Shown here in pieces: positions 1 through 64,000 of a stretch of 64,000 nt of DNA (its first letter is position 1; each line of letters begins with the position of its first letter). This DNA is from Clostridium sp. CMCC3677 (GTDB lineage: Bacteria; Bacillota; Clostridia; Clostridiales; Clostridiaceae). Location of the stretch: contig NZ_JAMQHS010000002.1 of the NCBI RefSeq assembly GCF_023845585.1, positions 248,001-312,000 on the forward strand. The letters are read 5' to 3'. The translations under genes and the position numbers were made by a program. The notes below the pieces were generated by a model. That model was not told the origin of the DNA. It saw only the letters and a program-made list of their open reading frames with translations, and ran no database searches.

Positions 1-304
1 ATTTTTCTATTATTATATGTCTATCTAAAAGATATTTGCCCAAAGTTATACCATTTTCAGTAAGTTCAATTACTCCATACTTTTCATAATTTATAAGTGC
101 TAAATCTCCTAGTTTTTTCATCATTTTAGATGCTGATGAATCCCTTACATTTAACATTTGTGCAATCTTATTTAATCTAATTGAACTTTCTTCAAGACTG
201 CATCTATATATCATTTCTAAGTAATCTTCCATAGCAGGTGTAAGTAATTTTCTAGTTGAATTTATATTTTCATATCCCCTTACTGTATGAAAATTTTCTT
301 TCAT
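1..304 (-). CDS. DtxR/MntR-family metal-dependent repressor, partial
   Basis: This gene runs off the left edge, so only about 101 N-terminal residues are visible. The reading begins MKENFHTVRGYENINSTRKL and continues with a winged helix-turn-helix typical of the DtxR/MntR/IdeR family: MEDYLEMIY, then IAQMLNVRDSSASKMMKKL as the recognition region, then the wing. The start ATG at 304 has a GGTGGTG ribosome site. Proteins of this family bind DNA when loaded with Fe2+ or Mn2+ and shut down metal uptake. It is divergent from feoAB, so the natural inference is that it represses the ferrous iron importer. The metal-binding and dimer domains lie outside the window, so iron versus manganese cannot be decided. 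Confidence 0.85.
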   Translation of the reverse strand, partial: MKENFHTVRGYENINSTRKLLTPAMEDYLEMIYRCSLEESSIRLNKIAQMLNVRDSSASKMMKKLGDLALINYEKYGVIELTENGITLGKYLLDRHIIIEK

Positions 305-333
305 TTTATCACCACCAATATTTATTTATATAT

Positions 334-361
334 TTTTACTTTATGTGTGTCACTTTAGAAT
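334..361 (+). promoter_or_regulatory. Candidate promoter for feoAB
   Basis: TTTTAC (334-339) and TAGAAT (356-361) sit 16 bp apart, upstream of the feo leader hairpin. The match to a housekeeping sigma-A promoter is moderate, and the call is by eye. Confidence 0.35.
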
Positions 362-374
362 TATTTCTCATATC

Positions 375-426
375 TTAGTTTAGAGAAAGATTTTTAGCCT
401 TAAGAAACACTCTTTCTCTAAACTAA
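375..426 (+). promoter_or_regulatory. Perfect 16-bp inverted repeat in the feo leader
   Basis: The arms TTAGTTTAGAGAAAGA (375-390) and TCTTTCTCTAAACTAA (411-426) are exact reverse complements separated by 20 bases. It lies between the divergent DtxR-family gene and feoA, ends about 14 bases before the feoA ribosome site, and has no T-run after it, so it is not an ordinary terminator. It may be a repressor operator or a leader RNA hairpin. The TTAG start of each arm loosely recalls iron-repressor boxes, but that is inference. Confidence 0.6.
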
Positions 427-456
427 AAACATTATATAAAAGGAGATATACAAATT

Positions 457-708
457 ATGAATGATAATTCTTTAAGTAATACAATTTCACTTAACAAACT
501 ACCCTTAGGGAATAAATGTAAAGTAAGCAAATTGGATGCTGATGGAGTAATTAGACGAAGATTTTTAGATCTTGGATTAATAACGGGTACAGAAGTTGAA
601 TCTTTAGGACAAAGTCCATCTGGAGATCCTATTGCATATTTAATAAGAGGAGCTGTTATAGCTATTAGATCTGAAGATGCTTCTAAAATTTTAGTGGAAA
701 CACTTTAA
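457..708 (+). CDS. feoA: Ferrous iron transport protein A (FeoA)
   Basis: This 83-residue protein is the small cytoplasmic SH3-like partner of the FeoB ferrous iron transporter. The family signature is visible: LNKLPLGNKCKVSKLDADGVIRRRFLDLGLITGTEVE, followed by GDPIAYLIRGAVIAIR near the end. The length is normal for FeoA. An AAGGAGATA ribosome site precedes the ATG. It is the first gene of a feoA-feoB operon with a 73-base gap to feoB, and the operon is divergent from a DtxR-family repressor, which fits iron-repressed expression. FeoA is thought to modulate FeoB activity; nothing here is unusual. Confidence 0.95.
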   Translation: MNDNSLSNTISLNKLPLGNKCKVSKLDADGVIRRRFLDLGLITGTEVESLGQSPSGDPIAYLIRGAVIAIRSEDASKILVETL

Positions 709-781
709 TATTAAGCTTATTTATGTCTAATCCATTAATTTTATAAATAAAATTTTAAGTAATGTATAAAGGAGCTTTTTA

Positions 782-2932
782 ATGGGATTAACTAACCAGT
801 CTACTGGCACTAATGCTTTAGATAAAGATTTAAACATTATTAGAACCTCTAAAGATGATAAAGTAATTGCACTTGCTGGTAATCCTAATGTTGGAAAGAG
901 TACAGTTTTTAATAATTTAACTGGATTAAATCAGCATACAGGTAACTGGCCTGGTAAAACAGTAACTAATGCTACAGGCAAATACACTCATAAGAAAAAA
1001 GAATTCACCTTAGTTGATATTCCAGGCACATATTCTCTTATGGCTAATTCAGTTGAAGAAGAAGTTGCTAGAGATTTTATATGCTTTGGAAATCCTGATG
1101 CTACTGTGGTTATTGTTGATGCTACATGCCTTGAAAGAAACTTAAATCTAGTATTGCAAACACTTGAGATAACTGAAAATGTTTTAGTTTGTGTTAATTT
1201 AATGAATGAAGCTAAACGAAAAGGTATAGTGATAAATTTAGAAAAGCTTTCGTCTTTATTAGGTGTTCCAGTAGTAGGCACAAGTGCAAACATTGGCAAA
1301 GGACTGCAAGAATTAAAAGATGAAATTTATAATTTATCTTTTAATAGTGTAGAGAAAAACATTATAAGTATTAAATATAGTTCATTTATAGAAGATGCTA
1401 TATTATTAATTGAAAAAGTATTTCCAGATAAATTAAAATCTAAACTAAATACTAGGTGGCTTTCTTTAAAGCTATTAGAGGGTGATTTAACATTATTGTC
1501 TTCAATAGATAATTATATTGGATTTAAATTACTAGATGATACTAGTATTGCGAAGGCTATTTATAATGCTAAAGAATATTTAAAAATTAATGGATTAGAT
1601 GAAAATATGCTTAGAGATGAAATTGTAACAACATTAGTATGTATTGCTGAAAAAGTAAGTAAAGATGTAGTAGCTTTTAGCCTTGAAAAATATAATGATT
1701 TTGATAGGAAAATAGATAAAGTTTTAACTTCTAAAAAATTTGGTATTCCTATAATGATATTACTTTTAGCAGTAATATTTTGGATAACCATAACTGGAGC
1801 TAATGTTCCATCTGAAATTCTAGCTACTGGATTATTTTGGATTCAAGATAAACTTTCAGCATTCCTATTTTCTTTAGGGGCTCCTGTGTGGTTAGAGGGT
1901 GTATTAATTCAAGGCGTATACAGAACTCTTGCTTGGGTTGTTTCTGTAATGTTACCTCCTATGGCAATATTTTTTCCACTCTTTACTTTGCTTGAAGACT
2001 TAGGCTACTTACCTAGGATTGCTTATAATTTAGATAATTTCTTTAAAAAATCATGTGCTTGTGGAAAACAAGCTCTTACAATGTGTATGGGATTTGGTTG
2101 TAATGCAGCAGGCATAATTGGTTGTAGAATAATAGATTCTCCAAGAGAACGATTAATTGCTATTATTACAAATAACTTTGTACCTTGCAATGGACGATTT
2201 CCTACTTTAATTGCTATTATTACAATGTTTTTTGCTGGTATGTTTGTAGGACCATTTCAATCAATAGCATCTACTCTAATCTTAACTTGTGTAATACTTT
2301 TAGGGGTATTTATGACACTTACAATTTCTAAAATATTATCAAAAACTATTTTGAAGGGAATTCCTTCTTCATTTACTTTAGAATTACCTCCTTATCGTAA
2401 ACCACAAGTTGGTAAGATCATAGTTAGATCAATTTTTGATAGAACCTTATTCGTTCTTGGAAGAGCTATAGTTGTTGCAGCGCCAGCTGGTTTGGTTATA
2501 TGGTTAATGGCGAACTTAAATGTTAATGGACTTAGTATATTAACTCACTGTGCTAATTTTCTTAATCCATTTGCTCATCTTATAGGATTGGATGGATATA
2601 TACTTATGGCTTTTATATTAGGATTTCCTGCCAATGAAATTGTAATTCCAATAATCATTATGAGTTATATGGCTGCAGGAAGCATGTTAGAATTAAGTAG
2701 TACAGCACAGCTTCATAGCTTGCTTGTTGAAAATGGGTGGACTTGGCTTACTGCCGTATGTGTAATGCTTTTTTCTTTAATGCATTGGCCTTGTAGTACC
2801 ACATGTTTAACAATAAAGAAAGAAACTCAAAGTTTAAAATGGACAGCTATTTCATTTTTAGTTCCAACTATTACTGGAATTACTATATGTTTTATAGTTA
2901 CATCAATAGTTAGAATTCTCGGGCTTGCTTAG
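782..2932 (+). CDS. feoB: Ferrous iron transport protein B (FeoB)
   Basis: This 716-residue protein is the GTPase-coupled inner-membrane Fe2+ importer. A 30-residue N-terminal extension precedes the G1 motif GNPNVGKS (33-40), and the G3 motif DIPG is at 79-82. The C-terminal half holds about eight to ten membrane helices with the Gate repeats, the FPANEIVIP stretch and several Cys residues (KKSCACGKQALTMCMGFGCNAAG). Oddity: the G4 guanine-specificity motif, normally NxxD (usually NLMDEA), reads NLMN at 139-142, so the key Asp is Asn. An AAGGAG site precedes the ATG, and a strong terminator follows. It pairs with FeoA upstream for anaerobic iron uptake. Confidence 0.96.
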   Translation: MGLTNQSTGTNALDKDLNIIRTSKDDKVIALAGNPNVGKSTVFNNLTGLNQHTGNWPGKTVTNATGKYTHKKKEFTLVDIPGTYSLMANSVEEEVARDFICFGNPDATVVIVDATCLERNLNLVLQTLEITENVLVCVNLMNEAKRKGIVINLEKLSSLLGVPVVGTSANIGKGLQELKDEIYNLSFNSVEKNIISIKYSSFIEDAILLIEKVFPDKLKSKLNTRWLSLKLLEGDLTLLSSIDNYIGFKLLDDTSIAKAIYNAKEYLKINGLDENMLRDEIVTTLVCIAEKVSKDVVAFSLEKYNDFDRKIDKVLTSKKFGIPIMILLLAVIFWITITGANVPSEILATGLFWIQDKLSAFLFSLGAPVWLEGVLIQGVYRTLAWVVSVMLPPMAIFFPLFTLLEDLGYLPRIAYNLDNFFKKSCACGKQALTMCMGFGCNAAGIIGCRIIDSPRERLIAIITNNFVPCNGRFPTLIAIITMFFAGMFVGPFQSIASTLILTCVILLGVFMTLTISKILSKTILKGIPSSFTLELPPYRKPQVGKIIVRSIFDRTLFVLGRAIVVAAPAGLVIWLMANLNVNGLSILTHCANFLNPFAHLIGLDGYILMAFILGFPANEIVIPIIIMSYMAAGSMLELSSTAQLHSLLVENGWTWLTAVCVMLFSLMHWPCSTTCLTIKKETQSLKWTAISFLVPTITGITICFIVTSIVRILGLA

Positions 2933-2961
2933 AATAAACAAATATAAACTATTAATTCTAT

Positions 2962-3009
2962 AAACAAAAAGAAAGTGATAATCCTTATAATATCACTTTC
3001 TTTTTGTTT
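2962..3009 (+). terminator. Terminator of feoAB
   Basis: A perfect 19-bp stem (2962-2980 with 2991-3009) has a 10-base loop, and its 3' arm is T-rich (CTTTCTTTTTGTTT). It sits 30 bases after the feoB stop. Confidence 0.9.
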
Positions 3010-3215
3010 AAGGTTTAATATAAAAATATACTTTAAACTTTACTAAATATTTTATATTACTATGTGTCTTGATAACATATATAATCATTTTCTTACACAT
3101 GTTAACATTTTCATACAAATATTTTATTTGATTAATTATAAATATGATATAATAGTATGTATTTTATAATTTGGTAAATAAAACTACAAAAAACAAAAGA
3201 GAGGAAGGATTTTCA

Positions 3216-4913
3216 ATGAAAAGTATAAAAACAAAAATATTAATACCAATTTTTTTAATTTCAATATTTTTCTTAAGTTTTATGTTTATTGAATTTACTC
3301 AAATAAAAAGTAACTTAAGTTTAGTTAATGAAATGGAATCTACTTATTTTACTACAGCATTAAAAGCAGATGAATTAAAACTTAATGTAGTACAAGTTCA
3401 GCAATGGCTTACTGATATAAGTGCTACAAGAGCTGCTGAAGGTTTTGATGATGGATTTGACGAAGCTGAGAAGTATGCTAAAAATATTGAGTTACTTATA
3501 GATGATCTTAAAAAACTAAATTCTAATAATATACAAGAAATTGAAGAGATAAAGAAAGACTTTAAACCATATTATGAAGTAGGCAAGGTAATGGCTAGTG
3601 CATATATTACTGGTGGTCCTAATGAAGGAAATAACTATATGGAAAGTTTTGATACAACTGCTGAATCTATAAATAATAAAGTTGATAAATTTAAAGACAC
3701 TTCATATAACAATGTACAAGTATCAATTAAAAATATACAAAAGTCAATTCAACAAACATTAATATTGATAGCAGTTGCAGTTATTATTTTAATAGTTATA
3801 ATAGTATTTTCATCTATATATATAACTAAAAATATTGTTAATCCAATAAATAAGATATTAGCTAAATTAAAATTAATGGCTAATAACAGTGGAGATTTAA
3901 CTCAAAACATTGATTTTGTTAGTAATGATGAAATTGGTGAATTAGCTAAAAATTTTAATTTAATGCAAAATTCTTTTAGGAATATAATAAAGATCATTAT
4001 GGAAGAATCTAATAACGTTGAAATTAAAGTAAAAGAAACCAATTCAGATATTAACACTTTATCTACTTTAATAGAAGATGTTTATGCAACTACAGAACAA
4101 CTAGCTAGTGGCATTGAAGAAACTTCAGCTTCTACAGAAGAAATTAATGCTGTTGTTACTGAAATTAATTCAAATATTGAATCAATTGCGATAAAAGCTA
4201 AAGATGAAGCTAGTGATTCATTATTAATCAAAGAAAGAGCAAATAAACTAAAAATGATAGCTATATCGTCTAAAGAAATAGCTGAAAAGATTAATATACA
4301 AACTCAGCAAAAGGTCTTAGATGCTATTGAAAAATCTAAAGAAGTCGAAAAGATTAATGTATTATCAGAATCTATTCTACAAATAACTTCTCAAACTAAT
4401 CTTTTAGCCTTAAATGCAGCCATTGAAGCTGCACGTGCTGGAGAAGCTGGAAAAGGTTTTTCAGTAGTAGCTGAAGAAATACGAAAACTTGCTGAAGACT
4501 CAAAAAGTACAGCATCAGAAATTAAAAATATTAATGATGTAATTATAAATGCAGTAGAAAACTTAGCTAATACTTCAAAAGAAATACTAGAATTTATAAA
4601 CACCAATGTTATAAACGATTATGAAATGATTGTTAAAACTGGTGAACAATACAGTGAAGATGCAATAAAAATTAATAATATTACAACGGATTTTAGTAAT
4701 ATATCTAATAAAATAACTATTTCTATGAATGAGGTAGTTAAATCAATGGATGATATAAGTGCGTCTAGTACAGAATTAGCTAGTGGTACAAATAGTATTA
4801 CTGAAAATATGCATATCATTTCTGATAATTCAGACACTGTAGTTAAAACAGTTAAAGATGTTACCACTAATACTAATAGATTAATTGAAACTGTTAGTAA
4901 TTTTAAAATCTAA
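3216..4913 (+). CDS. Methyl-accepting chemotaxis protein (four-helix-bundle type)
   Basis: This 565-residue membrane chemoreceptor has a first membrane helix near residues 6-25, a helical extracellular domain of about 160 residues resembling a four-helix-bundle sensor, and a second membrane helix near 180-205. A HAMP domain ([20 protein letters not shown]) and the cytoplasmic signalling hairpin follow, with the conserved tip [20 protein letters not shown]. It should relay a ligand signal to CheW/CheA. I start it at 3216 because GAGGAAGGA lies just upstream; an in-frame codon at 3171 would add 15 residues but has no ribosome site. It stands alone, with terminators on both sides. The ligand is unknown. 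Confidence 0.92.
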
Positions 4914-4919
4914 ATATAT

Positions 4920-4970
4920 AAAAAAGATATATCAAAATGTTATTAATAACAAATTTGATATATCTTTTTT
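4920..4970. terminator. Bidirectional terminator between chemoreceptor and traX-like gene
   Basis: A perfect 17-bp stem has A-run and T-run outer ends (AAAAAAGATATATCAAA and its complement) and a 17-base loop. It lies between two convergent genes and can serve both. Confidence 0.88.
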
Positions 4971-4975
4971 ATACT

Positions 4976-5794
4976 TTATTTTATTAATAAAATTCCTAAT
5001 ATATATAATAGATAAACATGTACGGGATAATATACATAAAATAAGTATTTCATTCCTTTACCCTTTTGACCATTATATAATAACATAAGTGGTAATGCTC
5101 CTATCATGATCCATTGATAATTAATTAAAAAGCTATTGCTTAAACTATAATCTCCATTAGCTCCGGATACAAATATAAATGCAGTGAATACTGTATATAA
5201 GATACTTAAAGCCACCTTTTTGCCTCTACATGAATATAATATTATTCCTAAAACTATCCAAGCAATTCCACCTTCTACTAAAAATGGTGTAGGTACAAAA
5301 ATCATAGCTATTCGCATTAAAATCATAGGTAAAAAATCAAAAGTCAATAAAATTATTATGCCTATTAGTAGTGGCCCAATAATTAATGCTAAACCATAAA
5401 ACATAAATTTAGATTCTTTTTCCACTCTATATCTTTTTATAAATTCTATTCCTTGCAAAAATATTGTAATTAAAAACATTGTTGCAAATATGTTATTCAT
5501 TATAGCAATTTCACTGGGATGTGGCATAATCTTTTGAATAAGAGTATTTCCTAGTATCATAATGACAGACCAAATATATAATCTTCCAATATATTTTTTT
5601 CTATCATGAGTATGATAAAATCCTTCTACAACCATAAATATAAATAGTGGTGCTACTATTCTACCTAGCCAATGAAACCATACAGGAATATTCATTGAAT
5701 AAGGCATAAATTCTCCTATATGATCAAATGTCATTAATATAAGTGCCAATATTTTGATAGTAAATCCATCAATTCCTTTTTTTATATCTTCCAT
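4976..5794 (-). CDS. TraX-family membrane protein
   Basis: This 272-residue polytopic membrane protein has about eight hydrophobic helices. The N-terminal part (KILALILMTFDHIGEFMP, then WFHWLGRIVAPLFIFMVVEGFYHT) is the hallmark of the TraX family, named after an F-plasmid protein that N-acetylates pilin. The family also includes many chromosomal acyltransferase-like proteins in Firmicutes whose substrate is unknown. The C-terminal YPVHVYLLYILG stretch also fits. No conjugation genes are nearby, so a pilin role is unlikely; acetylation of a surface molecule is a guess. It converges on the chemoreceptor gene. Confidence 0.85.
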   Translation of the reverse strand: MEDIKKGIDGFTIKILALILMTFDHIGEFMPYSMNIPVWFHWLGRIVAPLFIFMVVEGFYHTHDRKKYIGRLYIWSVIMILGNTLIQKIMPHPSEIAIMNNIFATMFLITIFLQGIEFIKRYRVEKESKFMFYGLALIIGPLLIGIIILLTFDFLPMILMRIAMIFVPTPFLVEGGIAWIVLGIILYSCRGKKVALSILYTVFTAFIFVSGANGDYSLSNSFLINYQWIMIGALPLMLLYNGQKGKGMKYLFYVYYPVHVYLLYILGILLIK

Positions 5795-5897
5795 AAATAA
5801 TTCTCCTAATCTTTTTTAATTTACAGTATAATACAAGATATTCTTGCAATTTACTATTTAAAATGTTAATTTATCACTTGTTTTTATAATTATAAAT

Positions 5898-7301
5898 TTA
5901 TAACACTATTGTAATTTCAGTTCCATATCCTAATTTGCTATTAATTTTAATGTCTCCACCATGATTATTTATTATTTCTTTTGATATAGCCATTCCGAGT
6001 CCTGACCCCTTATGATGTTCTCCTGTATTAGTTCCTCTATAATATCTATCAAAAATATGATTTAAATCTTTTGTGCTTATTCCATTGCCATTATCTTTTA
6101 TTAAGATTGTTATTCTATCTACTTTTTTTAGTTCTATCTTTATTGAAACATCTTCTTTATTATGAACTATTGCATTGAAAATCAAATTAGTTAATGCCCT
6201 TTTTAAAAGTATAATATCTACTTCCTTTTCAATAACATCTATATTACTATTAAATTCTATGTCTCTATTTTCATATCTACTGTCATTTAATATATCAATT
6301 ATTATGTTTCTAACTAAAGACACCAAATTAGTATTTTGCTTATTTAAAGTTAAAGCATTATTCTTTAACCTTGTAGATAAATTAAGTTCATCCACAAGCT
6401 CTTTTATATACTTAGATTTACTATATATTATTTCTGTATAATCTTGAATTTCTTCTCTTGAAAATTCATATTCTTTATCACTAATAATTTCAGCATATCC
6501 TTGAATAGAAGCTAATGGAGTCTTTATATCATGCGTAATGTTAGCCAGCCACTCTTCTCTCATTGAATCTAATTCTTTTCTTTCTATTTCATTTTGCCTT
6601 AATGCACTTGCTAAATCATTTATATTTGCAAAAACATCTTTATAAATTCCTTTTTCTTTAGTACATATTTCATAGTTACCTTTTGCTAACACATCTACAT
6701 TATTTATTATTTCTCCCATAGGTTTAGTTAATTTTCTACTAAATAAATATCCAAATATTAAAGCTATTATTGCATCTACAATAAGTGTTAAAATTATTAT
6801 TATCTTTACTTGATTTATTGCTGTATCCATAGAATAATTTAGTGTTATTCTATCTGCATATGTAGTTGGTAATGCAAGAATTATATTTACATGAGCATTA
6901 CTTAAATCCTTTTCTAATAAAAAATTTACAAATGGACCTATTTTATACTTATAATTATGAACCATATCAAAAGGCGTATAATTTTTAGGAACATCCTGTG
7001 GCCTATTTATATTAGATATCTCTTCTCCATAATCATTTAAAACCTGTATCCAAGCCCCAGACTTTTCTAATAATATAATTCCTTCTTCTGTTATCTTTAA
7101 TTCTCCATTATCTTCATACATATACTCTGAAAAGTCTCTTGCAAAACTCTCAGGATCTTTTGAATCATTGTTTTTATAGTTAATATTAACATCTAAAGTA
7201 TACCAGCTAAATATAGTTAAGATATTCATTATAACTACTAATATGACAACTGCAACAATAGTAGCTATGAAGTTCCCCGTTATTTTCCATTTTGTCTTCA
7301 T
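5898..7301 (-). CDS. Sensor histidine kinase
   Basis: This 467-residue kinase has an N-terminal membrane helix (about 10-32), an extracellular sensing region of about 130 residues and a second helix (about 168-190). A HAMP domain follows, then the HisKA phospho-acceptor ITHDIKTPLASIQGY and a HATPase domain with N box (NLIFNAIVHN), G1 (DNGNGIS) and G2 (GSGLGMAISKEI). It starts one base after the response regulator's stop, so the two are co-transcribed and probably coupled. The pair follows a three-gene ABC-2 transporter on the same strand, which suggests it senses an antimicrobial or envelope stress and controls that transporter. The signal itself is not evident. Confidence 0.93.
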   Translation of the reverse strand: MKTKWKITGNFIATIVAVVILVVIMNILTIFSWYTLDVNINYKNNDSKDPESFARDFSEYMYEDNGELKITEEGIILLEKSGAWIQVLNDYGEEISNINRPQDVPKNYTPFDMVHNYKYKIGPFVNFLLEKDLSNAHVNIILALPTTYADRITLNYSMDTAINQVKIIIILTLIVDAIIALIFGYLFSRKLTKPMGEIINNVDVLAKGNYEICTKEKGIYKDVFANINDLASALRQNEIERKELDSMREEWLANITHDIKTPLASIQGYAEIISDKEYEFSREEIQDYTEIIYSKSKYIKELVDELNLSTRLKNNALTLNKQNTNLVSLVRNIIIDILNDSRYENRDIEFNSNIDVIEKEVDIILLKRALTNLIFNAIVHNKEDVSIKIELKKVDRITILIKDNGNGISTKDLNHIFDRYYRGTNTGEHHKGSGLGMAISKEIINNHGGDIKINSKLGYGTEITIVL

Positions 7302-7302
7302 T

Positions 7303-8016
7303 CTAATCTTCCTTTACAGATAATTTATACCCAAGTCCCCTAACTGTAAGAATATATTTAGGATTAGATGAGTCATCTTCTATTTTTTCTCTTAATTTTC
7401 GTATATGAACCATTATTGTATTATCAAATCCAAAGTAGTCTTCTCCCCATACCTTATCCCATAGTTTTTCTTTACTTATTATTTGATTTTGATTGTGTGC
7501 TAATAAAGATAATATTTTAAGCTCCTTAGCTGTTAATTCTATTACTTTATCATTTTTCATTAGTTCTGCTCTGCTCTCATTTAAAACATACGGTCCAAAT
7601 TTTATTATTTTTTCTTCATTATTAAGCTCATTTGAATTTTCATTAACATAACTGGCTCTTCTTAAATGAGCTTTTACTCTAAAAGCAACTTCCTTAGGAC
7701 TAAATGGTTTAGTTATATAATCATCTCCGCCTATTGCAAAACCTAATATTTTATCTAATTCTTCTGTTTTAGCGGATAAGAATAATATGGGAACATTAGA
7801 TGTACTTCTTATATCTTTGCATATTTCATATCCATCACCATCAGGCAACATTATATCTAATATAACTAATTCTGGTTTTACTCTTTTAAACTCTGCTAAA
7901 CCTTCCTTTAAAGTTTTCGCTGTATATATATTATTAAATCCTTCTTTCTTCAACACTGTTTCTAACAATTTCAAAATTTCAATCTCATCATCTACTATTA
8001 ATACCCTATTATTCAT
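7303..8016 (-). CDS. OmpR-family response regulator
   Basis: This 237-residue protein has a receiver domain with acidic pocket (VDDE), phospho-acceptor Asp in LVILDIMLPDGDGYE, switch residues (LSAK) and KPF Lys. A C-terminal winged-helix DNA-binding domain follows, with ELTAKELKILSLLA and the recognition region NTIMVHIRKLREKI. It is transcribed just before its partner kinase (one-base gap). It lies 95 bases downstream of an ABC-2 permease gene, so it may be read in the same transcript. It probably regulates that exporter or its own operon. Confidence 0.94.
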   Translation of the reverse strand: MNNRVLIVDDEIEILKLLETVLKKEGFNNIYTAKTLKEGLAEFKRVKPELVILDIMLPDGDGYEICKDIRSTSNVPILFLSAKTEELDKILGFAIGGDDYITKPFSPKEVAFRVKAHLRRASYVNENSNELNNEEKIIKFGPYVLNESRAELMKNDKVIELTAKELKILSLLAHNQNQIISKEKLWDKVWGEDYFGFDNTIMVHIRKLREKIEDDSSNPKYILTVRGLGYKLSVKED

Positions 8017-8111
8017 AACATTGTCCTCTCTTTCATTTGTTTTTATTCTTCGACAAAATTTTCATAATTTAATTTTACATTAATAGTAGATATAATAAAA
8101 GGAATTTATAA

Positions 8112-8885
8112 TTAAAGTCGTTTACTATTTGTAAAATTCTTATATGCAATTAAAGGTAGTACAAATATTAATACTATTGATATTACTACTGCTAAACCTC
8201 TATACATAACTGGTATTTGATGTCTAACCATTAATTGACTCATCATAACCCAATTTGGTGTTAATGCTATAAAGTTAAGTAGTGATTTTGAAACAAGTCC
8301 TTGAGTGAAAAATGGAATTCCCATAACTGCGCCACCTAATATAAATGGTATTGCTGCTGACTTAAATGCTGATGATAAAGTTAATCCTATTTGTGCAAAT
8401 AAAAATGAACCTAAAGTAACAGATAACACAACAATTATATACATTTGTAATACTGTAATTTCTGATTCACTATTTCCAAAATACCATAGATTTTTAATAG
8501 GATCATTTAAACTTTTAAATCCTTCAAGCGCAAATCCTCTTAATCCAACAAGTAAGGTAAATGAAACATTAATTAATGATAGTGCTATTCCAGCTGATAT
8601 TGCTTTTGCTACTGTTATGTATTTTTTTCCATTTTTGGTGGTGTTTATTAATCCTACCATATTAGATTCATACTCTTTAGTATAATTTCCTGAGATTGCT
8701 ATAAACATAACTAAGCCTATAAGTGGGATTGAACCTTCTATTTTATAAAATATATCTGCATAAGTTTCTGACATTCCAAAATCTCTAATTAAAATAAATC
8801 CAAACCCTAAAAGTAACGCCCAAAGCACTAGAAGACTCTTCTTACTTAATATTTTTCTTAATTCTGCTTTTATTAAATTCATCAT
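8112..8885 (-). CDS. ABC-2 type transporter permease
   Basis: This 257-residue membrane protein has about six hydrophobic helices and the N-terminal MNLIKAELRKILSKKSLLVLW typical of ABC-2 exporter permeases (the family of bacitracin/lantibiotic immunity transporters). It begins five bases after the ATPase gene stops, with a GAGGTG ribosome site; ATG at 8885 or 8882 are equally possible. With the ATPase and the upstream permease it should form a heteromeric exporter. The substrate cannot be read from sequence; the linked two-component system suggests a toxic peptide or envelope-related compound. Confidence 0.85.
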   Translation of the reverse strand: MMNLIKAELRKILSKKSLLVLWALLLGFGFILIRDFGMSETYADIFYKIEGSIPLIGLVMFIAISGNYTKEYESNMVGLINTTKNGKKYITVAKAISAGIALSLINVSFTLLVGLRGFALEGFKSLNDPIKNLWYFGNSESEITVLQMYIIVVLSVTLGSFLFAQIGLTLSSAFKSAAIPFILGGAVMGIPFFTQGLVSKSLLNFIALTPNWVMMSQLMVRHQIPVMYRGLAVVISIVLIFVLPLIAYKNFTNSKRL

Positions 8886-8890
8886 ATTAA

Positions 8891-9778
8891 TTACACCTCT
8901 TTTGCATTTTCTAAATCAAAGTAAAACATATATACATCTTCAAATCTTGCTGATGTGGGCTCTACGTTTATTTCCTTTGGCATTGTATCTGAAACTACTC
9001 TTAATATAGTTGAATTAATATCACTTTGAATACTTACAACCTTGTATTTATCTTGAATTCTATTAATTTCACTTTCATCATTAACACTTATGTTGTAAAC
9101 CCTGTTAGTCATATCAGATAATATTTCTTTATGAGTTCCTTTCATAAGAAGCTTTCCTTTTTTTATCATTATAGTTTCTTTTGCTACTGATTCTATATCT
9201 GATATTATATGAGTTGAAAGTATTATTATCTTATCTCTTGATATTTTAGCTATTAGATTTCTAAATCTTGTTCTTTCTTGCGGATCAAGTCCTGCTGTTG
9301 GTTCATCTAAAACTATTATCTTAGGATCATTTAGTAAAACTTGTGCTATACCAACTCTTCTTTTCATTCCACCTGAAAACTTTCCTATTGCTTTATTTCT
9401 AACATCATAAAGACCAACTAATTCTAATAATTCATCAACTTTAGAATTCAAACGTCTACCACTCATTCCTTTTAATGCACCAACATATTGTAAAAATTGT
9501 TTTGCAGTAAAATTCTTATATACTCCAAATTCTTGTGGAAGATATCCTATAACATCTCTATATTTATCATCTATCTTAAATATATCTTCACCATTATATA
9601 AGATTTCACCTTTGTCTGGTCTTATAAGTGTAGTTATTTGTTTCATTAAAGTTGTTTTTCCTGCTCCATTTGGTCCCAATAATCCATAAACACCATTTTC
9701 TAATGTAATTGTAATACCATCATTTGCTCTTTTTCTACCATATATTTTTGTTAAATCTTTTATTTCTAATTTATTCAT
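8891..9778 (-). CDS. ABC transporter ATP-binding protein (ABC-2 exporter)
   Basis: This protein of about 295 residues energises the neighbouring ABC-2 permeases. Walker A GLLGPNGAGKTT, the signature FSGGMKRRVGIAQ, Walker B IIVLDEPTAGLDPQ and the switch His (STHI) are all present. A regulatory C-terminal part of about 80 residues follows. I use the ATG at 9778 because GGAGG sits eight bases upstream; a TTG five codons earlier would overlap the ribosome site. It lies between two permease genes of the same operon, with tight spacing on both sides. Confidence 0.94.
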   Translation of the reverse strand: MNKLEIKDLTKIYGRKRANDGITITLENGVYGLLGPNGAGKTTLMKQITTLIRPDKGEILYNGEDIFKIDDKYRDVIGYLPQEFGVYKNFTAKQFLQYVGALKGMSGRRLNSKVDELLELVGLYDVRNKAIGKFSGGMKRRVGIAQVLLNDPKIIVLDEPTAGLDPQERTRFRNLIAKISRDKIIILSTHIISDIESVAKETIMIKKGKLLMKGTHKEILSDMTNRVYNISVNDESEINRIQDKYKVVSIQSDINSTILRVVSDTMPKEINVEPTSARFEDVYMFYFDLENAKEV

Positions 9779-9793
9779 TATTAATTCCTCCAA

Positions 9794-10819
9794 TTATCTA
9801 TTGATATATTTTGTTCTGCTTATTACAAAGCACAATATAGTTGAAATTATAAAAAGTACTACTAAAATAATTTTTACTAAACTTATAACTCCAATTTCAT
9901 TTCCTAATAAATTAACACTTCCCATATAACTTCCAATCAAACTGTTAAAATTAAATATTAAATCATAGTAATTACCATATGAGAATACTGAAAGTATAAT
10001 TGCTGGCATAAACTTTAAAGTTGATACTACTTTACTTAATACAATAAATACTCCAAACATGCTTATTGAACTTATAGATGACATGCTTATAAATGAAAAT
10101 AACATTGATGCCATAGCCCAGCCCTCAAACATTAAAAATGCTATTTTAATGTTGCTTAATATGTACGAAATTATAGTTGGATTCCCATTTAGTATTGTTA
10201 TATTATCAACTATTCTAAATGCTTCTAATTCTCCATTAATAGGTGCTCCTTGCTGAATATAAGTTATAACAAATATTCCTAATAAATAAACACTATAAAC
10301 TGCTATTGGTATTAAAAGTGCTATTATTATTTTAGAATTTAATGCTTTCTTCTTTTGCTTTGATGAAAGTATAATATCTTTTACTGAAGATATTATTTCA
10401 TCGGTATAAAGGTTAGATATAATTATCATTATAATTACAAGCATTGATATATTTATAAGTGGATTAGTTGCCCTGTAGTTAAACACTTGCCAAAATCCTA
10501 CCTCTTCATATTTTGAGCTTTTCATATTACTTATTTTTTGTTTTGATATTGAAGCTATTGTTTTAGAAAATTTATCTTCATTATTTTCTTGCTTACTTAA
10601 TTCTTCCAAAACTGATACTTTCATATTAAATTTTTCATTTGCTATTTCAGACTTTTCTCTACTATCTTCAATGTATCCTTTTTCAGCATCTATATAAGAA
10701 TTTTTAGTTTCTAATGCTGGATCAATAAAGGATACAATTAGCAACGTAAAAGTTAAAACTGCTAATGAAATTATCATACCTTTAGATTTAATTAATTTTT
10801 TAAATTCCCATCCTATCAT
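9794..10819 (-). CDS. ABC-2 family transporter permease (first gene of operon)
   Basis: This 341-residue membrane protein has one N-terminal helix, an extracytoplasmic loop of about 80 charged residues, then about five helices, as in ABC-2 subfamily permeases. It starts MIGWEFKKLIKSKGMIISLA with a GGAGG site. It heads the operon permease, ATPase, permease, response regulator, kinase. A heterodimer with the second permease is the likely arrangement. The substrate is not recognisable. Confidence 0.82.
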   Translation of the reverse strand: MIGWEFKKLIKSKGMIISLAVLTFTLLIVSFIDPALETKNSYIDAEKGYIEDSREKSEIANEKFNMKVSVLEELSKQENNEDKFSKTIASISKQKISNMKSSKYEEVGFWQVFNYRATNPLINISMLVIIMIIISNLYTDEIISSVKDIILSSKQKKKALNSKIIIALLIPIAVYSVYLLGIFVITYIQQGAPINGELEAFRIVDNITILNGNPTIISYILSNIKIAFLMFEGWAMASMLFSFISMSSISSISMFGVFIVLSKVVSTLKFMPAIILSVFSYGNYYDLIFNFNSLIGSYMGSVNLLGNEIGVISLVKIILVVLFIISTILCFVISRTKYINR

Positions 10820-10965
10820 TTTTATCCTCCATATTTCATTTGTTCTCTTTCGCTATGTCTATATATTAGTACCTGAATCTTATATAAAAATATTATTAAC
10901 CTTAAATAAAGCTTAATTAATTTAAATTATGTTGGTATTTTAAAGTATGACTTAAAAATGAACGC

Positions 10966-11011
10966 ATAAAAAATGCCCGTTAAACACCTTATATAGGTAT
11001 TTAACGGGCAT
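10966..11011 (-). terminator. Terminator of the superoxide dismutase gene
   Basis: A GC-containing stem (ATGCCCGTTAAA at 10973-10984 with its complement ending at 11011) is followed on the minus strand by TTTTTT. It lies 10 bases beyond the sod stop. Confidence 0.9.
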
Positions 11012-11020
11012 CAAAATTTA

Positions 11021-11635
11021 TTAGATTGAATAGTTCAGATATAATCCTTCTACTTTAGCCCAATCAATTATGTTCCAAATATTTTTAACATAATCAGCTC
11101 TTAGATTTTTGTATTTTAAATAATATGCATGTTCCCAGACATCTATACACAATATAGGAATAAGACCATTACTAATAGGATTATTTTGATTTAGTACATT
11201 TGTTACAGATAATTTTCCATTTGCATCTTTAACTAAAAAGCCATATCCAGATCCAAATTGTCCTATTGCTGCATTACTTATTTCATTTTTTAAATTTTCT
11301 AAATTTCCAAAGGTCTTATTTATCTCATCTAATAACTTTCCTTCTGGAGCTTTTTTAGGTGTTGGAGAAAGAATAGCAAAATATAAATTATGATTAAATA
11401 CTCCACCACCTTGATTTATAACTCCTTGTCTAATTTCTTCAGGTATAGAATTTACATCAGATAATATTTTCCCTAGTGATTTTCCATTTGCAAATTCTTC
11501 ATGACCTTTTAAAATATTATTTAAATTATTTACATAAGTTTGAAGATGTTTATTATAATGTATATCTACTGTCTCCTTATCTATATACGGTTCTAAAGCA
11601 TCATAATTATATGGTAATTCAATTTTATTAAACAT
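11021..11635 (-). CDS. sodA: Superoxide dismutase, Fe/Mn type
   Basis: This 204-residue enzyme converts superoxide to oxygen and hydrogen peroxide. Metal ligands are visible: His26 in DIHYNKHLQTYVNNLN, the second His in FNHNLYFAIL, and Asp and His in the signature DVWEHAYYLKYKN. The protein starts at FNKIELPYNYDALEPYI, the usual family opening, and has no signal peptide, so it is cytoplasmic. Iron or manganese use cannot be settled by eye. It is a single-gene unit with its own terminator. In an obligate anaerobe it would protect iron-sulfur and glycyl-radical enzymes during brief oxygen exposure. Confidence 0.94.
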   Translation of the reverse strand: MFNKIELPYNYDALEPYIDKETVDIHYNKHLQTYVNNLNNILKGHEEFANGKSLGKILSDVNSIPEEIRQGVINQGGGVFNHNLYFAILSPTPKKAPEGKLLDEINKTFGNLENLKNEISNAAIGQFGSGYGFLVKDANGKLSVTNVLNQNNPISNGLIPILCIDVWEHAYYLKYKNLRADYVKNIWNIIDWAKVEGLYLNYSI

Positions 11636-11926
11636 ACGTATCTCTCCTTAAATTAAAATATTTTATTTCTATATTAATAGTATCTCTAATTAATGTTACT
11701 TTTATAATAAAAATAAACCGGCTTATATTTGTATGATAAATTGCTACGATTCTTTTGCATAATTATACCACAAATACGTTTTAATTGAAATAGCCTATTA
11801 TAAAATAATTGATTTCATTAAATATTAATTATTAATATCTTGCTAATATATTGAAATTCACAAAAATCATTTGAATAAAATACCAGCATTCCTCATCTCC
11901 ACACATATTTATTCATAAAAATTTAC

Positions 11927-12487
11927 TTATATTAGACATAATAATTTTAGTTTATCAACAATGTAATTATACTTTTCAAATATCTCTAAACTCTCTTTGG
12001 ATACTACCTTGCTCATTTTATTTAAATCAAAAATTAATCCATCTAAATTACTTATATCACACTCAAAACATAATTTTAATTTTTCATTCAATGCTTTGAA
12101 AGCCTTTTGATTGTTGCAAAATTCATCTATAATATTATTACTAAACCTTATCAAAACGTTTTCTTTTTGATTAAAAGAAGTTTCACTCTTTAATTTCATC
12201 TTAATCGATAATAACTTTTTAATAATACTATTAATCTCATTCATTATATCTTTACTCCAGCTTATTTCACTCCAACCTGTAATTCCGTATTCACTTATTT
12301 CAATACCACTAGAAATATTATTTACTGTAAACATATTTTCTGAAGAAATATATTCTTCTTCAATATATTCATGTAACTTCAAGGAATTTTCATATAGTTC
12401 TTTTACTTGTAATCTTGCATCATAAAATTCTTCGGATAAATCTACCTTTTTAAAATTTTCTTTATACGTTTTCATTTTTTCGCCCAT
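11927..12487 (-). CDS. Hypothetical protein, 186 residues
   Basis: I do not recognise this protein. It is mostly helical and soluble, rich in Lys, Glu and Asn, with no signal peptide, membrane helix or obvious catalytic motif, and it could form a helical bundle. The ATG at 12487 has an AGGGG site nine bases upstream; a second ATG four codons in (MKTYKENF) is possible. It stands alone in its transcription direction, about 290 bases upstream of sod, in an AT-rich area with no other gene. Confidence 0.6.
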   Translation of the reverse strand: MGEKMKTYKENFKKVDLSEEFYDARLQVKELYENSLKLHEYIEEEYISSENMFTVNNISSGIEISEYGITGWSEISWSKDIMNEINSIIKKLLSIKMKLKSETSFNQKENVLIRFSNNIIDEFCNNQKAFKALNEKLKLCFECDISNLDGLIFDLNKMSKVVSKESLEIFEKYNYIVDKLKLLCLI

Positions 12488-12575
12488 ATTTTCAACCCCT
12501 TAAATCTCTTGTTAATTTCATTATATACCATAATATACTTATTTATATAGTTGTATATAAAATTTATTATTTTAG

Positions 12576-12613
12576 AAAAAAAGCAGATATATTTTAAATA
12601 TATCTGCTTTTTT
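12576..12613 (-). terminator. Palindromic terminator after the 60-residue gene
   Basis: A near-complete 38-base palindrome has A-run and T-run ends (AAAAAAGCAGATATAT and its complement) and terminates the gene ending at 12666. It could work on both strands. Confidence 0.85.
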
Positions 12614-12665
12614 ATACATTTTTTTTATTAGATATTTTTCAATTTAAAAATATCAATAATTAATA

Positions 12666-12848
12666 TTATTTAATATCTTGCAAAAGCTTTTTTAACTTAT
12701 TTTGAACAAGCCATAGTTTTTTCTGTTTTCTATTATAAGATACCATCATATTCTTATTATTTTTATTTTTATCAAGTAATTTTATGTACTCCTCATCAGC
12801 TATCTTTAATGCATCTTCAATTACTAAAAGTTCATCCCTTGTAAACAT
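12666..12848 (-). CDS. Small hypothetical protein, 60 residues
   Basis: This small, charged, probably all-helical protein (starts MFTRDELLVIEDALKIADEE) has no Cys cluster or membrane helix. A GGGAGAAAG ribosome site and a dedicated terminator downstream support a real gene. Function is unknown; many clostridial genomes carry short helical proteins of this kind. No operon partner. Confidence 0.6.
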   Translation of the reverse strand: MFTRDELLVIEDALKIADEEYIKLLDKNKNNKNMMVSYNRKQKKLWLVQNKLKKLLQDIK

Positions 12849-13175
12849 ACTACTCTTTCTCCCTTATTTTTAATTTATATCTTATATTTTATATAAATTT
12901 TATAGTAAATTCAAATTTTATAGTATTAAATACTTAAATTAAAAATCTTAATGAATAATAATTACTATACAATGAATTTTTATAAAAAAATAACTTTCTT
13001 CTACATTTTATAATAAAACTTATATTTTTTATTATAAATATAAAAATCCTCTCTAAGTTTATAAATTTCTATCATATTTCGTTTTATATGTTTTAATATT
13101 TTATTAATAAAATTAATTTTTAATTATGTATTTTTTAATTAAACGCCTTTAATAATATTAATTTATTTTTATTTA

Positions 13176-13205
13176 TTGCATTTAATTACAAATTTATGAT
13201 ATAAT
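13176..13205 (+). promoter_or_regulatory. Candidate promoter of the peptide-transport operon
   Basis: TTGCAT (13176-13181) and TATAAT (13200-13205) are 18 bp apart, about 165 bases upstream of the first transporter gene. The rest of the 520-base gap from 12849 is AT-rich without genes. Confidence 0.55.
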
Positions 13206-13275
13206 AATTTAAATTAATAAATGGAAATATTATCTAAATTATTATATTTTTAAATAAATATTATTTTGTTATTAA

Positions 13276-13331
13276 AAAAAGAAAGAATATCATTTCGTAT
13301 GTTTATACATAAAACTATATTTTTTCTTTTT
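13276..13331 (+). promoter_or_regulatory. Leader hairpin before the peptide transporter
   Basis: A 15-bp stem with one G-U pair (13276-13290 with 13317-13331) surrounds a 26-base loop. The 3' arm is U-rich (ATATTTTTTCTTTTT), so it resembles an intrinsic terminator between the promoter and the first gene. It may act as an attenuator or simply stabilise the mRNA. Confidence 0.45.
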
Positions 13332-13371
13332 ATATATTAAAAAAGATTTAAATTATTAAGGGGGATATTTT

Positions 13372-14940
13372 ATGAAACAGAAAGCATTATCGCTTATTTT
13401 GACAGCGATACTTTCTACTACTTTTCTTGTAGGTTGTGGTGGACAAACTGATAATAACTCAGGAAATTCTAGTGGAGAAAAAACATTTATCTTTGCACAA
13501 GGAGCTGATCCAAGGGGTCTTGATCCTGCTTTTGTTGATGATGGGGAATCTGCTAAAGTAATGTGTAATATCTATGAAGGTCTAGTTGCTTATGGTGATG
13601 ATAATACTAATATCCAGCCATGCTTAGCTGAAAGCTGGGATATTAGTGAGGATGGTACTAAGTATACCTTTCATCTAAGAAAAGGAGTTAAATTCCATGA
13701 TGGTACTGATTTTAATTCAGAAGCTGTTGTTAAATCAGTAGTTCGTCAATTACCTCCAAATAGAACTGATGATATGCCTTATGCATCATTCACTTTTGCT
13801 GGTGTTAAAACAGTTGAAGCAATTGATGAAAATACAGTTGAATTTATTCTTGAATCACCAAACACTCCTTTTATATCTAATTTAGCTATGTCACTTGCAG
13901 CTCCAATTGTAAGTCCTAAAGCTCTAGATGAAAGTAATGGAAATTTGAATGAGAAGCCTGTTGGTACTGGTCCATTTAAGTTTGTTTCTTGGGAAAAAGG
14001 AGAAAAAATTACCATAGAAAAAAATACTGATTATTGGGGCGAAAAATCAAAATTGGATAAAGTAGTATTAAAAATTACTAAAGAAAACTCTGTAAGAGCC
14101 AGTGAACTTATGACAGGTGCTATTGATGCTATGGATGGTTTAGATCCAAATGATGTTGATAAATTAAAAGAAAAGAATATGACCATATTCAGCAAACCTG
14201 GCATGAATATCAATTATATGGCATTCAATTGTGAAAGATCACCTTTTAATAATGTAAAATTAAGAGAAGCTTTATCATATGCTATTGATCGCAATGAATT
14301 AGTTCAATATTTATATCAAGGATATGCAGATCCAGCAAAAACAGAGATACCTAGTTTTATACCTGGATTTAAAGAAAATGTAGCTGCATATGAATACAAT
14401 CCTGAAAAAGCTAAAGAAATCATTGCTGAACTTGGATTATCTGATTTAAACATACACATGATTACTTATTCAAATCCAAGACCATATAATTCTGTTGGAG
14501 GACAAAAACTTGCTGAAGCAATTCAAAATTACTTTAATAAGATTGGTGTTACTTCTACTATAGATGTATATCAATGGACTGAATATAAAGATAAAACTCA
14601 ACAAGGTGAAGGCGATATCGTATTCTATGGATGGAATGGCGATAACGGTGATGCTGATAATTTCTTCTCTTTACTTGATAGTAAAGAGATTGCTGGTAGT
14701 TTAAATGTTGCCAGGTTTAATAATCCTGAGGTAGATGCTCTTTTATTGAAAGGTAAACAAACACCAAATGGTGATGCAAGAAATGCTGTTTATGGTGAAC
14801 TTCAAGATTTACTTGCTAAACAAGCGCCTTGGGTTCCAATATCTTATGCTAAACAAATGGCTGCTTCCAAACCTAATGTTAAAAACTTTAGTGTTCATCC
14901 AACGGGTTCTATTTTCTTTAAAAACGTAGATAAAGAATAA
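13372..14940 (+). CDS. dppA: Peptide ABC transporter substrate-binding lipoprotein
   Basis: This 522-residue lipoprotein has a signal peptide with lipobox LVGC, lipidated at Cys22, so it is anchored outside the membrane. The body is the extracellular solute-binding family 5 fold: DPRGLDPAFVDDGES near the start, AESWDISEDGTKYTFHLRKGVKFHDG, and NYMAFNCERSPFNNVKLREALSYAIDR in the middle. It delivers dipeptides or oligopeptides to the permeases encoded next. The family also includes nickel and heme binders, but the surrounding five-gene layout matches Dpp/Opp. AAGGGGG precedes the ATG. Confidence 0.92.
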   Translation: MKQKALSLILTAILSTTFLVGCGGQTDNNSGNSSGEKTFIFAQGADPRGLDPAFVDDGESAKVMCNIYEGLVAYGDDNTNIQPCLAESWDISEDGTKYTFHLRKGVKFHDGTDFNSEAVVKSVVRQLPPNRTDDMPYASFTFAGVKTVEAIDENTVEFILESPNTPFISNLAMSLAAPIVSPKALDESNGNLNEKPVGTGPFKFVSWEKGEKITIEKNTDYWGEKSKLDKVVLKITKENSVRASELMTGAIDAMDGLDPNDVDKLKEKNMTIFSKPGMNINYMAFNCERSPFNNVKLREALSYAIDRNELVQYLYQGYADPAKTEIPSFIPGFKENVAAYEYNPEKAKEIIAELGLSDLNIHMITYSNPRPYNSVGGQKLAEAIQNYFNKIGVTSTIDVYQWTEYKDKTQQGEGDIVFYGWNGDNGDADNFFSLLDSKEIAGSLNVARFNNPEVDALLLKGKQTPNGDARNAVYGELQDLLAKQAPWVPISYAKQMAASKPNVKNFSVHPTGSIFFKNVDKE

Positions 14941-14958
14941 AATCTAAAGCAAAACTTT

Positions 14959-14985
14959 AAGGGTTCCGATTTTATCGGGACCTTA
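14959..14985 (+). promoter_or_regulatory. Intercistronic hairpin between binding protein and permease
   Basis: An imperfect GC-rich stem (AAGGGTTCCGAT with ATCGGGACCTT) lies in the 77-base gap and lacks a T-run. Such hairpins often stabilise the upstream mRNA so that more binding protein than permease is made. Confidence 0.55.
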
Positions 14986-15017
14986 TAATTTAATATTATA
15001 AAAAAAGAGGTGAATTT

Positions 15018-16022
15018 ATGGTCAAGTATATAATAAAAAGAATACTTCTTCTTATACCAGTACTTTTTGGTGTTTCTGTATTAGTGTTTTTAGTAATGCA
15101 TGTTTTTAGTTCAGATCCTACATCAATAATTTTAGGACAGCATGCAAGTCAAGAGCAAATATCAGCTTTAAGAGAACAATTAGGATTAAATGATCCTTTG
15201 TATATTCAATATTTTGACTTTATGAAAGGTTTGATGCATGGAAATTTCGGCAACTCACTTATAACTAAAACTTCAGTTTCAAAAGAAATTTTTTCAAGAT
15301 TCCCAGCAACTATTGAACTTGCTATAGTTGCAATAATTATTGCTTCAATAATAGGTGTTACTTTAGGAGTTATTTCTGCAGTAAAACAAAATTCAATTAT
15401 AGATTATCTTTGTATGGGTGGCTCTTTACTTGGCGTTTCAATGCCTATATTTTGGCTTGGCTTAATTCTAATAGTTATATTTTCTGTTAATCTACATATA
15501 CTTCCTGTTTCAGGCCGTGCAACAATAGGTATGGAACCTATTAAAATTACAGGATTGTATTTGTTAGACAGTTTAATTTCAGGAAACTTAACAGCATTTT
15601 GGGATTCTTTAAAGCATATGGCTCTTCCAGTAATAGCACTTGCATCATATTCAACTGCTATCATAGCTAGAATGACTCGTTCAACAATGCTTGAAGTTTT
15701 AGAACAAGACTATGTTAGAACTGCAAGATCAAAAGGTCTTATTGAAAATATAGTTATTATAAGACATGGTCTAAGAAATGCATTAATTCCTATTTCTACC
15801 GTTATTGGATTACAACTTGGTTCCTTACTTGGTGGTGCTGTATTAACAGAAACAGTTTTCTCTTGGCCTGGAATAGGCAGTTATACTATAGACGCTATAT
15901 TAAAAGCTGATTATCCTGTTGTTCAAGGTGCTGTAATTATAATGGCAATAATATTTGTATTAGTAAATCTATTTGTTGATTTACTTTATGCTTATATAGA
16001 TCCTCGTATAAAGTACTCTTAA
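15018..16022 (+). CDS. dppB: Peptide ABC transporter permease DppB/OppB
   Basis: This 334-residue permease has about six membrane helices. It opens MVKYIIKRILLLIPVLFGVSVLVF, the typical DppB start, and carries the EAA loop that contacts the ATPase (EQDYVRTARSKGL then HGLRNALIPISTVIG). It forms the channel with DppC. AAAGAGGTG precedes the ATG. It lies 77 bases after the binding-protein gene and 21 bases before dppC. Confidence 0.93.
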   Translation: MVKYIIKRILLLIPVLFGVSVLVFLVMHVFSSDPTSIILGQHASQEQISALREQLGLNDPLYIQYFDFMKGLMHGNFGNSLITKTSVSKEIFSRFPATIELAIVAIIIASIIGVTLGVISAVKQNSIIDYLCMGGSLLGVSMPIFWLGLILIVIFSVNLHILPVSGRATIGMEPIKITGLYLLDSLISGNLTAFWDSLKHMALPVIALASYSTAIIARMTRSTMLEVLEQDYVRTARSKGLIENIVIIRHGLRNALIPISTVIGLQLGSLLGGAVLTETVFSWPGIGSYTIDAILKADYPVVQGAVIIMAIIFVLVNLFVDLLYAYIDPRIKYS

Positions 16023-16043
16023 AAAAGGGGTGTATATATTATT

Positions 16044-16952
16044 ATGGATACTAATTTAATACAAGAAAATTCAGCTTCTATAGATGAAGTAAATTTATAT
16101 GAAAACACAAAATGGAATAGATTTAAAAAATTCTTCAAACTAACAGTATCAAATCGCGCTGCATTAGTAGGTTTAATATTTATTTTATTAATTCTATTAG
16201 TTGCTATATTAGGCAAATATATAATGCCTTATGATCCTTATACTGGAGAATTATCAAATTCACTTCAAAAACCATCTGCACAGCATTTTTTAGGTACAGA
16301 TGAACAAGGTAGAGATATATTTAGTAGAGTTATTGATGGAACAAAAATTTCATTAAGAGTTGGTATTATATCTGTTTCCATAGCTCTATCAATTGGGACA
16401 ATAATAGGTTCTATTTGTGGTTACTTCGGTGGTAAGATTGATATGTTTTTAATGAGAGTAATGGATATAATTTTAGCTTTTCCTTCTTTACTCTTAGCAA
16501 TTGCTTTTATGAGCGCTTTAGGAAAAGGCATTGATAAAGCAGTTATAGCAATTAGCATAGTTACAATCCCTGAGTATGCTCGAATAGTACGTGGTTGTGT
16601 GCTTTCTGTTCGTGAAAGTGAATATGTACAAGCTGCAAAAGCTATTGGAAACAATGACTTTGTTATAATCTTTAAGCATGTACTTCCCAATATTTTATCT
16701 CCAATAATAGTTCGTGCTACTTTAGGTATTTCAACGGCAATATTAGAAACTTCTGCTCTTGGATTCCTTGGACTTGGAGTACAACCACCCCTTGCAGAAT
16801 GGGGTACTATGCTTGGATCTGGAAGAAGTTATTTTTATAATGCTCCTCATATAATTTTATTTCCTGGCCTTGCAATAACGCTTACAGTACTAGCTTTTAA
16901 TTTATTTGGAGATGGTCTTAGAGATGCTTTAGATCCTAAGCTCAATTCATAA
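16044..16952 (+). CDS. dppC: Peptide ABC transporter permease DppC/OppC
   Basis: This 302-residue second permease has an N-terminal cytoplasmic stretch of about 35 residues, then the OppC_N-type region (FKLTVSNRAALVGLIFILLI, HFLGTDEQGRDIFSRVIDGT) and five to six helices. The EAA loop is ESEYVQAAKAIGNND followed by HVLPNILSPIIV. It pairs with DppB. An AAAAAGGGGTG ribosome site precedes the ATG, and dppD follows after 15 bases. Confidence 0.93.
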   Translation: MDTNLIQENSASIDEVNLYENTKWNRFKKFFKLTVSNRAALVGLIFILLILLVAILGKYIMPYDPYTGELSNSLQKPSAQHFLGTDEQGRDIFSRVIDGTKISLRVGIISVSIALSIGTIIGSICGYFGGKIDMFLMRVMDIILAFPSLLLAIAFMSALGKGIDKAVIAISIVTIPEYARIVRGCVLSVRESEYVQAAKAIGNNDFVIIFKHVLPNILSPIIVRATLGISTAILETSALGFLGLGVQPPLAEWGTMLGSGRSYFYNAPHIILFPGLAITLTVLAFNLFGDGLRDALDPKLNS

Positions 16953-16967
16953 AGGGGGTACAATTTA

Positions 16968-17942
16968 ATGCTACTTGATGTAAAAAATTTAAAGACAGAA
17001 TTTATAACTAAAAAAGGTACAATATCTGCTGTAAATGGTGTAGATTTTAATATAAAGAAAGGTGAAGTCGTTGCATTAGTTGGTGAATCTGGTAGTGGTA
17101 AAAGCGTTACTTCTCTATCGATAATGAGACTTCATTCTAAAACAAGTAAAACCAAAATATCTGGAGAGATATTATTTAAATCAGAAAACTTGCTAGAAAA
17201 ATCAGAAAAAGATATGCAAAATTTGCGTGGTAAAAATATATCCATGATTTTTCAAGAACCAATGACCTCTTTAAATCCTGTTTTTACTATCGGAAAACAA
17301 ATTAGTGAAGCTGTTATGAAACATACAGGATGTAATAAAAAAGAAGCTCGTAAAAAATCAATTGAAATGTTAAATTTAGTTGGTATTCCTTCTCCAGAAA
17401 AAAGAATAGACTGTTATCCTCATCAATTAAGCGGTGGAATGAGACAAAGAGTTATGATTGCTATGGCACTTAGCTGTAACCCTGAACTTTTAATAGCTGA
17501 TGAGCCTACTACTGCACTGGATGTTACCATACAAGCTCAAATATTAGAACTTATGCTAAAATTAAAGGAAAAATTAAATACTTCTATTTTACTTATAACT
17601 CATGATTTAGGAGTAGTAGCTGAGGTTGCAGATAGAGTTGTGGTTATGTATTGCGGTAAAGTCGTTGAAAACGCTTCGGTAAAAGATATTTTCAGTGATC
17701 CTAAGCATCCATATACAAAAGGGCTTCTTAGTTCTATTCCTAAAATAGATGAAGAGGTTGAAGAATTATTTATAATTCCTGGAACGGTTCCTAATCCATT
17801 AGAATTACCAACTGGATGTGCATTTAGAGATAGATGTGAAAAATGTATAGAAAAATGTGCTACTTCTCAGCCGCCTTTAATTTCTTTAGGTGATAGAGAA
17901 ATTAGATGTTTTTTATATGATGAAAAAAAGGAGGAAAAATAG
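16968..17942 (+). CDS. dppD: Peptide ABC transporter ATP-binding protein DppD/OppD
   Basis: This 324-residue ATPase has Walker A GESGSGKS, signature LSGGMRQRVMIAMAL, Walker B LLIADEPTTALD and the switch His in ITHDLG. The C-terminal oligopeptide-transporter extension contains a four-Cys cluster (CAFRDRCEKCIEKC) that binds an iron-sulfur centre in characterised family members. It heterodimerises with DppF. Its stop codon abuts the dppF ATG with no gap, so translation is probably coupled. Confidence 0.94.
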   Translation: MLLDVKNLKTEFITKKGTISAVNGVDFNIKKGEVVALVGESGSGKSVTSLSIMRLHSKTSKTKISGEILFKSENLLEKSEKDMQNLRGKNISMIFQEPMTSLNPVFTIGKQISEAVMKHTGCNKKEARKKSIEMLNLVGIPSPEKRIDCYPHQLSGGMRQRVMIAMALSCNPELLIADEPTTALDVTIQAQILELMLKLKEKLNTSILLITHDLGVVAEVADRVVVMYCGKVVENASVKDIFSDPKHPYTKGLLSSIPKIDEEVEELFIIPGTVPNPLELPTGCAFRDRCEKCIEKCATSQPPLISLGDREIRCFLYDEKKEEK

Positions 17943-18923
17943 ATGGAAAAGTTAATGGAAATTAAAAACTTAAAAAAATATTTTCCTGTTGGTTCCTCAG
18001 GATTTTTTCAAAAACCTCAATACGTTCAAGCAGTAGATGATGTTTCATTTGATATATACAAGGGTGAAACTTTAGGAATTGTTGGTGAGTCTGGCTGTGG
18101 AAAGTCTACTATGGGAAGACTATTAGTTAATTTACTGCACTCTACTTATGGAGAAATACTATTTGAAGGAAAAGATATTAATGCTATTAGAAAAAATAAT
18201 AGAAAAGACATAAGCAAAAACATTCAAATTATCTTTCAAGATCCTTATGCTTCATTAAATCCACGAATGAAAATTGGTGATATTATAAAAGAACCTATGA
18301 AAGTTAATAATATAGCAAGTGGAGTCGAACTTGAGAAAAAAGTTGATAAACTTTTAAATTATGTTGGATTGTCATCTTATCACAAAGATAGATTTCCACA
18401 TGAATTTAGTGGTGGGCAAAGACAAAGAGTTGGAATTGCTAGAGCAATTTCAGTTAGTCCAAAACTTATTGTATGTGATGAAGCTGTGTCTGCACTAGAT
18501 GTTTCAATTCAAGCTCAAATCTTAAATCTTTTATCTGATCTTCAAAAAGAATTAGGATTTACTTATTTGTTTATAGCTCATGGTTTAAATGTTGTTAAAC
18601 ACATTAGTAATAGAGTTGGAGTTATGTATCTTGGTAAAATCGTTGAAATTGGAGATGTAAATTCATTATATTCTTCTCCACTTCATCCTTATACCAAAGC
18701 TTTGCTTTCTGCAATACCTGTTCCTAACCCTGAAATAAAAAAAGAAAGAATTATATTATCTGGAGATGTTCCTAGCCCTATAAATCCTCCAAAAGGATGC
18801 AGATTTCATACTAGATGTCCAAATTGCACAAATATATGTAAAGAAATCCAGCCTAAGCTTGTGGAATTAAAAAATGGACATACTGTTGCATGTCATTTAT
18901 ATGATAAGAATTACTCTCTCTGA
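17943..18923 (+). CDS. dppF: Peptide ABC transporter ATP-binding protein DppF/OppF
   Basis: This 326-residue ATPase has Walker A GESGCGKST, signature FSGGQRQRVGIARAI and Walker B LIVCDEAVSALD. The switch region reads AHGLN where THD/AHD-L is usual, so the D after the switch His is Gly, a small departure. The C-terminal Cys cluster CRFHTRCPNCTNIC matches the OppF type. It is the last gene of the operon; no clear terminator is visible between its stop and the next promoter. Confidence 0.93.
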   Translation: MEKLMEIKNLKKYFPVGSSGFFQKPQYVQAVDDVSFDIYKGETLGIVGESGCGKSTMGRLLVNLLHSTYGEILFEGKDINAIRKNNRKDISKNIQIIFQDPYASLNPRMKIGDIIKEPMKVNNIASGVELEKKVDKLLNYVGLSSYHKDRFPHEFSGGQRQRVGIARAISVSPKLIVCDEAVSALDVSIQAQILNLLSDLQKELGFTYLFIAHGLNVVKHISNRVGVMYLGKIVEIGDVNSLYSSPLHPYTKALLSAIPVPNPEIKKERIILSGDVPSPINPPKGCRFHTRCPNCTNICKEIQPKLVELKNGHTVACHLYDKNYSL

Positions 18924-18942
18924 TTTTTAACTTGTTCATATA

Positions 18943-18972
18943 TTGACACAAATATTAAGTGCAAACTATTCT
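18943..18972 (+). promoter_or_regulatory. Candidate promoter of the yccF-like gene
   Basis: TTGACA (18943-18948) and TATTCT (18967-18972) are 18 bp apart, about 110 bases upstream of the gene. The -35 box is a perfect match. Confidence 0.5.
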
Positions 18973-19085
18973 AAAATAACTAAAACCTTAATTTAAGCTT
19001 AAATAGTATGATTTATTACACTTTAATTTTAAAATCCTAGTATAATATATTAGTAAAAAATATTAGTAGATTTGAGGTATTATTA

Positions 19086-19448
19086 ATGAGTTGTTTAGGA
19101 AATATTATTTGGTTTATTTTTGGAGGATTTGTTAATGCAATTGGTTGGTTTTTCACAGGAATCTTTTGGTGCATAACTATAATCGGTATTCCTATTGGTC
19201 TTCAATGTTTTAAAATGGCAGGATTGCAACTTGCGCCTTTTGGAAAAGAAGTTGTAGAAACTGATTCTAGTGGCATAAGCTTTCTTTTAAATATATTATG
19301 GATTATATTTGGTGGATTAGGACTTTGTATTTCTAACCTTTTAAGTGCATTATTATTATGTATTACTATAGTCGGAATACCTTTTGCAGTTCAATCATTA
19401 AAACTAGCAAAATTATCTTTAATGCCTTTTGGTAAAGAAATTGTATAA
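19086..19448 (+). CDS. YccF-domain inner membrane protein
   Basis: This 120-residue membrane protein is made of two similar halves, each with the pattern IIW.IFGG, a helix, C.TI.GIP and the repeated ending L.PFGKE (LAPFGKEVV and LMPFGKEIV). That duplication is the YccF family hallmark. Its molecular function is unknown. It is monocistronic, with its own promoter and a very strong terminator just after the stop. Confidence 0.9.
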   Translation: MSCLGNIIWFIFGGFVNAIGWFFTGIFWCITIIGIPIGLQCFKMAGLQLAPFGKEVVETDSSGISFLLNILWIIFGGLGLCISNLLSALLLCITIVGIPFAVQSLKLAKLSLMPFGKEIV

Positions 19449-19450
19449 GA

Positions 19451-19498
19451 AATAGGACATGCATAAACGAATGTAATATCGTTTATGCATGTCCTATT
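19451..19498 (+). terminator. Terminator of the yccF-like gene
   Basis: A perfect 20-bp stem (19451-19470 with 19479-19498) has an 8-base loop and a T-rich 3' end. Confidence 0.92.
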
Positions 19499-19536
19499 TT
19501 CATTATTTACTTCTAACTTCTTTTAATTTATTGTAA

Positions 19537-20298
19537 TTATATATCAAATATAAAACTCTTTACTACTGCAAAAGCTTCTCTAGTATAGCATATTGGTATA
19601 AGATAATATATGGTTTTATTTGTATATAATTTCACTTCATTATATCCATTTCTCTTTGCTAGCATTTTACTTCTAAATCCATGAAAATCAGTTGTAACTA
19701 TCTTAACACTTAAATTATCAATACTTTTTTTGCTGTGATCTTCAATTAGCTTTTTAGAATATTTAAAGTTTTCGAATGTATTTTTTGACTGATCTTCCAT
19801 TAATATTTTATCTTCAGAAATACCTTGCTCTACTAAATATCTTTTCATAGCTTCTGCTTCAGAAATTCTTTCATCATTCCCTTTACCACCAGAAACAACA
19901 ATATAACTATTATTATTAAATTCATTTATACATTGTAAAGCACTATCTAGTCTAGATTTTAAAATATAGCTAAGTTGATTCCCATTATTTAAACCTGCAC
20001 CTAATACTACTATATAATCAGTGTTTTCTTTATTGCTTTTTGGACATGAGATTATTACTATCTCTACAGCAAGAAACAATACAAGCCCTATACATATAAA
20101 AAATTTCATTACTTTATTAATTTTCATGAAATATCTATTAAAAGCCAATTTTTGTTTTATAAAATGATATAAAACAAGTATGATACCTAAAATAAAAATA
20201 GGTAAACTAAATGCAATTTTTGAACTACTGAGAATATTAACTATACATACATATATAATTAATATGCAACCTAATAAAATGTCATAAATATTCCTCAT
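19537..20298 (-). CDS. DUF218 (YdcF/SanA/ElyC-like) membrane protein
   Basis: This 253-residue protein has three N-terminal membrane helices and then a DUF218 domain: YIVVLGAGL, IVVSGGKGNDERISEAEAMKRYL, ILMEDQSKNTFENFKYSK and IVTTDFHGFRSKMLAKR. These blocks match the YdcF/SanA/ElyC group, which is implicated in envelope integrity and peptidoglycan or lipid-carrier metabolism; the exact reaction is unsettled. GGAGGTGG precedes the ATG. It stands alone. Confidence 0.88.
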   Translation of the reverse strand: MRNIYDILLGCILIIYVCIVNILSSSKIAFSLPIFILGIILVLYHFIKQKLAFNRYFMKINKVMKFFICIGLVLFLAVEIVIISCPKSNKENTDYIVVLGAGLNNGNQLSYILKSRLDSALQCINEFNNNSYIVVSGGKGNDERISEAEAMKRYLVEQGISEDKILMEDQSKNTFENFKYSKKLIEDHSKKSIDNLSVKIVTTDFHGFRSKMLAKRNGYNEVKLYTNKTIYYLIPICYTREAFAVVKSFIFDI

Positions 20299-20572
20299 AC
20301 AACACCACCTCCACCAATTTACAAATAATAGTATTATTATATCATTTCAATACATATTAACAGTTACAAATATATTAAACTTATGTTTATGAATATTTAT
20401 AATCTAATTAATTGATGTAAGTTTTTATTTTTAATATTATAAATATGTGTTGTATATTAAAAAAATTAAACTCTCGCATACAAGAAATATTTAAATTTAA
20501 GCATTAAAAACTAGTGTTAATTTAAGTTATAACAGAATTAGTATAGGTGATGATGTAATATGCTATAGATGT

Positions 20573-21085
20573 TTATCTAATATTTAAAATTTCACTTATT
20601 ATTTCATATATTATTGCTTTTGTTTCTTTATTTGTAGTATCTATTTTTAAAGTATCCATTTTATCATACAACGCCAAGCGTTCTAAACTCCTATTTAATG
20701 AATTTCTATCCCTTTTTCCAGATAAAATATCCCTACCAACTCTTTTTAAAAGTTCTTCTTTTCCACAAGTCAATGTTATTTTATAGAGTTTAAAACTCTT
20801 CAAATTTATATTATCTAGTATTGAATCCATAATTTCATCACTTTCAATAAGCCAATTAAATATTACATACTCAATTGATGAACTTTCTAAAAAGTTGTTT
20901 AATATATGAGTAATATTATTTATAACAATTTTTTTATTTTCATCACTAGGAATAAAAGGATTAATCATAGCACACCAATCTCCATCAAGCCATGCTGAAT
21001 TAAGCAAAGCTTTATTAAGATTTTCACATATAGTACTCTTCCCTACTCCCATTGTTCCGTTAACAATTATAAGTTTTTTAATCAT
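20573..21085 (-). CDS. P-loop NTPase, small-molecule kinase-like
   Basis: This 170-residue cytoplasmic protein starts MIKKLIIVNGTMGVGKST, a perfect Walker A near residue 10. DGDWCAMINPF follows, resembling the substrate-Asp loop of shikimate/gluconate-type kinases and the AAA_33 family. A basic lid-like segment RVGRDILSGKRDRNS lies near residue 120. Phosphotransfer to a small molecule or antibiotic is plausible, but the substrate is not identifiable. GAGG precedes the ATG. The 300 bases upstream hold no gene I can support until the tRNA. Confidence 0.75.
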   Translation of the reverse strand: MIKKLIIVNGTMGVGKSTICENLNKALLNSAWLDGDWCAMINPFIPSDENKKIVINNITHILNNFLESSSIEYVIFNWLIESDEIMDSILDNINLKSFKLYKITLTCGKEELLKRVGRDILSGKRDRNSLNRSLERLALYDKMDTLKIDTTNKETKAIIYEIISEILNIR

Positions 21086-21387
21086 TTATTACCTCATTAA
21101 TACATGTTCTAGTGAATATAATTTTATACTCTAATTAACATTAATTCAACTTTATAACTTTGATATAAATAGAAATTCTACTCAAACTATCAATTTATAA
21201 CAAATATTATTACATCATTTATTCTTAATTATGAATTCTGTTCTTTTTATATAACTTTTATCATACATTATATTAAGAAAGCAGTAGAATACCATTACTA
21301 CCTAAATAATTTAAAAAGTATGAATTTTAAAGCACAAAAATAATAAATATTGCATATATATTATTAGATGGATAAATAAAAATCTAT

Positions 21388-21462
<75 letters not shown>

Positions 21463-21468
21463 CTAAAG

Positions 21469-21514
21469 AAAGCCAGTAAACTTGGGGTTTCTGCCCTTGC
21501 TTACTGGCTTTTTA
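21469..21514 (+). terminator. Terminator of tRNA-Cys
   Basis: An outer 11-bp stem AAAGCCAGTAA/TTACTGGCTTT encloses an inner GGGG/CCC pairing and is followed by TTTTTAATTTTT. Confidence 0.9.
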
Positions 21515-21519
21515 ATTTT

Positions 21520-21939
21520 TCACCTCTTAATACGACTATTTCTTTTTCTAAACAAATTAACAATTAAGTATATTGAATATATAATAATACTTATTATAAA
21601 AATAGAATGTACAATTGTCTTTCTTTGAAAAGTAAATTTATCAGGAAGTATTTTATATGAATTATCTTTATTTACTCCAATAGTAATTTCTTTTCCCACA
21701 TAATCTCCAATTGAAGTTCTCATATTGCTTGTTAATGATTGATTTTTTATCTTGTATTCCACACTACTTTGATATGATCCAGATTTTCCATTAGTATAAT
21801 AATCTATATTTGTAATAACTGCATCTTCAACTTTATAGCTTTTTTGATGTAAAATATAATTTATATAAATAGTATCTATTATTATACAATATAAATATAA
21901 CCATAATATTGTTATATTTACTGTTTTAGGGTAAAATAA
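21520..21939 (-). pseudogene. DUF3592-like membrane protein with degraded 5' end
   Basis: The open frame 21939-21520 reads as a DUF3592-type protein. It has a membrane helix (LWLYLYCIIIDTIYINYIL), then KVEDAVITNIDYYTNGKSGS, a beta-rich middle with VGKEITIGVNKDNSYKI and a C-terminal helix before a basic tail. However, no ATG, GTG or TTG starts the upstream part. The first conventional codon in frame is GTG at 21762, which would remove the first helix and leave 80 residues. An ATG near 21903 lies in another frame. A frameshift or lost start is the simplest reading, though an unusual start codon cannot be excluded. Confidence 0.5.
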
Positions 21940-22020
21940 TTAGATTGATAAATAATTTAAACTTACAATTTATGAATAGATAAAATTAGAATTAAAATAT
22001 TATCATAGAAGGAGTTTATT

Positions 22021-22617
22021 ATGAAAAAGTTATATCGTAATCTAATTATAATTTTTACCCTACTAATCATAGTTAGTATTGGCCTCTTTGCATCACTTAA
22101 AATTTATAGAGAAATTGAAGATAAGAAAAATGGAATAGGGCTTATTTTAGACACATATGAAGGTGTTGATGTCTATTATAATGGTAGTGACTATGGTAAA
22201 AATCATGGTAAAAGCTATAGTAATGATGGATACTATTATGGCTATAAATGGCAATGTGTAGAATATATAAAGAGATTTTTTTATGAAGCAAAAGCCCACA
22301 AAATGCCAGATGTATATGGAAATGCAAAAGATTTTTTTGATCAGGAATTGGAACAAGGTGCATTAAATGAAAAAAGAGGATTATATCAATATAAAAATGG
22401 TGATAATGAAAAACCTATGAAAGATGATCTTTTAGTTTTTACAGATACAAATTATGGACATGTAGTAATAATTTCAGAAGTAGGTGATGATTACATAGAA
22501 GTGGTTCAACAAAATATGGGACAAGAATCTCGTGATAAATTTGAACTAACTTTCATAGGCAATAAATATTATGTTGGTGGCAAAAGAGAACCAGCAGGAT
22601 GGTTAAGAAAAGAATAG
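22021..22617 (+). CDS. CHAP-domain amidase-like protein, membrane-anchored or secreted
   Basis: This 198-residue protein has one N-terminal hydrophobic segment (about 7-26), then a CHAP (NlpC/P60-like cysteine peptidase/amidase) domain. The catalytic Cys79 lies in YKWQCVEYIKRFF and His147 in NYGHVVIISEV; YVGGKREPAGWLR closes the fold. The pattern is close to glutathionylspermidine-amidase/peptidoglycan-amidase CHAP domains. Cleavage of a peptidoglycan cross-link or a small amide is likely; the substrate is not determined. AGAAGGAG precedes the ATG. Single gene with its own terminator. Confidence 0.85.
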   Translation: MKKLYRNLIIIFTLLIIVSIGLFASLKIYREIEDKKNGIGLILDTYEGVDVYYNGSDYGKNHGKSYSNDGYYYGYKWQCVEYIKRFFYEAKAHKMPDVYGNAKDFFDQELEQGALNEKRGLYQYKNGDNEKPMKDDLLVFTDTNYGHVVIISEVGDDYIEVVQQNMGQESRDKFELTFIGNKYYVGGKREPAGWLRKE

Positions 22618-22667
22618 AGACAGTATATAGTTTTGTGTGAAAACAAAATTATATACTGTCTTTTTTT
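22618..22667 (+). terminator. Terminator of the CHAP gene
   Basis: A long stem GACAGTATATA-TTTTGT pairs with ACAAAA-TATATACTGTC across one mismatch and is followed by TTTTTTT. Confidence 0.9.
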
Positions 22668-22669
22668 AA

Positions 22670-24121
22670 TTAAAACCCTTTATTTTTAAGATCTGATACT
22701 ATCTCTACATATTTTTCTATTACATCGAATCCTTTGTAGTCATCTCGTCTTAAATCTATAATATCTCCATGAGAAATTCCACGTCTATACTTACTTTTCA
22801 ATACACCTTTAAATTCACCCCATTTAGCAGAATCTATTGCCACTAATCCATCATTTTCACCTTCAGTTAACTTTACTAAAATATATGGAATAGCCACTAC
22901 ATAATCACTAAATACATTTTTTACTACACTTGCATAACTTTGATAATAAACTTTATCTACATCTTTTACTTCTTCATTAAATTTTTTACTATGATACGTT
23001 GAAAATTGTCTACTTGCTGTATAAAAATCTGGATTTTTATCACCTAATATTCTATAATATTTATCAAATAATTTCGCAATGAATTTATAAATTCTATTTG
23101 GTATTTTGCAAGCTATATCAACAAACTTACATCCTCCATGTGGTGATGAAATCATTGTTAATGATGCAACAAAATCTTTCATATCTAATTTACTAACCAT
23201 ATAGCGTGCATCTAGTCCACCTTTTGAGTGGGCAATAATATTTACTTTTTCAACTCCTGTTTCCATTATAATTTGGAGAATTTTATCTTTAATATCTTGT
23301 GCATTATATATAATTGTTCCCCAGGCTTCTTGATTTCCATAATAAACTGTAGCCCCATTACGAATTAATTCTTTGGGTATTCTTCCCCAATAATTAATAT
23401 ACTTTAAATCTCTAAATCCAACTCCATGAACTAATACAAGTGGATATTTAGTTTTACATATATTGGAATCAATACGTGCATCATCTCTAATTACTTTATA
23501 ACATTCATGGTCATACTCAATTCTCGCAATATGACAAGCATAAAGCATTATGAAAATATTTATAATTGGAATCCAAATCCAAAAAGCAATTATAAATCTT
23601 TTTATAATGTTTAATCTTCTTGAAGTACATAAAATTCGTAGAATCCCATTTGCAATTAGTAAAATAATACTTAGTCCAGTAATAATACTATCTATTATAA
23701 AAATATTATTAGGTATATGTTCTTTAAATATTATTTTAAATACAGTTATGTATATTATACTTTGGACGAATATAAGATATAATCCATAAAGTATAAGACT
23801 TCGTCCACCTATCATTATTTTTAATCTAACACTTATTATTTCCTTTTTTATATTCACTACTGTATTTAATTTAATCCAAATATAAAAAATGATAATACCT
23901 ATTTCAATTAAAATTATCCATTTATATATACCACTGTCTTGTCCAATTTTACTTTGAGTACTAAAAAAATACTCCATCAAAACAATATGTGGAGCAAAAA
24001 TTAAATATATACTAATAAAGCTTTTACTTAACAATGAATTTTTTCGCCTTATATGTAAATATATAACACTAATTAATATTATTGTTATAATAAAAGTTAT
24101 TGTTAATCCTGTCATTATCAA
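22670..24121 (-). CDS. Membrane-anchored lipase (alpha/beta hydrolase)
   Basis: This protein of about 483 residues has an N-terminal region with six or so membrane helices (residues 1-200), then a triacylglycerol-lipase-type alpha/beta hydrolase. It shows the oxyanion HG motif YPLVLVHGVGF, nucleophile Ser in AHSKGG, acid Asp in ENDGLV and base His in RGISHGD. This catalytic half resembles secreted bacterial lipases (Bacillus/Staphylococcus/Pseudomonas type); the membrane-domain fusion is less usual. The start is ambiguous: TTG at 24121 fits the AAGGA spacing, and ATG two codons later is also possible. It probably acts on lipids outside the membrane. Confidence 0.85.
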   Translation of the reverse strand: MIMTGLTITFIITIILISVIYLHIRRKNSLLSKSFISIYLIFAPHIVLMEYFFSTQSKIGQDSGIYKWIILIEIGIIIFYIWIKLNTVVNIKKEIISVRLKIMIGGRSLILYGLYLIFVQSIIYITVFKIIFKEHIPNNIFIIDSIITGLSIILLIANGILRILCTSRRLNIIKRFIIAFWIWIPIINIFIMLYACHIARIEYDHECYKVIRDDARIDSNICKTKYPLVLVHGVGFRDLKYINYWGRIPKELIRNGATVYYGNQEAWGTIIYNAQDIKDKILQIIMETGVEKVNIIAHSKGGLDARYMVSKLDMKDFVASLTMISSPHGGCKFVDIACKIPNRIYKFIAKLFDKYYRILGDKNPDFYTASRQFSTYHSKKFNEEVKDVDKVYYQSYASVVKNVFSDYVVAIPYILVKLTEGENDGLVAIDSAKWGEFKGVLKSKYRRGISHGDIIDLRRDDYKGFDVIEKYVEIVSDLKNKGF

Positions 24122-24249
24122 AATCCATCCTTAATTTATATTTTTTTAATATACATATTCATTATAATTTTTAGTTTTATTCAAATAAAATACATTATAA
24201 GTCAATTATAGCATATTATTATTATCAAAATAACTTTCAACTAAAAAAT

Positions 24250-24287
24250 AAAACAAGTAAATGATTCTTTTATCATCTACTTGTTTT
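24250..24287 (-). terminator. Terminator of the metT-like gene
   Basis: The stem AAAACAAGTA-ATGAT pairs with its complement across one mismatch and is followed on the minus strand by TATTTTTT. Confidence 0.82.
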
Positions 24288-24302
24288 AATTATTTAAATA
24301 AT

Positions 24303-25610
24303 CTAAGCTACTTTCTTATCTCTTAATTTTTGCATCTTATTACTATGGTATATAAATATTGATATTAATGCGCATATTCCCATTAAATAAGGATAAAACA
24401 AATATTTCATTATAGCAAAAGGTGATATTGCAGCTAAACCAGCTGCTGAAATTAATTGAGCTCCATATGGGATTATTCCTTGAAAAACACAAGAAAACAT
24501 ATCCATTATTCCTGCAACTCTTTTAGGTTCTAAATCAAATTCATCTGAAATATTTTTAGCTATTGGACCTACTGTAACTATTGCTATAGTATTGTTAGCA
24601 GTACATACATCTACTAAGCTTACTAAAGTGGCTATTCCAAGTTCAGCATTTCTCTTATTCTTAAACTTCTTTAATCCTTTATTTAATATGTACTCTATTC
24701 CACCGTTTTCTTTAATTAATGCAATTGTTCCTGCTATTAATAATGATATAATTATTAACTCGCTCATTCCTGATATTCCAGTAGATATTGAACTACATAA
24801 ACCAATAACATCAAAGCTGCCATAAATAAACCCAATTCCTGCAGCAATGATTATTCCTGCAAATAAAACTACCACAACATTTAATCCCATTAATGATGAT
24901 GCTATTACTGCAATGTATGGAATTATTTTAACTAAGCTGTATTGTAATTCTTCTATACCTGTTGTAGCTGCATTTCTTGTTAATATTCCAAATACAATTG
25001 TAGTTATTATTGCCGCTGGAAGAACTATCTTAAAGTTCATTTTAAATTTATCTCTCATTTCACAACCTTGTGTTCTTGTTGCTGCTATAGTTGTATCTGA
25101 AATTATTGATAAGTTATCTCCAAACATAGCACCACTAACAACTGCCCCAACTGATATTGCAACTAATACTCCTGTTTTATCTGCTATTCCAACAGCTATT
25201 GGTACTAATGCTACTATTGTTCCCATTGAAGTACCTACAGAAAGAGCTATAAAGCATGCTATTAAAAATAAGCCTACAGTTAACAAGCTACTTGGTAAAA
25301 TTGATAATCCTAAATTTACAGTTGAATCTACTGCACCCATATCTTTAGCTACTTGAGCAAATGCTCCAGCTAATATAAATATTAATATCATTAGAATGAC
25401 ATTATTATCTCCTGATCCTTTACAAAATATTTCTAATTTTTCATTTAAGTTTTTATCTTTATTCATAGCTAGAGCTGTTACTGCTGCTGCTGAAAATGGA
25501 ATAATTACAGATACTGCATACATATCACCTGCAAGTACTGATACCCCCACATATACTATTAGAAATACTAATAGTGGTAATAATGATGCTATACTTGTTT
25601 TTTTCTTCAT
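24303..25610 (-). CDS. metT: NhaC-family Na+/H+-coupled transporter, probable methionine transporter (MetT)
   Basis: This 435-residue polytopic membrane protein has about 11 helices and NhaC-superfamily motifs such as FIALSVGTSMGTIVALVPIAVG, GAVVSGAMFGDNLSIISDTTIA and DVCTANNTIAIVTVGP. Sequence alone would give Na+/H+ antiporter, but its leader is a SAM-I riboswitch with terminator. In Firmicutes, S-box-controlled NhaC-type genes are predicted methionine transporters (MetT), so methionine or a sulfur metabolite is the likely substrate and should be imported when SAM is low. The substrate claim is inference from the riboswitch. An AGGAGG site precedes the ATG. Confidence 0.85.
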   Translation of the reverse strand: MKKKTSIASLLPLLVFLIVYVGVSVLAGDMYAVSVIIPFSAAAVTALAMNKDKNLNEKLEIFCKGSGDNNVILMILIFILAGAFAQVAKDMGAVDSTVNLGLSILPSSLLTVGLFLIACFIALSVGTSMGTIVALVPIAVGIADKTGVLVAISVGAVVSGAMFGDNLSIISDTTIAATRTQGCEMRDKFKMNFKIVLPAAIITTIVFGILTRNAATTGIEELQYSLVKIIPYIAVIASSLMGLNVVVVLFAGIIIAAGIGFIYGSFDVIGLCSSISTGISGMSELIIISLLIAGTIALIKENGGIEYILNKGLKKFKNKRNAELGIATLVSLVDVCTANNTIAIVTVGPIAKNISDEFDLEPKRVAGIMDMFSCVFQGIIPYGAQLISAAGLAAISPFAIMKYLFYPYLMGICALISIFIYHSNKMQKLRDKKVA

Positions 25611-25747
25611 AAAATGTTTCCTCCTTTTGTCATTTCAAACTTTTTGTCAAAGAAATACTTAGGCAATTTATGGAAATATATTCTTTTTATTCTTTAATTA
25701 ATTTTTTACAAATATTTTAAGTTTATTTTATAATTTATTAAAGAATT

Positions 25748-25781
25748 AAAAAATAAAAGCTTCACCCAATAGTGAAGCTTT
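25748..25781 (-). terminator. Riboswitch-controlled terminator upstream of metT
   Basis: The stem AAAGCTTCAC/GTGAAGCTTT with a short loop is followed on the minus strand by TATTTTTT. It lies just after the SAM aptamer and should form when SAM is bound. Confidence 0.9.
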
Positions 25782-25807
25782 AAATATTCTCATACTATAT
25801 TAGACTT

Positions 25808-25936
25808 CTTATCTAACGGGATTTGGCACCACACCTTTAAAGTAAATTTTACATATTGATTTCAATATCATTTATTAAACCTTAAAAGTAGGTTGCTGGG
25901 CTTCATAGGGCCAGTCCCTCCACCACTCTTGATAAG
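25808..25936 (-). promoter_or_regulatory. SAM-I (S-box) riboswitch aptamer
   Basis: Read on the minus strand, all conserved S-box blocks are present. Stem P1 is CTTATC (5' end at 25936) with GATAAG (3' end at 25808). The core is AAGAGTGGTGGAGGGACTGG, then CCCTATGAAGCCCAGCAACC, and GGTGCCAAATCC before P1 closes. The downstream hairpin at 25748-25781 is the expression platform. SAM binding should terminate transcription before the NhaC-type gene. Confidence 0.97.
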
Positions 25937-25944
25937 TATTCTCT

Positions 25945-26365
25945 TTTTCAAATGTAATTTTAACAATAAAACGAACCCATGTCAATACTAAATATCAATA
26001 AAAACATTATTTATTTTGCAATTTTATATATTATCTTTATATTTAATAAGCTTTCTTTCAAAAAATATTGTCTATTTGTAACAATTTCTAATTTTAATAC
26101 AAAGAATGTTTTTTATATTTCCTTATTTTATTTTGTGTTTTTATTATTTTATTTTTTTTGTTATTTTTATTGTGTTGTATTTTTTAAAGGTATGTTTCAC
26201 TAACGTTTTATATAATAATATTAAGGTTATTTTATTAAATTCCATAAAATCACATCACTTAACTTTTTATTAGCTTCACCATCTCCGCCCTCAATTATTA
26301 ATTAACTTTTTTCTATTCGCTTATCTATCTATATATTTTTTAACTCTAATAATTCTATAGTATAT
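25945..26365. other. AT-rich intergenic stretch without recognisable genes
   Basis: This stretch lies between the SAM riboswitch start and the terminator of the next two-component operon. A 74-codon open frame on the plus strand (25979-26203) is low-complexity hydrophobic and has no ribosome site, so I do not call it. The promoter of the riboswitch transcript must lie near the left end, but I cannot assign it. Confidence 0.5.
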
Positions 26366-26415
26366 TTGAGTAACAAAAAAGAACCTATAAAAATAGATTC
26401 TTTTTTGTTACTCAA
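26366..26415 (-). terminator. Terminator of the second two-component operon
   Basis: The 18-bp arms 26366-26383 and 26398-26415 (TTGAGTAACAAAAAAGAA and its complement) are perfect. The stem is A/T-rich at its core and lies 24 bases past the kinase stop. Confidence 0.85.
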
Positions 26416-26438
26416 CTTATTATTTCTTTAATTAATAG

Positions 26439-28649
26439 TTATCTTTTAAATTTAATTATTACTTTAAAAAGATCTCCATCAACTTCAATACTGAAGCTTC
26501 CACCTTGAAGCTCTACAAAACTTTTAGAAATTGCAAGACCTAAACCTGATCCTTCAGTGTTACGTGATGAATCTCCTCTAGCAAATCTTTCAACTATCTC
26601 ATTTGGATTAAAATCAATTTCTACTTCTGACATATTCTTCAATAGTATTTCTATATATTCATCCTCTTCTAAAATATCTATATATACTCTTGAATTTTTC
26701 ATTGCATATTTAGCTATATTATTTATTAAATTTTCAAATATTCTAAATGTTTTTTGACTATCTAGATTTAAAATAATTTTATTTTCAGGAAAATTATTTT
26801 TTAATATTAAACCAGAATTATTAATTTTATCACTTAATTCTATTTGTGTTTGCCTCATAAGTTCAACTATATCAACTTTAACTAAATTTAATTGAACATT
26901 CCCACTTGTTGCTTTACTTACTTCAAATAAATCTTCAATTAAAAATTTTAATCTTTGTGACTTTTTATCTATTGTATCTATATATGATTTACGATCCTCT
27001 TCACTAATATTCTCATCTTTTAATAAGTCAATATAAGTTATTATAGATGTAAGTGGAGTTTTTAAATCATGTGATACATTTGAAATAAGTTCTGTCTTCA
27101 TCTTTTGGCTCTTTACTTCTTCATCAACTGCTTTTTTAAAGCCTTGTTGTATCTTTTTAATTTCATCCTTAAAGCTATTAAAAAGACCTAAGTCTTCGTT
27201 TATTTCAACATCTAAGTTTCCCTCTGCAATCTTATTTGTAGCATTAAGTAGAATTTGATATTTACCTTTAATATCATCCGAATATTTTCTTAAAATTATA
27301 AACAAGACTATTGTATATAAAAGTGCTGCCATGATTCCGAAAAACCATATACTGCAAATAATCACAAGAGCAACAAAATTTATAGCTAATATTTTAATAA
27401 TAAATTTATTAGATTTATCCGTTAAATCAATATTTGACATATAATCGACTAGATTGTTTACCCATTTTTTTGATAATCTGAATATTTTAGCAATAAGTAA
27501 ATTTTCTTTAAAGTATTTAATAAATCCAGTCTTAAATATATGCTTTAAGAACATAGCTCCACTTAATATTGCAAAAGTTATTACACTCCATAAAACCGTA
27601 TTTATAATTATCCTTAGCATCCAATCCGTTTCTTGTGTTATTCCAAATCCAACAAATCCATTTCCGAACGTTCCTTGTAAAGTTTTTAATATTGCTGCAC
27701 ATGATGATATACCACACATCATGGCTGCACATCCAAATATAAATACAAGAACTTCAAATGGAACTTTAAATATATACTTAATTCCAAGTACTTCTTTTCC
27801 AATTTTATAAGGAATCAATAATGATACTATTAAGATAGTTGATAATATTATTAGTACTGTTGATACTACTACATCATTATTTATATTTACGCTAGATCTT
27901 TCTATCATTTCGCTTATACTATCATTGTATTTTAATTCTTTAGGAATAGCATAAACAAATGTAGTATCTTTTATTTTATTTAATTTAACGTTATCATCAT
28001 AAACATGAAGTGAATTTTCAAATTCGAAATTTATAAGATTATTTCGTACATTAAATTCATCTGCACCATAAACAGTATTCACTTTAATATTTCCTTCTTC
28101 ATCAAATTGCAAGACTATATAAAATCCATAAGTATCTTGTAATTTTTCTAGTTCTTCTGTATTGTTTTCTAAAAAAAATACTTGTAATGAGTTTTCACTA
28201 TTAGTTTTTGTCACATCTCCATTTTTATTGATAACTAAATATTCAAGATTTTTTAAATTTCTTGATAAATTTCTTTCTAAGCTTCTAAGTTGAGAATTAA
28301 CTAGTTTTTCTTTATTGTCTATATGGTTCTTTTGAGGTACATCATCCCCATATTCATCTATATTGTTGTTTATCTCTTGTATATAAACTTCTGAAAAATT
28401 CAAACTCTTATCTTGTTCCTTTTCTAAAAGATCTTTATATAAAACATAACTACTATCATAAATTTCTTTTAACATATTATACTCTTCATATGGTGATGAA
28501 GGTTCTGCTTTTTGAGATACCTTTTCTATTGTAGGATAAAAGCTTATTATTCCAATTGACGTCATTATTACTATTAATATTGCTATTATATTTATAATAT
28601 ACGGACTCTTATTTATACTTTTCAATTTTATATCCAACTCCCCACACAA
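26439..28649 (-). CDS. Large sensor histidine kinase
   Basis: This protein of about 736 residues has an N-terminal membrane helix (about 18-38) and an extracytoplasmic sensing region of about 210 residues. A bundle of five to six further helices spans about 255-440, then a HAMP-like linker, HisKA (SNVSHDLKTPLTSIITYIDLL) and HATPase (NLINNIAKYAMKN, GSGLGLAISK). The extra membrane helices between sensor and kinase are unusual. The start is uncertain: it overlaps the response regulator's 3' end by about 41 bases, and only TTG codons are available, so coupling is likely. The signal is not identifiable. Confidence 0.9.
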   Translation of the reverse strand: MCGELDIKLKSINKSPYIINIIAILIVIMTSIGIISFYPTIEKVSQKAEPSSPYEEYNMLKEIYDSSYVLYKDLLEKEQDKSLNFSEVYIQEINNNIDEYGDDVPQKNHIDNKEKLVNSQLRSLERNLSRNLKNLEYLVINKNGDVTKTNSENSLQVFFLENNTEELEKLQDTYGFYIVLQFDEEGNIKVNTVYGADEFNVRNNLINFEFENSLHVYDDNVKLNKIKDTTFVYAIPKELKYNDSISEMIERSSVNINNDVVVSTVLIILSTILIVSLLIPYKIGKEVLGIKYIFKVPFEVLVFIFGCAAMMCGISSCAAILKTLQGTFGNGFVGFGITQETDWMLRIIINTVLWSVITFAILSGAMFLKHIFKTGFIKYFKENLLIAKIFRLSKKWVNNLVDYMSNIDLTDKSNKFIIKILAINFVALVIICSIWFFGIMAALLYTIVLFIILRKYSDDIKGKYQILLNATNKIAEGNLDVEINEDLGLFNSFKDEIKKIQQGFKKAVDEEVKSQKMKTELISNVSHDLKTPLTSIITYIDLLKDENISEEDRKSYIDTIDKKSQRLKFLIEDLFEVSKATSGNVQLNLVKVDIVELMRQTQIELSDKINNSGLILKNNFPENKIILNLDSQKTFRIFENLINNIAKYAMKNSRVYIDILEEDEYIEILLKNMSEVEIDFNPNEIVERFARGDSSRNTEGSGLGLAISKSFVELQGGSFSIEVDGDLFKVIIKFKR

Positions 28650-29316
28650 CCTTCAAATACTTAGGATTTTTCGGGTCAATTTCTATTTTCTCTCTTATAT
28701 TCCTTACGTGTACCATTACAGTGTCTGTGTTTACTGCATTTTCATTCCATACTTTTTCATATATTTCATCTGCTGAAAACACTCTACCAGGATTTTTAAT
28801 TAATAAGTGTAATATTTTAAATTCTATAGGTGTTAATTTTACTGGCTCCTCATCTACAAATACCTCTTTAGTTTCTGCATTTAATTCTAAACCATCTATT
28901 ATAAAATTATTATTTTTCTCTTCTAAATTATTTATAACATTTAAATACTTAGAATATCTTCTAAGTTGAGAATTAACTCTTGCTAGAAGTTCCATAGGAT
29001 TAAATGGTTTAGTAATATAATCATCAGCTCCAATATTAAGACCCATTATTTTATCCATTTCTTCTGATTTAGCAGATAACATTATGACAGGAAAATCAAA
29101 TTCACCTCTAAGTTTCATGGTCATTTGAATTCCATCCATTTTAGGCATCATTATATCTACTATAGCTAAATGTATAATTTCATTTTTTATTACATCTAGA
29201 CCTTCAATTCCATTATGAGCTTTAAAAACATTGTATCCTTGGTTATTTAAATATATTGCAATTGCATCACATATTTCTTTTTCATCTTCAACTATTAAAA
29301 CATTATATAATTTCAT
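28609..29316 (-). CDS. OmpR-family response regulator
   Basis: This protein of about 235 residues has a receiver domain (VEDEKEI, phospho-Asp in LAIVDIMMPKMDG, SAKS, KPF) and a winged-helix output domain (KLTPIEFKILHLLIKNPG, DTVMVHVRNIREKI). I start it at the ATG at 29316, nine bases after GTGAGG; a GTG five codons earlier overlaps that site. It is co-transcribed with the large kinase. Its leader contains one copy of a dispersed repeat and a conserved block, so expression may be influenced by that element. Confidence 0.93.
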   Translation of the reverse strand: MKLYNVLIVEDEKEICDAIAIYLNNQGYNVFKAHNGIEGLDVIKNEIIHLAIVDIMMPKMDGIQMTMKLRGEFDFPVIMLSAKSEEMDKIMGLNIGADDYITKPFNPMELLARVNSQLRRYSKYLNVINNLEEKNNNFIIDGLELNAETKEVFVDEEPVKLTPIEFKILHLLIKNPGRVFSADEIYEKVWNENAVNTDTVMVHVRNIREKIEIDPKNPKYLKVVWGVGYKIEKYK

Positions 29317-29349
29317 AATATTAACCCTCACCTTTACATACCAAAATCG

Positions 29350-29437
29350 CCAAGGCGACTTTAGAACTGTCGATTTTTTTTAGCCATGCACCCTTTCCAA
29401 ACGCAGTGCAGGAATAATGGTGCGGCAATATGATTAA
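29350..29437 (-). repeat. Conserved leader block, copy 1
   Basis: About 85 bp match 55377-55460 at roughly 90 percent by eye over the core. That core includes AGCCATGCAYCCTTTCC, CGCAGTGCAG and AATAATGGTGCGG as written on the plus strand. It contains a small GC hairpin (GCGAC/GTCG), a T-run and the complementary pair GCACC/GGTGC. It directly adjoins the 99-bp inverted-repeat element and lies about 35 bases upstream of the response-regulator start. Confidence 0.7.
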
Positions 29438-29536
29438 TTTTTATTCTTTATGAATACTAATTATAATTTTAAAATATGGTATTCTAGAATTTATTTTAAA
29501 ATTTAAGATTTTTATAATTGGTCTAAAGAATAAAAA
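29438..29536. repeat. Dispersed inverted-repeat element, copy 1 (99 bp)
   Basis: Terminal inverted repeats TTTTTATTCTTTA (29438-29450) and TAAAGAATAAAAA (29524-29536) bound a diverged interior that is alignable to the other copies (AATTATAAAAAT and TTCTAGAATAC on the minus strand). It has no coding capacity. The rest of the gap to 29790 shows nothing else I can name. Confidence 0.7.
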
Positions 29537-29790
29537 TCATTGCAATTATATAATAACATAAGATATAGAATTAGCTTTTATCTTTTTGCTTTTAATCATT
29601 CATAAGCACACCTCTCTTTCAACTTATAACTAAATTATATATTTAATAAATAAAGAGAAGATTCTGTAAAAACTAAAGATTTTCTAAAGAAAGATAAAAA
29701 AATGCTTTAAGACTATGTTGATATTGTAGTATAAATCTCGTGGACTGATATTAAAATATCAACACATATTTAGAACATAGCATAAAAATA

Positions 29791-29828
29791 AAATGCATAG
29801 TATGTAAAAAATAACACACTATGCATTT
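29791..29828 (-). terminator. Terminator of the CsoR-like gene
   Basis: The stem AAATGCATAGT-TGT/ACA-ACTATGCATTT with one mismatch is followed by TATTTTTATG on the minus strand. Confidence 0.85.
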
Positions 29829-29856
29829 ACACTATATTAAAAAGTAATATTAAAAA

Positions 29857-30129
29857 TCACTTTAAAACTTTATCTATTAAATTATTGAACTTTAAAAGTT
29901 CCCCTTTGTCATATTCCTTTATTATTTCATCAATACAATACTTTATATAATATTGTACTATTATTTTGCTAGCATTATTTAAAGCTATTTTAAAAACCGT
30001 TATTTTTTTAGATAACTCATCATTTGAATTAGTCTGAACACTTATATTCTCTAAAATTCTAGCATGTCCTAAGATTTTATATAGTTTCTTTATTACTAGG
30101 TCTTTTTTATTAAAATTATCTTCGTTCAA
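29857..30129 (-). CDS. Divergent CsoR/FrmR-like small helical protein
   Basis: This 90-residue all-helical protein has the helix pattern of CsoR/RcnR/FrmR metal- and stress-sensing repressors: KKLYKILGHARILENISV, then KITVFKIALNNASKIIVQYYIKYCIDEII. In classical CsoR the ligands are a Cys in helix 2 and a His-x3-Cys pair. Here the first Cys is missing and the His position is Tyr (QYYIKYC), leaving one Cys, so copper sensing as in CsoR is unlikely. It starts with TTG preceded by GGAGG. No metal transporter is adjacent. The family assignment rests on pattern recognition and is moderate. Confidence 0.5.
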   Translation of the reverse strand: MNEDNFNKKDLVIKKLYKILGHARILENISVQTNSNDELSKKITVFKIALNNASKIIVQYYIKYCIDEIIKEYDKGELLKFNNLIDKVLK

Positions 30130-30436
30130 ATTACCTCCTATTAATTGCTCACAAATTATAATAAAATATTTTTTATTATATTATATTTTGTACATTATAT
30201 CTAGTGAATACTTTCTTATATATTAGTCTTTGATTTCACTAGATATATTTTTATTTATCAAATATTTTCTTACCATAAATAATCCTGCAATTGTAATAAT
30301 TCCTAAATTCAGTCATTACTTCATCTTTAACGATTAAAATTACTTTTTAATTAAGTTGTTCATATAATTACCACTTTAATTTTATATAATTTTGTTAATA
30401 CTATAACTGTAATAACATAGTAAGGAGATGATTGCA

Positions 30437-30592
30437 TTGAAAAATGATAATAAGAAAACTTTTAATAAAGATAACTTTTTAAGAAATGGGACTAAATCTC
30501 AAAATCAATATGCTAAAAGTAGTTTTAACACCACTATAGAAGAACCAGCTTTAAATGAAAGTGGTATTGAAGCTAAAAAAAGAGGATTTTAA
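30437..30592 (+). CDS. Small hydrophilic protein, 51 residues
   Basis: A short frame starting at TTG (30437), nine bases after an AAGGAG site, encodes a Lys/Asn-rich, disordered-looking peptide. It begins MKNDNKKTFNKDNF and ends EEPALNESGIEAKKRGF. An ATG three codons upstream abuts the ribosome site and is less likely. The well-placed ribosome site and compositional bias support a gene. It resembles the short conserved clostridial proteins of unknown function; I cannot name it. About 300 bases before it and 200 after it hold nothing I can support. Confidence 0.55.
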   Translation: MKNDNKKTFNKDNFLRNGTKSQNQYAKSSFNTTIEEPALNESGIEAKKRGF

Positions 30593-30797
30593 TAATTTTC
30601 TTCTAATAGAATTTTAATACACATATAACTTATAGGAATTTACATTAATATTTTTAAAGCTCTTGGTTTTTATGTAAGTATATTTTAATATTTATATACT
30701 TTCGTACTTTATCTTTCAAATTACAAAAAGAATTAAGCGTAAATTCCTATATATATCTCTCATCATCTTACACTTCTCTATAAAACTATATTAAAAT

Positions 30798-31322
30798 TTA
30801 TATTTTACTCATATGATTTATTTTTAATAAGTTATGTACTGTTATATAAAAATCTACTAGTAAATAAATAAATAAAAATATAGTTAACTTTACAAACATT
30901 ACTTCACTTCTTATAAAGATATTAAGAAAATTTGGCTCTATATATTTTAATCCTAAAAGTGTCATTAAAGTCCAAGTTATAGAGAATTTTAAGCTAACTA
31001 ATCCCTTAAAATTATACTTTAAATTAGAGTAGCTCCAATAAACTTTATTAAAAATTTCCTTTAATAAATATCCACTTATGTATTCTATTGTAGATGGTGT
31101 AAAAAAGCAAAACATTAACATTAATGTTGTATAATCAGAAAAATAATTCTTTAATATTATAAGAATGCTTACAGTTATTCCATACATAGGTTTAAATGGA
31201 CCTATTAGAAAACCATCCTCTTTAAATTTTCCAGTTATGCAAAAACAATATACTTCTTCAATAATCCATCCTATAAAAGAATAAACAATAAAATTAAATA
31301 ATGTATAATTAATTAAATTCAT
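30798..31322 (-). CDS. CmpB-type putative membrane protein (ABC_trans_CmpB family)
   Basis: This protein of about 174 residues has four to five membrane helices. The N-terminus FNFIVYSFIGWIIEEVYCF followed by GFLIGPFKPMYG is the typical opening of the family annotated putative ABC transporter permease (CmpB). EYISGYLLKEIF and YWSYSNLKYNFKGLVSLKFSITW follow, as in other members. Despite the name, no ABC partner is nearby and the function is not established. I start at ATG 31322 after AAGGAAGGTG rather than the earlier GTG. Confidence 0.85.
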   Translation of the reverse strand: MNLINYTLFNFIVYSFIGWIIEEVYCFCITGKFKEDGFLIGPFKPMYGITVSILIILKNYFSDYTTLMLMFCFFTPSTIEYISGYLLKEIFNKVYWSYSNLKYNFKGLVSLKFSITWTLMTLLGLKYIEPNFLNIFIRSEVMFVKLTIFLFIYLLVDFYITVHNLLKINHMSKI

Positions 31323-31403
31323 TGAGTTTATCACCTTCCTTAAGGTTAATATTTACATAACTCAATATATTTATTTATTAATTAAATGATTTTTTGCAAT
31401 TAC

Positions 31404-31432
31404 TTGTTATAATGTTCTTATAGTTATATAAA
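31404..31432 (+). promoter_or_regulatory. Candidate promoter of alaX
   Basis: TTGTTA (31404-31409) and TATAAA (31427-31432) are 17 bp apart, about 30 bases upstream of the start codon. Confidence 0.5.
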
Positions 31433-31460
31433 ATATAAGTTAATACAAGGAGAATATCTT

Positions 31461-32660
31461 ATGCAAAAACTTTACTACGAAGATCAATATTTAAAGAAAT
31501 TCACTGCTGAAATAGACGAGGTCAAAGAAGTAGGTAATGAGTTTCATATAGTTTTAAATAAAACTGCATTTTTCCCAGGGGGAGGAGGACAAAAACATGA
31601 TTTAGGCAAAATCGATGAAATTGAAGTGTTAAATATCTATGAAAAAGATAATTTAATTTATCATGTACTAGATAGAAAACCTTCGAGAATACATAATGTT
31701 AAATGTTCAATAGATTGGTTAAGACGATTAGATGGAATGAATCATCATTTAGCTCAACATGTACTATCTGCATGCTTCTTTAAGCTTTTTAATATAAATA
31801 CAATTGCAGTTCATCATGGAAATGAATTTAGTACCATTGACTTTAATTCTATACTTACAGAAGAACAGGTACGTTCCTGTGAAAAATATGCTAATGATAT
31901 TATTGAAAAATCCTTAGATGTAGAATTTCTAACTCCAACTAAAAGAGAGCTTAAAAATATGAAACTTAGAAGAGATCTTCCAGATACTAATGAACAAATA
32001 CGTATTGTTAAAATTGATGATTTAGACCTTAATGCTTGTTGTGGTGTTCACCCTAAATCAACATTAGATTTAAGACTTATAAAAATAAAAAAATATGAAA
32101 AACATAAAAAAGGATCAAGAATTGAATTTATAACCGGATCAAAGGCTGTAAGTGATTCTTTAGAAAAAGATTCATTTGCAAATTCTATGTGTAAATACTT
32201 AAATTGCAATGAAAAAGAAGCTTTAAATGGAATAGAAAATTTAAACTTAGAATTAAAAAATGTACTGAATGAAAATAAAAATATGAGTATTGAACTTTCA
32301 AATTATGAAATTAAAGAAATTATAGAAAACTCAGCTCAAATTAATAATATAAACATTATTAAATATGTATATAATAATAAAACCTTAAAATTTGTTAATA
32401 CAATTGTTTCACAAATAACAGAAAAAGATAATAAAATTGCTCTAATTGCACTAGTAAATGATGATAAAATAAACCTTATATTTTCATGTTCTAAAAATAT
32501 AAAAAATGTTAATATGGGTGAATTATTAAAAGATGCAATAGTTCTTATAGATGGACGTGGCGGTGGAAATCAAACCCTTGCACAAGGTGCTGGTAAGAAT
32601 TTATTAAACTTAGAAAATACCTTAGACTATGCTTTTAATAAGCTTAATTTAATAATATAA
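31461..32660 (+). CDS. alaX: Alanyl-tRNA editing protein AlaX (long form)
   Basis: This 399-residue stand-alone editing enzyme hydrolyses mischarged Ser- or Gly-tRNA(Ala). The N-terminal beta domain has AFFPGGGGQKHD, and the zinc site is made of HxxxH (His96, His100 in HHLAQHVLSA) and CCGVH near residue 195 (tRNA_SAD domain). The C-terminal DHHA1 domain ends with GRGGGNQTLAQGAG. The length fits the AlaX-L class with DHHA1, missing the aminoacylation core of AlaRS. AAGGAG precedes the ATG. It is monocistronic with a strong shared terminator. Confidence 0.94.
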   Translation: MQKLYYEDQYLKKFTAEIDEVKEVGNEFHIVLNKTAFFPGGGGQKHDLGKIDEIEVLNIYEKDNLIYHVLDRKPSRIHNVKCSIDWLRRLDGMNHHLAQHVLSACFFKLFNINTIAVHHGNEFSTIDFNSILTEEQVRSCEKYANDIIEKSLDVEFLTPTKRELKNMKLRRDLPDTNEQIRIVKIDDLDLNACCGVHPKSTLDLRLIKIKKYEKHKKGSRIEFITGSKAVSDSLEKDSFANSMCKYLNCNEKEALNGIENLNLELKNVLNENKNMSIELSNYEIKEIIENSAQINNINIIKYVYNNKTLKFVNTIVSQITEKDNKIALIALVNDDKINLIFSCSKNIKNVNMGELLKDAIVLIDGRGGGNQTLAQGAGKNLLNLENTLDYAFNKLNLII

Positions 32661-32670
32661 ATTCCTAAAT

Positions 32671-32720
32671 AATAAAAAATCAACCGAAATCTCTAGTACT
32701 CTAAAGGTTGATTTTTTATT
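32671..32720. terminator. Bidirectional terminator between alaX and the BMC operon
   Basis: The perfect 15-bp arms AATAAAAAATCAACC and GGTTGATTTTTTATT have A/T runs on both ends and lie between convergent genes. Confidence 0.9.
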
Positions 32721-32749
32721 CTAATATATTAAACATTTTAAATATATTA

Positions 32750-33298
32750 CTATAATAATGTTTGAACTAATTCTTTGCTTGGTGAAGGTAATACTACAGT
32801 TCCTATAATATCTCCTCCCTCTTCAAGCTTAGCTTCTGCTGCTTCTATTGCTGCTTTAACAGCCGATACTTCTCCTGTAAGGATAACGTATCCTTTTCCG
32901 CCAAGACCTCTTGCTATTCTTATCTCTAATAGTTCTACATTAGCTGCCTTTAGTGCTGTATCACCTGCAATTACGGAAGCAACAGCTGACATTGTTTCAA
33001 TAACACCAATAGATGAAATGTTATCAAAATCACAAGTTGCTGTTATTGCTGGAAATACTTTTTCATGTACACTAGCTATTGTATATTCGCTTATAAGATA
33101 GCTAAGTCCTACTTCCTTACCAACACCTACAGCATTTGTGACATCTCCTACATCTCCTGCTAATATTACTATATATTTACCTGGACACATTGGAGTTGCT
33201 AAGATAATTTCTACATTAGCGGATTTAACCATTTCATCGGCTGCTTGAATTCCTTTTGCGATACTTTTAAATTCTAGTAATCCAATAGATCTTCTCAT
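32750..33298 (-). CDS. pduT: BMC shell protein, PduT-type (tandem BMC-T)
   Basis: This 182-residue protein has two fused BMC domains: SIGLLEFKSIAKGIQAADEMVKSANV and SIGVIETMSAVASVIAGDTALKAANV. It would form a trimer that fills a hexagon position in the shell. The MCPGK loop in the first domain carries the single Cys that in PduT binds a [4Fe-4S] cluster at the trimer axis, so electron transfer across the shell is likely, with PduS (adjacent gene) as partner. AAGGAGAG precedes the ATG. It is the last gene of the operon. Confidence 0.93.
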   Translation of the reverse strand: MRRSIGLLEFKSIAKGIQAADEMVKSANVEIILATPMCPGKYIVILAGDVGDVTNAVGVGKEVGLSYLISEYTIASVHEKVFPAITATCDFDNISSIGVIETMSAVASVIAGDTALKAANVELLEIRIARGLGGKGYVILTGEVSAVKAAIEAAEAKLEEGGDIIGTVVLPSPSKELVQTLL

Positions 33299-33322
33299 TT
33301 CACTCTCTCCTTTCTAGTTATC

Positions 33323-34648
33323 CTATCTACTTATAACAATGCTATCATCATTTATTTCTTTTATAACTCCATCTATACTTGCATGAATCTTTGCACCTAA
33401 TTTATCATTAGGTATATCTCCTATAAGATCACCCTTTTTAACTACATCCCCAATATTAACTATTGGTTCTGCTTTAGCTCCTATATGTTGAGATCTTAAG
33501 ATTACAACTTCTGAAAAATCATATTCCTCATTTTGAAGTGGTGCTTCAGCATCGTATTTTTCTATATTTAATCTTTGCTTAAGCTTATGAACTGGGAATT
33601 TTCTATATTCTCTAAAATCATCTGCTTTTTCTGGAGCATTATGATTAGGATTTTTAATGCCATTTTTAGCTAATTCACCTTTAAAGAAACTATTTAACTT
33701 CCAAGGTTGAAGTCCCATTACACAAACTTGTTCGCAAAGTCCACATTCACTGCATAAAAATGAAGCTGTTGGTAAAATTTCTTTACTGCAAGTTCCACCA
33801 TAACTTGCAATTCTCATCATCTTATCTGGTTCTAACTTATGTCCTAATAAATGTCTTGGACATACCTCAGTACACATTGAACAATGGCAACATGCTGCTC
33901 TTGCTTGTTTTAACATAGATTGTATGTTTCTTTTCTTTGAAACAACTATATTGTGACTCTTAGGTATAACTATTAATCCTTTAGTATTTTTCTTTATAGG
34001 TCTATTAATATCTTCTATTAATTTACCCATCATAGGACCACCATCAATGATTTCAAACTCATCAATCAATGTTCCACCTGCTAATTCAAGAGCTTGTCTT
34101 ACTGATATTCCAATGGGAACTTTAACAGTAATAGGATTTTTAACTTCACCTGTAATAGTTAAAAATTTTTCAGTAACTGGTTTTCCTTCTAAAGCATTAT
34201 ATACATTTAATAATGTTTCAACGTTAATAACTATAACCCCAACACTTAAAGGAATCCCACCTTCTGGAACAACTCTTTTAGTTACTTCATAAACAGTAAT
34301 TTGTTCATCTCCTGCTGGATAAAAATTTCCAAGTTCGAATAATTCTAGTTTCGGATATTCTCCTAATTTTTCATTTAAATTTTTCATTGCTGACTTATAT
34401 TTACCCTTTAAAGCAATAACCCCTTTAGTTGCTTCTGTTTGCTCTACTATTTTGTTTAATGCATATAAAAGTTCAGAAGATTTTTCTGCCATCAATTGTT
34501 GATCTACTTTCAGAAGTGGTTCACATTCAGCACCATTAACAATAACATATTCAACTTTTGCATTTAATTTTACATGAGTTGGAAATCCAGCGCCACCAGC
34601 ACCAATTAATCCACCATCTTTTATTAAATCTAAAAAGTTTTTTTCCAC
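33323..34648 (-). CDS. pduS: PduS-like RnfC-type iron-sulfur flavoprotein
   Basis: This protein of about 441 residues is related to RnfC/NqrF-type electron carriers. GAGGAGFPTHVKL near the start and ANGAECEPLL-type NAD/FMN binding (IVNGAECEPLLKVDQQL) are visible. Two [4Fe-4S] motifs follow (CCHCSMCTEVCP and CSECGLCEQVCVMG), then a C-terminal RnfC barrel-sandwich region. In Pdu systems it reduces cofactors and passes electrons to the shell protein PduT. I prefer the GTG at 34648, 10 bases after GGAG; the ATG at 34657 overlaps that site. It lies between the aldehyde dehydrogenase and pduT. Confidence 0.93.
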   Translation of the reverse strand: MEKNFLDLIKDGGLIGAGGAGFPTHVKLNAKVEYVIVNGAECEPLLKVDQQLMAEKSSELLYALNKIVEQTEATKGVIALKGKYKSAMKNLNEKLGEYPKLELFELGNFYPAGDEQITVYEVTKRVVPEGGIPLSVGVIVINVETLLNVYNALEGKPVTEKFLTITGEVKNPITVKVPIGISVRQALELAGGTLIDEFEIIDGGPMMGKLIEDINRPIKKNTKGLIVIPKSHNIVVSKKRNIQSMLKQARAACCHCSMCTEVCPRHLLGHKLEPDKMMRIASYGGTCSKEILPTASFLCSECGLCEQVCVMGLQPWKLNSFFKGELAKNGIKNPNHNAPEKADDFREYRKFPVHKLKQRLNIEKYDAEAPLQNEEYDFSEVVILRSQHIGAKAEPIVNIGDVVKKGDLIGDIPNDKLGAKIHASIDGVIKEINDDSIVISR

Positions 34649-34665
34649 TAATCTCATCTCCAATT

Positions 34666-36159
34666 CTATTTAATAGAGAAATTATCTACCATTACACATC
34701 TTCTTTTTCTTGTAAATGTTCTTGCAGATGTTAAACCTTCTCCAGTTGGGCCTGCAATAGTAAATGTTCCATGTCCTTCTGCACCATATCCAATTCCTGC
34801 ATATGATGGAGCATTTTTAACAAATATAGTTGTTTGTACTGCTTTAGCAAATTTACTTAAATTATCTATGTGTTTTGAGTGCATTATAGCAGTATGTCTA
34901 TTTCCATGTTCAAGCTCAACACCAAGGTCTATAGCCTCATCTACATTTCTAACCCTTATAACTGGTAAAATTGGCATCATAAGTTCTTCAACTGCAAATG
35001 GATGATTTGCTTCAACTTCAGCAAATATAACTCTTATGCTTGGATCTATATTAACTCCTAACTTACTCATTATATAGTCAGCATTTTTTCCAACAAATTT
35101 TTTATTTATAGTTCCATTCTCTGTTAAAACAAGTTTTTCTAATTGTGCAAGCATATTTTTATCAGTTATTTCTAACGCACAATATTTTGACATACAAGTC
35201 TTTAAGTAATCTGCAACTTTCTCTACTACTATTACTTCTTTTTCACAGATACATGGTAAATTATTATCAAAACTACAGCCATCTATAATATCAACTGCAG
35301 CTTTTTCAATATCAGCAGTTTCATCAATAACTACTGGTGGATTTCCAGCTCCAGCTCCTATTGCTTTTTTACCACTTGATAATGCTACTTTAACAATTCC
35401 TGGACCACCTGTTGCACAAATCATATTAACTTTTGGATGAGCTAACATTATATTAGTACTTTCAATATTTGGATTTCTAACAGTAACTATAAGATTCTTA
35501 GGTCCGTTTACTCTTTCTATTGCTTTATTAATAAGTTGTATTATAAATACTGAAACATCTTTTGCTCCTGGATGAGGTGAAAATACAACTGTATTACCTC
35601 CTGCAAGCATTGATATTCCGTTGTTTATTATTGTTTCAGTTGGATTAGTTGATGGTGCAATTGCTCCTATAACTCCAAATGGTGACATTTCATAAAGAGT
35701 TAATCCACCATCTCCAGTTTTAACCCCAGCTTCAAGGTCTTCTACCCCTGGAGTTTTATCTAATGCAAGATTATTTTTAAGTATTTTATCTTCATATCTA
35801 CCCATTCCAGTTTCTTCAAAAGTTCTACGAGATATTTCTTCTACATTTTTTCTCACTTCTGCTTTAAATGCTTCAATTATTTCAGTTCTTTTATCCAATC
35901 CAACTTTTCTATATTCTTGTTCTGCTATCCATGCTTGCTCTATAGCATCATTTATATCTTCAAATACACCATATTCACCAATTGGCATTGTAGGAGTATT
36001 CACAAATCCCATTATTTTCTTTTCAATATCTGCTAATGGATTTACTTCTTTTGGGACAGCGGCAGTAGTTATAACCCCTTGTTCTTTCTCATTCCCTGTA
36101 AGCTCTTTAACGATATTTTTAACTATACTTTCTATATCTATCATATTGAAATCATTCAT
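34666..36159 (-). CDS. pduP: CoA-acylating aldehyde dehydrogenase (PduP/EutE type)
   Basis: This 497-residue enzyme oxidises an aldehyde with CoA and NAD+ to acyl-CoA and NADH. The catalytic Cys sits in SFDNNLPCICEKE, and cofactor loops GVIGAIAPSTNPTE and ATGGPGIV are present. The first 18 residues (IDIESIVKNIVKEL) form an amphipathic helix followed by a flexible linker, the classic encapsulation peptide that directs cargo into the shell. GGGGG precedes the ATG. This is the core enzyme of the metabolosome; the chain length of its aldehyde cannot be read by eye. Confidence 0.95.
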   Translation of the reverse strand: MNDFNMIDIESIVKNIVKELTGNEKEQGVITTAAVPKEVNPLADIEKKIMGFVNTPTMPIGEYGVFEDINDAIEQAWIAEQEYRKVGLDKRTEIIEAFKAEVRKNVEEISRRTFEETGMGRYEDKILKNNLALDKTPGVEDLEAGVKTGDGGLTLYEMSPFGVIGAIAPSTNPTETIINNGISMLAGGNTVVFSPHPGAKDVSVFIIQLINKAIERVNGPKNLIVTVRNPNIESTNIMLAHPKVNMICATGGPGIVKVALSSGKKAIGAGAGNPPVVIDETADIEKAAVDIIDGCSFDNNLPCICEKEVIVVEKVADYLKTCMSKYCALEITDKNMLAQLEKLVLTENGTINKKFVGKNADYIMSKLGVNIDPSIRVIFAEVEANHPFAVEELMMPILPVIRVRNVDEAIDLGVELEHGNRHTAIMHSKHIDNLSKFAKAVQTTIFVKNAPSYAGIGYGAEGHGTFTIAGPTGEGLTSARTFTRKRRCVMVDNFSIK

Positions 36160-36177
36160 TCTATTTTCCCCCTAATT

Positions 36178-36450
36178 TCATTCTTTACTTACTTCAACGC
36201 TATCTACTATAGCAACAATAGCTCTATCTATAGGTGCATCCTTAGCATTAAATTGTTGATGTGCTGCATAACCAGTTGCTACTAATACAAGTTCACCATT
36301 ACCTGCTCCTACAGAATCTATAGCTACTTCAATATTTCCTGCTGGATTATATTCTGGAGTTAATGGTTGTACAATAAGCATTTTCTTTCCTACTAGTCCT
36401 TCGCTTTTGGTTGTTGCAACCACTACTCCAACCACTTTTGCTAAATACAT
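36178..36450 (-). CDS. eutN: BMC vertex protein EutN/CcmL
   Basis: This 90-residue protein of the EutN/CcmL/PduN family forms pentamers that cap the vertices of the polyhedral shell. MYLAKVVGVVVATTKSEGLVGKKMLIV and DSVGAGNGELVLV are the family blocks. It is a single copy, as needed for a closed shell. It starts 9 bases after the flavoprotein-like gene stops and ends 18 bases before the aldehyde dehydrogenase gene. Confidence 0.95.
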   Translation of the reverse strand: MYLAKVVGVVVATTKSEGLVGKKMLIVQPLTPEYNPAGNIEVAIDSVGAGNGELVLVATGYAAHQQFNAKDAPIDRAIVAIVDSVEVSKE

Positions 36451-36459
36451 ATTTTTGCC

Positions 36460-37308
36460 CTACCTTTTTATAATTTGTATTCCAAGCTCTTCTGCTAAAT
36501 CTTTCGCAAGAGCTGTAATTATAGAATTACTTGAAATTACAATTTTTTTATTCCCACTATTATTAGAGATATCTTCACTTGAAATTACTTTTTTATTTAT
36601 TTTGAATTCTAAAGCTTTATGATTTTCATTAAAGTCCTTTTTAAAATTACTTAATACGATTTCATTTATATTACTATCATCTATTTTAGATTTAACTTTG
36701 GGTAAACTATCTTTTTTTAAATCGTTTTTTATTATAGAATCAAATATATTATCTGAATCAACTAACTTTATTCCATAAGATTCTAACCTATCTAAATATC
36801 CCTTAATCATATTCATATATGGAACAGGAATATTTTTGTACGGATTTCTTCTTGTATTACATTCTCTAAAATCAACACTGTCTTTAGAGATTATTACTTT
36901 TGTACCATTTAAAATACACTTTGATATAAGTGCAGTCGGCATGGTATCACTTATTCCATTTGCTACTTTGGATAAGGAATTTATACTTAACGTTGCACCT
37001 ATTAATAAATCAAATTCTTCATCATATATATGGTTACTATCTTCTAAATAATCATCTATATAAATATCTTCCATATTAAAAATTTCATTTATAATATTTG
37101 GATCTATTATCTGTGATGCATATTTTGATAAAACTGCTTTTAATTTTATACCTTGAGTTTTTAATTTTTTCAATTCCGTGATGCTCTCTTTTAATCCCAC
37201 TGTACTTCCTGTAAAAAAAACCACAGCTTTTTTAGTTCTAAATGATTTATTTTCCAGTTGAGACATCACCTCTTTTAAAACGACTTGGACAATCTCATCA
37301 AAGTTCAA
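36460..37308 (-). CDS. BMC-associated flavoprotein-like protein
   Basis: This protein of about 282 residues has a Rossmann-like region resembling the flavoprotein (PPC decarboxylase-type) family: KKAVVFFTGSTVGLKESITEL, LKAVLSKYASQIID, and ATLSINSLSKVANGISDTMPT, which parallels the usual PaT.NT.aK.A.GiaD motif. A charged linker follows, then a C-terminal IITALAKDLAEELGIQII motif. The N-terminus (NFDEIVQVVLKEVMSQLENK) is an amphipathic helix like an encapsulation peptide, so it may be cargo. I start it at TTG 37308, six bases after GAGGTG; the next upstream codon would overlap eutJ. Catalytic role unknown. Confidence 0.65.
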   Translation of the reverse strand: MNFDEIVQVVLKEVMSQLENKSFRTKKAVVFFTGSTVGLKESITELKKLKTQGIKLKAVLSKYASQIIDPNIINEIFNMEDIYIDDYLEDSNHIYDEEFDLLIGATLSINSLSKVANGISDTMPTALISKCILNGTKVIISKDSVDFRECNTRRNPYKNIPVPYMNMIKGYLDRLESYGIKLVDSDNIFDSIIKNDLKKDSLPKVKSKIDDSNINEIVLSNFKKDFNENHKALEFKINKKVISSEDISNNSGNKKIVISSNSIITALAKDLAEELGIQIIKR

Positions 37309-37318
37309 ATTAATCACC

Positions 37319-38140
37319 TCACTTAATGCAACTAACAGCAATGCCTAGAGGTGTAACTAGCAATGGATGGTTTGGTTTTATAGTTTCTATACCAATAATC
37401 TTTTCAAAAACAGATGTAAATTCACTGAAACTACACGCTCCACCAACAACATAAATTTTATTTACATCATAGCCTTGTAAATGTTTTTTTACAATATAAG
37501 CCATCTTTTCTATAACCGGTTTGATAAGGATAAAATTATCTTTTTCTTTTTTAGAATCTTTTTTTAATTTTTCTGCTTCCTCAAAAGATATATTGTAATT
37601 CCCCGATAAAACTAAACTCATATGAGTACCACCTGTTGGTTCATCTGCTGTATATAATACTTTACCATCTTTTAAAATACTTACTCCAGTTGTACCACCA
37701 CCAACATCAACAACTGCTCCATCTTTTATTCCAAGTACTGCTGCTGCTGCAGTTGGTTCATCAATAATACTAACCAATTCTATATCAGCTGCTTCTAGTA
37801 CATTTCCAATTGCTTTTACATTTCCCTCTAAAGTTCCAGGTGGAATTGCTGTTGATCCATAACTTATAGTTGTACCTAAAACCTTCTCTACTTTAGCTTT
37901 TAACTTTTTTACTATTTCTATAGCACCAATAAAATCTACAACTAGTCCATCTTTCACAACAGATGCTGGATATGATGCTCCAGCTACTGGATTATTATTT
38001 TTGTCAACTACTGAAAGAACTATATTGGCTGTACCTAGATCTACTCCAACTTTTAAGTTATTACTAACTTCATTGCACTTTTCTTCTTTTATTAAATTAT
38101 AAAAAATATCTAACCCTTTGTTTGCATCATCTAACCCCAT
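37319..38140 (-). CDS. eutJ: EutJ-like actin-fold chaperone
   Basis: This 273-residue actin/Hsp70-type ATPase domain has GVDLGTANIVLSVVD (phosphate 1), DVGGGTTGVSILKDG (phosphate 2) and VVGGACSFSEF (adenosine motif). It matches EutJ of ethanolamine BMC loci, which is presumed to assist folding or assembly and is not an enzyme of the pathway. It starts two bases after pduL ends, with AAGGAG, and its 3' end is 10 bases from the next gene. Its presence in an otherwise Pdu-like set makes the locus a mixed type. Confidence 0.9.
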   Translation of the reverse strand: MGLDDANKGLDIFYNLIKEEKCNEVSNNLKVGVDLGTANIVLSVVDKNNNPVAGASYPASVVKDGLVVDFIGAIEIVKKLKAKVEKVLGTTISYGSTAIPPGTLEGNVKAIGNVLEAADIELVSIIDEPTAAAAVLGIKDGAVVDVGGGTTGVSILKDGKVLYTADEPTGGTHMSLVLSGNYNISFEEAEKLKKDSKKEKDNFILIKPVIEKMAYIVKKHLQGYDVNKIYVVGGACSFSEFTSVFEKIIGIETIKPNHPLLVTPLGIAVSCIK

Positions 38141-38142
38141 AG

Positions 38143-38799
38143 CTAAACTCCTTCAACTTTAGTAATTCTTATCTTATCACCATTTTTTAGTCCTGAAGCA
38201 TTAGCTTCATCCGTATCAATATGCATTTCTGGTACAAAATCATCTGAAATCCTAATAATTACATTGTGAAAAGTTACTTTTCTTGGACCATAACTAGTTA
38301 CATCTACTAACTCTCCATCTCTATATCCATATTTTTTTGCAAAGTCTGTAGATAAATGAATATGCCTCGCAGCAATTATTACACCCTGATCTATTTTTAT
38401 TTCCCCTTTAGGTCCCTTCAGTAATATTCCTGGAGTACCACTAAGTTTTCCTGATTGTCTTATAGGTGCATTTATACCTAATTTCATTTTATCTGATATT
38501 GAAACTTCTAATTGAGTAGATTCTCTCAATGGTCCAAGTACTCTTATTCTTTCAAAATATCCTTTCGGACCTCTAGCTTCAACTGTTTCATCATATGCAT
38601 ATTGTCCTGGCTGTCTCAACTCTTTTTTTATATTAGGTTTATAATTTTCTCCAAATAAGCCTTCAAGTTCCCTTAATCCAAGATGAATATGCTTATTAGA
38701 TATTCCTACGGGTATTAAACTTTCATTATACTTATTCAATTCTTCTATAACTGCTTTTGTAACAGTTAATATTATTTTTTCTATATCTACTTGAACCAT
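38143..38799 (-). CDS. pduL: Phosphotransacylase PduL
   Basis: This 218-residue enzyme converts acyl-CoA and phosphate into acyl-phosphate and free CoA inside the compartment. Zinc-ligand motifs are NKHIHLG near residue 35 and AARHIHLST near 145; QPGQYAYDETV and PEMHIDTDEANA are also family blocks. The first 20 residues (VDIEKIILTVTKAVIEELNK) form an encapsulation-type helix. It recycles CoA for the aldehyde dehydrogenase and allows ATP formation by a kinase encoded elsewhere. An AAGGGG site lies upstream of the ATG. Confidence 0.96.
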   Translation of the reverse strand: MVQVDIEKIILTVTKAVIEELNKYNESLIPVGISNKHIHLGLRELEGLFGENYKPNIKKELRQPGQYAYDETVEARGPKGYFERIRVLGPLRESTQLEVSISDKMKLGINAPIRQSGKLSGTPGILLKGPKGEIKIDQGVIIAARHIHLSTDFAKKYGYRDGELVDVTSYGPRKVTFHNVIIRISDDFVPEMHIDTDEANASGLKNGDKIRITKVEGV

Positions 38800-38824
38800 A
38801 TGAAATTTCTACCCCTTTCTTATA

Positions 38825-39103
38825 TTAAAGATTAGACTGTGGTAATATTTTTTCAGTATCTATATGTGGTCTTGGAATTACATGTATTGATACTACTTCT
38901 CCTACTTTTTGTGCCGCTGCTGCTCCTGCATCTGTTGCTGCTTTAACAGCTCCCACATCTCCTCTTACCATTACAGTTACTAGTCCTGATCCTATTTTTT
39001 CATATCCTACTAATGTTACATTAGCACTTTTAACCATAGCATCTGCTGCTTCTATAGCTCCTATTAAACCCTTTGTTTCTACCATTCCTAATGCATCTTT
39101 CAT
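38825..39103 (-). CDS. pduA: BMC-H shell protein PduA-type, copy 2
   Basis: This 92-residue single-domain shell protein forms hexamers tiling the facets. It reads [20 protein letters not shown] with the pore loop around KIGSGLV. It is almost identical to the protein encoded at 39208-39486 (changes confined to a few positions and the C-terminal tail), so the pair comes from a recent tandem duplication. I start it at the ATG after AAGGAGG; an upstream ATG would add 11 residues through the ribosome site. Confidence 0.95.
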
Positions 39104-39207
39104 AATAATATCCTCCTTAAAATCAATCATTAACAATATTCCAAATATTCAGAACATATTTTTTAAAACAAATTCCTTAATAATATTATTTAACTTAATC
39201 TTAGTTA

Positions 39208-39486
39208 TTAATTTTCAACTTTTGGTATTAATTTTTCAGTATCCATATGTGGTCTTGGAATTACGTGTATTGATACTACTTCTCCTACTTTTTGTGCTGC
39301 TGCTGCTCCTGCATCTGTTGCTGCTTTAACAGCTCCCACATCTCCTCTTACCATTACAGTTACTAGTCCTGATCCTATTTTTTCATATCCTACTAATATT
39401 ACGTTAGCACTTTTAACCATAGCATCTGCTGCCTCTATAGCCCCTATTAATCCCTTTGTTTCTACCATTCCTAATGCATCATGCAT
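39208..39486 (-). CDS. pduA: BMC-H shell protein PduA-type, copy 1
   Basis: This 92-residue hexameric facet protein has the same sequence core as its neighbour at 38825-39103, including the ribosome-site region AGGAGGATATTATT. It differs at residue 2 (His for Lys), residue 30 (Ile for Thr) and the tail after PRPH. The pore-lining KIGSGLV is identical, so both probably pass the same small polar metabolites. A 104-base gap separates the two copies. Confidence 0.95.
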
Positions 39487-39501
39487 AATAATATCCTCCT
39501 C

Positions 39502-40002
39502 TTATTTCTTTATTTCATTAAAATGTATACAAGAAATTCTAGGTTCTCCTTTTTTTCTTGAACACATTGGGTCCATACATAAATTGCATATTATATTTTT
39601 TTCTTCGACTGTCTTAATATCTTCTTTATCACTTAATCTTTTTATTTCCTCATTAGATTTATGTTCATTTTCTACTTTATTAACTTTTTTTTTACTTTCT
39701 AAGGATGTAGTAGCTTTGTTCTTAGCAAATATAATATTTTTTAATTCAGAGTTAGGTCTAGGTATAATAGATGTAGACACTACTTTATTAACTAAAGCCG
39801 CTGAAGCAGATGCAGATTGAATTGCAGCTTTTACAGCACCAACATCACCCTTTATTTTAACTACAACTGTTCCACCTTTTGAATTTTCATATCCTATGAC
39901 CTCTACATTAGATGATTTCACAGCAGTATCAGCTGCTTCTATTCCAGCTACAAGACCAATTGTTTCAATAAGTCCTAAAGCAAAGCTCTCCAGTTTAACC
40001 AC
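39502..40002 (-). CDS. pduK: BMC-H shell protein with Cys-rich tail (PduK-like)
   Basis: This protein of about 166 residues has an N-terminal BMC domain (LGLIETIGLVAGIEAADTAV, pore loop NSKGGTV), a Lys/Glu-rich linker of about 45 residues, and a C-terminal motif CNLCMDPMCSRKKGEPRISC. That motif has four Cys and probably holds an iron-sulfur cluster, as proposed for PduK. Start is uncertain: GTG at 40002 overlaps the AAGGGGG ribosome site, so initiation may be at a nearby non-ATG codon. It is a third hexamer-forming protein of this shell. Confidence 0.85.
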   Translation of the reverse strand: MVKLESFALGLIETIGLVAGIEAADTAVKSSNVEVIGYENSKGGTVVVKIKGDVGAVKAAIQSASASAALVNKVVSTSIIPRPNSELKNIIFAKNKATTSLESKKKVNKVENEHKSNEEIKRLSDKEDIKTVEEKNIICNLCMDPMCSRKKGEPRISCIHFNEIKK

Positions 40003-40065
40003 CCCCTTAAATAATTTTTATTTAAAAATAAGCTATATACAAATTTAAAATAATAAATTCTAAAA

Positions 40066-40884
40066 TTAAATGTAAGGAGTACTTTGTGAAGTAGGTGTAC
40101 TTCCTATTTTAGATAAAATATTTGTACCTAATTCTCTTGCTGTAATTAAAGCTTGTTTAACGGCTTCTGAATCACCATAAATTGTTGTTACACATTCATT
40201 GCTATAACTAGTTTTATAAGCTGGTGACCAGTGATCTATTATATCAACATTTGATGCTTTTAAAGCACTATCTGCCATTAGAAGTCCTATTGCTGCTGGA
40301 GCTCCTACTATAACTCCAAATGCTGTTCCTATAGGTGCATTAAAAGCCTTATTGCAAGCGTAACTAGCTCTTGGGGTATATTGAATTTCTAGATGTCCAC
40401 ATTCATTAATGTATAGATTACCAAATGTTCTATTTAAATCATTTAGAGTAATTTCTACAGCTTGTCTTACATCTGACACATCATCTGCTCCAAAAACTAT
40501 TAATACTCCATGACCCGCATTACCTTTTGTATCTCTTGCAAGTTCAACTTTTATTATTTCTGAATTAGTTCCTTTTACAGCCTCATCAGCAGAAATTATC
40601 TGTGCACTTGCACCAGTACGTGCTCCTATTATTCCAATAGATCTATATTTTTTAGAAACATTCATCTTATTAAGTAGTAATTCATTTACATTGGCTATAA
40701 CAAGACCTACTGTATCTCCAATTGCACTTCCAACAAACTCAGGAATATCATTTTCAAAACTAATCTTATTATTCTGAAAATTTTGTATATTTTTTAATTC
40801 TTCTTTATTTTCATTCGTATCAATTGTATTTTCTACATTTTTCAAAACTTCAGATATAATATTTCTCATTAATTGCTCCTGCAC
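40066..40884 (-). CDS. pduB: BMC-T shell protein PduB
   Basis: This protein of about 272 residues has two fused BMC domains forming trimers, and it matches PduB block for block: FVGSAIGDTVGLVIANV, YRSIGIIGARTGASAQI, ELARDTKGNAGHGVL, YTPRASYACNKAFNAPIG and GVIVGAPAAIGLLMADSAL. The N-terminal helix (QEQLMRNIISEVLKNV) parallels the PduB segment that tethers cargo to the shell. GTG at 40884 fits the AGGAGGAG spacing; an ATG at 40869 preceded by GGAG could give a shorter form, reminiscent of PduB/PduB'. Confidence 0.94.
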   Translation of the reverse strand: MQEQLMRNIISEVLKNVENTIDTNENKEELKNIQNFQNNKISFENDIPEFVGSAIGDTVGLVIANVNELLLNKMNVSKKYRSIGIIGARTGASAQIISADEAVKGTNSEIIKVELARDTKGNAGHGVLIVFGADDVSDVRQAVEITLNDLNRTFGNLYINECGHLEIQYTPRASYACNKAFNAPIGTAFGVIVGAPAAIGLLMADSALKASNVDIIDHWSPAYKTSYSNECVTTIYGDSEAVKQALITARELGTNILSKIGSTPTSQSTPYI

Positions 40885-41081
40885 AATCAATCTCCTCCTA
40901 TGAATTTAATATTTTAAGTTATATATATTTTATTAAACTAGGAATTACTGTAAATTAACAGCTAATCAAATTCTCTTTATTTGTATAATTTAATATTTAC
41001 ATTAAACATTCAAAACTTTGTTAAAAAAATTACAAATGCTTTTAAAATTTTCTATATAATTTTTTTTGAAAAATACCTATT

Positions 41082-41120
41082 TTGTTATAATCGTATATTT
41101 ATTTATACTTTTTATAACAA
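41082..41120 (-). promoter_or_regulatory. Inverted repeat in the adh-pduB gap
   Basis: TTGTTATA (41082-41089) and TATAACAA (41113-41120) are exact inverted repeats in the 355-base gap between the alcohol dehydrogenase stop and pduB. The gap holds no gene. It could contain an internal promoter or operator letting the shell genes be expressed apart from the dehydrogenase; no T-tailed terminator is seen. Confidence 0.35.
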
Positions 41121-41239
41121 TAATCAACTATAGCATACAGATTTTATTAATTAATACTCTGTGATAATTAACATGGCATTGTAATTACTTTTTTGCTGTT
41201 AATTATTTAACAAGTATTTTCAAAAAAAATTATGCCTTT

Positions 41240-42403
41240 TTAATTTCCATTATAAGCTTTAATTAAAACATCTCTTAAACCTTTTTCATCAACAGTTCTT
41301 GGATTTCCGCCAGTACAAATATCCTGCATCGCTCTACCACACATTGAATCCAAAGCTTCTTTAAATGAACTTTCATCAATTCCAAAATCTTTTATTCTTA
41401 TTGGTATATTTACAGATTGCAATAAAGCTTTTAAAGCTTTCCCAAACATTACTACACCTTCTTTAAAATCAGTATGTGGTAATCCTAATAACCTAGCTAT
41501 CTCTGTATATCTCTTAGCAGCCTTAAAATCATAGCAATCATTTTCATCAAATAATGATGAATTGTATTCTACAACATACGGTAAAAGAACTGCGTTAGAT
41601 CTACCATGGGTTATTCCAAAAGTTGCACCTAATGCATGAGCTAGACTGTGATTTATTCCAAGTCCAGCATTTTCAAATGCTATTCCAGCCATACAAGATG
41701 CATTATGAATTTTCATTCTTGCTTCTTGATCTATTCCATTTTTAAATGCTTTTTCTGCATAATCAAATATTGTGGAAATTGCTTCTTTTGCTAATGCATC
41801 AGTATACTCTGATGCCCCTATTGATACATATGCTTCAAGAGCATGAGTTAATACATCTAATGCTGTATCAGCAGTTACTGTAGGTGGAACACTTTTTGTA
41901 AAATTCCAATCTAACAATGCAACATCTGCGTACATAATATCACTTTTTAGTGGTATTTTAGTATGTGTTGATGCATCAGTTATAACTGCATACGATGTTA
42001 CTTCTGATCCAGTTCCACTTGTAGTAGGAATCGCTATAAAATATGGTTTTTCTTGATTTGAAGAAGGCAATTTTTGCTTTAGTACATCTAAAAAATAAAT
42101 CATAGCTTTTGAAGCATCAATTACAGATCCTCCACCTATAGCAATTATAGTATCTGCACCATAATCTAAAAATTTTTTAAATCCATGGGTAACTACTTCC
42201 ATTGTTGGTTCAGGTTCTACCTCTGTAAATACTTCATAATTTATTCCATTTTCTTTTAATATACTTGTTACTGGATCGATTACACCAAGCTTGGACATAA
42301 CTTTATCAGTAACTATAAATATTCCTTTTGACTTAAGATCTCTTAAATGTTGCACAGCATTATCTTCATACAATATTTGCGCTGGAACCTTAAAACTTTT
42401 CAT
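41240..42403 (-). CDS. pduQ: Iron-containing alcohol dehydrogenase (PduQ-like)
   Basis: This 387-residue group III (Fe-dependent) alcohol dehydrogenase has NAD-binding GGGSVIDASK and TTSGTGSEV. Metal ligands are visible in TALDVLTHALEAY, NHSLAHALG and HGRSNAVLLPY. In BMC operons such enzymes reduce part of the aldehyde to alcohol to regenerate NAD+, or oxidise an alcohol to feed the aldehyde dehydrogenase. It is the promoter-proximal gene and is separated from the shell genes by 355 bases. No clear encapsulation peptide is visible. GGAGG lies 10 bases before the ATG. Confidence 0.92.
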   Translation of the reverse strand: MKSFKVPAQILYEDNAVQHLRDLKSKGIFIVTDKVMSKLGVIDPVTSILKENGINYEVFTEVEPEPTMEVVTHGFKKFLDYGADTIIAIGGGSVIDASKAMIYFLDVLKQKLPSSNQEKPYFIAIPTTSGTGSEVTSYAVITDASTHTKIPLKSDIMYADVALLDWNFTKSVPPTVTADTALDVLTHALEAYVSIGASEYTDALAKEAISTIFDYAEKAFKNGIDQEARMKIHNASCMAGIAFENAGLGINHSLAHALGATFGITHGRSNAVLLPYVVEYNSSLFDENDCYDFKAAKRYTEIARLLGLPHTDFKEGVVMFGKALKALLQSVNIPIRIKDFGIDESSFKEALDSMCGRAMQDICTGGNPRTVDEKGLRDVLIKAYNGN

Positions 42404-42534
42404 CTCCTTAATACCTCCATTTTATTTTTGGAGAATATACAGCTTGTTAATTTAATAACATTCCTAATTAATTTGATTTTACCATATTAAACATAAATTT
42501 CAAGTAATTTTTTATAAAATTGAAAAATATTTTT

Positions 42535-42548
42535 AAATCACTTGATTT
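42535..42548 (-). promoter_or_regulatory. Small palindrome in the BMC operon leader
   Basis: AAATCA-CT-TGATTT (plus strand) has exact 6-bp arms and lies about 60 bases downstream of the candidate -10 box. It is a possible operator for an unlinked regulator. Confidence 0.3.
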
Positions 42549-42606
42549 ATACATATTTTTCTCTTATAAATATACTTGTTATGGTACTTTTTTCTATGTT
42601 TAATTA

Positions 42607-42636
42607 ATTATAACAAAATTCTGAAAATTTGTACAA
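42607..42636 (-). promoter_or_regulatory. Candidate promoter of the BMC operon
   Basis: On the minus strand, TTGTAC (42636-42631) and TATAAT (42612-42607) are 18 bp apart. This implies a leader of about 200 nt before the alcohol dehydrogenase, long enough for regulation. Confidence 0.5.
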
Positions 42637-42733
42637 TGATTTTTTTTATTTTTTCCTTTTAACTATGTTAATATTTTAACTTATATTCGTATCATTGATT
42701 CAATTTACAATCTACTTATCTAATGTATTTAAA

Positions 42734-42778
42734 AAAACAAAAAGCAAAGAAATTTATACAATCTTTGCTTCTTGTTTT
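42734..42778 (-). terminator. Terminator of the 101-residue gene
   Basis: The stem AAACAAAAAGCAAAGA pairs with TCTTTGCTTCTTGTTT (one mismatch) and is followed by a T-run on the minus strand. It insulates the BMC promoter from upstream transcription. Confidence 0.85.
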
Positions 42779-42803
42779 AGCTCTGTTTTTAAGTAAAATA
42801 TTT

Positions 42804-43109
42804 CTATTTCTTTATTTGAGAATTTAATTTATCATAAAGATTATTTAAATGCTCTATATCTACATTCTGATTTTTAAGATTTTCCATTCTTCTATCTATT
42901 ATTTCCAATGTATATTTTGCCTCTTTAAAATCTTTATCTTTAATACAATTATTAGTATATGTTAATAAATAATCTATTTTTAAAACATCTTCTGCTAAAT
43001 CTTCTTTATCTTCATTAACTAAGCTAACCAATAAAGAATAGACTTTAGGAGTTGTTGTACTTTTTGTTTCTTTTAATAAATCATTGTTTCTACTGTTTCT
43101 TTTCGCCAT
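42804..43109 (-). CDS. Hypothetical helical protein, 101 residues
   Basis: I do not recognise this protein. It has a basic N-terminus (MAKRNSRNN) followed by predicted helices rich in Lys, Asp and Leu, with a possible coiled coil in the last third (YTLEIIDRRMENLKNQNVDIEHLNNLYDKL). It has no signal peptide or membrane segment. GAGGTG precedes the ATG and a terminator follows, supporting a real single-gene unit. Function unknown. Confidence 0.6.
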   Translation of the reverse strand: MAKRNSRNNDLLKETKSTTTPKVYSLLVSLVNEDKEDLAEDVLKIDYLLTYTNNCIKDKDFKEAKYTLEIIDRRMENLKNQNVDIEHLNNLYDKLNSQIKK

Positions 43110-43331
43110 TTTTACACCTCTTTCTAGTGAAATAATATATCTTAAGTTTTAACTATGGAGTTGCTAATTTATTTGATATATTATCATTCATTTTATTTAC
43201 TAATTAGATTTTCATTATAAATTATTGCATAAAAAATTTCAATATTGAAGACAATACTTTCATTTTTAATAAATGTATTTATTAATTATTCATAAAATTT
43301 AGCATTAAATAGATAATTATTTTTACATATT

Positions 43332-43376
43332 AGAATCCCCTCAAAATATACAGTATATTCTAAGGGGATTCTTTTT
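43332..43376. terminator. Terminator at the end of tcyP
   Basis: A 10-bp GC-containing stem AGAATCCCCT/AGGGGATTCT has a 21-base loop. The T-run is on the plus-strand side and overlaps the tcyP stop, so it may be weaker for the minus strand. Confidence 0.65.
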
Positions 43377-44766
43377 ACTTACTATTAATAATTTTTTCTT
43401 TATCTATTTTATCAAAACTATTTGCAACAGTAACAGCTGTTACCATTGTTCCATTTACATTAAGCATTGTACGACCCATATCAAGAATTGGATCTATTGC
43501 AAGAATACCACCTGCTAATGAGAAATAATTTCCCATTCCCATACCTGATATTACTACAGACACTGCCATAGTAGCAGTACCTGGAAGTCCTGCAATTCCA
43601 AGCGAACTTATTACTATTATTACTAGTAACATTCCATAAAAGCTAAAATTCATTGGTGTTCCTGACATATTAGCAATTGTAACTGCCATTAGTGCTGGAT
43701 ATATAGCTGCACATCCATTCATTCCTGCATTAGATCCTAAACTTCCAACAAAGCTTGCTATTCCGTCATCTACTCCAACCTTTTCTGTTAATGTATCTAT
43801 TGTTACAGGTAATGTACCTAAACTAGATCGTGAAGTAAAAGCCAATATTAAAGGTTCCATTGTATTTTTTAAATACTTAATAGGATTCAAACCATTAAGA
43901 GCTATTATCACTAAATGTATTACAAACACTATAGCTATACTAACATATAAAGCTATTATGAAATCTAATACGCTCATAAGTGCTGGTATTCCCCTTGCTG
44001 CAATTGTATTTGCAAGTAATGCTATTACTGCATAAGGCATAAATTTAATTACCGTCATAGCTACACTTGTAGTAATTTTGTATGCTGCTTCTACTAAATC
44101 TTTAGCTGGTTTTATTATATCAGAATATTTCTTTTTAAGTCTATTCATTGCAGCTCCTATAAATCCTGCAAAAATAACAACTCCAACAACATTTGCATCT
44201 GCCATAGCTTTAACTGGATTTGATGGAAGCAATCCTCTAAAAGTATCAACTACAGAACTTATTTCTTTCATTTCTGAATTATTTTGAATAGGTCCAAAAC
44301 CTACACCTAATTTAAATAAATTTCCTATAACAATTCCAACTATAGCAGCAATTGTAGTTGTACCGAGTAAAATAAATAATGACCTAAATGTAAGTTTTCC
44401 TAATTTTTCGCCTTCTTTCATATTAATAATCACTCTTATTATTGAAAGAAATACTAAAGGAATAACTAGCATCTTTAGTAAATCCATAAATCCATAGCCA
44501 AACAATCCATACCACTTTGTAACTTCACCTATCCATGTTATATTATCTGTTGTTTCTGGTAATCCTGCTGCTACTTGTATCACACCTCCAAGTAGCAATC
44601 CTAAAATAGTTGCTAAAATCATTCTTTTAGAAAAATTCACTTTTTTTCTCTCAAGAACTTTTATTAAATAAAACGTTCCTATTAAAATTCCTATAAATAA
44701 TATAGTTTTAAAATTTGTTACCATTAAAAAATCTGTTAAAAATGTACTGTTCATCATATTCCCCAT
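43375..44766 (-). CDS. tcyP: L-cystine/sodium symporter TcyP
   Basis: This 463-residue polytopic carrier of the dicarboxylate/amino acid:cation symporter family has about eight helices plus re-entrant loops. DLLKMLVIPLVFLSIIRVI, AFTSRSSLGTLPVTID (the Ser-rich hairpin) and FVGSLGSNAGMNGCAAIYPALMAV match the TcyP branch for cystine uptake rather than the glutamate branch. It is a single-gene unit. A palindrome just upstream of the start codon suggests regulation, plausibly by sulfur supply. Together with the SAM-riboswitch transporter, the window holds two sulfur-amino-acid importers. Confidence 0.88.
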   Translation of the reverse strand: MGNMMNSTFLTDFLMVTNFKTILFIGILIGTFYLIKVLERKKVNFSKRMILATILGLLLGGVIQVAAGLPETTDNITWIGEVTKWYGLFGYGFMDLLKMLVIPLVFLSIIRVIINMKEGEKLGKLTFRSLFILLGTTTIAAIVGIVIGNLFKLGVGFGPIQNNSEMKEISSVVDTFRGLLPSNPVKAMADANVVGVVIFAGFIGAAMNRLKKKYSDIIKPAKDLVEAAYKITTSVAMTVIKFMPYAVIALLANTIAARGIPALMSVLDFIIALYVSIAIVFVIHLVIIALNGLNPIKYLKNTMEPLILAFTSRSSLGTLPVTIDTLTEKVGVDDGIASFVGSLGSNAGMNGCAAIYPALMAVTIANMSGTPMNFSFYGMLLVIIVISSLGIAGLPGTATMAVSVVISGMGMGNYFSLAGGILAIDPILDMGRTMLNVNGTMVTAVTVANSFDKIDKEKIINSK

Positions 44767-44793
44767 CCTTTGTTTATTATTCCTATAGGTTTA

Positions 44794-44811
44794 GTATGAT
44801 TTATATCATAC
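44794..44811 (-). promoter_or_regulatory. Perfect palindrome upstream of tcyP
   Basis: GTATGATTTATATCATAC has exact 7-bp arms with a 4-base centre and begins 28 bases before the tcyP start. It is a candidate operator; the regulator is unknown. Confidence 0.45.
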
Positions 44812-44984
44812 CTAGAAATTTTAATTATGTCAATATAATTTATATACAAATATTTTTTATACAATTCTTATATTGTGTAATTTGTAATATCTAATTCTAA
44901 ATAAATCTTCCAGAAAATTTTTACAAGTATTTATATAATAGGTTATGTTTTAAATATGTGTTAATATATGAATAGCTATATAAT

Positions 44985-45019
44985 AAAATAAGCGATACTA
45001 AATCACTTAGTATCGCTTT
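44985..45019 (-). terminator. Terminator of the 77-residue gene
   Basis: The 11-bp stem AGCGATACTAA/TTAGTATCGCT with a 5-base loop is followed on the minus strand by TATTTTATT. Confidence 0.88.
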
Positions 45020-45030
45020 AAATTAATTTC

Positions 45031-45264
45031 TTAAATTGTTTGCATATCTTTATATATCTTATCAATAATTTCCATTCTTTCTTCTCCAAGTACATTTGAT
45101 AATTTAACAGATACAAATCCATTCTTATATACATTATTTGCTACTAATATTTTAGATATTTTACTTTCCATCTTCTCATAAGTTAATAATCCCTCTAAGT
45201 ATGTATCAACAAAATCCTTTAAGCATGTTGCTAATTCCGATGGATTCTTATAAATAGTTCTCAT
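45031..45264 (-). CDS. Conserved small clostridial protein (TIGR04540-like), 77 residues
   Basis: This short soluble helical protein starts MRTIYKNPSELATCLKDFVD and ends around NVLGEERMEIIDKIYK. From memory this pattern is shared by a small clostridial family annotated TIGR04540, of unknown function; I cannot confirm the match here. GGAGG lies eight bases before the ATG and a good terminator follows, so the gene is well supported. No operon partner. Confidence 0.7.
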   Translation of the reverse strand: MRTIYKNPSELATCLKDFVDTYLEGLLTYEKMESKISKILVANNVYKNGFVSVKLSNVLGEERMEIIDKIYKDMQTI

Positions 45265-45428
45265 AATGGTTCCTCCAATAATTTATTATGTATTTACAAA
45301 CTTATTATATAATACATTTATAAAGTTTCCTATACTTAAAAGTGACTTTAAATATTAAATTACTTCTTTTATTTAAATTAATCTAATATTTATCATATAA
45401 TCTAACAAAAATTCATAGCATTATAATT

Positions 45429-47387
45429 TTACCGCAAACAGTGCATATGCTTCTCTACTTCATTCCACTTTACTATATAACCCTGACCTTTAGAACAAAA
45501 CACCGAACTTGATGTATATTCTCTATCATTTTCTTTTTTATATTTTAATTTTTCTATAACCTCATCACTATTATGACATTCATCATACCCATCAAAACTT
45601 AAAGCAATAATACCTTTTCCTTTAGTAAAAGATATTAGTTCCATACTATAATTCATAAAAGTTGCAACAGGACCCCTACCAAAAATTATTGTTTTATTTT
45701 CTAAAGTTTCTTGTTCAATAAAACTTCCTGATAGTCTTTGAATATCTGATAACACTCTTCCAACATACTCATTCTCCACAGTTATTTTTAATTTATAATA
45801 CGGTTCCAACAAAATATTATTTCCTTGCTCTAAGCCTTGTCTGATTGCTCTATATGTTGCTTCTCTAAAATCACCACCACTAGTATGTTTTAAATGAGAT
45901 CTTCCATTAATCAATGTTATTTTTACATCACATATTTTAGAACCGGTTAAAATTCCTTTATGTTCTTTTTCAAAAATATGAGATTCAATTAATCTTTGAT
46001 AACCTATACTTAAATTATCAACATGACATTTACTTTCAAATATTATTCCACTGTTTCTTTCTCCATATTCTAATTGTAAATGTACTTCAGCATAATGTCT
46101 TAATGGTTCAAAATGTCCATATCCATTTACTTTATTTCCTATAGTCTCTTTATATAAAACTTGGCAGTCTCCAAATTCAATATCAAGTTTAAATCTTTCT
46201 TTAACTAATTCCTTTAAAACTTCTAACTGTATTTTTCCCATGATATGTATGTTTATGGTTTGTAATTCCTCATCCCATAATACATTTAATCCTGGATCTT
46301 CTTCTTCTAAAATTTTAAAATATGAAAGTATTTCCTTCGTATTAATAGATTCATTAAATATAACTTTAGATTTTAATGTAGGTACTATATTGTAATTAGT
46401 CTTTAAATTTGCTTCTCCAATACCATGACCTATTTTAAATTTAGTTAATCCAACAACACCAAATACATCTCCAGCATATACAGTGTCTTCTAATGTAAAT
46501 TTATCACCATTATATATTCTTATTTGATTTATTTTTTCATTAAATTCTATTTCATTTTCTGTATTAAGTACGTTATCTTTTACTTTTATACTTCCACTTA
46601 AGGCTTTTATATAAGTTACTTTACTTCCTTTTTCATCATAACGTATTTTGTATACCTTACCCTTGAAATTTTCATCGTTTTCTTCATAATTTGTATAAGT
46701 TAATAAATCTAACTTTTCTATGAAATTATCTATATTCATATCTAACAATGCTGAGCCACTTAAACAAGGAAAAATCATTCCTTCCTTAATTTGTTTTTTC
46801 ATAGAGTTTAACCATAATTTTTTATCATAACCACTATCTAAGTATATTTCTAATAAAATTTCATCTCTTTCAGCAATAAATTCTACTAATTTTGTATCCA
46901 TCTTATCTCCATTTAAAGCTTTATCAATTAAGCATAAATTATTGGTTAATTTAGTCTCAATATCGTTTAATACATTTTCTATATTTACAATTTCTCTGTC
47001 AATTTTATTTATAAAAAAGAAGGTTGGTATGTCATATTTTCTTAAAAGCTCCCATACGGTTTCAGTGTGAGCTTGAATTCCATCTACTCCACTTATTATA
47101 AGTATTGCATAGTCCATTATTTCTATTGATCTTTCCATTTCTGTTGAAAAATCCACATGTCCTGGAGTATCTATAATATAATACTCATTATCATTATATT
47201 TAAATAAAGCTTGATCAGAAAATACTGTGATTCCTCTTTGTTTTTCTATATCATGTTTATCTAAAAATGAATTTTTATGATCAACTCGTCCTAATGTTCT
47301 TATGCTTTTTGTATGATAAAGTATTTGCTCAGCAAAAGTTGTTTTCCCTGCATCTACGTGAGCTAATATCCCTATTGTTTTCTTCAT
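45429..47387 (-). CDS. TetM/TetB(P)-like ribosomal-protection-type GTPase
   Basis: This 652-residue EF-G-like translational GTPase has G1 AHVDAGKTT (8-16), QRGITVFS (switch I), DTPGHVDF (G3) and NKID (G4). Domains II to V follow in the order of ribosomal-protection proteins. The length equals that usual for TetB(P) and is close to TetM, and it is shorter than EF-G. However, the sequence differs widely from TetM and TetB(P) as I recall them, and it sits in an ordinary chromosomal setting without mobile elements. It may be an intrinsic paralogue rather than a resistance determinant. AGGAG precedes the ATG. Confidence 0.85.
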   Translation of the reverse strand: MKKTIGILAHVDAGKTTFAEQILYHTKSIRTLGRVDHKNSFLDKHDIEKQRGITVFSDQALFKYNDNEYYIIDTPGHVDFSTEMERSIEIMDYAILIISGVDGIQAHTETVWELLRKYDIPTFFFINKIDREIVNIENVLNDIETKLTNNLCLIDKALNGDKMDTKLVEFIAERDEILLEIYLDSGYDKKLWLNSMKKQIKEGMIFPCLSGSALLDMNIDNFIEKLDLLTYTNYEENDENFKGKVYKIRYDEKGSKVTYIKALSGSIKVKDNVLNTENEIEFNEKINQIRIYNGDKFTLEDTVYAGDVFGVVGLTKFKIGHGIGEANLKTNYNIVPTLKSKVIFNESINTKEILSYFKILEEEDPGLNVLWDEELQTINIHIMGKIQLEVLKELVKERFKLDIEFGDCQVLYKETIGNKVNGYGHFEPLRHYAEVHLQLEYGERNSGIIFESKCHVDNLSIGYQRLIESHIFEKEHKGILTGSKICDVKITLINGRSHLKHTSGGDFREATYRAIRQGLEQGNNILLEPYYKLKITVENEYVGRVLSDIQRLSGSFIEQETLENKTIIFGRGPVATFMNYSMELISFTKGKGIIALSFDGYDECHNSDEVIEKLKYKKENDREYTSSSVFCSKGQGYIVKWNEVEKHMHCLR

Positions 47388-47496
47388 ATTAATTCTCCTT
47401 TTAGAACACTCCTATTTACATACTAAAATTATATCATATAATGCTTTTATTACTTAATTTATCATACAAAGTATCCTAATCTGGTGTCTAAATAAA

Positions 47497-47536
47497 AATA
47501 CACCTAATTAAAATTAATATTTTAATTAGGTGTATT
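47497..47536. terminator. Terminator of the secreted hydrolase gene
   Basis: A perfect 17-bp stem (47497-47513 with 47520-47536, AATACACCTAATTAAAA and complement) has a 6-base loop. It lies 16 bases beyond the hydrolase stop. Confidence 0.88.
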
Positions 47537-47551
47537 GACTATATATTTTCA

Positions 47552-48667
47552 TTAATTATTTGATAAATTCTGATTATAAAAATTAAATATTTGATTTAAA
47601 TATGCCTTTAGTATTCCATCTTTTTCTCTATATATTTCATGTTTAGCTCCAGCCATTAATACAAGTTTACAATTAGGTGCATACTCAGAAAATTCATTTT
47701 GTCCTTTTGGCTTCACATAAGTATCTTTCTCAGCTTGAAATAATAATACTGGTATTTTTACTTTTGAAGCATTTTCTTTTTTAGTGATTTCTTCTGTTAT
47801 ATCTAAAGATGATTTTAACCAATTAAAAGAAGATCCACCTCTTTGAAACTCCTTGTTATTAGATTGTATATCATAATAATACTTATATCTTGGTTCAGAG
47901 CTTGTACAAGAATCCTCTAAACTATATTCATTACTGTAAGGTTTTTGTGTAGGTGCATATTTATAACCAAATGGTAAGGTTGTACATATCCAAGATATAG
48001 ATTTTGCTATAAAGCTAGGAACACTTCCAGTATTGATTTCAAGCATTGGTGCACTTAAAATAGCAGCGTCAAAATATCCTGGGTTTTCTTCTAAAAATTT
48101 AGTTCCAATTGCACCACCCATAGAGTGTGCAAATAAAAATAATTTTTCATCACCAAGACTAGGTTTAACAATATTATCTATAAATACTTTGAAATCTGAA
48201 ATATATAAGTTGAAATCTTCTATATTAATTTGACTTTCATCAACTACGCCTAATGAACCAGAACGTCCATGGCCTCTATGTTCAATTCCATAAACAGAAT
48301 AGCCTTTATTTAAAAAATAATAAATTATTTCTTTATATTTTTCTAATGTTTCTGTAAATCCATGACTAATTACAATAGTCCCTTTAGAATTTTCTACTTT
48401 ATATTTTTGATAATAAATATTTATATCATCGTTTACTTTAAAATATCCTTCTGTTCTTTTACTGTCAAGATATGGCTCTACTATACCTTTCATAGATTTT
48501 TCATAATCATCTTCTTCTATTACTAGACTATTAATTGCTATTTTTTCATTTTCATCAGCATAAGCAACTACATTTGAATTAAAACTCAATATAATATTTA
48601 AAGAAAATATTAATAAAAATAATAATACCTTATAATTTAATTTGTTTTTATAATTTAATAAACTCAT
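47552..48667 (-). CDS. Secreted alpha/beta hydrolase, monoacylglycerol lipase-like
   Basis: This 371-residue protein has a signal peptide (basic start, hydrophobic 12-30, likely cleavage after VAYA). An alpha/beta hydrolase of the lysophospholipase/monoacylglycerol lipase group follows: ISHGFTETLEKYKEI, YGIEHRGHGRSG, nucleophile Ser in FAHSMGGAIG, acid Asp in QAEKDTYV and base His in GAKHEIYRE. It should cleave lysolipids or monoglycerides outside the cell. GAGGTG precedes the ATG. Single gene with its own terminator. Confidence 0.88.
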   Translation of the reverse strand: MSLLNYKNKLNYKVLLFLLIFSLNIILSFNSNVVAYADENEKIAINSLVIEEDDYEKSMKGIVEPYLDSKRTEGYFKVNDDINIYYQKYKVENSKGTIVISHGFTETLEKYKEIIYYFLNKGYSVYGIEHRGHGRSGSLGVVDESQINIEDFNLYISDFKVFIDNIVKPSLGDEKLFLFAHSMGGAIGTKFLEENPGYFDAAILSAPMLEINTGSVPSFIAKSISWICTTLPFGYKYAPTQKPYSNEYSLEDSCTSSEPRYKYYYDIQSNNKEFQRGGSSFNWLKSSLDITEEITKKENASKVKIPVLLFQAEKDTYVKPKGQNEFSEYAPNCKLVLMAGAKHEIYREKDGILKAYLNQIFNFYNQNLSNN

Positions 48668-48716
48668 TTATTTATTCACCTCTTCATTTGTAATATATGA
48701 AATTATAAATACACTG

Positions 48717-49058
48717 TTATTCCAATATATCTATAAGCCATTTATTACACTTAGTACATTTATAAATTCTAATAACAAATAAATCTAATTCACTTCTATC
48801 AATAGCTATTGGCATTTTGTCTAATTCTTCTTTTGTTATAAAGTCATCATCTTTGTTTATATATCCATGTATTTCAATGAAATAATTTTCTTTAGTTTTT
48901 TCACAACATTCATTTGAACCAGCTACCTTTATTTTTTCATAATTAAGATTATCACTAAACTCTCTTATTATAGGTAATATATCTTCAAATTCACTTATGT
49001 CATCTAAAAAATCTTCCTTGTAAAATATTAAATCTTTTATTTTAAAAAGTTCCTTCAT
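48717..49058 (-). CDS. Hypothetical protein with CxxC end, 113 residues
   Basis: Unrecognised acidic, soluble protein. It has a CC pair near residue 51 (NECCEKTKENYFIEIHGYI) and a CTKC motif near the C-terminus (VIRIYKCTKCNKWLIDI), which could bind a metal. AAGGAG precedes the ATG. It lies 32 bases downstream of the exonuclease III gene on the same strand and is probably co-transcribed, but nothing links it to DNA repair except position. Confidence 0.6.
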   Translation of the reverse strand: MKELFKIKDLIFYKEDFLDDISEFEDILPIIREFSDNLNYEKIKVAGSNECCEKTKENYFIEIHGYINKDDDFITKEELDKMPIAIDRSELDLFVIRIYKCTKCNKWLIDILE

Positions 49059-49090
49059 AATTTAAAAATCTCCTTACATATTAATATTAT

Positions 49091-49846
49091 TTATTTTATT
49101 ATTAATTCAACAGGACAATGATCAGAACCTTCAATTTGTGTATGTATTTTAGCATCTACCAACATATCTTCAAAATCTTTAGAAACTAAAAAATAATCTA
49201 TTCTCCATCCTGCATTGTTAGCTCTCGCATTAAATCTATAAGACCACCAAGAATATACCCCTTCTTTATCTGGATAAAAGTATCTATATGTATCTATAAA
49301 ACCTGATTTTAAAAGTTCACCAAACTTTTCTCTTTCCTCATCACTAAATCCAGCATTATTTCTATTATTCTTAGGATTTTTTAAATCTATTTCTTTATGA
49401 GCAACATTTAAATCTCCACACACTATAACAGGTTTAGCTTTATTTAATTCATTTAAGTAATTTCTAAACTCATTTTCCCAACTCATTCTATAATCTATTC
49501 TAGCTAATTTTTGTTGTGAATTAGGAGTATACACATTAACTAAATAAAATTTTTCAAATTCTAATGTTATAACCCTTCCTTCTTTATCATGTTCCTCTAT
49601 ACCGATTCCTAATGAAACATTTAAAGGTTTTTCTTTAGAAAAAATAGCAGTTCCTGAATACCCCTTTTTTTCAGCGTAATTCCAATAATCATGATACCCT
49701 TCTAAGTCTAATTCTATTTGACCTTCTTGAAGTTTGCTTTCTTGAATACAAAATATATCTGCATTACTTTCCTTTAAAATATCTACAAAGCCCTTTTTTA
49801 CACAAGCTCTTAATCCATTTACATTCCATGAAATTAATTTTTTCAT
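49091..49846 (-). CDS. xth: Exodeoxyribonuclease III / AP endonuclease
   Basis: This 251-residue enzyme removes nucleotides from 3' ends and cuts at abasic sites. All family motifs are present: SWNVNGLRA (start), IFCIQESKLQ (metal-binding Glu), GDLNVAHKEIDL, WRIDYFLVSK and the catalytic SDHCPVELII at the end. It is cytoplasmic and normal in length. A gene for a small CxxC protein follows. The region upstream to 50069 is AT-rich without features beyond a possible promoter. Confidence 0.96.
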   Translation of the reverse strand: MKKLISWNVNGLRACVKKGFVDILKESNADIFCIQESKLQEGQIELDLEGYHDYWNYAEKKGYSGTAIFSKEKPLNVSLGIGIEEHDKEGRVITLEFEKFYLVNVYTPNSQQKLARIDYRMSWENEFRNYLNELNKAKPVIVCGDLNVAHKEIDLKNPKNNRNNAGFSDEEREKFGELLKSGFIDTYRYFYPDKEGVYSWWSYRFNARANNAGWRIDYFLVSKDFEDMLVDAKIHTQIEGSDHCPVELIIK

Positions 49847-50069
49847 ACGATTTCTCCTTATAAGTATTAATATTATTTTAACTAATATAGATATAATAAC
49901 ATAAATATTATATTAATTACATAAAAAAACCTCTTATAAATTTAAGTCTTTTAGCGCATTTTATATAAATTTTAAAGTAAACTATCACTTTTACAAATAC
50001 ACATTTTACCTTAATCTCTATTCTTTTTTTATCTAATAACTAACTATATTAAAATATTATTTTTAATTA

Positions 50070-50112
50070 AAATTAAGGAGTGTTCAAAACAAAATTGTAC
50101 ACTCCTTAATTT
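50070..50112 (-). terminator. Terminator of the 95-residue gene
   Basis: The 14-bp arms AAATTAAGGAGTGT/ACACTCCTTAATTT flank a 15-base A/T-rich loop; the minus-strand tail is TTAATTAAAAAT. Confidence 0.8.
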
Positions 50113-50144
50113 AATGCTTTTTTATAGTTAATTAACATTTCTAA

Positions 50145-50432
50145 TTAACTTTTAAGTTTTGCACTGCTTAAATGCTCTGCAGATATTCTTGCTGTATTTT
50201 TAAAATTTTTGCAATCATTTGAAATATATATCCTAATGCTTTCATCATTTTCTTCTGCATTAGCTTGATACAAAATATTTTGAACATATCCATGAATGAA
50301 ATCATCCTTACTAAAGGTTAAATTGATTTCAGTTCCTACTCTAGTAATAACCTCTATTATATCCTTTAAATCTCTAGACTCTTTAGTAAATATAATTTCT
50401 CCACTTTCTGCAAGACAAAATTCAATTTTCAT
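50145..50432 (-). CDS. Hypothetical protein, 95 residues
   Basis: Unrecognised small soluble protein with a mixed alpha/beta appearance (MKIEFCLAESGEIIFTKESRDL, then IRIYISNDCKNFKNTARISAE). No known motif. I start at ATG 50432, nine bases after GGGG; an ATG three codons earlier abuts the ribosome site. A terminator follows. Function unknown. Confidence 0.55.
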   Translation of the reverse strand: MKIEFCLAESGEIIFTKESRDLKDIIEVITRVGTEINLTFSKDDFIHGYVQNILYQANAEENDESIRIYISNDCKNFKNTARISAEHLSSAKLKS

Positions 50433-50680
50433 AGTTTTCATCCCCTTTTAGTATAATTATATCATATAAATTTATTCAAATTTACCTATTTTTACTTATA
50501 GTCAACAGTATTTTTATTTACACTATTTATAAATATCATTGTATTTATTATTATTAACTATTAATGTTTTAATTCATTGTTATACAAATTTATTTTCTTA
50601 ATATACCATTTAAAATTATATCTAAAACTTCATTTATTCCATCATTTAATTTAAAGTTATATTTCTTTAAGGTACTATGA

Positions 50681-50725
50681 AATAGCCACCTAAAATAATT
50701 TATTTAATCATTTTGGGTGGCTATT
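50681..50725 (-). terminator. Terminator of the dCache chemoreceptor
   Basis: The stem AATAGCCACCTAAAAT pairs with ATTTTGGGTGGCTATT (one G-U), 10 bases beyond the stop codon. Confidence 0.85.
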
Positions 50726-50734
50726 CATATTATC

Positions 50735-52741
50735 TTATATTATAAATTTGTTTACTTCTTCATTTAATTCTTCTATTAATTGAGCTAATTTTTCTGAAAC
50801 AGTACTGATATCTTTACTTGAAACATTAAACTCTTGAGCAGTTGCATCAACTTCTTCTGTACTTGCAGCTAGTTCCTCTGAAATTGCAGTTACAGATTCT
50901 ATAACTTCTAAAATTATATCTTTTTTCTTATTATTGTTATTAGAAATATTAGATACTTCTTGTATTTTAGGTGTGATTTCATTTAGTAAATCTGTAATAT
51001 TATTAAATGAATTTATAGTATTATTAATGCTTATTTTTTGATTATCAACTTCTGAATTTATATCAGTACTTGATTGTATCATATTATTACATTCTTCAAG
51101 AACATTAACAATTATATTTCCAATTTGATTTACAGATTCCTTACTTTGTTCTGCAAGCTTTCTTATTTCATCCGCTACTACACTAAATCCTTTTCCAACT
51201 TCGCCTGCACGAGCTGCTTCAATTGCTGCATTTAATGCTAAAAGATTAGTTTGTTCTGCTATTTCATTTATAGTAGATGTTATACCTTTAATTGATGCTA
51301 TTTTCTTATTCATAACTACTATATCATCATTAAACTTACTAAAACTCCCATCAAAGTTAGTTAAAGAATTATTTAAGTCATTTATAGTGTTATTGCTTTC
51401 TACAAGTTTTGATTCTATATTAGAAGAAATTTCAGCTACTTTATCTATATTGCTGTTCATATAATCAATGTTTTCTCCAAAATTCCTCATTTCATTATTA
51501 ATTTTCATGATTTCACTTGTTTGACTTGTATTAGCTTTTGCTGATTCATGCATTGATATTGTTATATTTTCTGATCCAGAGGATATTTGCATTGATGTGT
51601 TTTCTAATACATCAGATTGTTCATTTAATATTATTAAATCATTCTTCACACCTTTAAGTATTCCCCTAATTGATTCTTTAGTTTTCTTTAATGATCTATT
51701 AATTTCACCAATCTCATCATTTTTTACTAATTCTTTTTCATCTAATTCTTTATTAAATACTCCATTTTCTAAAACTTCTATATCATCTTTTAATCTTTTC
51801 AGTCTCTTTCCAAGAGCTTGACCAATTATATATATTATAATTACAAGTACTAAAATTCCTACTAAAGTTACTCCGATGAATAAGCTTATTATAATAGACT
51901 CTTCTCTATCAACATCAGTAGCATTTACCTCTAAAGCTATGGACCATCCTGGTGTTCCTGGAATACTTGCGTAAGCTATATATTTTTTTTCATCTTCCAT
52001 GTATTTTTCTACGTTACTTTCACCATTAACCATCTTTTCATGAATTAAAGCAATTTCTTTTAATGTAGGATTGTTTTTTTCTTCACTCATCATATTTTTA
52101 CCATTAATAACATCTTCTGTTGTTTCAGATGCTATTATAGTGCCTGTACCATCTAATATATAAGACATTCCTGTCATTCTTAAATACTTTAAATTATTTA
52201 TGTCTCTTGATAAAAACGCACTGTCAAACGTACATGTCATAACCCCAACTATATCTTGTCCATTTTTTAATGGTGTTGCAACAAATACTATTTGTTCATT
52301 GGTTCCATCTATAATCGTTGGAGAACTTATATATATTTCATTATTAAGAGCTTTTTTAAAATATTCTACTTCTGAAATATCTTCTTTATAATTATCAGTT
52401 GATTCTAGTTTACCATCTAATCCTGCTATTCCTATAGAACGTATGTTTAAATTCATTTGATAATTACTTAACAGCTCTCTTTTTTCATCAATTGTAAAAT
52501 CCATATTAGATACAATACCATCACAGGCAATAGTTTTTACCACATTAATTTTTCCAGTTATTTTGTCTTGTACTATAGTTGTAGCATCATTTATCATCTT
52601 TTTCATACAAGAGAGCTTTACTTCAGATAAAGTCTTTTGAACTACAAAGAATGTCCCTAAAAATGCTATGCCAAATACCAGTACAAATCCCAATGATAGT
52701 TTTTTAATTAAATTTGCTTTTATACTCTTGTTACTCTTCAT
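50735..52741 (-). CDS. Methyl-accepting chemotaxis protein with dCache sensor
   Basis: This 668-residue chemoreceptor has membrane helix 1 at about 15-36 and an extracellular double-Cache domain (about 40-275) with [19 protein letters not shown] and [13 protein letters not shown]. Helix 2 is at about 283-305, followed by HAMP and the signalling domain with tip [21 protein letters not shown]. dCache domains commonly bind amino acids or other small ligands. The ligand-binding motif is not clear by eye. Single gene. It is the second receptor in the window, and no che genes are present here. Confidence 0.93.
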
Positions 52742-52917
52742 GATTTACCACCTTTAATTAAATTTTTAATTTGCATTATTTGATTCATTAAAGCATTTGT
52801 ATAAAAATTATCTAATAAAAATAGTATTATTAATATATTTATAACTAACGTTTTAAACATGTAAGCGGTTTCCTATATAATTACATAATACCATTATATT
52901 TCAATTATTACAAATTT

Positions 52918-52965
52918 AACTTACGAATATATTATATTAATTCATCGACAATATATTCGTAAGTT
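52918..52965. terminator. Stem-loop after the ygiQ-like gene
   Basis: Perfect 16-bp arms (AACTTACGAATATATT and complement) flank a 16-base loop. The T-run is weak on the minus strand, so it may act as a terminator or an mRNA-stabilising hairpin. Confidence 0.6.
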
Positions 52966-53000
52966 TTATAAAATATAAGCTATCTAATATTTGTCTATAT

Positions 53001-54977
53001 CTATTTTCTCTTATTTCTAGTAGTGCTTCGTTTACCTAGCTTAACAGTCTGTTTTTTAGATTGTCTTTCATTCTTTTCTTTTTTTAATTTACTTGATTTA
53101 TCACCATAACTTTTACTTTTGTTTCCCACTCTATTTCCATTACGAGTTTTATCTTCTTGGAATTTTTTAGTTTGTCTTTTATCTCTTATTAAACATTTAC
53201 TACCATTTCCTATAAGATCTTCTCTTCCAGCCTCAACTAAAGCTTCATATACTAATGTATAATACTTTGGATTTTTATATTGAAGTAACGCCCTTTGCAT
53301 AGCTTTGTCATGTTTAGTTTTAGGAACATAAACTTCCTTCATAATTAATGGGTCTAAACCAGTATAATACATAGTTGTAGATAACGTTCCTGGCGTTGGA
53401 TAAAAGTCTTGAACTTGCTCTGGTTGATAATTTATATCTCTTAAATATTCTGCTAACTCAATTGCATTTTTAAGTGTACTTCCTGGATGACTTGACATTA
53501 AATATGGTACTATAAATTGTTTTTTACCTAATTTTTTATTTATTGAATAAAATTTTTCTGTAAATTTATCATATGTCTTTCCTGATGGTTTTCCCATATA
53601 TCTTAAAGTATCTTTTGAAACATGCTCTGGTGCAACTTTTAACTTGCCGCTAACATGATATTCAACCAATTCTTTAAAAAATGTATCGTCTTTGTCTGCC
53701 ATTATGTAATCATATCTAAGGCCTGATCTTACAAAAGCTTTCTTTACTTTTGGAACTTTTCTAATAGCTCTAAGTAAATCTAAATATTCACTATGATCTA
53801 CTTCCATATTTTTACAAGGACTTGGATATAAACATTCTTTAGCTTTACATGCACCTAAGGTTAGCTGTTTACTACAAGCTGGCTTTCTAAAATTAGCTGT
53901 TGGTCCCCCAACATCATGTATGTATCCTTTAAAATCAGGTAATTTAGTTATTTCTTCAACTTCATTTAATATTGATTCTTTACTTCTACTTTGAACTATT
54001 CTTCCTTGATGAAATGTTATTGCACAGAAATTGCAATTTCCAAAACATCCTCTAGAACTTACTGTACTAAATTTCACTTCTTCAATTGCTGAAATACCAC
54101 CCATTCCTTCATAAATCGGATGATAATTTTTCATATAAGGAAGATCATAGACGCTATCTAATTCTTCCCTATTTAATGGCATTTCAGGTATATTTTGAAC
54201 TAAATACTTATTGGCATGCTTTTGTACAATTATTTTTCCTCTTACAGGATCCTGCTCTAGATATTGTACTCTGCTTGCATCTGCATATTTAAGTTTATCA
54301 TTACAAACTTCTTTATATGATGGAATTTCTATATAATCATTTAAATTATTTATTTGTTCGACAACATAACATGTTCCTTGGATATCATGAATGTCTTTAG
54401 CTAGTATTCCTAAGCTTAATTTTTCTGCAACTTTGACCATTTGCTTTTCACTCATTCCATAAACAAGTAAGTCTGCACCACTGTCAATAAGCATTGATTT
54501 TCTTACCTTATCACTCCAATAATCATAATGAGCAAAACGTCTTAAACTTGCTTCTATACCACCTATAACTATGTTAACGCCTTTATACGCTTCTCTTATT
54601 TTATTACAATAAACTATTGTAGCTCTATCTGGTCTTAATCCCATTTCACCGCCTGGAGAATAAAAATCCTTATCTCTAAGCTTTTTACTAACAGTGTAAT
54701 GATTAACCATAGAATCCATATTACCACCATTAACCAAAAATGCATATTTAGGTTTCCCTAATTTCTTAAAGTCGTCAATTTCCTTCCATTTGGGTTGTGC
54801 TATTATGCCAACTTTATATCCTGCTTTTTCTAATACTCTTGAAATAATAGCAGTTCCAAAGCTATGATGATCTATATAAGCATCAGCTGTAACAATTATA
54901 AAATCTAATTGCTTCCAGCCTCTCTCTTCCATATCTTTTTTATTTATGGGTAAAAATTTCTTTTCATTTGTTGTCAT
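53001..54977 (-). CDS. YgiQ-family radical SAM protein
   Basis: This 658-residue protein has an N-terminal region ([25 protein letters not shown]) typical of the UPF0313/YgiQ family. The radical SAM motif follows in [14 protein letters not shown] (CxxxCxxC, binding [4Fe-4S] and SAM), then [21 protein letters not shown] blocks and [14 protein letters not shown]. The last 45 residues are Lys/Arg/Ser-rich and probably disordered, perhaps nucleic-acid binding. The reaction is unknown; radical SAM chemistry is inferred from the motif. It stands alone. Confidence 0.93.
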
Positions 54978-55087
54978 CTTTTCACCTACTTAAATTAATA
55001 TAATTCTACAATCACCATATTAGTTTATAGTTTAAAGCTTATATAGTCAAGATTTACAGGCTACAGTATTATTAATTATTTTTATTC

Positions 55088-55324
55088 TTAAATTTCAGTT
55101 TTTGATTTATTAATTAATATAACACCATAAGCAATAATAGTGATTGTTATTATCAATGCTAATAAAATAGGTACTGTCTTTATATATTCCCATGCATTAG
55201 TATAACAGCTTCCAAACGCCATACTTTCAAACAATTGAATAAATTTTAAACAATATAATTCTAATGATAATAAAATTCCTCCAAAAATAATTGCAATACT
55301 TCCAATAAATGATTTTTGGTTCAC
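55088..55324 (-). CDS. Small membrane protein, 78 residues
   Basis: Unrecognised protein with two hydrophobic helices (about 7-27 and 50-70) joined by a loop with two Cys. The start is GTG after GGGGAGAG. Its leader carries copy 2 of the conserved block and the inverted-repeat element, at a position equivalent to copy 1 before the response-regulator gene, which is the most interesting thing about it. Function unknown. Confidence 0.6.
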   Translation of the reverse strand: MNQKSFIGSIAIIFGGILLSLELYCLKFIQLFESMAFGSCYTNAWEYIKTVPILLALIITITIIAYGVILINKSKTEI

Positions 55325-55376
55325 AAATCTCTCCCCTTTTTATATAATTTCTCATAATTATTTATAACAAGATTTC

Positions 55377-55460
55377 CAAGACGACTTTATAGTCGTCGAT
55401 TTTTTAGCCATGCATCCTTTCCAAGCGCAGTGCAGCAATAATGGTGCGGTATATGATTAT
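55377..55460 (-). repeat. Conserved leader block, copy 2
   Basis: About 84 bp match 29350-29437. It includes a perfect hairpin GACGACT/AGTCGTC followed on the plus strand by TTTTTT, then AGCCATGCATCCTTTCC, CGCAGTGCAG and AATAATGGTGCGG. The pair GCATC/GGTGC keeps pairing potential (G-U) where copy 1 has GCACC. It begins about 50 bases upstream of the small membrane protein start and adjoins the 98-bp element. Confidence 0.7.
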
Positions 55461-55558
55461 TTTTTATTCTTTAGGGGTACTCCTCATACCTTTAAAGCAC
55501 AGTATTTTAGAAGTTGTCCACAGATTTAATATTTTTATAATTTCCTGAAGAATAAAAA
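55461..55558. repeat. Dispersed inverted-repeat element, copy 2 (98 bp)
   Basis: Terminal repeats TTTTTATTCTTTAGG (55461-55475) and CCTGAAGAATAAAAA (55544-55558) are present. The interior shares ACAGTATT, AAGTT and TAATTTCCT with copy 3. Its right end supplies the T-run of the degV terminator. Confidence 0.75.
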
Positions 55559-55597
55559 ATACAATTAAAGTGTAAAATCCCCTTACTTTAATTGTAT
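55559..55597 (-). terminator. Terminator of degV, adjoining the repeat
   Basis: The 13-bp arms ATACAATTAAAGT/ACTTTAATTGTAT flank a 13-base loop, followed on the minus strand by TTTTTTATTC, which belongs to the repeat element. The same arm sequence recurs at 57074-57115. Confidence 0.85.
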
Positions 55598-55749
55598 CTT
55601 ATTTTTCACTATATTTTGATATATGTAATAAGCAAAATAGTGTTTTAACGGAACTATACTTGTTTTTAGTATCCTTAAGTTCAATTAATCCATATAAGCT
55701 TTACTTATGCATATATTAACATTCTACAAACCATAGACTGTATTTTAAG

Positions 55750-56619
55750 CTATCTATTTTCTCCCATAAAGAACACTGCAACTGTTCCAGGGCCTGAATG
55801 TGTTCCAATAATAGGTCCTATAGTATTAATCATAATAGATTCTATTCCAAATCTTTCTGTAATTTTATTTGCTACAATTTCTGCTTCTTTCTCTGCATCA
55901 CCATGACTTACAAATATAATATTATTTTCTGATTTATATGTGCCCATTAGTTTTTCCATATTATCAAGAAGCTTGCATAATGACTGTTTACGACCTCTTG
56001 TTTTAGCGATAGGTATAAGTTTTCCTTCATTGTCTACGTGAATGATTGGTTTTACTCCTATTACAGTCCCAAGAATAGCAGTAGTCTTTGATACACGTCC
56101 ACCTCTATATAAATGATTCAAATCATCTACTGTAAAGTATTGACAAACATTAAGCTTGTTTTCTTCAAGCCAAGTAGATATTTCTTCTATGCTTTTGCCA
56201 TTTTTCTTTAATTCTACTGCTTTGTAAACTAAAAGTCCTTCACCTGATGAAACACTTAATGAATCTATAACTATAACTTTACTATCAGGATATGATTCTT
56301 CTAATTCAATAGATGCAATTCTTGTACTATTATAACTTCCACTAAGTCCTGAAGAAAAAGAAATATGTAGTACATCATATCCTTCTTTTAAATATTTTTC
56401 AAATTGCATTTTTGCTTGTTCTGGATTCACTTGAGCTGTTGTTGGCATTGATCCTGAACGCATTTTATCATAAAAATCTTTTATATCTAAAATTTCATCT
56501 CCTACGTATTCCTTGCCGTCCATTTGAAATGACATTGTTAGTAATCCTATGTTATTTTTATCCAAATATTCTTTTGGTAAATCTGCTGTTGTATCTGTTG
56601 TTATAATAAACTTTTTCAT
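55750..56619 (-). CDS. DegV family fatty-acid-binding protein
   Basis: This protein of about 289 residues of the DegV/FakB type binds a fatty acid and presents it to a kinase (FakA) for use in phospholipids. Family blocks: ITTDTTADLPKEYL at the start, TSQVNPEQ-like TTAQVNPEQAKMQF, ISFSSGLSGSYNSTRIA, DSLSVSSGEGLLVYKAVEL and HSGPGTVAVFFMG at the end. I start at ATG 56619, which follows AAGGATGTAGG; an ATG 11 codons earlier lacks a site. No FakA gene is adjacent. Confidence 0.92.
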   Translation of the reverse strand: MKKFIITTDTTADLPKEYLDKNNIGLLTMSFQMDGKEYVGDEILDIKDFYDKMRSGSMPTTAQVNPEQAKMQFEKYLKEGYDVLHISFSSGLSGSYNSTRIASIELEESYPDSKVIVIDSLSVSSGEGLLVYKAVELKKNGKSIEEISTWLEENKLNVCQYFTVDDLNHLYRGGRVSKTTAILGTVIGVKPIIHVDNEGKLIPIAKTRGRKQSLCKLLDNMEKLMGTYKSENNIIFVSHGDAEKEAEIVANKITERFGIESIMINTIGPIIGTHSGPGTVAVFFMGENR

Positions 56620-56972
56620 AAAACCTACATCCTTACTATTATTTAATTTCATACTGCATATTATAAAATAAATTTTTATCTATAAAGATATTCATTAAAT
56701 CTTACACTTTATAATAAAACTCTAATTATGTAAATTATATCATAACCTTATTAAACTATGTATTATAAAATAATAATTTTGTGTGGAAAATCCACTGTTT
56801 TATATTTATACTTTTACTTTCATACACTTTTGTAAAAAAATATCTATATCATTAATCTTTATCATTTTTTTAACAATTATACTTTAAAATAAAATAAAAT
56901 TGTTAAGGCAGCTAAGAAACCATTGATATTTTACATTTCTAACTTAATAATCGCATAAATTCTATGCTGCTC

Positions 56973-57072
56973 TTTTTATTCTTTAGGAGTATTCAAATTA
57001 TATCTTTAAAATACAGTATTATAAAAGTTATCCTCATATTGTCCAACAATATAATTTCCTAAAGAATAAAAA
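56973..57072. repeat. Dispersed inverted-repeat element, copy 3 (100 bp)
   Basis: Exact 15-bp terminal repeats TTTTTATTCTTTAGG (56973-56987) and CCTAAAGAATAAAAA (57058-57072) bound an internal near-palindrome (CTTTTATAATAC/GTATTTTAAAG on the minus strand). The leader block of copies 1 and 2 is absent; instead a short hairpin GCATAAATTCTATGC lies just to the left. The rest of the 56653-57207 gap is AT-rich with no gene. Confidence 0.75.
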
Positions 57073-57073
57073 A

Positions 57074-57115
57074 ATACAATTAAAGGAGTTTACAATTAAT
57101 CTCCTTTAATTGTAT
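57074..57115 (-). terminator. Terminator of the hpd operon, adjoining the repeat
   Basis: Perfect 15-bp arms ATACAATTAAAGGAG/CTCCTTTAATTGTAT are followed on the minus strand by TTTTTTTATTC, again supplied by the repeat element. Confidence 0.9.
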
Positions 57116-57207
57116 GCTTACTTAATAATATTATACTACAAGTACTATTGTTAAAATATACTAATAAAATTTAATTTTTAAACTAAACTCTGTTTTAGTA
57201 TGATTAT

Positions 57208-58149
57208 TTAAAAACTTGTTTCACTTCCAACATAACATGCTATTTTTCTATCTAAATATATGTCTTGAAGCTCATCTAATTTATCTTCACTAGTTGGTTC
57301 ATCATTACTATAGCTATATTTTTTTCCAAGTTGAGTCCATTTCGAATCTCCCATTCTATGAAATGGTAGTAAATTTATTTCATAAATTCCTAAACCATTC
57401 ATAAAATCAGCTGTTGCTATTGCATTTTCTACAGTATCATTAAAATCACGAATAACTGGCATTCTAATAACTAATCTACCTTGCCAATTAGAATTTATTA
57501 GTTCTTTTATATTTTTAAGAATTAAATCATTATATACCCCTGTTTTTTCTTTATGTTTTTTGCTATCCATATGCTTAACATCTATAAACGCAAAATCTAC
57601 ATATTTCATTCCTTCTAAAAATATATCTGTATCTACAAATGCTGTAGTTTCAATTGCAGTATTAATATACATTTCTTTGCACTTTTTTAACGTGTCTATT
57701 AAAAACTCATTTTGATAAAAAGGTTCCCCCCCGCTAAATGTAACGCCTCCATTTGAGCCCCAAAATTGCCTATCTCTATTTAAAATTTTTAACAAAGAAT
57801 CTACGGTGTAATACTTTCCACAAATTCTTAATGCTTCATTATAACATACTTTAGCGCATTCAAAGCTAGTACAATTTTCACATACACTCCAATCAATATT
57901 TAATGAATTATCATCTTTAAAAGATATTGCTTTTTTTTCACAAGCTTTTTCACATCTCTTACATCCTTGGTCATACTTGCACTTTCCTTCGGCAAACATT
58001 ATTTTTTCTTTTTTGGTCCAACTTTCTGGATTTGCACACCATTCGCATTTTAAAAAACAACCACTAAAAAAGCAACTAGTTCTACATCCTGGACCATCAT
58101 GTACAGAATAACTTTGAATATCAAAAATTAATCCCTTATCTTTATGCAT
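57208..58149 (-). CDS. hpdA: Glycyl radical enzyme activase, HpdA-like
   Basis: This 313-residue radical SAM activase generates the glycyl radical in HpdB. The radical SAM cluster motif CFLKCEWC uses Cys31, Cys35 and Cys38. Two ferredoxin-type clusters follow (CKYDQGCKRCEKAC from residue 57, then CENCTSFECAKVC), which is the architecture of activases for HpdB and similar enzymes rather than the short PFL type. GGVTFSGGEPFYQ and VIRMPVIRDFND are further family blocks. AGGAGGGG precedes the ATG. It is the last gene of the operon, 40 bases after the transporter. Confidence 0.93.
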   Translation of the reverse strand: MHKDKGLIFDIQSYSVHDGPGCRTSCFFSGCFLKCEWCANPESWTKKEKIMFAEGKCKYDQGCKRCEKACEKKAISFKDDNSLNIDWSVCENCTSFECAKVCYNEALRICGKYYTVDSLLKILNRDRQFWGSNGGVTFSGGEPFYQNEFLIDTLKKCKEMYINTAIETTAFVDTDIFLEGMKYVDFAFIDVKHMDSKKHKEKTGVYNDLILKNIKELINSNWQGRLVIRMPVIRDFNDTVENAIATADFMNGLGIYEINLLPFHRMGDSKWTQLGKKYSYSNDEPTSEDKLDELQDIYLDRKIACYVGSETSF

Positions 58150-58189
58150 AAATGTTCCCCTCCTTATAACAATATTTTAAATTAATAAT

Positions 58190-59458
58190 TTACTTATTGT
58201 TCTTAACTGAAAGTGGTAACATAATTGCAACAATTGTTGAAAAAACAAATGCACAAGCTGCAAATATTATTGAATTAAAATAGCTTCCTGATAAATCATA
58301 TAAATATGCACCCATGAAACTACCAACTGCTGGACCTATAGCCATTACTATTAATGTTGCAAGTCCCCATATTTTACCCAATGTTTTATTACCATATATA
58401 GAACCTGCGTATCCTGCTACACCACCTGGTTCTATTGCCCAATATATAGCAAAAAGAATACAAGATATTATTCCAAATACAATAGATTTTTTAGTCATAA
58501 GTAAAAATGCACAAGCCAATAATCCAATTATAGGTGCAAATATTAACATAACTTTTCTAGCTTTAGCTTCGTTATTATTGTATTTTCCAACCATTTTATC
58601 AGCTATTCTTCCCATAATAGGCATAGTAAATATTCCTGCTATTCCTATTATTATATAAAGATTAGTTGCGGTACTTAGTGACATTTTTACATCAACATTC
58701 CAAAATTTAACCACTTGAGTCCAAATTAAAAACTCTCCAAGCATACTGCCTAAAAAAGTTAAAATAGCTCCCCAAATTGGGAATATACTAAAAGCTTCTT
58801 TTACTGTCCAAATCTTTCCTGAATCTTTATTAACATTTGACTTAATAGAATCTATTCCAAAAGGTTCAAGTTCATAGTCCTCTGGATTTTTCTTTGCTAC
58901 AGCTGCTGCAATTATAAGTGCAATAAGAACTACTATTGCTAATCCTCTCATTGCAGTTCTCCAGTCTGTAAAATTAAGTACTTGTTTAACAAGAAGACTC
59001 AATACTACTTGAGCTACTGGAGCTCCCATAAATGCAATTCCCCACATACTAGCATAAGATTTTCCTACATACCATTTTCGTACAGAAACAGTTGATGAAA
59101 CCCAAAGCATACCTGTTCCAATTCCAGCAAAAATAGCGTATGGAATTAAATAACCTAAATAACTTTGAGCATAACTTGTTACAAAAAAGCCTAGGCAAGC
59201 ACATACTGATCCTATTGCATATGCAGGCTTTGTTCCCCACTTATCAATTATCATTCCACTAAAATAAGCAGTAATTGCATAAACTGTCATCATTAAAGAA
59301 TATCCCAAAGTAAGCTGCGAAGATTGCCAGCCTAAATTTTGTGACATTGGCACTTGCAATACAGAGAAAGTTGATCTGAAACCAAATAAGCAAAAAACGG
59401 CTAGCCATGAGGCTAGTACAACCATATGACCTAAATGATTAGCATTTTTTTGTTCCAT
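58190..59458 (-). CDS. MFS transporter, probable arylacetate importer
   Basis: This 422-residue major facilitator carrier has 12 helices. The loop 2-3 motif reads GMIIDKWGTKPAYAIG and loop 8-9 GRIADKMVGKYNNN, resembling the oxalate/formate antiporter (OFA) group. Its place between hpdC and hpdA suggests it imports 4-hydroxyphenylacetate or exports the product; that is inference. A hairpin precedes it (59484-59516). AAGGAG precedes the ATG. Confidence 0.88.
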   Translation of the reverse strand: MEQKNANHLGHMVVLASWLAVFCLFGFRSTFSVLQVPMSQNLGWQSSQLTLGYSLMMTVYAITAYFSGMIIDKWGTKPAYAIGSVCACLGFFVTSYAQSYLGYLIPYAIFAGIGTGMLWVSSTVSVRKWYVGKSYASMWGIAFMGAPVAQVVLSLLVKQVLNFTDWRTAMRGLAIVVLIALIIAAAVAKKNPEDYELEPFGIDSIKSNVNKDSGKIWTVKEAFSIFPIWGAILTFLGSMLGEFLIWTQVVKFWNVDVKMSLSTATNLYIIIGIAGIFTMPIMGRIADKMVGKYNNNEAKARKVMLIFAPIIGLLACAFLLMTKKSIVFGIISCILFAIYWAIEPGGVAGYAGSIYGNKTLGKIWGLATLIVMAIGPAVGSFMGAYLYDLSGSYFNSIIFAACAFVFSTIVAIMLPLSVKNNK

Positions 59459-59483
59459 ACTTTTACTCCTTTTTTAAAGTAAT

Positions 59484-59516
59484 AAGAGAGTATGTTAAGT
59501 TTTAGCACACTCTCTT
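59484..59516 (-). promoter_or_regulatory. Intercistronic stem-loop between hpdC and the MFS gene
   Basis: The 8-bp arms AAGAGAGT/ACTCTCTT plus inner TG/CA pairs have no T-run on the minus strand. It may stabilise hpdBC mRNA or partly terminate, giving more decarboxylase than transporter. Confidence 0.6.
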
Positions 59517-59551
59517 TAATTTTCAAATCATATTTGGTTATCTTTCAGTTA

Positions 59552-59836
59552 TTATTTTTTATCATCTAATTTATTATTTTTATACCCTTCACAAGTAGCG
59601 GCACTTAAATCTCCAAATGTCCAAGCTTCGATCTTTAACCCTGTACAAGTTCCCATATTATCTTTATCAGGATTCTTAAAATTAGCACAATTTCTGCACT
59701 TGTGAGCTTCATTAAAATTATTGCAAATAGGTGTATCTATAAATATCATTTGATTAGATATTCTGCAAATTCCTTTTGCTGCATCTATTGATGAAAAATT
59801 TAAGCAATCATTGTGTTTCATATTTTCATTAGCCAT
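59552..59836 (-). CDS. hpdC: 4-hydroxyphenylacetate decarboxylase small subunit
   Basis: This 94-residue iron-sulfur subunit binds HpdB. Candidate ligands His8, Cys11, Cys24, Cys38 and then Cys47, Cys50, Cys64, Cys82 match the known arrangement of two [4Fe-4S] clusters in HpdC, one with a His ligand and one with four Cys. HNDCLNFSSIDAAKGICR and CRNCANFKN are close to the family pattern. Presence of this subunit separates HPA decarboxylase from other arylacetate decarboxylases, which lack it. It starts seven bases after hpdB stops. Confidence 0.94.
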   Translation of the reverse strand: MANENMKHNDCLNFSSIDAAKGICRISNQMIFIDTPICNNFNEAHKCRNCANFKNPDKDNMGTCTGLKIEAWTFGDLSAATCEGYKNNKLDDKK

Positions 59837-59842
59837 TTTTTA

Positions 59843-62560
59843 TTACACCCCTTCATATTCAGTTCTTGAAATAACTTCATCTTGTATTGGCTTACCAATT
59901 TCACACCAGTATTGTGTAAATCCAGCAACACGAACCATTAAATCTCTATAATTTTCTGGTTTAACTTGAGCTTCCTTTAATACCTTTGAATCTACAACAT
60001 TATATTGAATGTGATATCCACCTTTTCTCATATAAGAGCGTGTTAAATCTAATAGCTTCTTAGATCCTTCTACTCCTTTAATTGCACTTGGATGAATCTT
60101 CAAATTCATTTGTGAGTTTTGAGATCTGCTATGATCCCAAACTGTAGCAGATGTAAATAATGCATACGGTCCATTCTTATCTGTTCCTGGATAAGCTGAC
60201 ATAGATCCATCTGCATAAGTTGTACCAGCCAAACGTCCATCTGTAGTTGCAAGGGTTGCTGCCCCTTGTGCTCCATGAGTTGAAACAGAAATTTGACAAG
60301 CATACATCTTCTTGCCATATAATGATTCATAATTATGGCATACATCACAGAACCAATCTTCATAATTCTTTAATATATCATCAACGTATGGATCATCATT
60401 TCCATATTTAGGTGCTAATAAACACTCTCCATAAATATCGTCATATTTAGAACTAATATCAGCTTTTTCTTGGTCTGCTAATGAATAGCTTCCTATTTCC
60501 TCTGCAGTTTTAAATCCAAAGTTATTAAGCATTGCTTCTTTCATTTCGTCAAGGGTATATTTTTTGTCATCATATACAAGCTTCTTTAATGACGCTAAAC
60601 TATTTATGGTATTAATAGTTCCACAACTTTCTATATTGTAAGTTGCATTAAATCTATATCCTAAGTTCCCAATGTGTTTACCTGTATCTAAACAATTTGG
60701 TTTTAATAATGAATTCACAATTGACATATTTTTTTTGCGCCAAACATCATGTTGAATATTATTAGTCTTAGCAAGTACATCACAAGTCACTTTATAATAC
60801 TCTTTAAATTGGTCAACTAATTCTTCAAATGTTTCTAGTTTTTTATTATGCGCAGGGTACACTTGTGAATTAGTTCTGTAATCCTTTCCATTGGTCAGTA
60901 CAAGTTCTAACACCTTTGGATTAGCAATAAAGTGTACTCCAACAGAAGTAGGCTGTCCTGCTCCGCCTGGAATATCATATTTTTCTCCGTTTAGAGTAAG
61001 TTCTTTCCAAGTACAAGGAGAAGTCTCAAGACATCCGCCTATTGCAACTGACCTTGCCTCTTCAATGGTCATTCCTTCATCACCATATTGATTCATCATA
61101 AATTCTATTGCACCACGATTATTCATCCAAGCTGGATAACCTGAACCTGTTTTGTCACATTCAATACATTTTAGTAAGAATTCTTCTGGTAACTTTTCAT
61201 CATAAAAACATGATAATGTAGGTTGAGGTGTTGAACATGTAATACCTGCTTCTACTATTAAATATTCCAATCTATTCGCTGCTGAACTTCCATCTTTTTT
61301 AAGCCCACCAATAGTTAAATTGTTAAATGTATTTCCTGAAAGAACGCCTCCAACAACACCTGTTGAAGCAAAGCAATCAATACATGTAAATTTAACTCTA
61401 TGAAGCTCTAAAAGTTCTAATACTTCTTTTTCTGTTATTCTTCCATTTTCTATATCTTGTTTAAACCAAGGATATAATACTTGTCCTACTCTTCCTGGTG
61501 ATAATCCAGAAATAGCATCTTCATTGATTACTGCTATGTGAATAATATAAGTCAATTGAAGAGCTTCTCTAAATGTACGTGGTTGTTTATGAGAAATCCA
61601 GCCTAAACATTCAGCAATTTCAAGATATTCTTCTTTTTGAGCCTCATTTTTTTCAATTGCAGCTAAATCTCTAGCATGCTTTTCATAGTTTAATATCCAA
61701 TTTTGAATACCTTCTAAAGTTATTTTAACAGCTTCATAAAAATATAGACGGTCCATACCTACAAGTCCGTCTCCATCGGCATTTCCAGCAACTTTTTTCT
61801 TGCATTCAGTAGCCATATCAATTAATCCATCAAAACCATATTGTAATGGGTAATAGTAATTTACAACTTCTCTTCCTTGAGGTAATGTAAAACCTGAATC
61901 AAACATACAAATTAAAGATTTCATGATATTTTCTTTTATTTCATAGTCTGGTACCATTTGTTCATATTTATGTCCCAAATCATCTACAGATCTATCAACC
62001 CATTCTTTGGCAAGCTTAACTAATACAGGTATTTCCTCTTGTCTCATTCCAAATTTACCTGCTATAGAAACTACTTTACCAAAACTTTTAGTAACATTTC
62101 CTCCACCAGTACCAAATTTACTTAACTCTCCAGCACTAGCACTACCTCTATTTAAAGCTTCCTTGTATAATTCGTCTTCTTTAGCTACAAAAAAGCCTTC
62201 TGAAAGCCAAGGCATTGGGAATGATCCTCTATAATAATTAGTTTTTTGCATAACTAATTTTTCACCAGGTATAATATTAGGTGTTAAATGAGAATAAGCG
62301 CATTTAAGAGATTCAGCTCTTCTCACTATATCTACTTCACCTTCTAATTCATTCCATCTTCTGTTATACCAATATGGGAATTCAGTATTTGCAGTAGATA
62401 AAGTGTCATAATAAATTTCTCTTAATCTTTTAGCTCTAGGAGTTGGCTCTTTTTGTACTTCACGTGTTGTCATTTCTTCTGGAGCATCTCCACCAAATTG
62501 AAAATTAATTGGTAACCCTTTTTCAGCTAAAATATCAGCTAACTTTACTTTTTTATTCAT
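59843..62560 (-). CDS. hpdB: 4-hydroxyphenylacetate decarboxylase, glycyl radical subunit
   Basis: This protein of about 905 residues is the catalytic subunit of HPA decarboxylase, which converts 4-hydroxyphenylacetate (from tyrosine) to p-cresol and CO2. The thiyl-radical Cys and neighbouring Glu lie in GGCLETSPC near residue 510, and the glycyl radical Gly in [10 protein letters not shown], 25 residues from the C-terminus. [10 protein letters not shown] and [15 protein letters not shown] also fit. I start at ATG 62560, nine bases after GGGAGGAG; an upstream ATG would read through that site. It has no encapsulation peptide, so it is not expected in the microcompartment. Confidence 0.94.
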
Positions 62561-62803
62561 ATCATAATACTCCTCCCTTTTTATATGCATAATAATTACT
62601 TTTTATCTTGAAATCAGCATCCATAATATTCCTAATAATTCAAGAATATAACAGGTGCTATTCCATGATACAAATTTCTATTTAGATGAAATCAAAACTT
62701 CACCTACAACTTAGAAATTTATTTTTTATTTGCCTTTATATTTAAATTCTATGTCCTCAATATCATTCTTATAATTAAACCAAAGTTGTAATAAATACCT
62801 ACA

Positions 62804-62849
62804 AAAAATAAAACAATATACAACTTAAGTTGTATATTGTTTTATTTTT
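62804..62849. terminator. Terminator between the HD-GYP gene and the hpd operon
   Basis: An almost perfect palindrome (AAAAATAAAACAATATACAA and complement around CTTAAG) has A/T runs at both ends. It ends the upstream minus-strand unit, so hpdB needs its own promoter within 62561-62800, which I cannot pinpoint. Confidence 0.92.
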
Positions 62850-62910
62850 CCAAAAAGCAAGCTACTCAAACTAGAAATTATACTCTTAGTTTAAGCAGCC
62901 ACTTTCACCA

Positions 62911-63819
62911 TTAATTATAGTTTATACTTTCAATAAATTTTTCATCTTCTAATACTTGTTTTATAGCCTCAATAACTTCTGTATTCAAGTCTCCTTTTTC
63001 ACATTCATTACTTAATTTAAGTATACTAGCCTCATTATCTTTCAATTCATCTAATAACTCAATAAATCTATTTACTGTAATCAATATCTTTAGGTTTTGT
63101 GACATTTCACTAGAAGTTAAACCATCTGGGAATCCCTTACCATTCATTTTTTCATGATGATTTCTTATCATTACTTTTAACCACTTGGACATATTCAAAT
63201 CTGAAATAATATTTTCTCCCATTTCCACATGTTCCAACAATGTATTAGAAAAAATTTTACCTATATCATGTAAATATGCACCTAGTATTAATTGTTTCAT
63301 TTCTTCGTCATTTAAAAATAATATCTTACCAACTTTTTCACAGTAGTTTTTTACATTTTTACAGTGTAAATATAACTTTTTATCTTTTAATCTTATAATA
63401 TTTAATAAGCATATAGCCACCTTATCTATTTGTTCCATATTATCAAATACTCTTTTAGATTTTACAGCCCAATCAATTCTATTTTTTAATTCTTGATAAA
63501 CAATAGGCTTTGATAAAAACACATCTGCCCCAACATTAAATCCTCGCATTCTATCTTCAACCTCATTTAATACTGTTAACATTATAATAGGAATATTTTG
63601 AGTTTCTTGATTTTCTTTTAATTTTTTACATGTTTCAAATCCATTCATTCCTGGTAACATAACATCCAAAAGAATTACATCCGGTTTAACATTTCTAGCT
63701 AATTTAAAACCCTCAAATCCATCAAATGCTAAGTATACACAATAGCCCCATGTATATAGTAAATCCTTAATTATTTCGCAATTTTGCTTGTTGTCATCTA
63801 TAATCAATGCTTTATCCAT
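62911..63819 (-). CDS. Response regulator with HD-GYP-type output domain
   Basis: This 302-residue protein has a receiver domain (IDDNKQN, phospho-Asp in DVILLDVMLPGMNGFE, KPI Lys), then an HD-GYP-like domain with HCKNV, AYLHDIGKI, HVEMGENII and HHEKMNGKGFPDGL (GFP in place of GYP). Metal-binding His/Asp positions look intact, so cyclic-di-GMP phosphodiesterase activity is plausible. It follows a histidine kinase gene by 27 bases, and they are probably a pair. GGAG precedes the ATG. Confidence 0.88.
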   Translation of the reverse strand: MDKALIIDDNKQNCEIIKDLLYTWGYCVYLAFDGFEGFKLARNVKPDVILLDVMLPGMNGFETCKKLKENQETQNIPIIMLTVLNEVEDRMRGFNVGADVFLSKPIVYQELKNRIDWAVKSKRVFDNMEQIDKVAICLLNIIRLKDKKLYLHCKNVKNYCEKVGKILFLNDEEMKQLILGAYLHDIGKIFSNTLLEHVEMGENIISDLNMSKWLKVMIRNHHEKMNGKGFPDGLTSSEMSQNLKILITVNRFIELLDELKDNEASILKLSNECEKGDLNTEVIEAIKQVLEDEKFIESINYN

Positions 63820-63846
63820 GATTTTCCACTCCGTGTTATTGATATT

Positions 63847-64000
63847 TTAATTTATACTAGGAACTATAGTATCACTATTATCTTCTCTTTGAACTGGTAT
63901 AGTAACTATAACCTTTGTTCCAATATTTATATTGCTTATCAAAAATATTTCACCTCCATGCATCTCAACTAATTTTTTAGTTAAAGGTAACCCAAGTCCA
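63847..64000 (-). CDS. Histidine kinase, C-terminal fragment at window edge
   Basis: Only about 50 C-terminal residues are visible. They read GLGLPLTKKLVEMHGGEIFL, then IGTKVIVTIPV and a short polar tail ending at a TAA at 63847. This is the G2 box and end of a HATPase domain. The gene continues beyond 64000. It is immediately upstream of the receiver/HD-GYP gene. Confidence 0.88.
   Translation of the reverse strand, partial: GLGLPLTKKLVEMHGGEIFLISNINIGTKVIVTIPVQREDNSDTIVPSIN

What the first reader, a model, noticed from the sequence alone, without database searches (positions are those of the whole stretch)
32750..42403. Complete BMC operon with aldehyde core but no signature enzyme
Seen: five shell genes (pduB, pduK-like, two pduA, pduT), an eutN vertex gene, CoA-acylating aldehyde dehydrogenase, PduL, PduS, iron alcohol dehydrogenase, EutJ and a flavoprotein-like gene, all on one strand. 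Known: metabolosomes are usually defined by a signature enzyme that makes the aldehyde (diol dehydratase, ethanolamine lyase, glycyl-radical lyase). None is in or next to this operon, nor is a regulator. Inference: either the alcohol dehydrogenase makes the aldehyde from an alcohol (as proposed for the ethanol-utilisation type of C. kluyveri), or this is a satellite shell serving an enzyme encoded elsewhere. The mixed Pdu-plus-EutJ content makes the type hard to name.
Basis: partly seen in the sequence, partly recalled or inferred. Interest (0 to 1): 0.75.

Follow-up and report, generated by a model that had tools for sequence, protein, structure and literature searches.

The report
NADH-switched microcompartment without signature enzyme
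This Clostridium operon carries a complete, intact gene set for a predicted protein-shelled aldehyde compartment, conserved in three species, but lacks the aldehyde-making enzyme that relatives carry in the same spot; conserved DNA sites suggest that it is likely switched by the cell's NADH sensor instead, perhaps to turn excess reducing power into alcohol.

Summary
Window 42403-32750 (minus strand) carries an iron alcohol dehydrogenase, PduB, PduK-like, two PduA, PduL, EutJ, a TIGR02536-like flavoprotein, EutN, PduP, PduS and PduT, all intact, with no signature enzyme. This gene set fits the catalogued 'MUF' locus (Axen 2014), whose function is unassigned. It is narrow: 3 of 206 family genomes. 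All 12 genes are under purifying selection. Of 12 loci with this gene order, 9 hold PduCDEGH before PduK, one (Tepidibacter) a glycyl-radical dehydratase there, and only the two other MUF species nothing. So MUF most likely is a PDU compartment that lost its dehydratase and PduO. An encapsulation-peptide model finds only the locus's own proteins at E<0.4 in three genomes. The only dehydratase found in all three genomes is a glycyl-radical enzyme without the encapsulation insert; EutB is absent. New here: the longest conserved blocks in both upstream regions resemble Rex (NADH/NAD+) operators; none stand before that orphan dehydratase or in the two related BMC promoters examined. Such boxes are near background genome-wide, so position and conservation carry the case. 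I infer a redox-gated aldehyde/alcohol core, probably working reductively. Rex binding, direction and substrate are untested.

The parts
41240..42403 (-). Iron-containing alcohol dehydrogenase, PduQ-like (387 aa); no encapsulation peptide seen
   Evidence: 79% identical orthologs in the same place in C. weizhouense and C. uliginosum
42665..42682 (.). Rex-box-like site upstream of the alcohol dehydrogenase (3 of 14 mismatches); overlaps an 18-nt run identical in three species
42444..42461 (.). Second Rex-box-like site upstream of the alcohol dehydrogenase (2 mismatches); 17 of 18 columns identical in three species
41196..41213 (.). Rex box upstream of pduB (1 mismatch); holds the longest fully conserved run (17 nt) of that region
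41018..41035 (.). Second Rex-box-like site upstream of pduB (2 mismatches); overlaps the second longest conserved run (13 nt)
40066..40890 (-). PduB-type tandem BMC-T shell protein
39502..40002 (-). PduK-like BMC-H with C-terminal four-Cys motif
39208..39486 (-). PduA-type BMC-H
38825..39136 (-). PduA-type BMC-H, second copy (ATG start gives 92 aa, 38825-39103)
38143..38799 (-). PduL phosphotransacylase with N-terminal encapsulation peptide
37319..38140 (-). EutJ-family chaperone-like ATPase
36460..37341 (-). TIGR02536-like flavoprotein with N-terminal encapsulation peptide
36178..36450 (-). EutN/CcmL-type BMC-P vertex protein
34666..36159 (-). PduP-type CoA-acylating aldehyde dehydrogenase with encapsulation peptide
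33323..34663 (-). PduS, RnfC-like FMN/Fe-S electron-transfer protein (start codon uncertain)
32750..33298 (-). PduT tandem BMC-T with CPGK (Fe-S pore) motif
40003..40065 (.). Emptied slot: directly before PduK, Tepidibacter has a glycyl-radical dehydratase and activase and 9 other loci have PduCDEGH

Best explanation
This is a complete and intact microcompartment operon of the catalogued MUF type that likely descends from a propanediol (PDU) compartment which lost its diol dehydratase, and it is predicted to be controlled by the NADH sensor Rex and would use its reversible core to turn short acyl groups or aldehydes into alcohol inside the shell. SHOWN: gene content, absence of a signature gene from the slot that relatives fill, purifying selection, the place of its AldDH beside PDU-type enzymes, encapsulation peptides found only on its own cargo, and Rex-box-like sequences as the longest conserved upstream blocks in three species. 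INFERRED: Rex lets the operon be expressed when NADH/NAD+ is high; PduL keeps a private CoA pool; PduP and the PduQ-like dehydrogenase move electrons from NADH onto acyl-CoA and aldehyde; PduS, PduT and PduK, retained although no B12 or glycyl-radical enzyme is encoded in the locus, would exchange electrons across the shell. The substrate is probably C2 or C3.
For: Gene set fits MUF. Of 12 loci with EutJ and the flavoprotein, 9 have PduC, 1 a glycyl-radical dehydratase, 2 none (the other MUF species); in 9 of 9 PduC loci PduCDEGH lies directly before PduK and PduO between EutN and PduP, where the window has 63 and 18 bp. AldDH tree: the MUF trio sits in a 100% set of 7 with Tepidibacter (GRE), two Marinisporobacter (PduC) and C. 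bornimense. dN/dS 0.04-0.45 in all 12 genes and 3 pairs. Rex-box-like sites: pduB upstream has two sites with 2 or fewer mismatches in 3 of 3 species (fractions of 5000 shuffles 0.0022, 0.001, 0.005); the two longest conserved runs of each upstream region overlap such sites. The genome has rex (365.1 bits against 233), with boxes before crt-bcd, pta-ackA, a formate/nitrite transporter, etfB and the dhaB1 glycerol dehydratase. No site with 3 or fewer mismatches before the orphan GRE in three species, Tepidibacter PduA or one C. beijerinckii-like BMC GRE. PduT CPGK and PduK four-Cys motifs kept in 10 of 10 loci read; C. freundii PduS is an NADH-reduced FMN/Fe-S protein that binds PduT (PMC2982820, passages). 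NCBI names orthologs '1-propanol dehydrogenase PduQ'.
Against: Rex binding is not shown. Genome-wide, boxes with 1 mismatch or less are near background (16 found, 11.7 simulated) and 2-mismatch boxes are at background (180 against 172 with the reversed pattern); the case rests on position and conservation. The shuffle fractions upstream of the alcohol dehydrogenase are weak in two species (0.064, 0.050). Few promoters of related BMC loci could be examined (two), since most fetched stretches do not reach the operon start. Flux direction is pure inference; two of the three genomes also have an AdhE-length aldehyde-alcohol dehydrogenase, so a second ethanol route is not obviously needed. A related PDU compartment is induced by ethanol in A. 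woodii (PMC7593272, passages), which fits oxidation. All three genomes carry a possible aldehyde source in trans. The dehydrogenase has no encapsulation peptide.
Confidence: 0.45

Rival explanations
1. Signature enzyme in trans: a cytosolic dehydratase, most likely the orphan glycyl-radical enzyme (G000:C77:180972-183380, about 97 kb away), makes propionaldehyde or 3-hydroxypropionaldehyde, and MUF dismutates it to alcohol and acyl phosphate.
For: It is the only dehydratase found in 3 of 3 MUF genomes (90% and 84% identical). In the window genome it is preceded by a PocR-type kinase and an AraC-type response regulator, as is the start of the Tepidibacter BMC locus that has a GRE in the slot. 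The genome's B12 dehydratase large subunit (dhaB, C77:122.8k) is 75-81% identical to PduC of the 9 related loci, as a relocated signature could be.
Against: The orphan GRE lacks the roughly 50-60 aa insert that encapsulated 1,2-PD GREs carry (PMC6325248, passages); 9 of 65 non-MUF genomes of the genus have it too; no Rex box and no shared 13-mer with the MUF upstream regions; it is no closer to the Tepidibacter GRE than DhaB1 is (64% against 67%). The B12 enzyme has no PduC-like match at E<=1e-100 in G065 and its PduD/PduE lack N-terminal peptides.
Confidence: 0.2
2. Ethanol/propanol-oxidising compartment: the alcohol dehydrogenase makes the aldehyde and PduP/PduL harvest acyl phosphate, as proposed for C. 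kluyveri ETU.
For: The dehydrogenase lies next to the shell operon in all three species; A. woodii induces its pdu BMC on ethanol.
Against: Rex-type control implies expression when NADH is high, when a two-step NADH-generating oxidation is least favourable (inference); gene content differs from ETU.
Confidence: 0.15
3. An unrecognised signature enzyme elsewhere is encapsulated by a divergent targeting peptide or by piggy-backing.
For: Encapsulation peptides are weakly conserved and the 21-position model is insensitive; other locus types lack obvious signature enzymes (PMC8217296, passages).
Against: The model, built partly on PduD/PduE peptides, found only locus proteins at E below 0.4 in three genomes; EutB is absent and PduC was not found in G065.
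Confidence: 0.17
4. A decaying relic of a PDU locus.
For: PduCDEGH and PduO are missing where 9 of 9 related loci have them.
Against: All 12 genes intact and under purifying selection in three species; upstream blocks conserved.
Confidence: 0.03

Closest known systems
MUF (metabolosome of unknown function), Axen et al. 2014
   Different: Nothing in gene content as described in the text; the ancestry, the Rex-box-like sites and the cargo search are added here. The two MUF loci named there were not fetched or compared
PDU loci with PduCDEGH in Thermohalobacter, Geosporobacter, Alkaliphilus, Marinisporobacter and others (9 loci)
   Same: Order PduK-PduA-PduL-EutJ-flavoprotein-EutN-PduP, with PduS-PduT after PduP in 7 of the 9 (L036 is cut at the contig end inside PduS; L037 has an alcohol dehydrogenase there); AldDH 60-66% identical
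   Different: They carry PduCDEGH before PduK and PduO before PduP; encapsulation peptides on PduD and PduE
GRE-type PDU locus of Tepidibacter McLGI.53 (L028)
   Same: Nearest BMC AldDH outside the trio by identity (74%) and same gene order
   Different: Has GRE with internal encapsulation insert, activase, kinase and AraC-type regulator; no Rex box found
ETU locus of C. kluyveri
   Same: AldDH and alcohol dehydrogenase with shell genes and no lyase/dehydratase
   Different: Two AldDH, three AlcDH, no PTAC, no BMC-P (text seen)
Choline (cutC/cutD) locus of the same genome (C129)
   Same: Same genome; also phosphotransacylase, EutJ-like, PduS/PduT-like genes
   Different: Has choline lyase and activase (1641.8 bits against 1050 and 564.9 against 360); its AldDHs are far away in the tree

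Membership tests
MUF (Axen 2014) | AldDH, AlcDH and phosphotransacylase all present | tested here: met
[quoted passage not shown]
MUF (Axen 2014) | PduS- and EutJ-like proteins | tested here: met
MUF (Axen 2014) | no signature enzyme in the locus | tested here: met
MUF (Axen 2014) | sequence relationship to the two MUF loci named in the paper | not tested
   those records were not fetched; a 95% identical dehydrogenase is named from the same species
PDU | B12 diol dehydratase PduCDE in the locus | tested here: not met
PDU | AldDH grouped with PDU-type AldDHs | tested here: met
   100% set with Marinisporobacter and Tepidibacter; the wider set of 16 rows has SH-aLRT 85 and also holds two AldDHs of C. 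beijerinckii-like GRM loci
GRM | GRE and activase in the locus | tested here: not met
EUT | EutB in the genome | tested here: not met
   0 of 3 MUF genomes
ETU | two AldDH, three AlcDH, no PTAC, no BMC-P | tested here: not met
   one AldDH, one AlcDH, PduL and EutN present (definition)
Satellite locus | lacks either hexamer-type or pentamer-type shell genes | tested here: not met
   both present; definition
Rex regulon | conserved operator TTGTTAAN4TTAACAA upstream | tested here: met
   consensus from PMC5367854; near-consensus, not perfect; genome-wide background is high
Rex regulon | binding and response to NADH/NAD+ | not testable with these tools
   needs experiment

The most novel reading that the evidence does not exclude
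A metabolosome that runs backwards: it has no aldehyde-making signature enzyme because its aldehyde is made inside the shell from acyl-CoA, recharged from acyl phosphate by PduL, so that the compartment is an encapsulated NADH vent producing alcohol, switched by Rex; evolution built it by emptying the signature slot of a PDU locus and swapping a substrate sensor for a redox sensor.
Probability: 0.3. Interest if true: 0.85.

Novelty: new member of a known kind. Interest (0 to 1): 0.6.

Why it matters
Metabolosomes are classified by the enzyme that makes their aldehyde, and several catalogued types have none and no known function. Here a signature-less type gets an ancestry (a PDU locus that lost its dehydratase), a tested list of missing partners, and a concrete regulatory handle (Rex) that turns 'function unknown' into simple tests. 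If the reductive reading is right, compartments are also used to dispose of reducing power, not only to break down substrates.

Tried and rejected
B12 diol dehydratase in trans as the general partner: dhaB exists in G000 and G067, but no PduC match at E<=1e-100 in G065, and the G000 PduD/PduE lack N-terminal peptides. DhaB1 as the general partner: present in G000 and G065 with a Rex box at its promoter, but G067 has no second match at E<=1e-200 beside the orphan GRE. Choline lyase: it has its own full locus at C129. Riboswitch: no Rfam match in 28000-48000. Shared motif between orphan-GRE and MUF upstream regions: the 13-mer conserved before the GRE in three species is not in the window's MUF regions. 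Plasmid copies: only a 41-base match to a Listeria record. Other encapsulated cargo: four weak hits at E 0.4-4.5, not shared between genomes; read and dropped. Literature: 'Rex' with 'microcompartment', 'NADH' and 'redox-sensing' gave 2 papers, listing only, neither about BMC control by title; the MUF search matched 1,412 papers, 15 listed, of which only PMC4207490 and PMC8217296 use it for BMCs; C. botulinum with microcompartment and Eklund 17B gave only PMC4207490; C. botulinum group II with propanediol utilization and expression gave none. The library holds open-licence papers only.
Full report
OBSERVATION. The finding is confirmed at its coordinates. On the minus strand, window 42403-32750 holds an iron alcohol dehydrogenase, PduB, a PduK-like BMC-H, two PduA, PduL, EutJ, a TIGR02536-like flavoprotein, EutN, PduP, PduS and PduT. 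There is no signature enzyme and no regulator gene in or beside it. The dehydrogenase is followed by a 349-bp gap and then PduB; the other gaps are 63 bp or less, apart from 71-104 bp (by start codon) between the two PduA genes. The window lies at G000:C77:248001-312000 of a 3.64-Mb genome.

THE REST OF THE GENOME. Fifteen BMC-domain matches fall in two places only: 7 in this operon and 8 in a second, full choline-type locus on C129 with cutC, its activase, and its own aldehyde dehydrogenases; an iron alcohol dehydrogenase lies a few genes away. There are five pyruvate-formate-lyase-like genes: cutC; DhaB1 with dhaT (C98; 1597 bits to PDB 1r8w, B12-independent glycerol dehydratase); an orphan GRE on C77, about 97 kb from the operon (1187 bits to 1r8w); one on C108 (750 aa), not identified further; and 4-hydroxyphenylacetate decarboxylase in this window. 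One B12 dehydratase of the propanediol/glycerol family (C77:122.8k; 1047 bits against 788) stands with what reads as dhaT. EutB is absent from the three MUF genomes.

IT FITS MUF. Axen et al. 2014 describe a MUF locus in two Clostridium botulinum strains with all core enzymes, BMC-H/T/P, PduS and EutJ, but no signature enzyme, and leave its function open (PMC4207490, section 28 read). The 2021 catalogue still uses MUF for loci of unknown function (PMC8217296, passages). I did not fetch the two named loci. The nearest dehydrogenase in the protein collection (95%) is named from C. botulinum, then C. taeniosporum (88%), C. weizhouense and C. uliginosum (79%). The window's organism is therefore in or near that clade, and I propose no bench work in it. 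EutJ of 80% or more is found in 3 of 68 genus genomes and in 3 of 206 family genomes: G000, G065, G067. The other five family genomes with EutJ at E<=1e-100 are 64-68% identical; four of their loci were read and are of a different make-up with PocR-type regulators, the fifth (G002) was seen only in part. G065 and G067 share the exact pduB upstream sequences of the C. uliginosum and C. weizhouense loci. The order dehydrogenase-PduB-...-PduT-AlaX-like is the same in all three.

WHERE IT COMES FROM. A scan with PduP kept the best 80 of 101 named loci. Of these, 12 carry EutJ and the flavoprotein: 9 with PduC, 1 with a GRE (Tepidibacter L028) and 2 without a signature, the MUF species; five further PduC loci lack EutJ. 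In 9 of 9 PduC loci the order is PduCDEGH-PduK-PduA-PduL-EutJ-flavoprotein-EutN-PduO-PduP; PduB is seen before PduC in the four whose stretch reaches that far; in L028 the GRE and activase lie between PduB and PduK. In the window these places are 63 and 18 bp. In the AldDH tree (52 rows; quick method, SH-aLRT only) the MUF trio (99) falls in a 100% set with Tepidibacter, two Marinisporobacter (PduC) and C. bornimense, which has the enzyme without shell genes; the wider set of 16 has 85 and includes two AldDHs of C. beijerinckii-like GRM loci. The parsimonious reading is a PDU locus that lost PduCDEGH and PduO. All 12 genes are under purifying selection (dN/dS 0.04-0.45 in three pairs), so it is no relic.

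IS THE SIGNATURE ENZYME ELSEWHERE? An alignment of 34 encapsulation peptides of this locus family, including PduD and PduE, searched against three MUF genomes found the locus's own PduL, PduP and flavoprotein in each (9 hits, E 3e-4 to 6e-3), PduB once (0.12), and four weak unrelated hits. The model contains MUF peptides, so those hits are partly circular, and its sensitivity for strangers is unmeasured. No PduC match at E<=1e-100 in G065, and G067 has no second match at E<=1e-200 beside the orphan GRE, so only the orphan GRE is common to all three (100, 90, 84%). It is also in 9 of 65 other genus genomes at 70% or more. It lacks the insert of about 50-60 residues near residue 600 that the Tepidibacter GRE and seven longer GREs of the genus have; two of those seven (G012, G023) were seen inside a BMC locus. 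That insert is predicted to be the encapsulation peptide of 1,2-PD GREs (PMC6325248, passages). Against my reading stands that the genome's B12 dehydratase is 75-81% identical to PduC of the nine loci, so a relocated, unencapsulated signature is thinkable for G000 and G067. Either enzyme could feed MUF from the cytosol, but nothing ties them to MUF beyond co-presence.

REGULATION. Aligning the two upstream regions of three species shows blocks matching the Rex operator TTGTTAANNNNTTAACAA (consensus from PMC5367854, passages). pduB has two sites in each species (1 and 2 mismatches; fractions of 5000 shuffles 0.0022, 0.001 and 0.005); the dehydrogenase has two (2-3 mismatches; 0.064, 0.050 and 0.0008). 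The longest runs identical in three species overlap these sites: 17 and 13 nt upstream of pduB (a 12-nt run without a full box comes third), and 18, 18 and 10 nt upstream of the dehydrogenase, where one 18-nt run and the 10-nt run are one site and its flanks split by one column; overall identity is 54% and 64%. Against this: counts are near background genome-wide (16 sites with 1 or fewer mismatches against 11.7 in six simulations, though 3 perfect against 0.17; 2-mismatch sites 180 against 172 with the reversed pattern). All 16 were looked at. Nine stand before fermentation or redox genes: two before crt-bcd beside rex itself, and one each before pta-ackA, etfB, a NADH-linked flavoprotein, a formate/nitrite transporter, a zinc-type dehydrogenase, dhaB1 and pduB. 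One is before perR, two lie inside coding sequence, four are before other genes. No site with 3 or fewer mismatches stands before the orphan GRE in three species, before Tepidibacter PduA or before one C. beijerinckii-like BMC GRE. Ten related 20-kb stretches hold two sites with 2 or fewer mismatches, both inside genes, but most of these stretches do not reach the operon start, so this is a control on locus bodies more than on promoters. AdhE of G000 has only a 3-mismatch site and AdhE of G067 none; no AdhE-length match was found in G065.

MECHANISM. Rex generally represses fermentation genes at low NADH/NAD+ (established knowledge; papers seen as listing only). Expression at high NADH argues for a core that consumes NADH. 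PduP- and PduL-type reactions are reversible (established knowledge): acyl phosphate to acyl-CoA (PduL), acyl-CoA to aldehyde (PduP, NADH), aldehyde to alcohol (PduQ-like dehydrogenase, NADH), with CoA recycled inside. PduS (NADH-reducible FMN and Fe-S, binds PduT in C. freundii; PMC2982820, passages) was kept although the locus has neither a B12 nor a GRE client; PduT CPGK and PduK four-Cys motifs are kept in 10 of 10 loci read. An electron relay over the shell fits. Direction and substrate are inference.

VERDICT. The locus is a member of a known but functionally blank type. The PDU ancestry with an emptied slot, the negative cargo search and the Rex-box-like sites were not found in the papers searched and make the function testable.

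Noticed in passing
window 57208-62590 (-): 4-Hydroxyphenylacetate decarboxylase large subunit, small subunit (59552-59836), activase and an MFS transporter: a predicted p-cresol-forming cluster.
   Followed up: partly
L013/L014 (G000:C129:148-182 kb): Second complete microcompartment locus of the choline (cutC/cutD) type in the same genome.
   Followed up: partly
L022, L023, L024: Three different glycerol/diol dehydratases, each preceded by a similar sensor kinase (PocR domain confirmed by HMM for L023 only) and AraC-type response regulator, in one genome.
   Followed up: partly
L022 10790-12481: The genome's B12 dehydratase large subunit is 75-81% identical to PduC of the nine syntenic PDU loci although it has lost (or never had) encapsulation peptides on its small subunits.
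   Followed up: partly
L166, L170, L171, L173: In four other genus genomes the orphan-GRE ortholog (71-76%) sits with electron-transfer-flavoprotein and GlcD-like oxidase genes, in three of them with a LctP-type lactate permease; HMM check made for L166 only.
   Followed up: partly
L024 promoter (G000:C98:81302-81319) and G065:C73:9768-9785: Rex box (1 mismatch) in front of B12-independent glycerol dehydratase dhaB1 in two species.
   Followed up: partly
L031: C. bornimense has the MUF-like aldehyde dehydrogenase (68%) without any shell gene within about 10 kb.
   Followed up: no
window 31461-32660 (+): AlaX-like alanyl-tRNA editing protein conserved directly beside the operon in all three species.
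   Followed up: no
window 45429-47387 (-): EF-G-like GTPase nearest to the ribosomal protection family, but below its cut-off (431.8 against 775 bits).
   Followed up: no
L022 16-8182: Type I-B CRISPR-Cas genes (Cas3 and Cas1b confirmed by HMM) next to the B12 dehydratase region.
   Followed up: no
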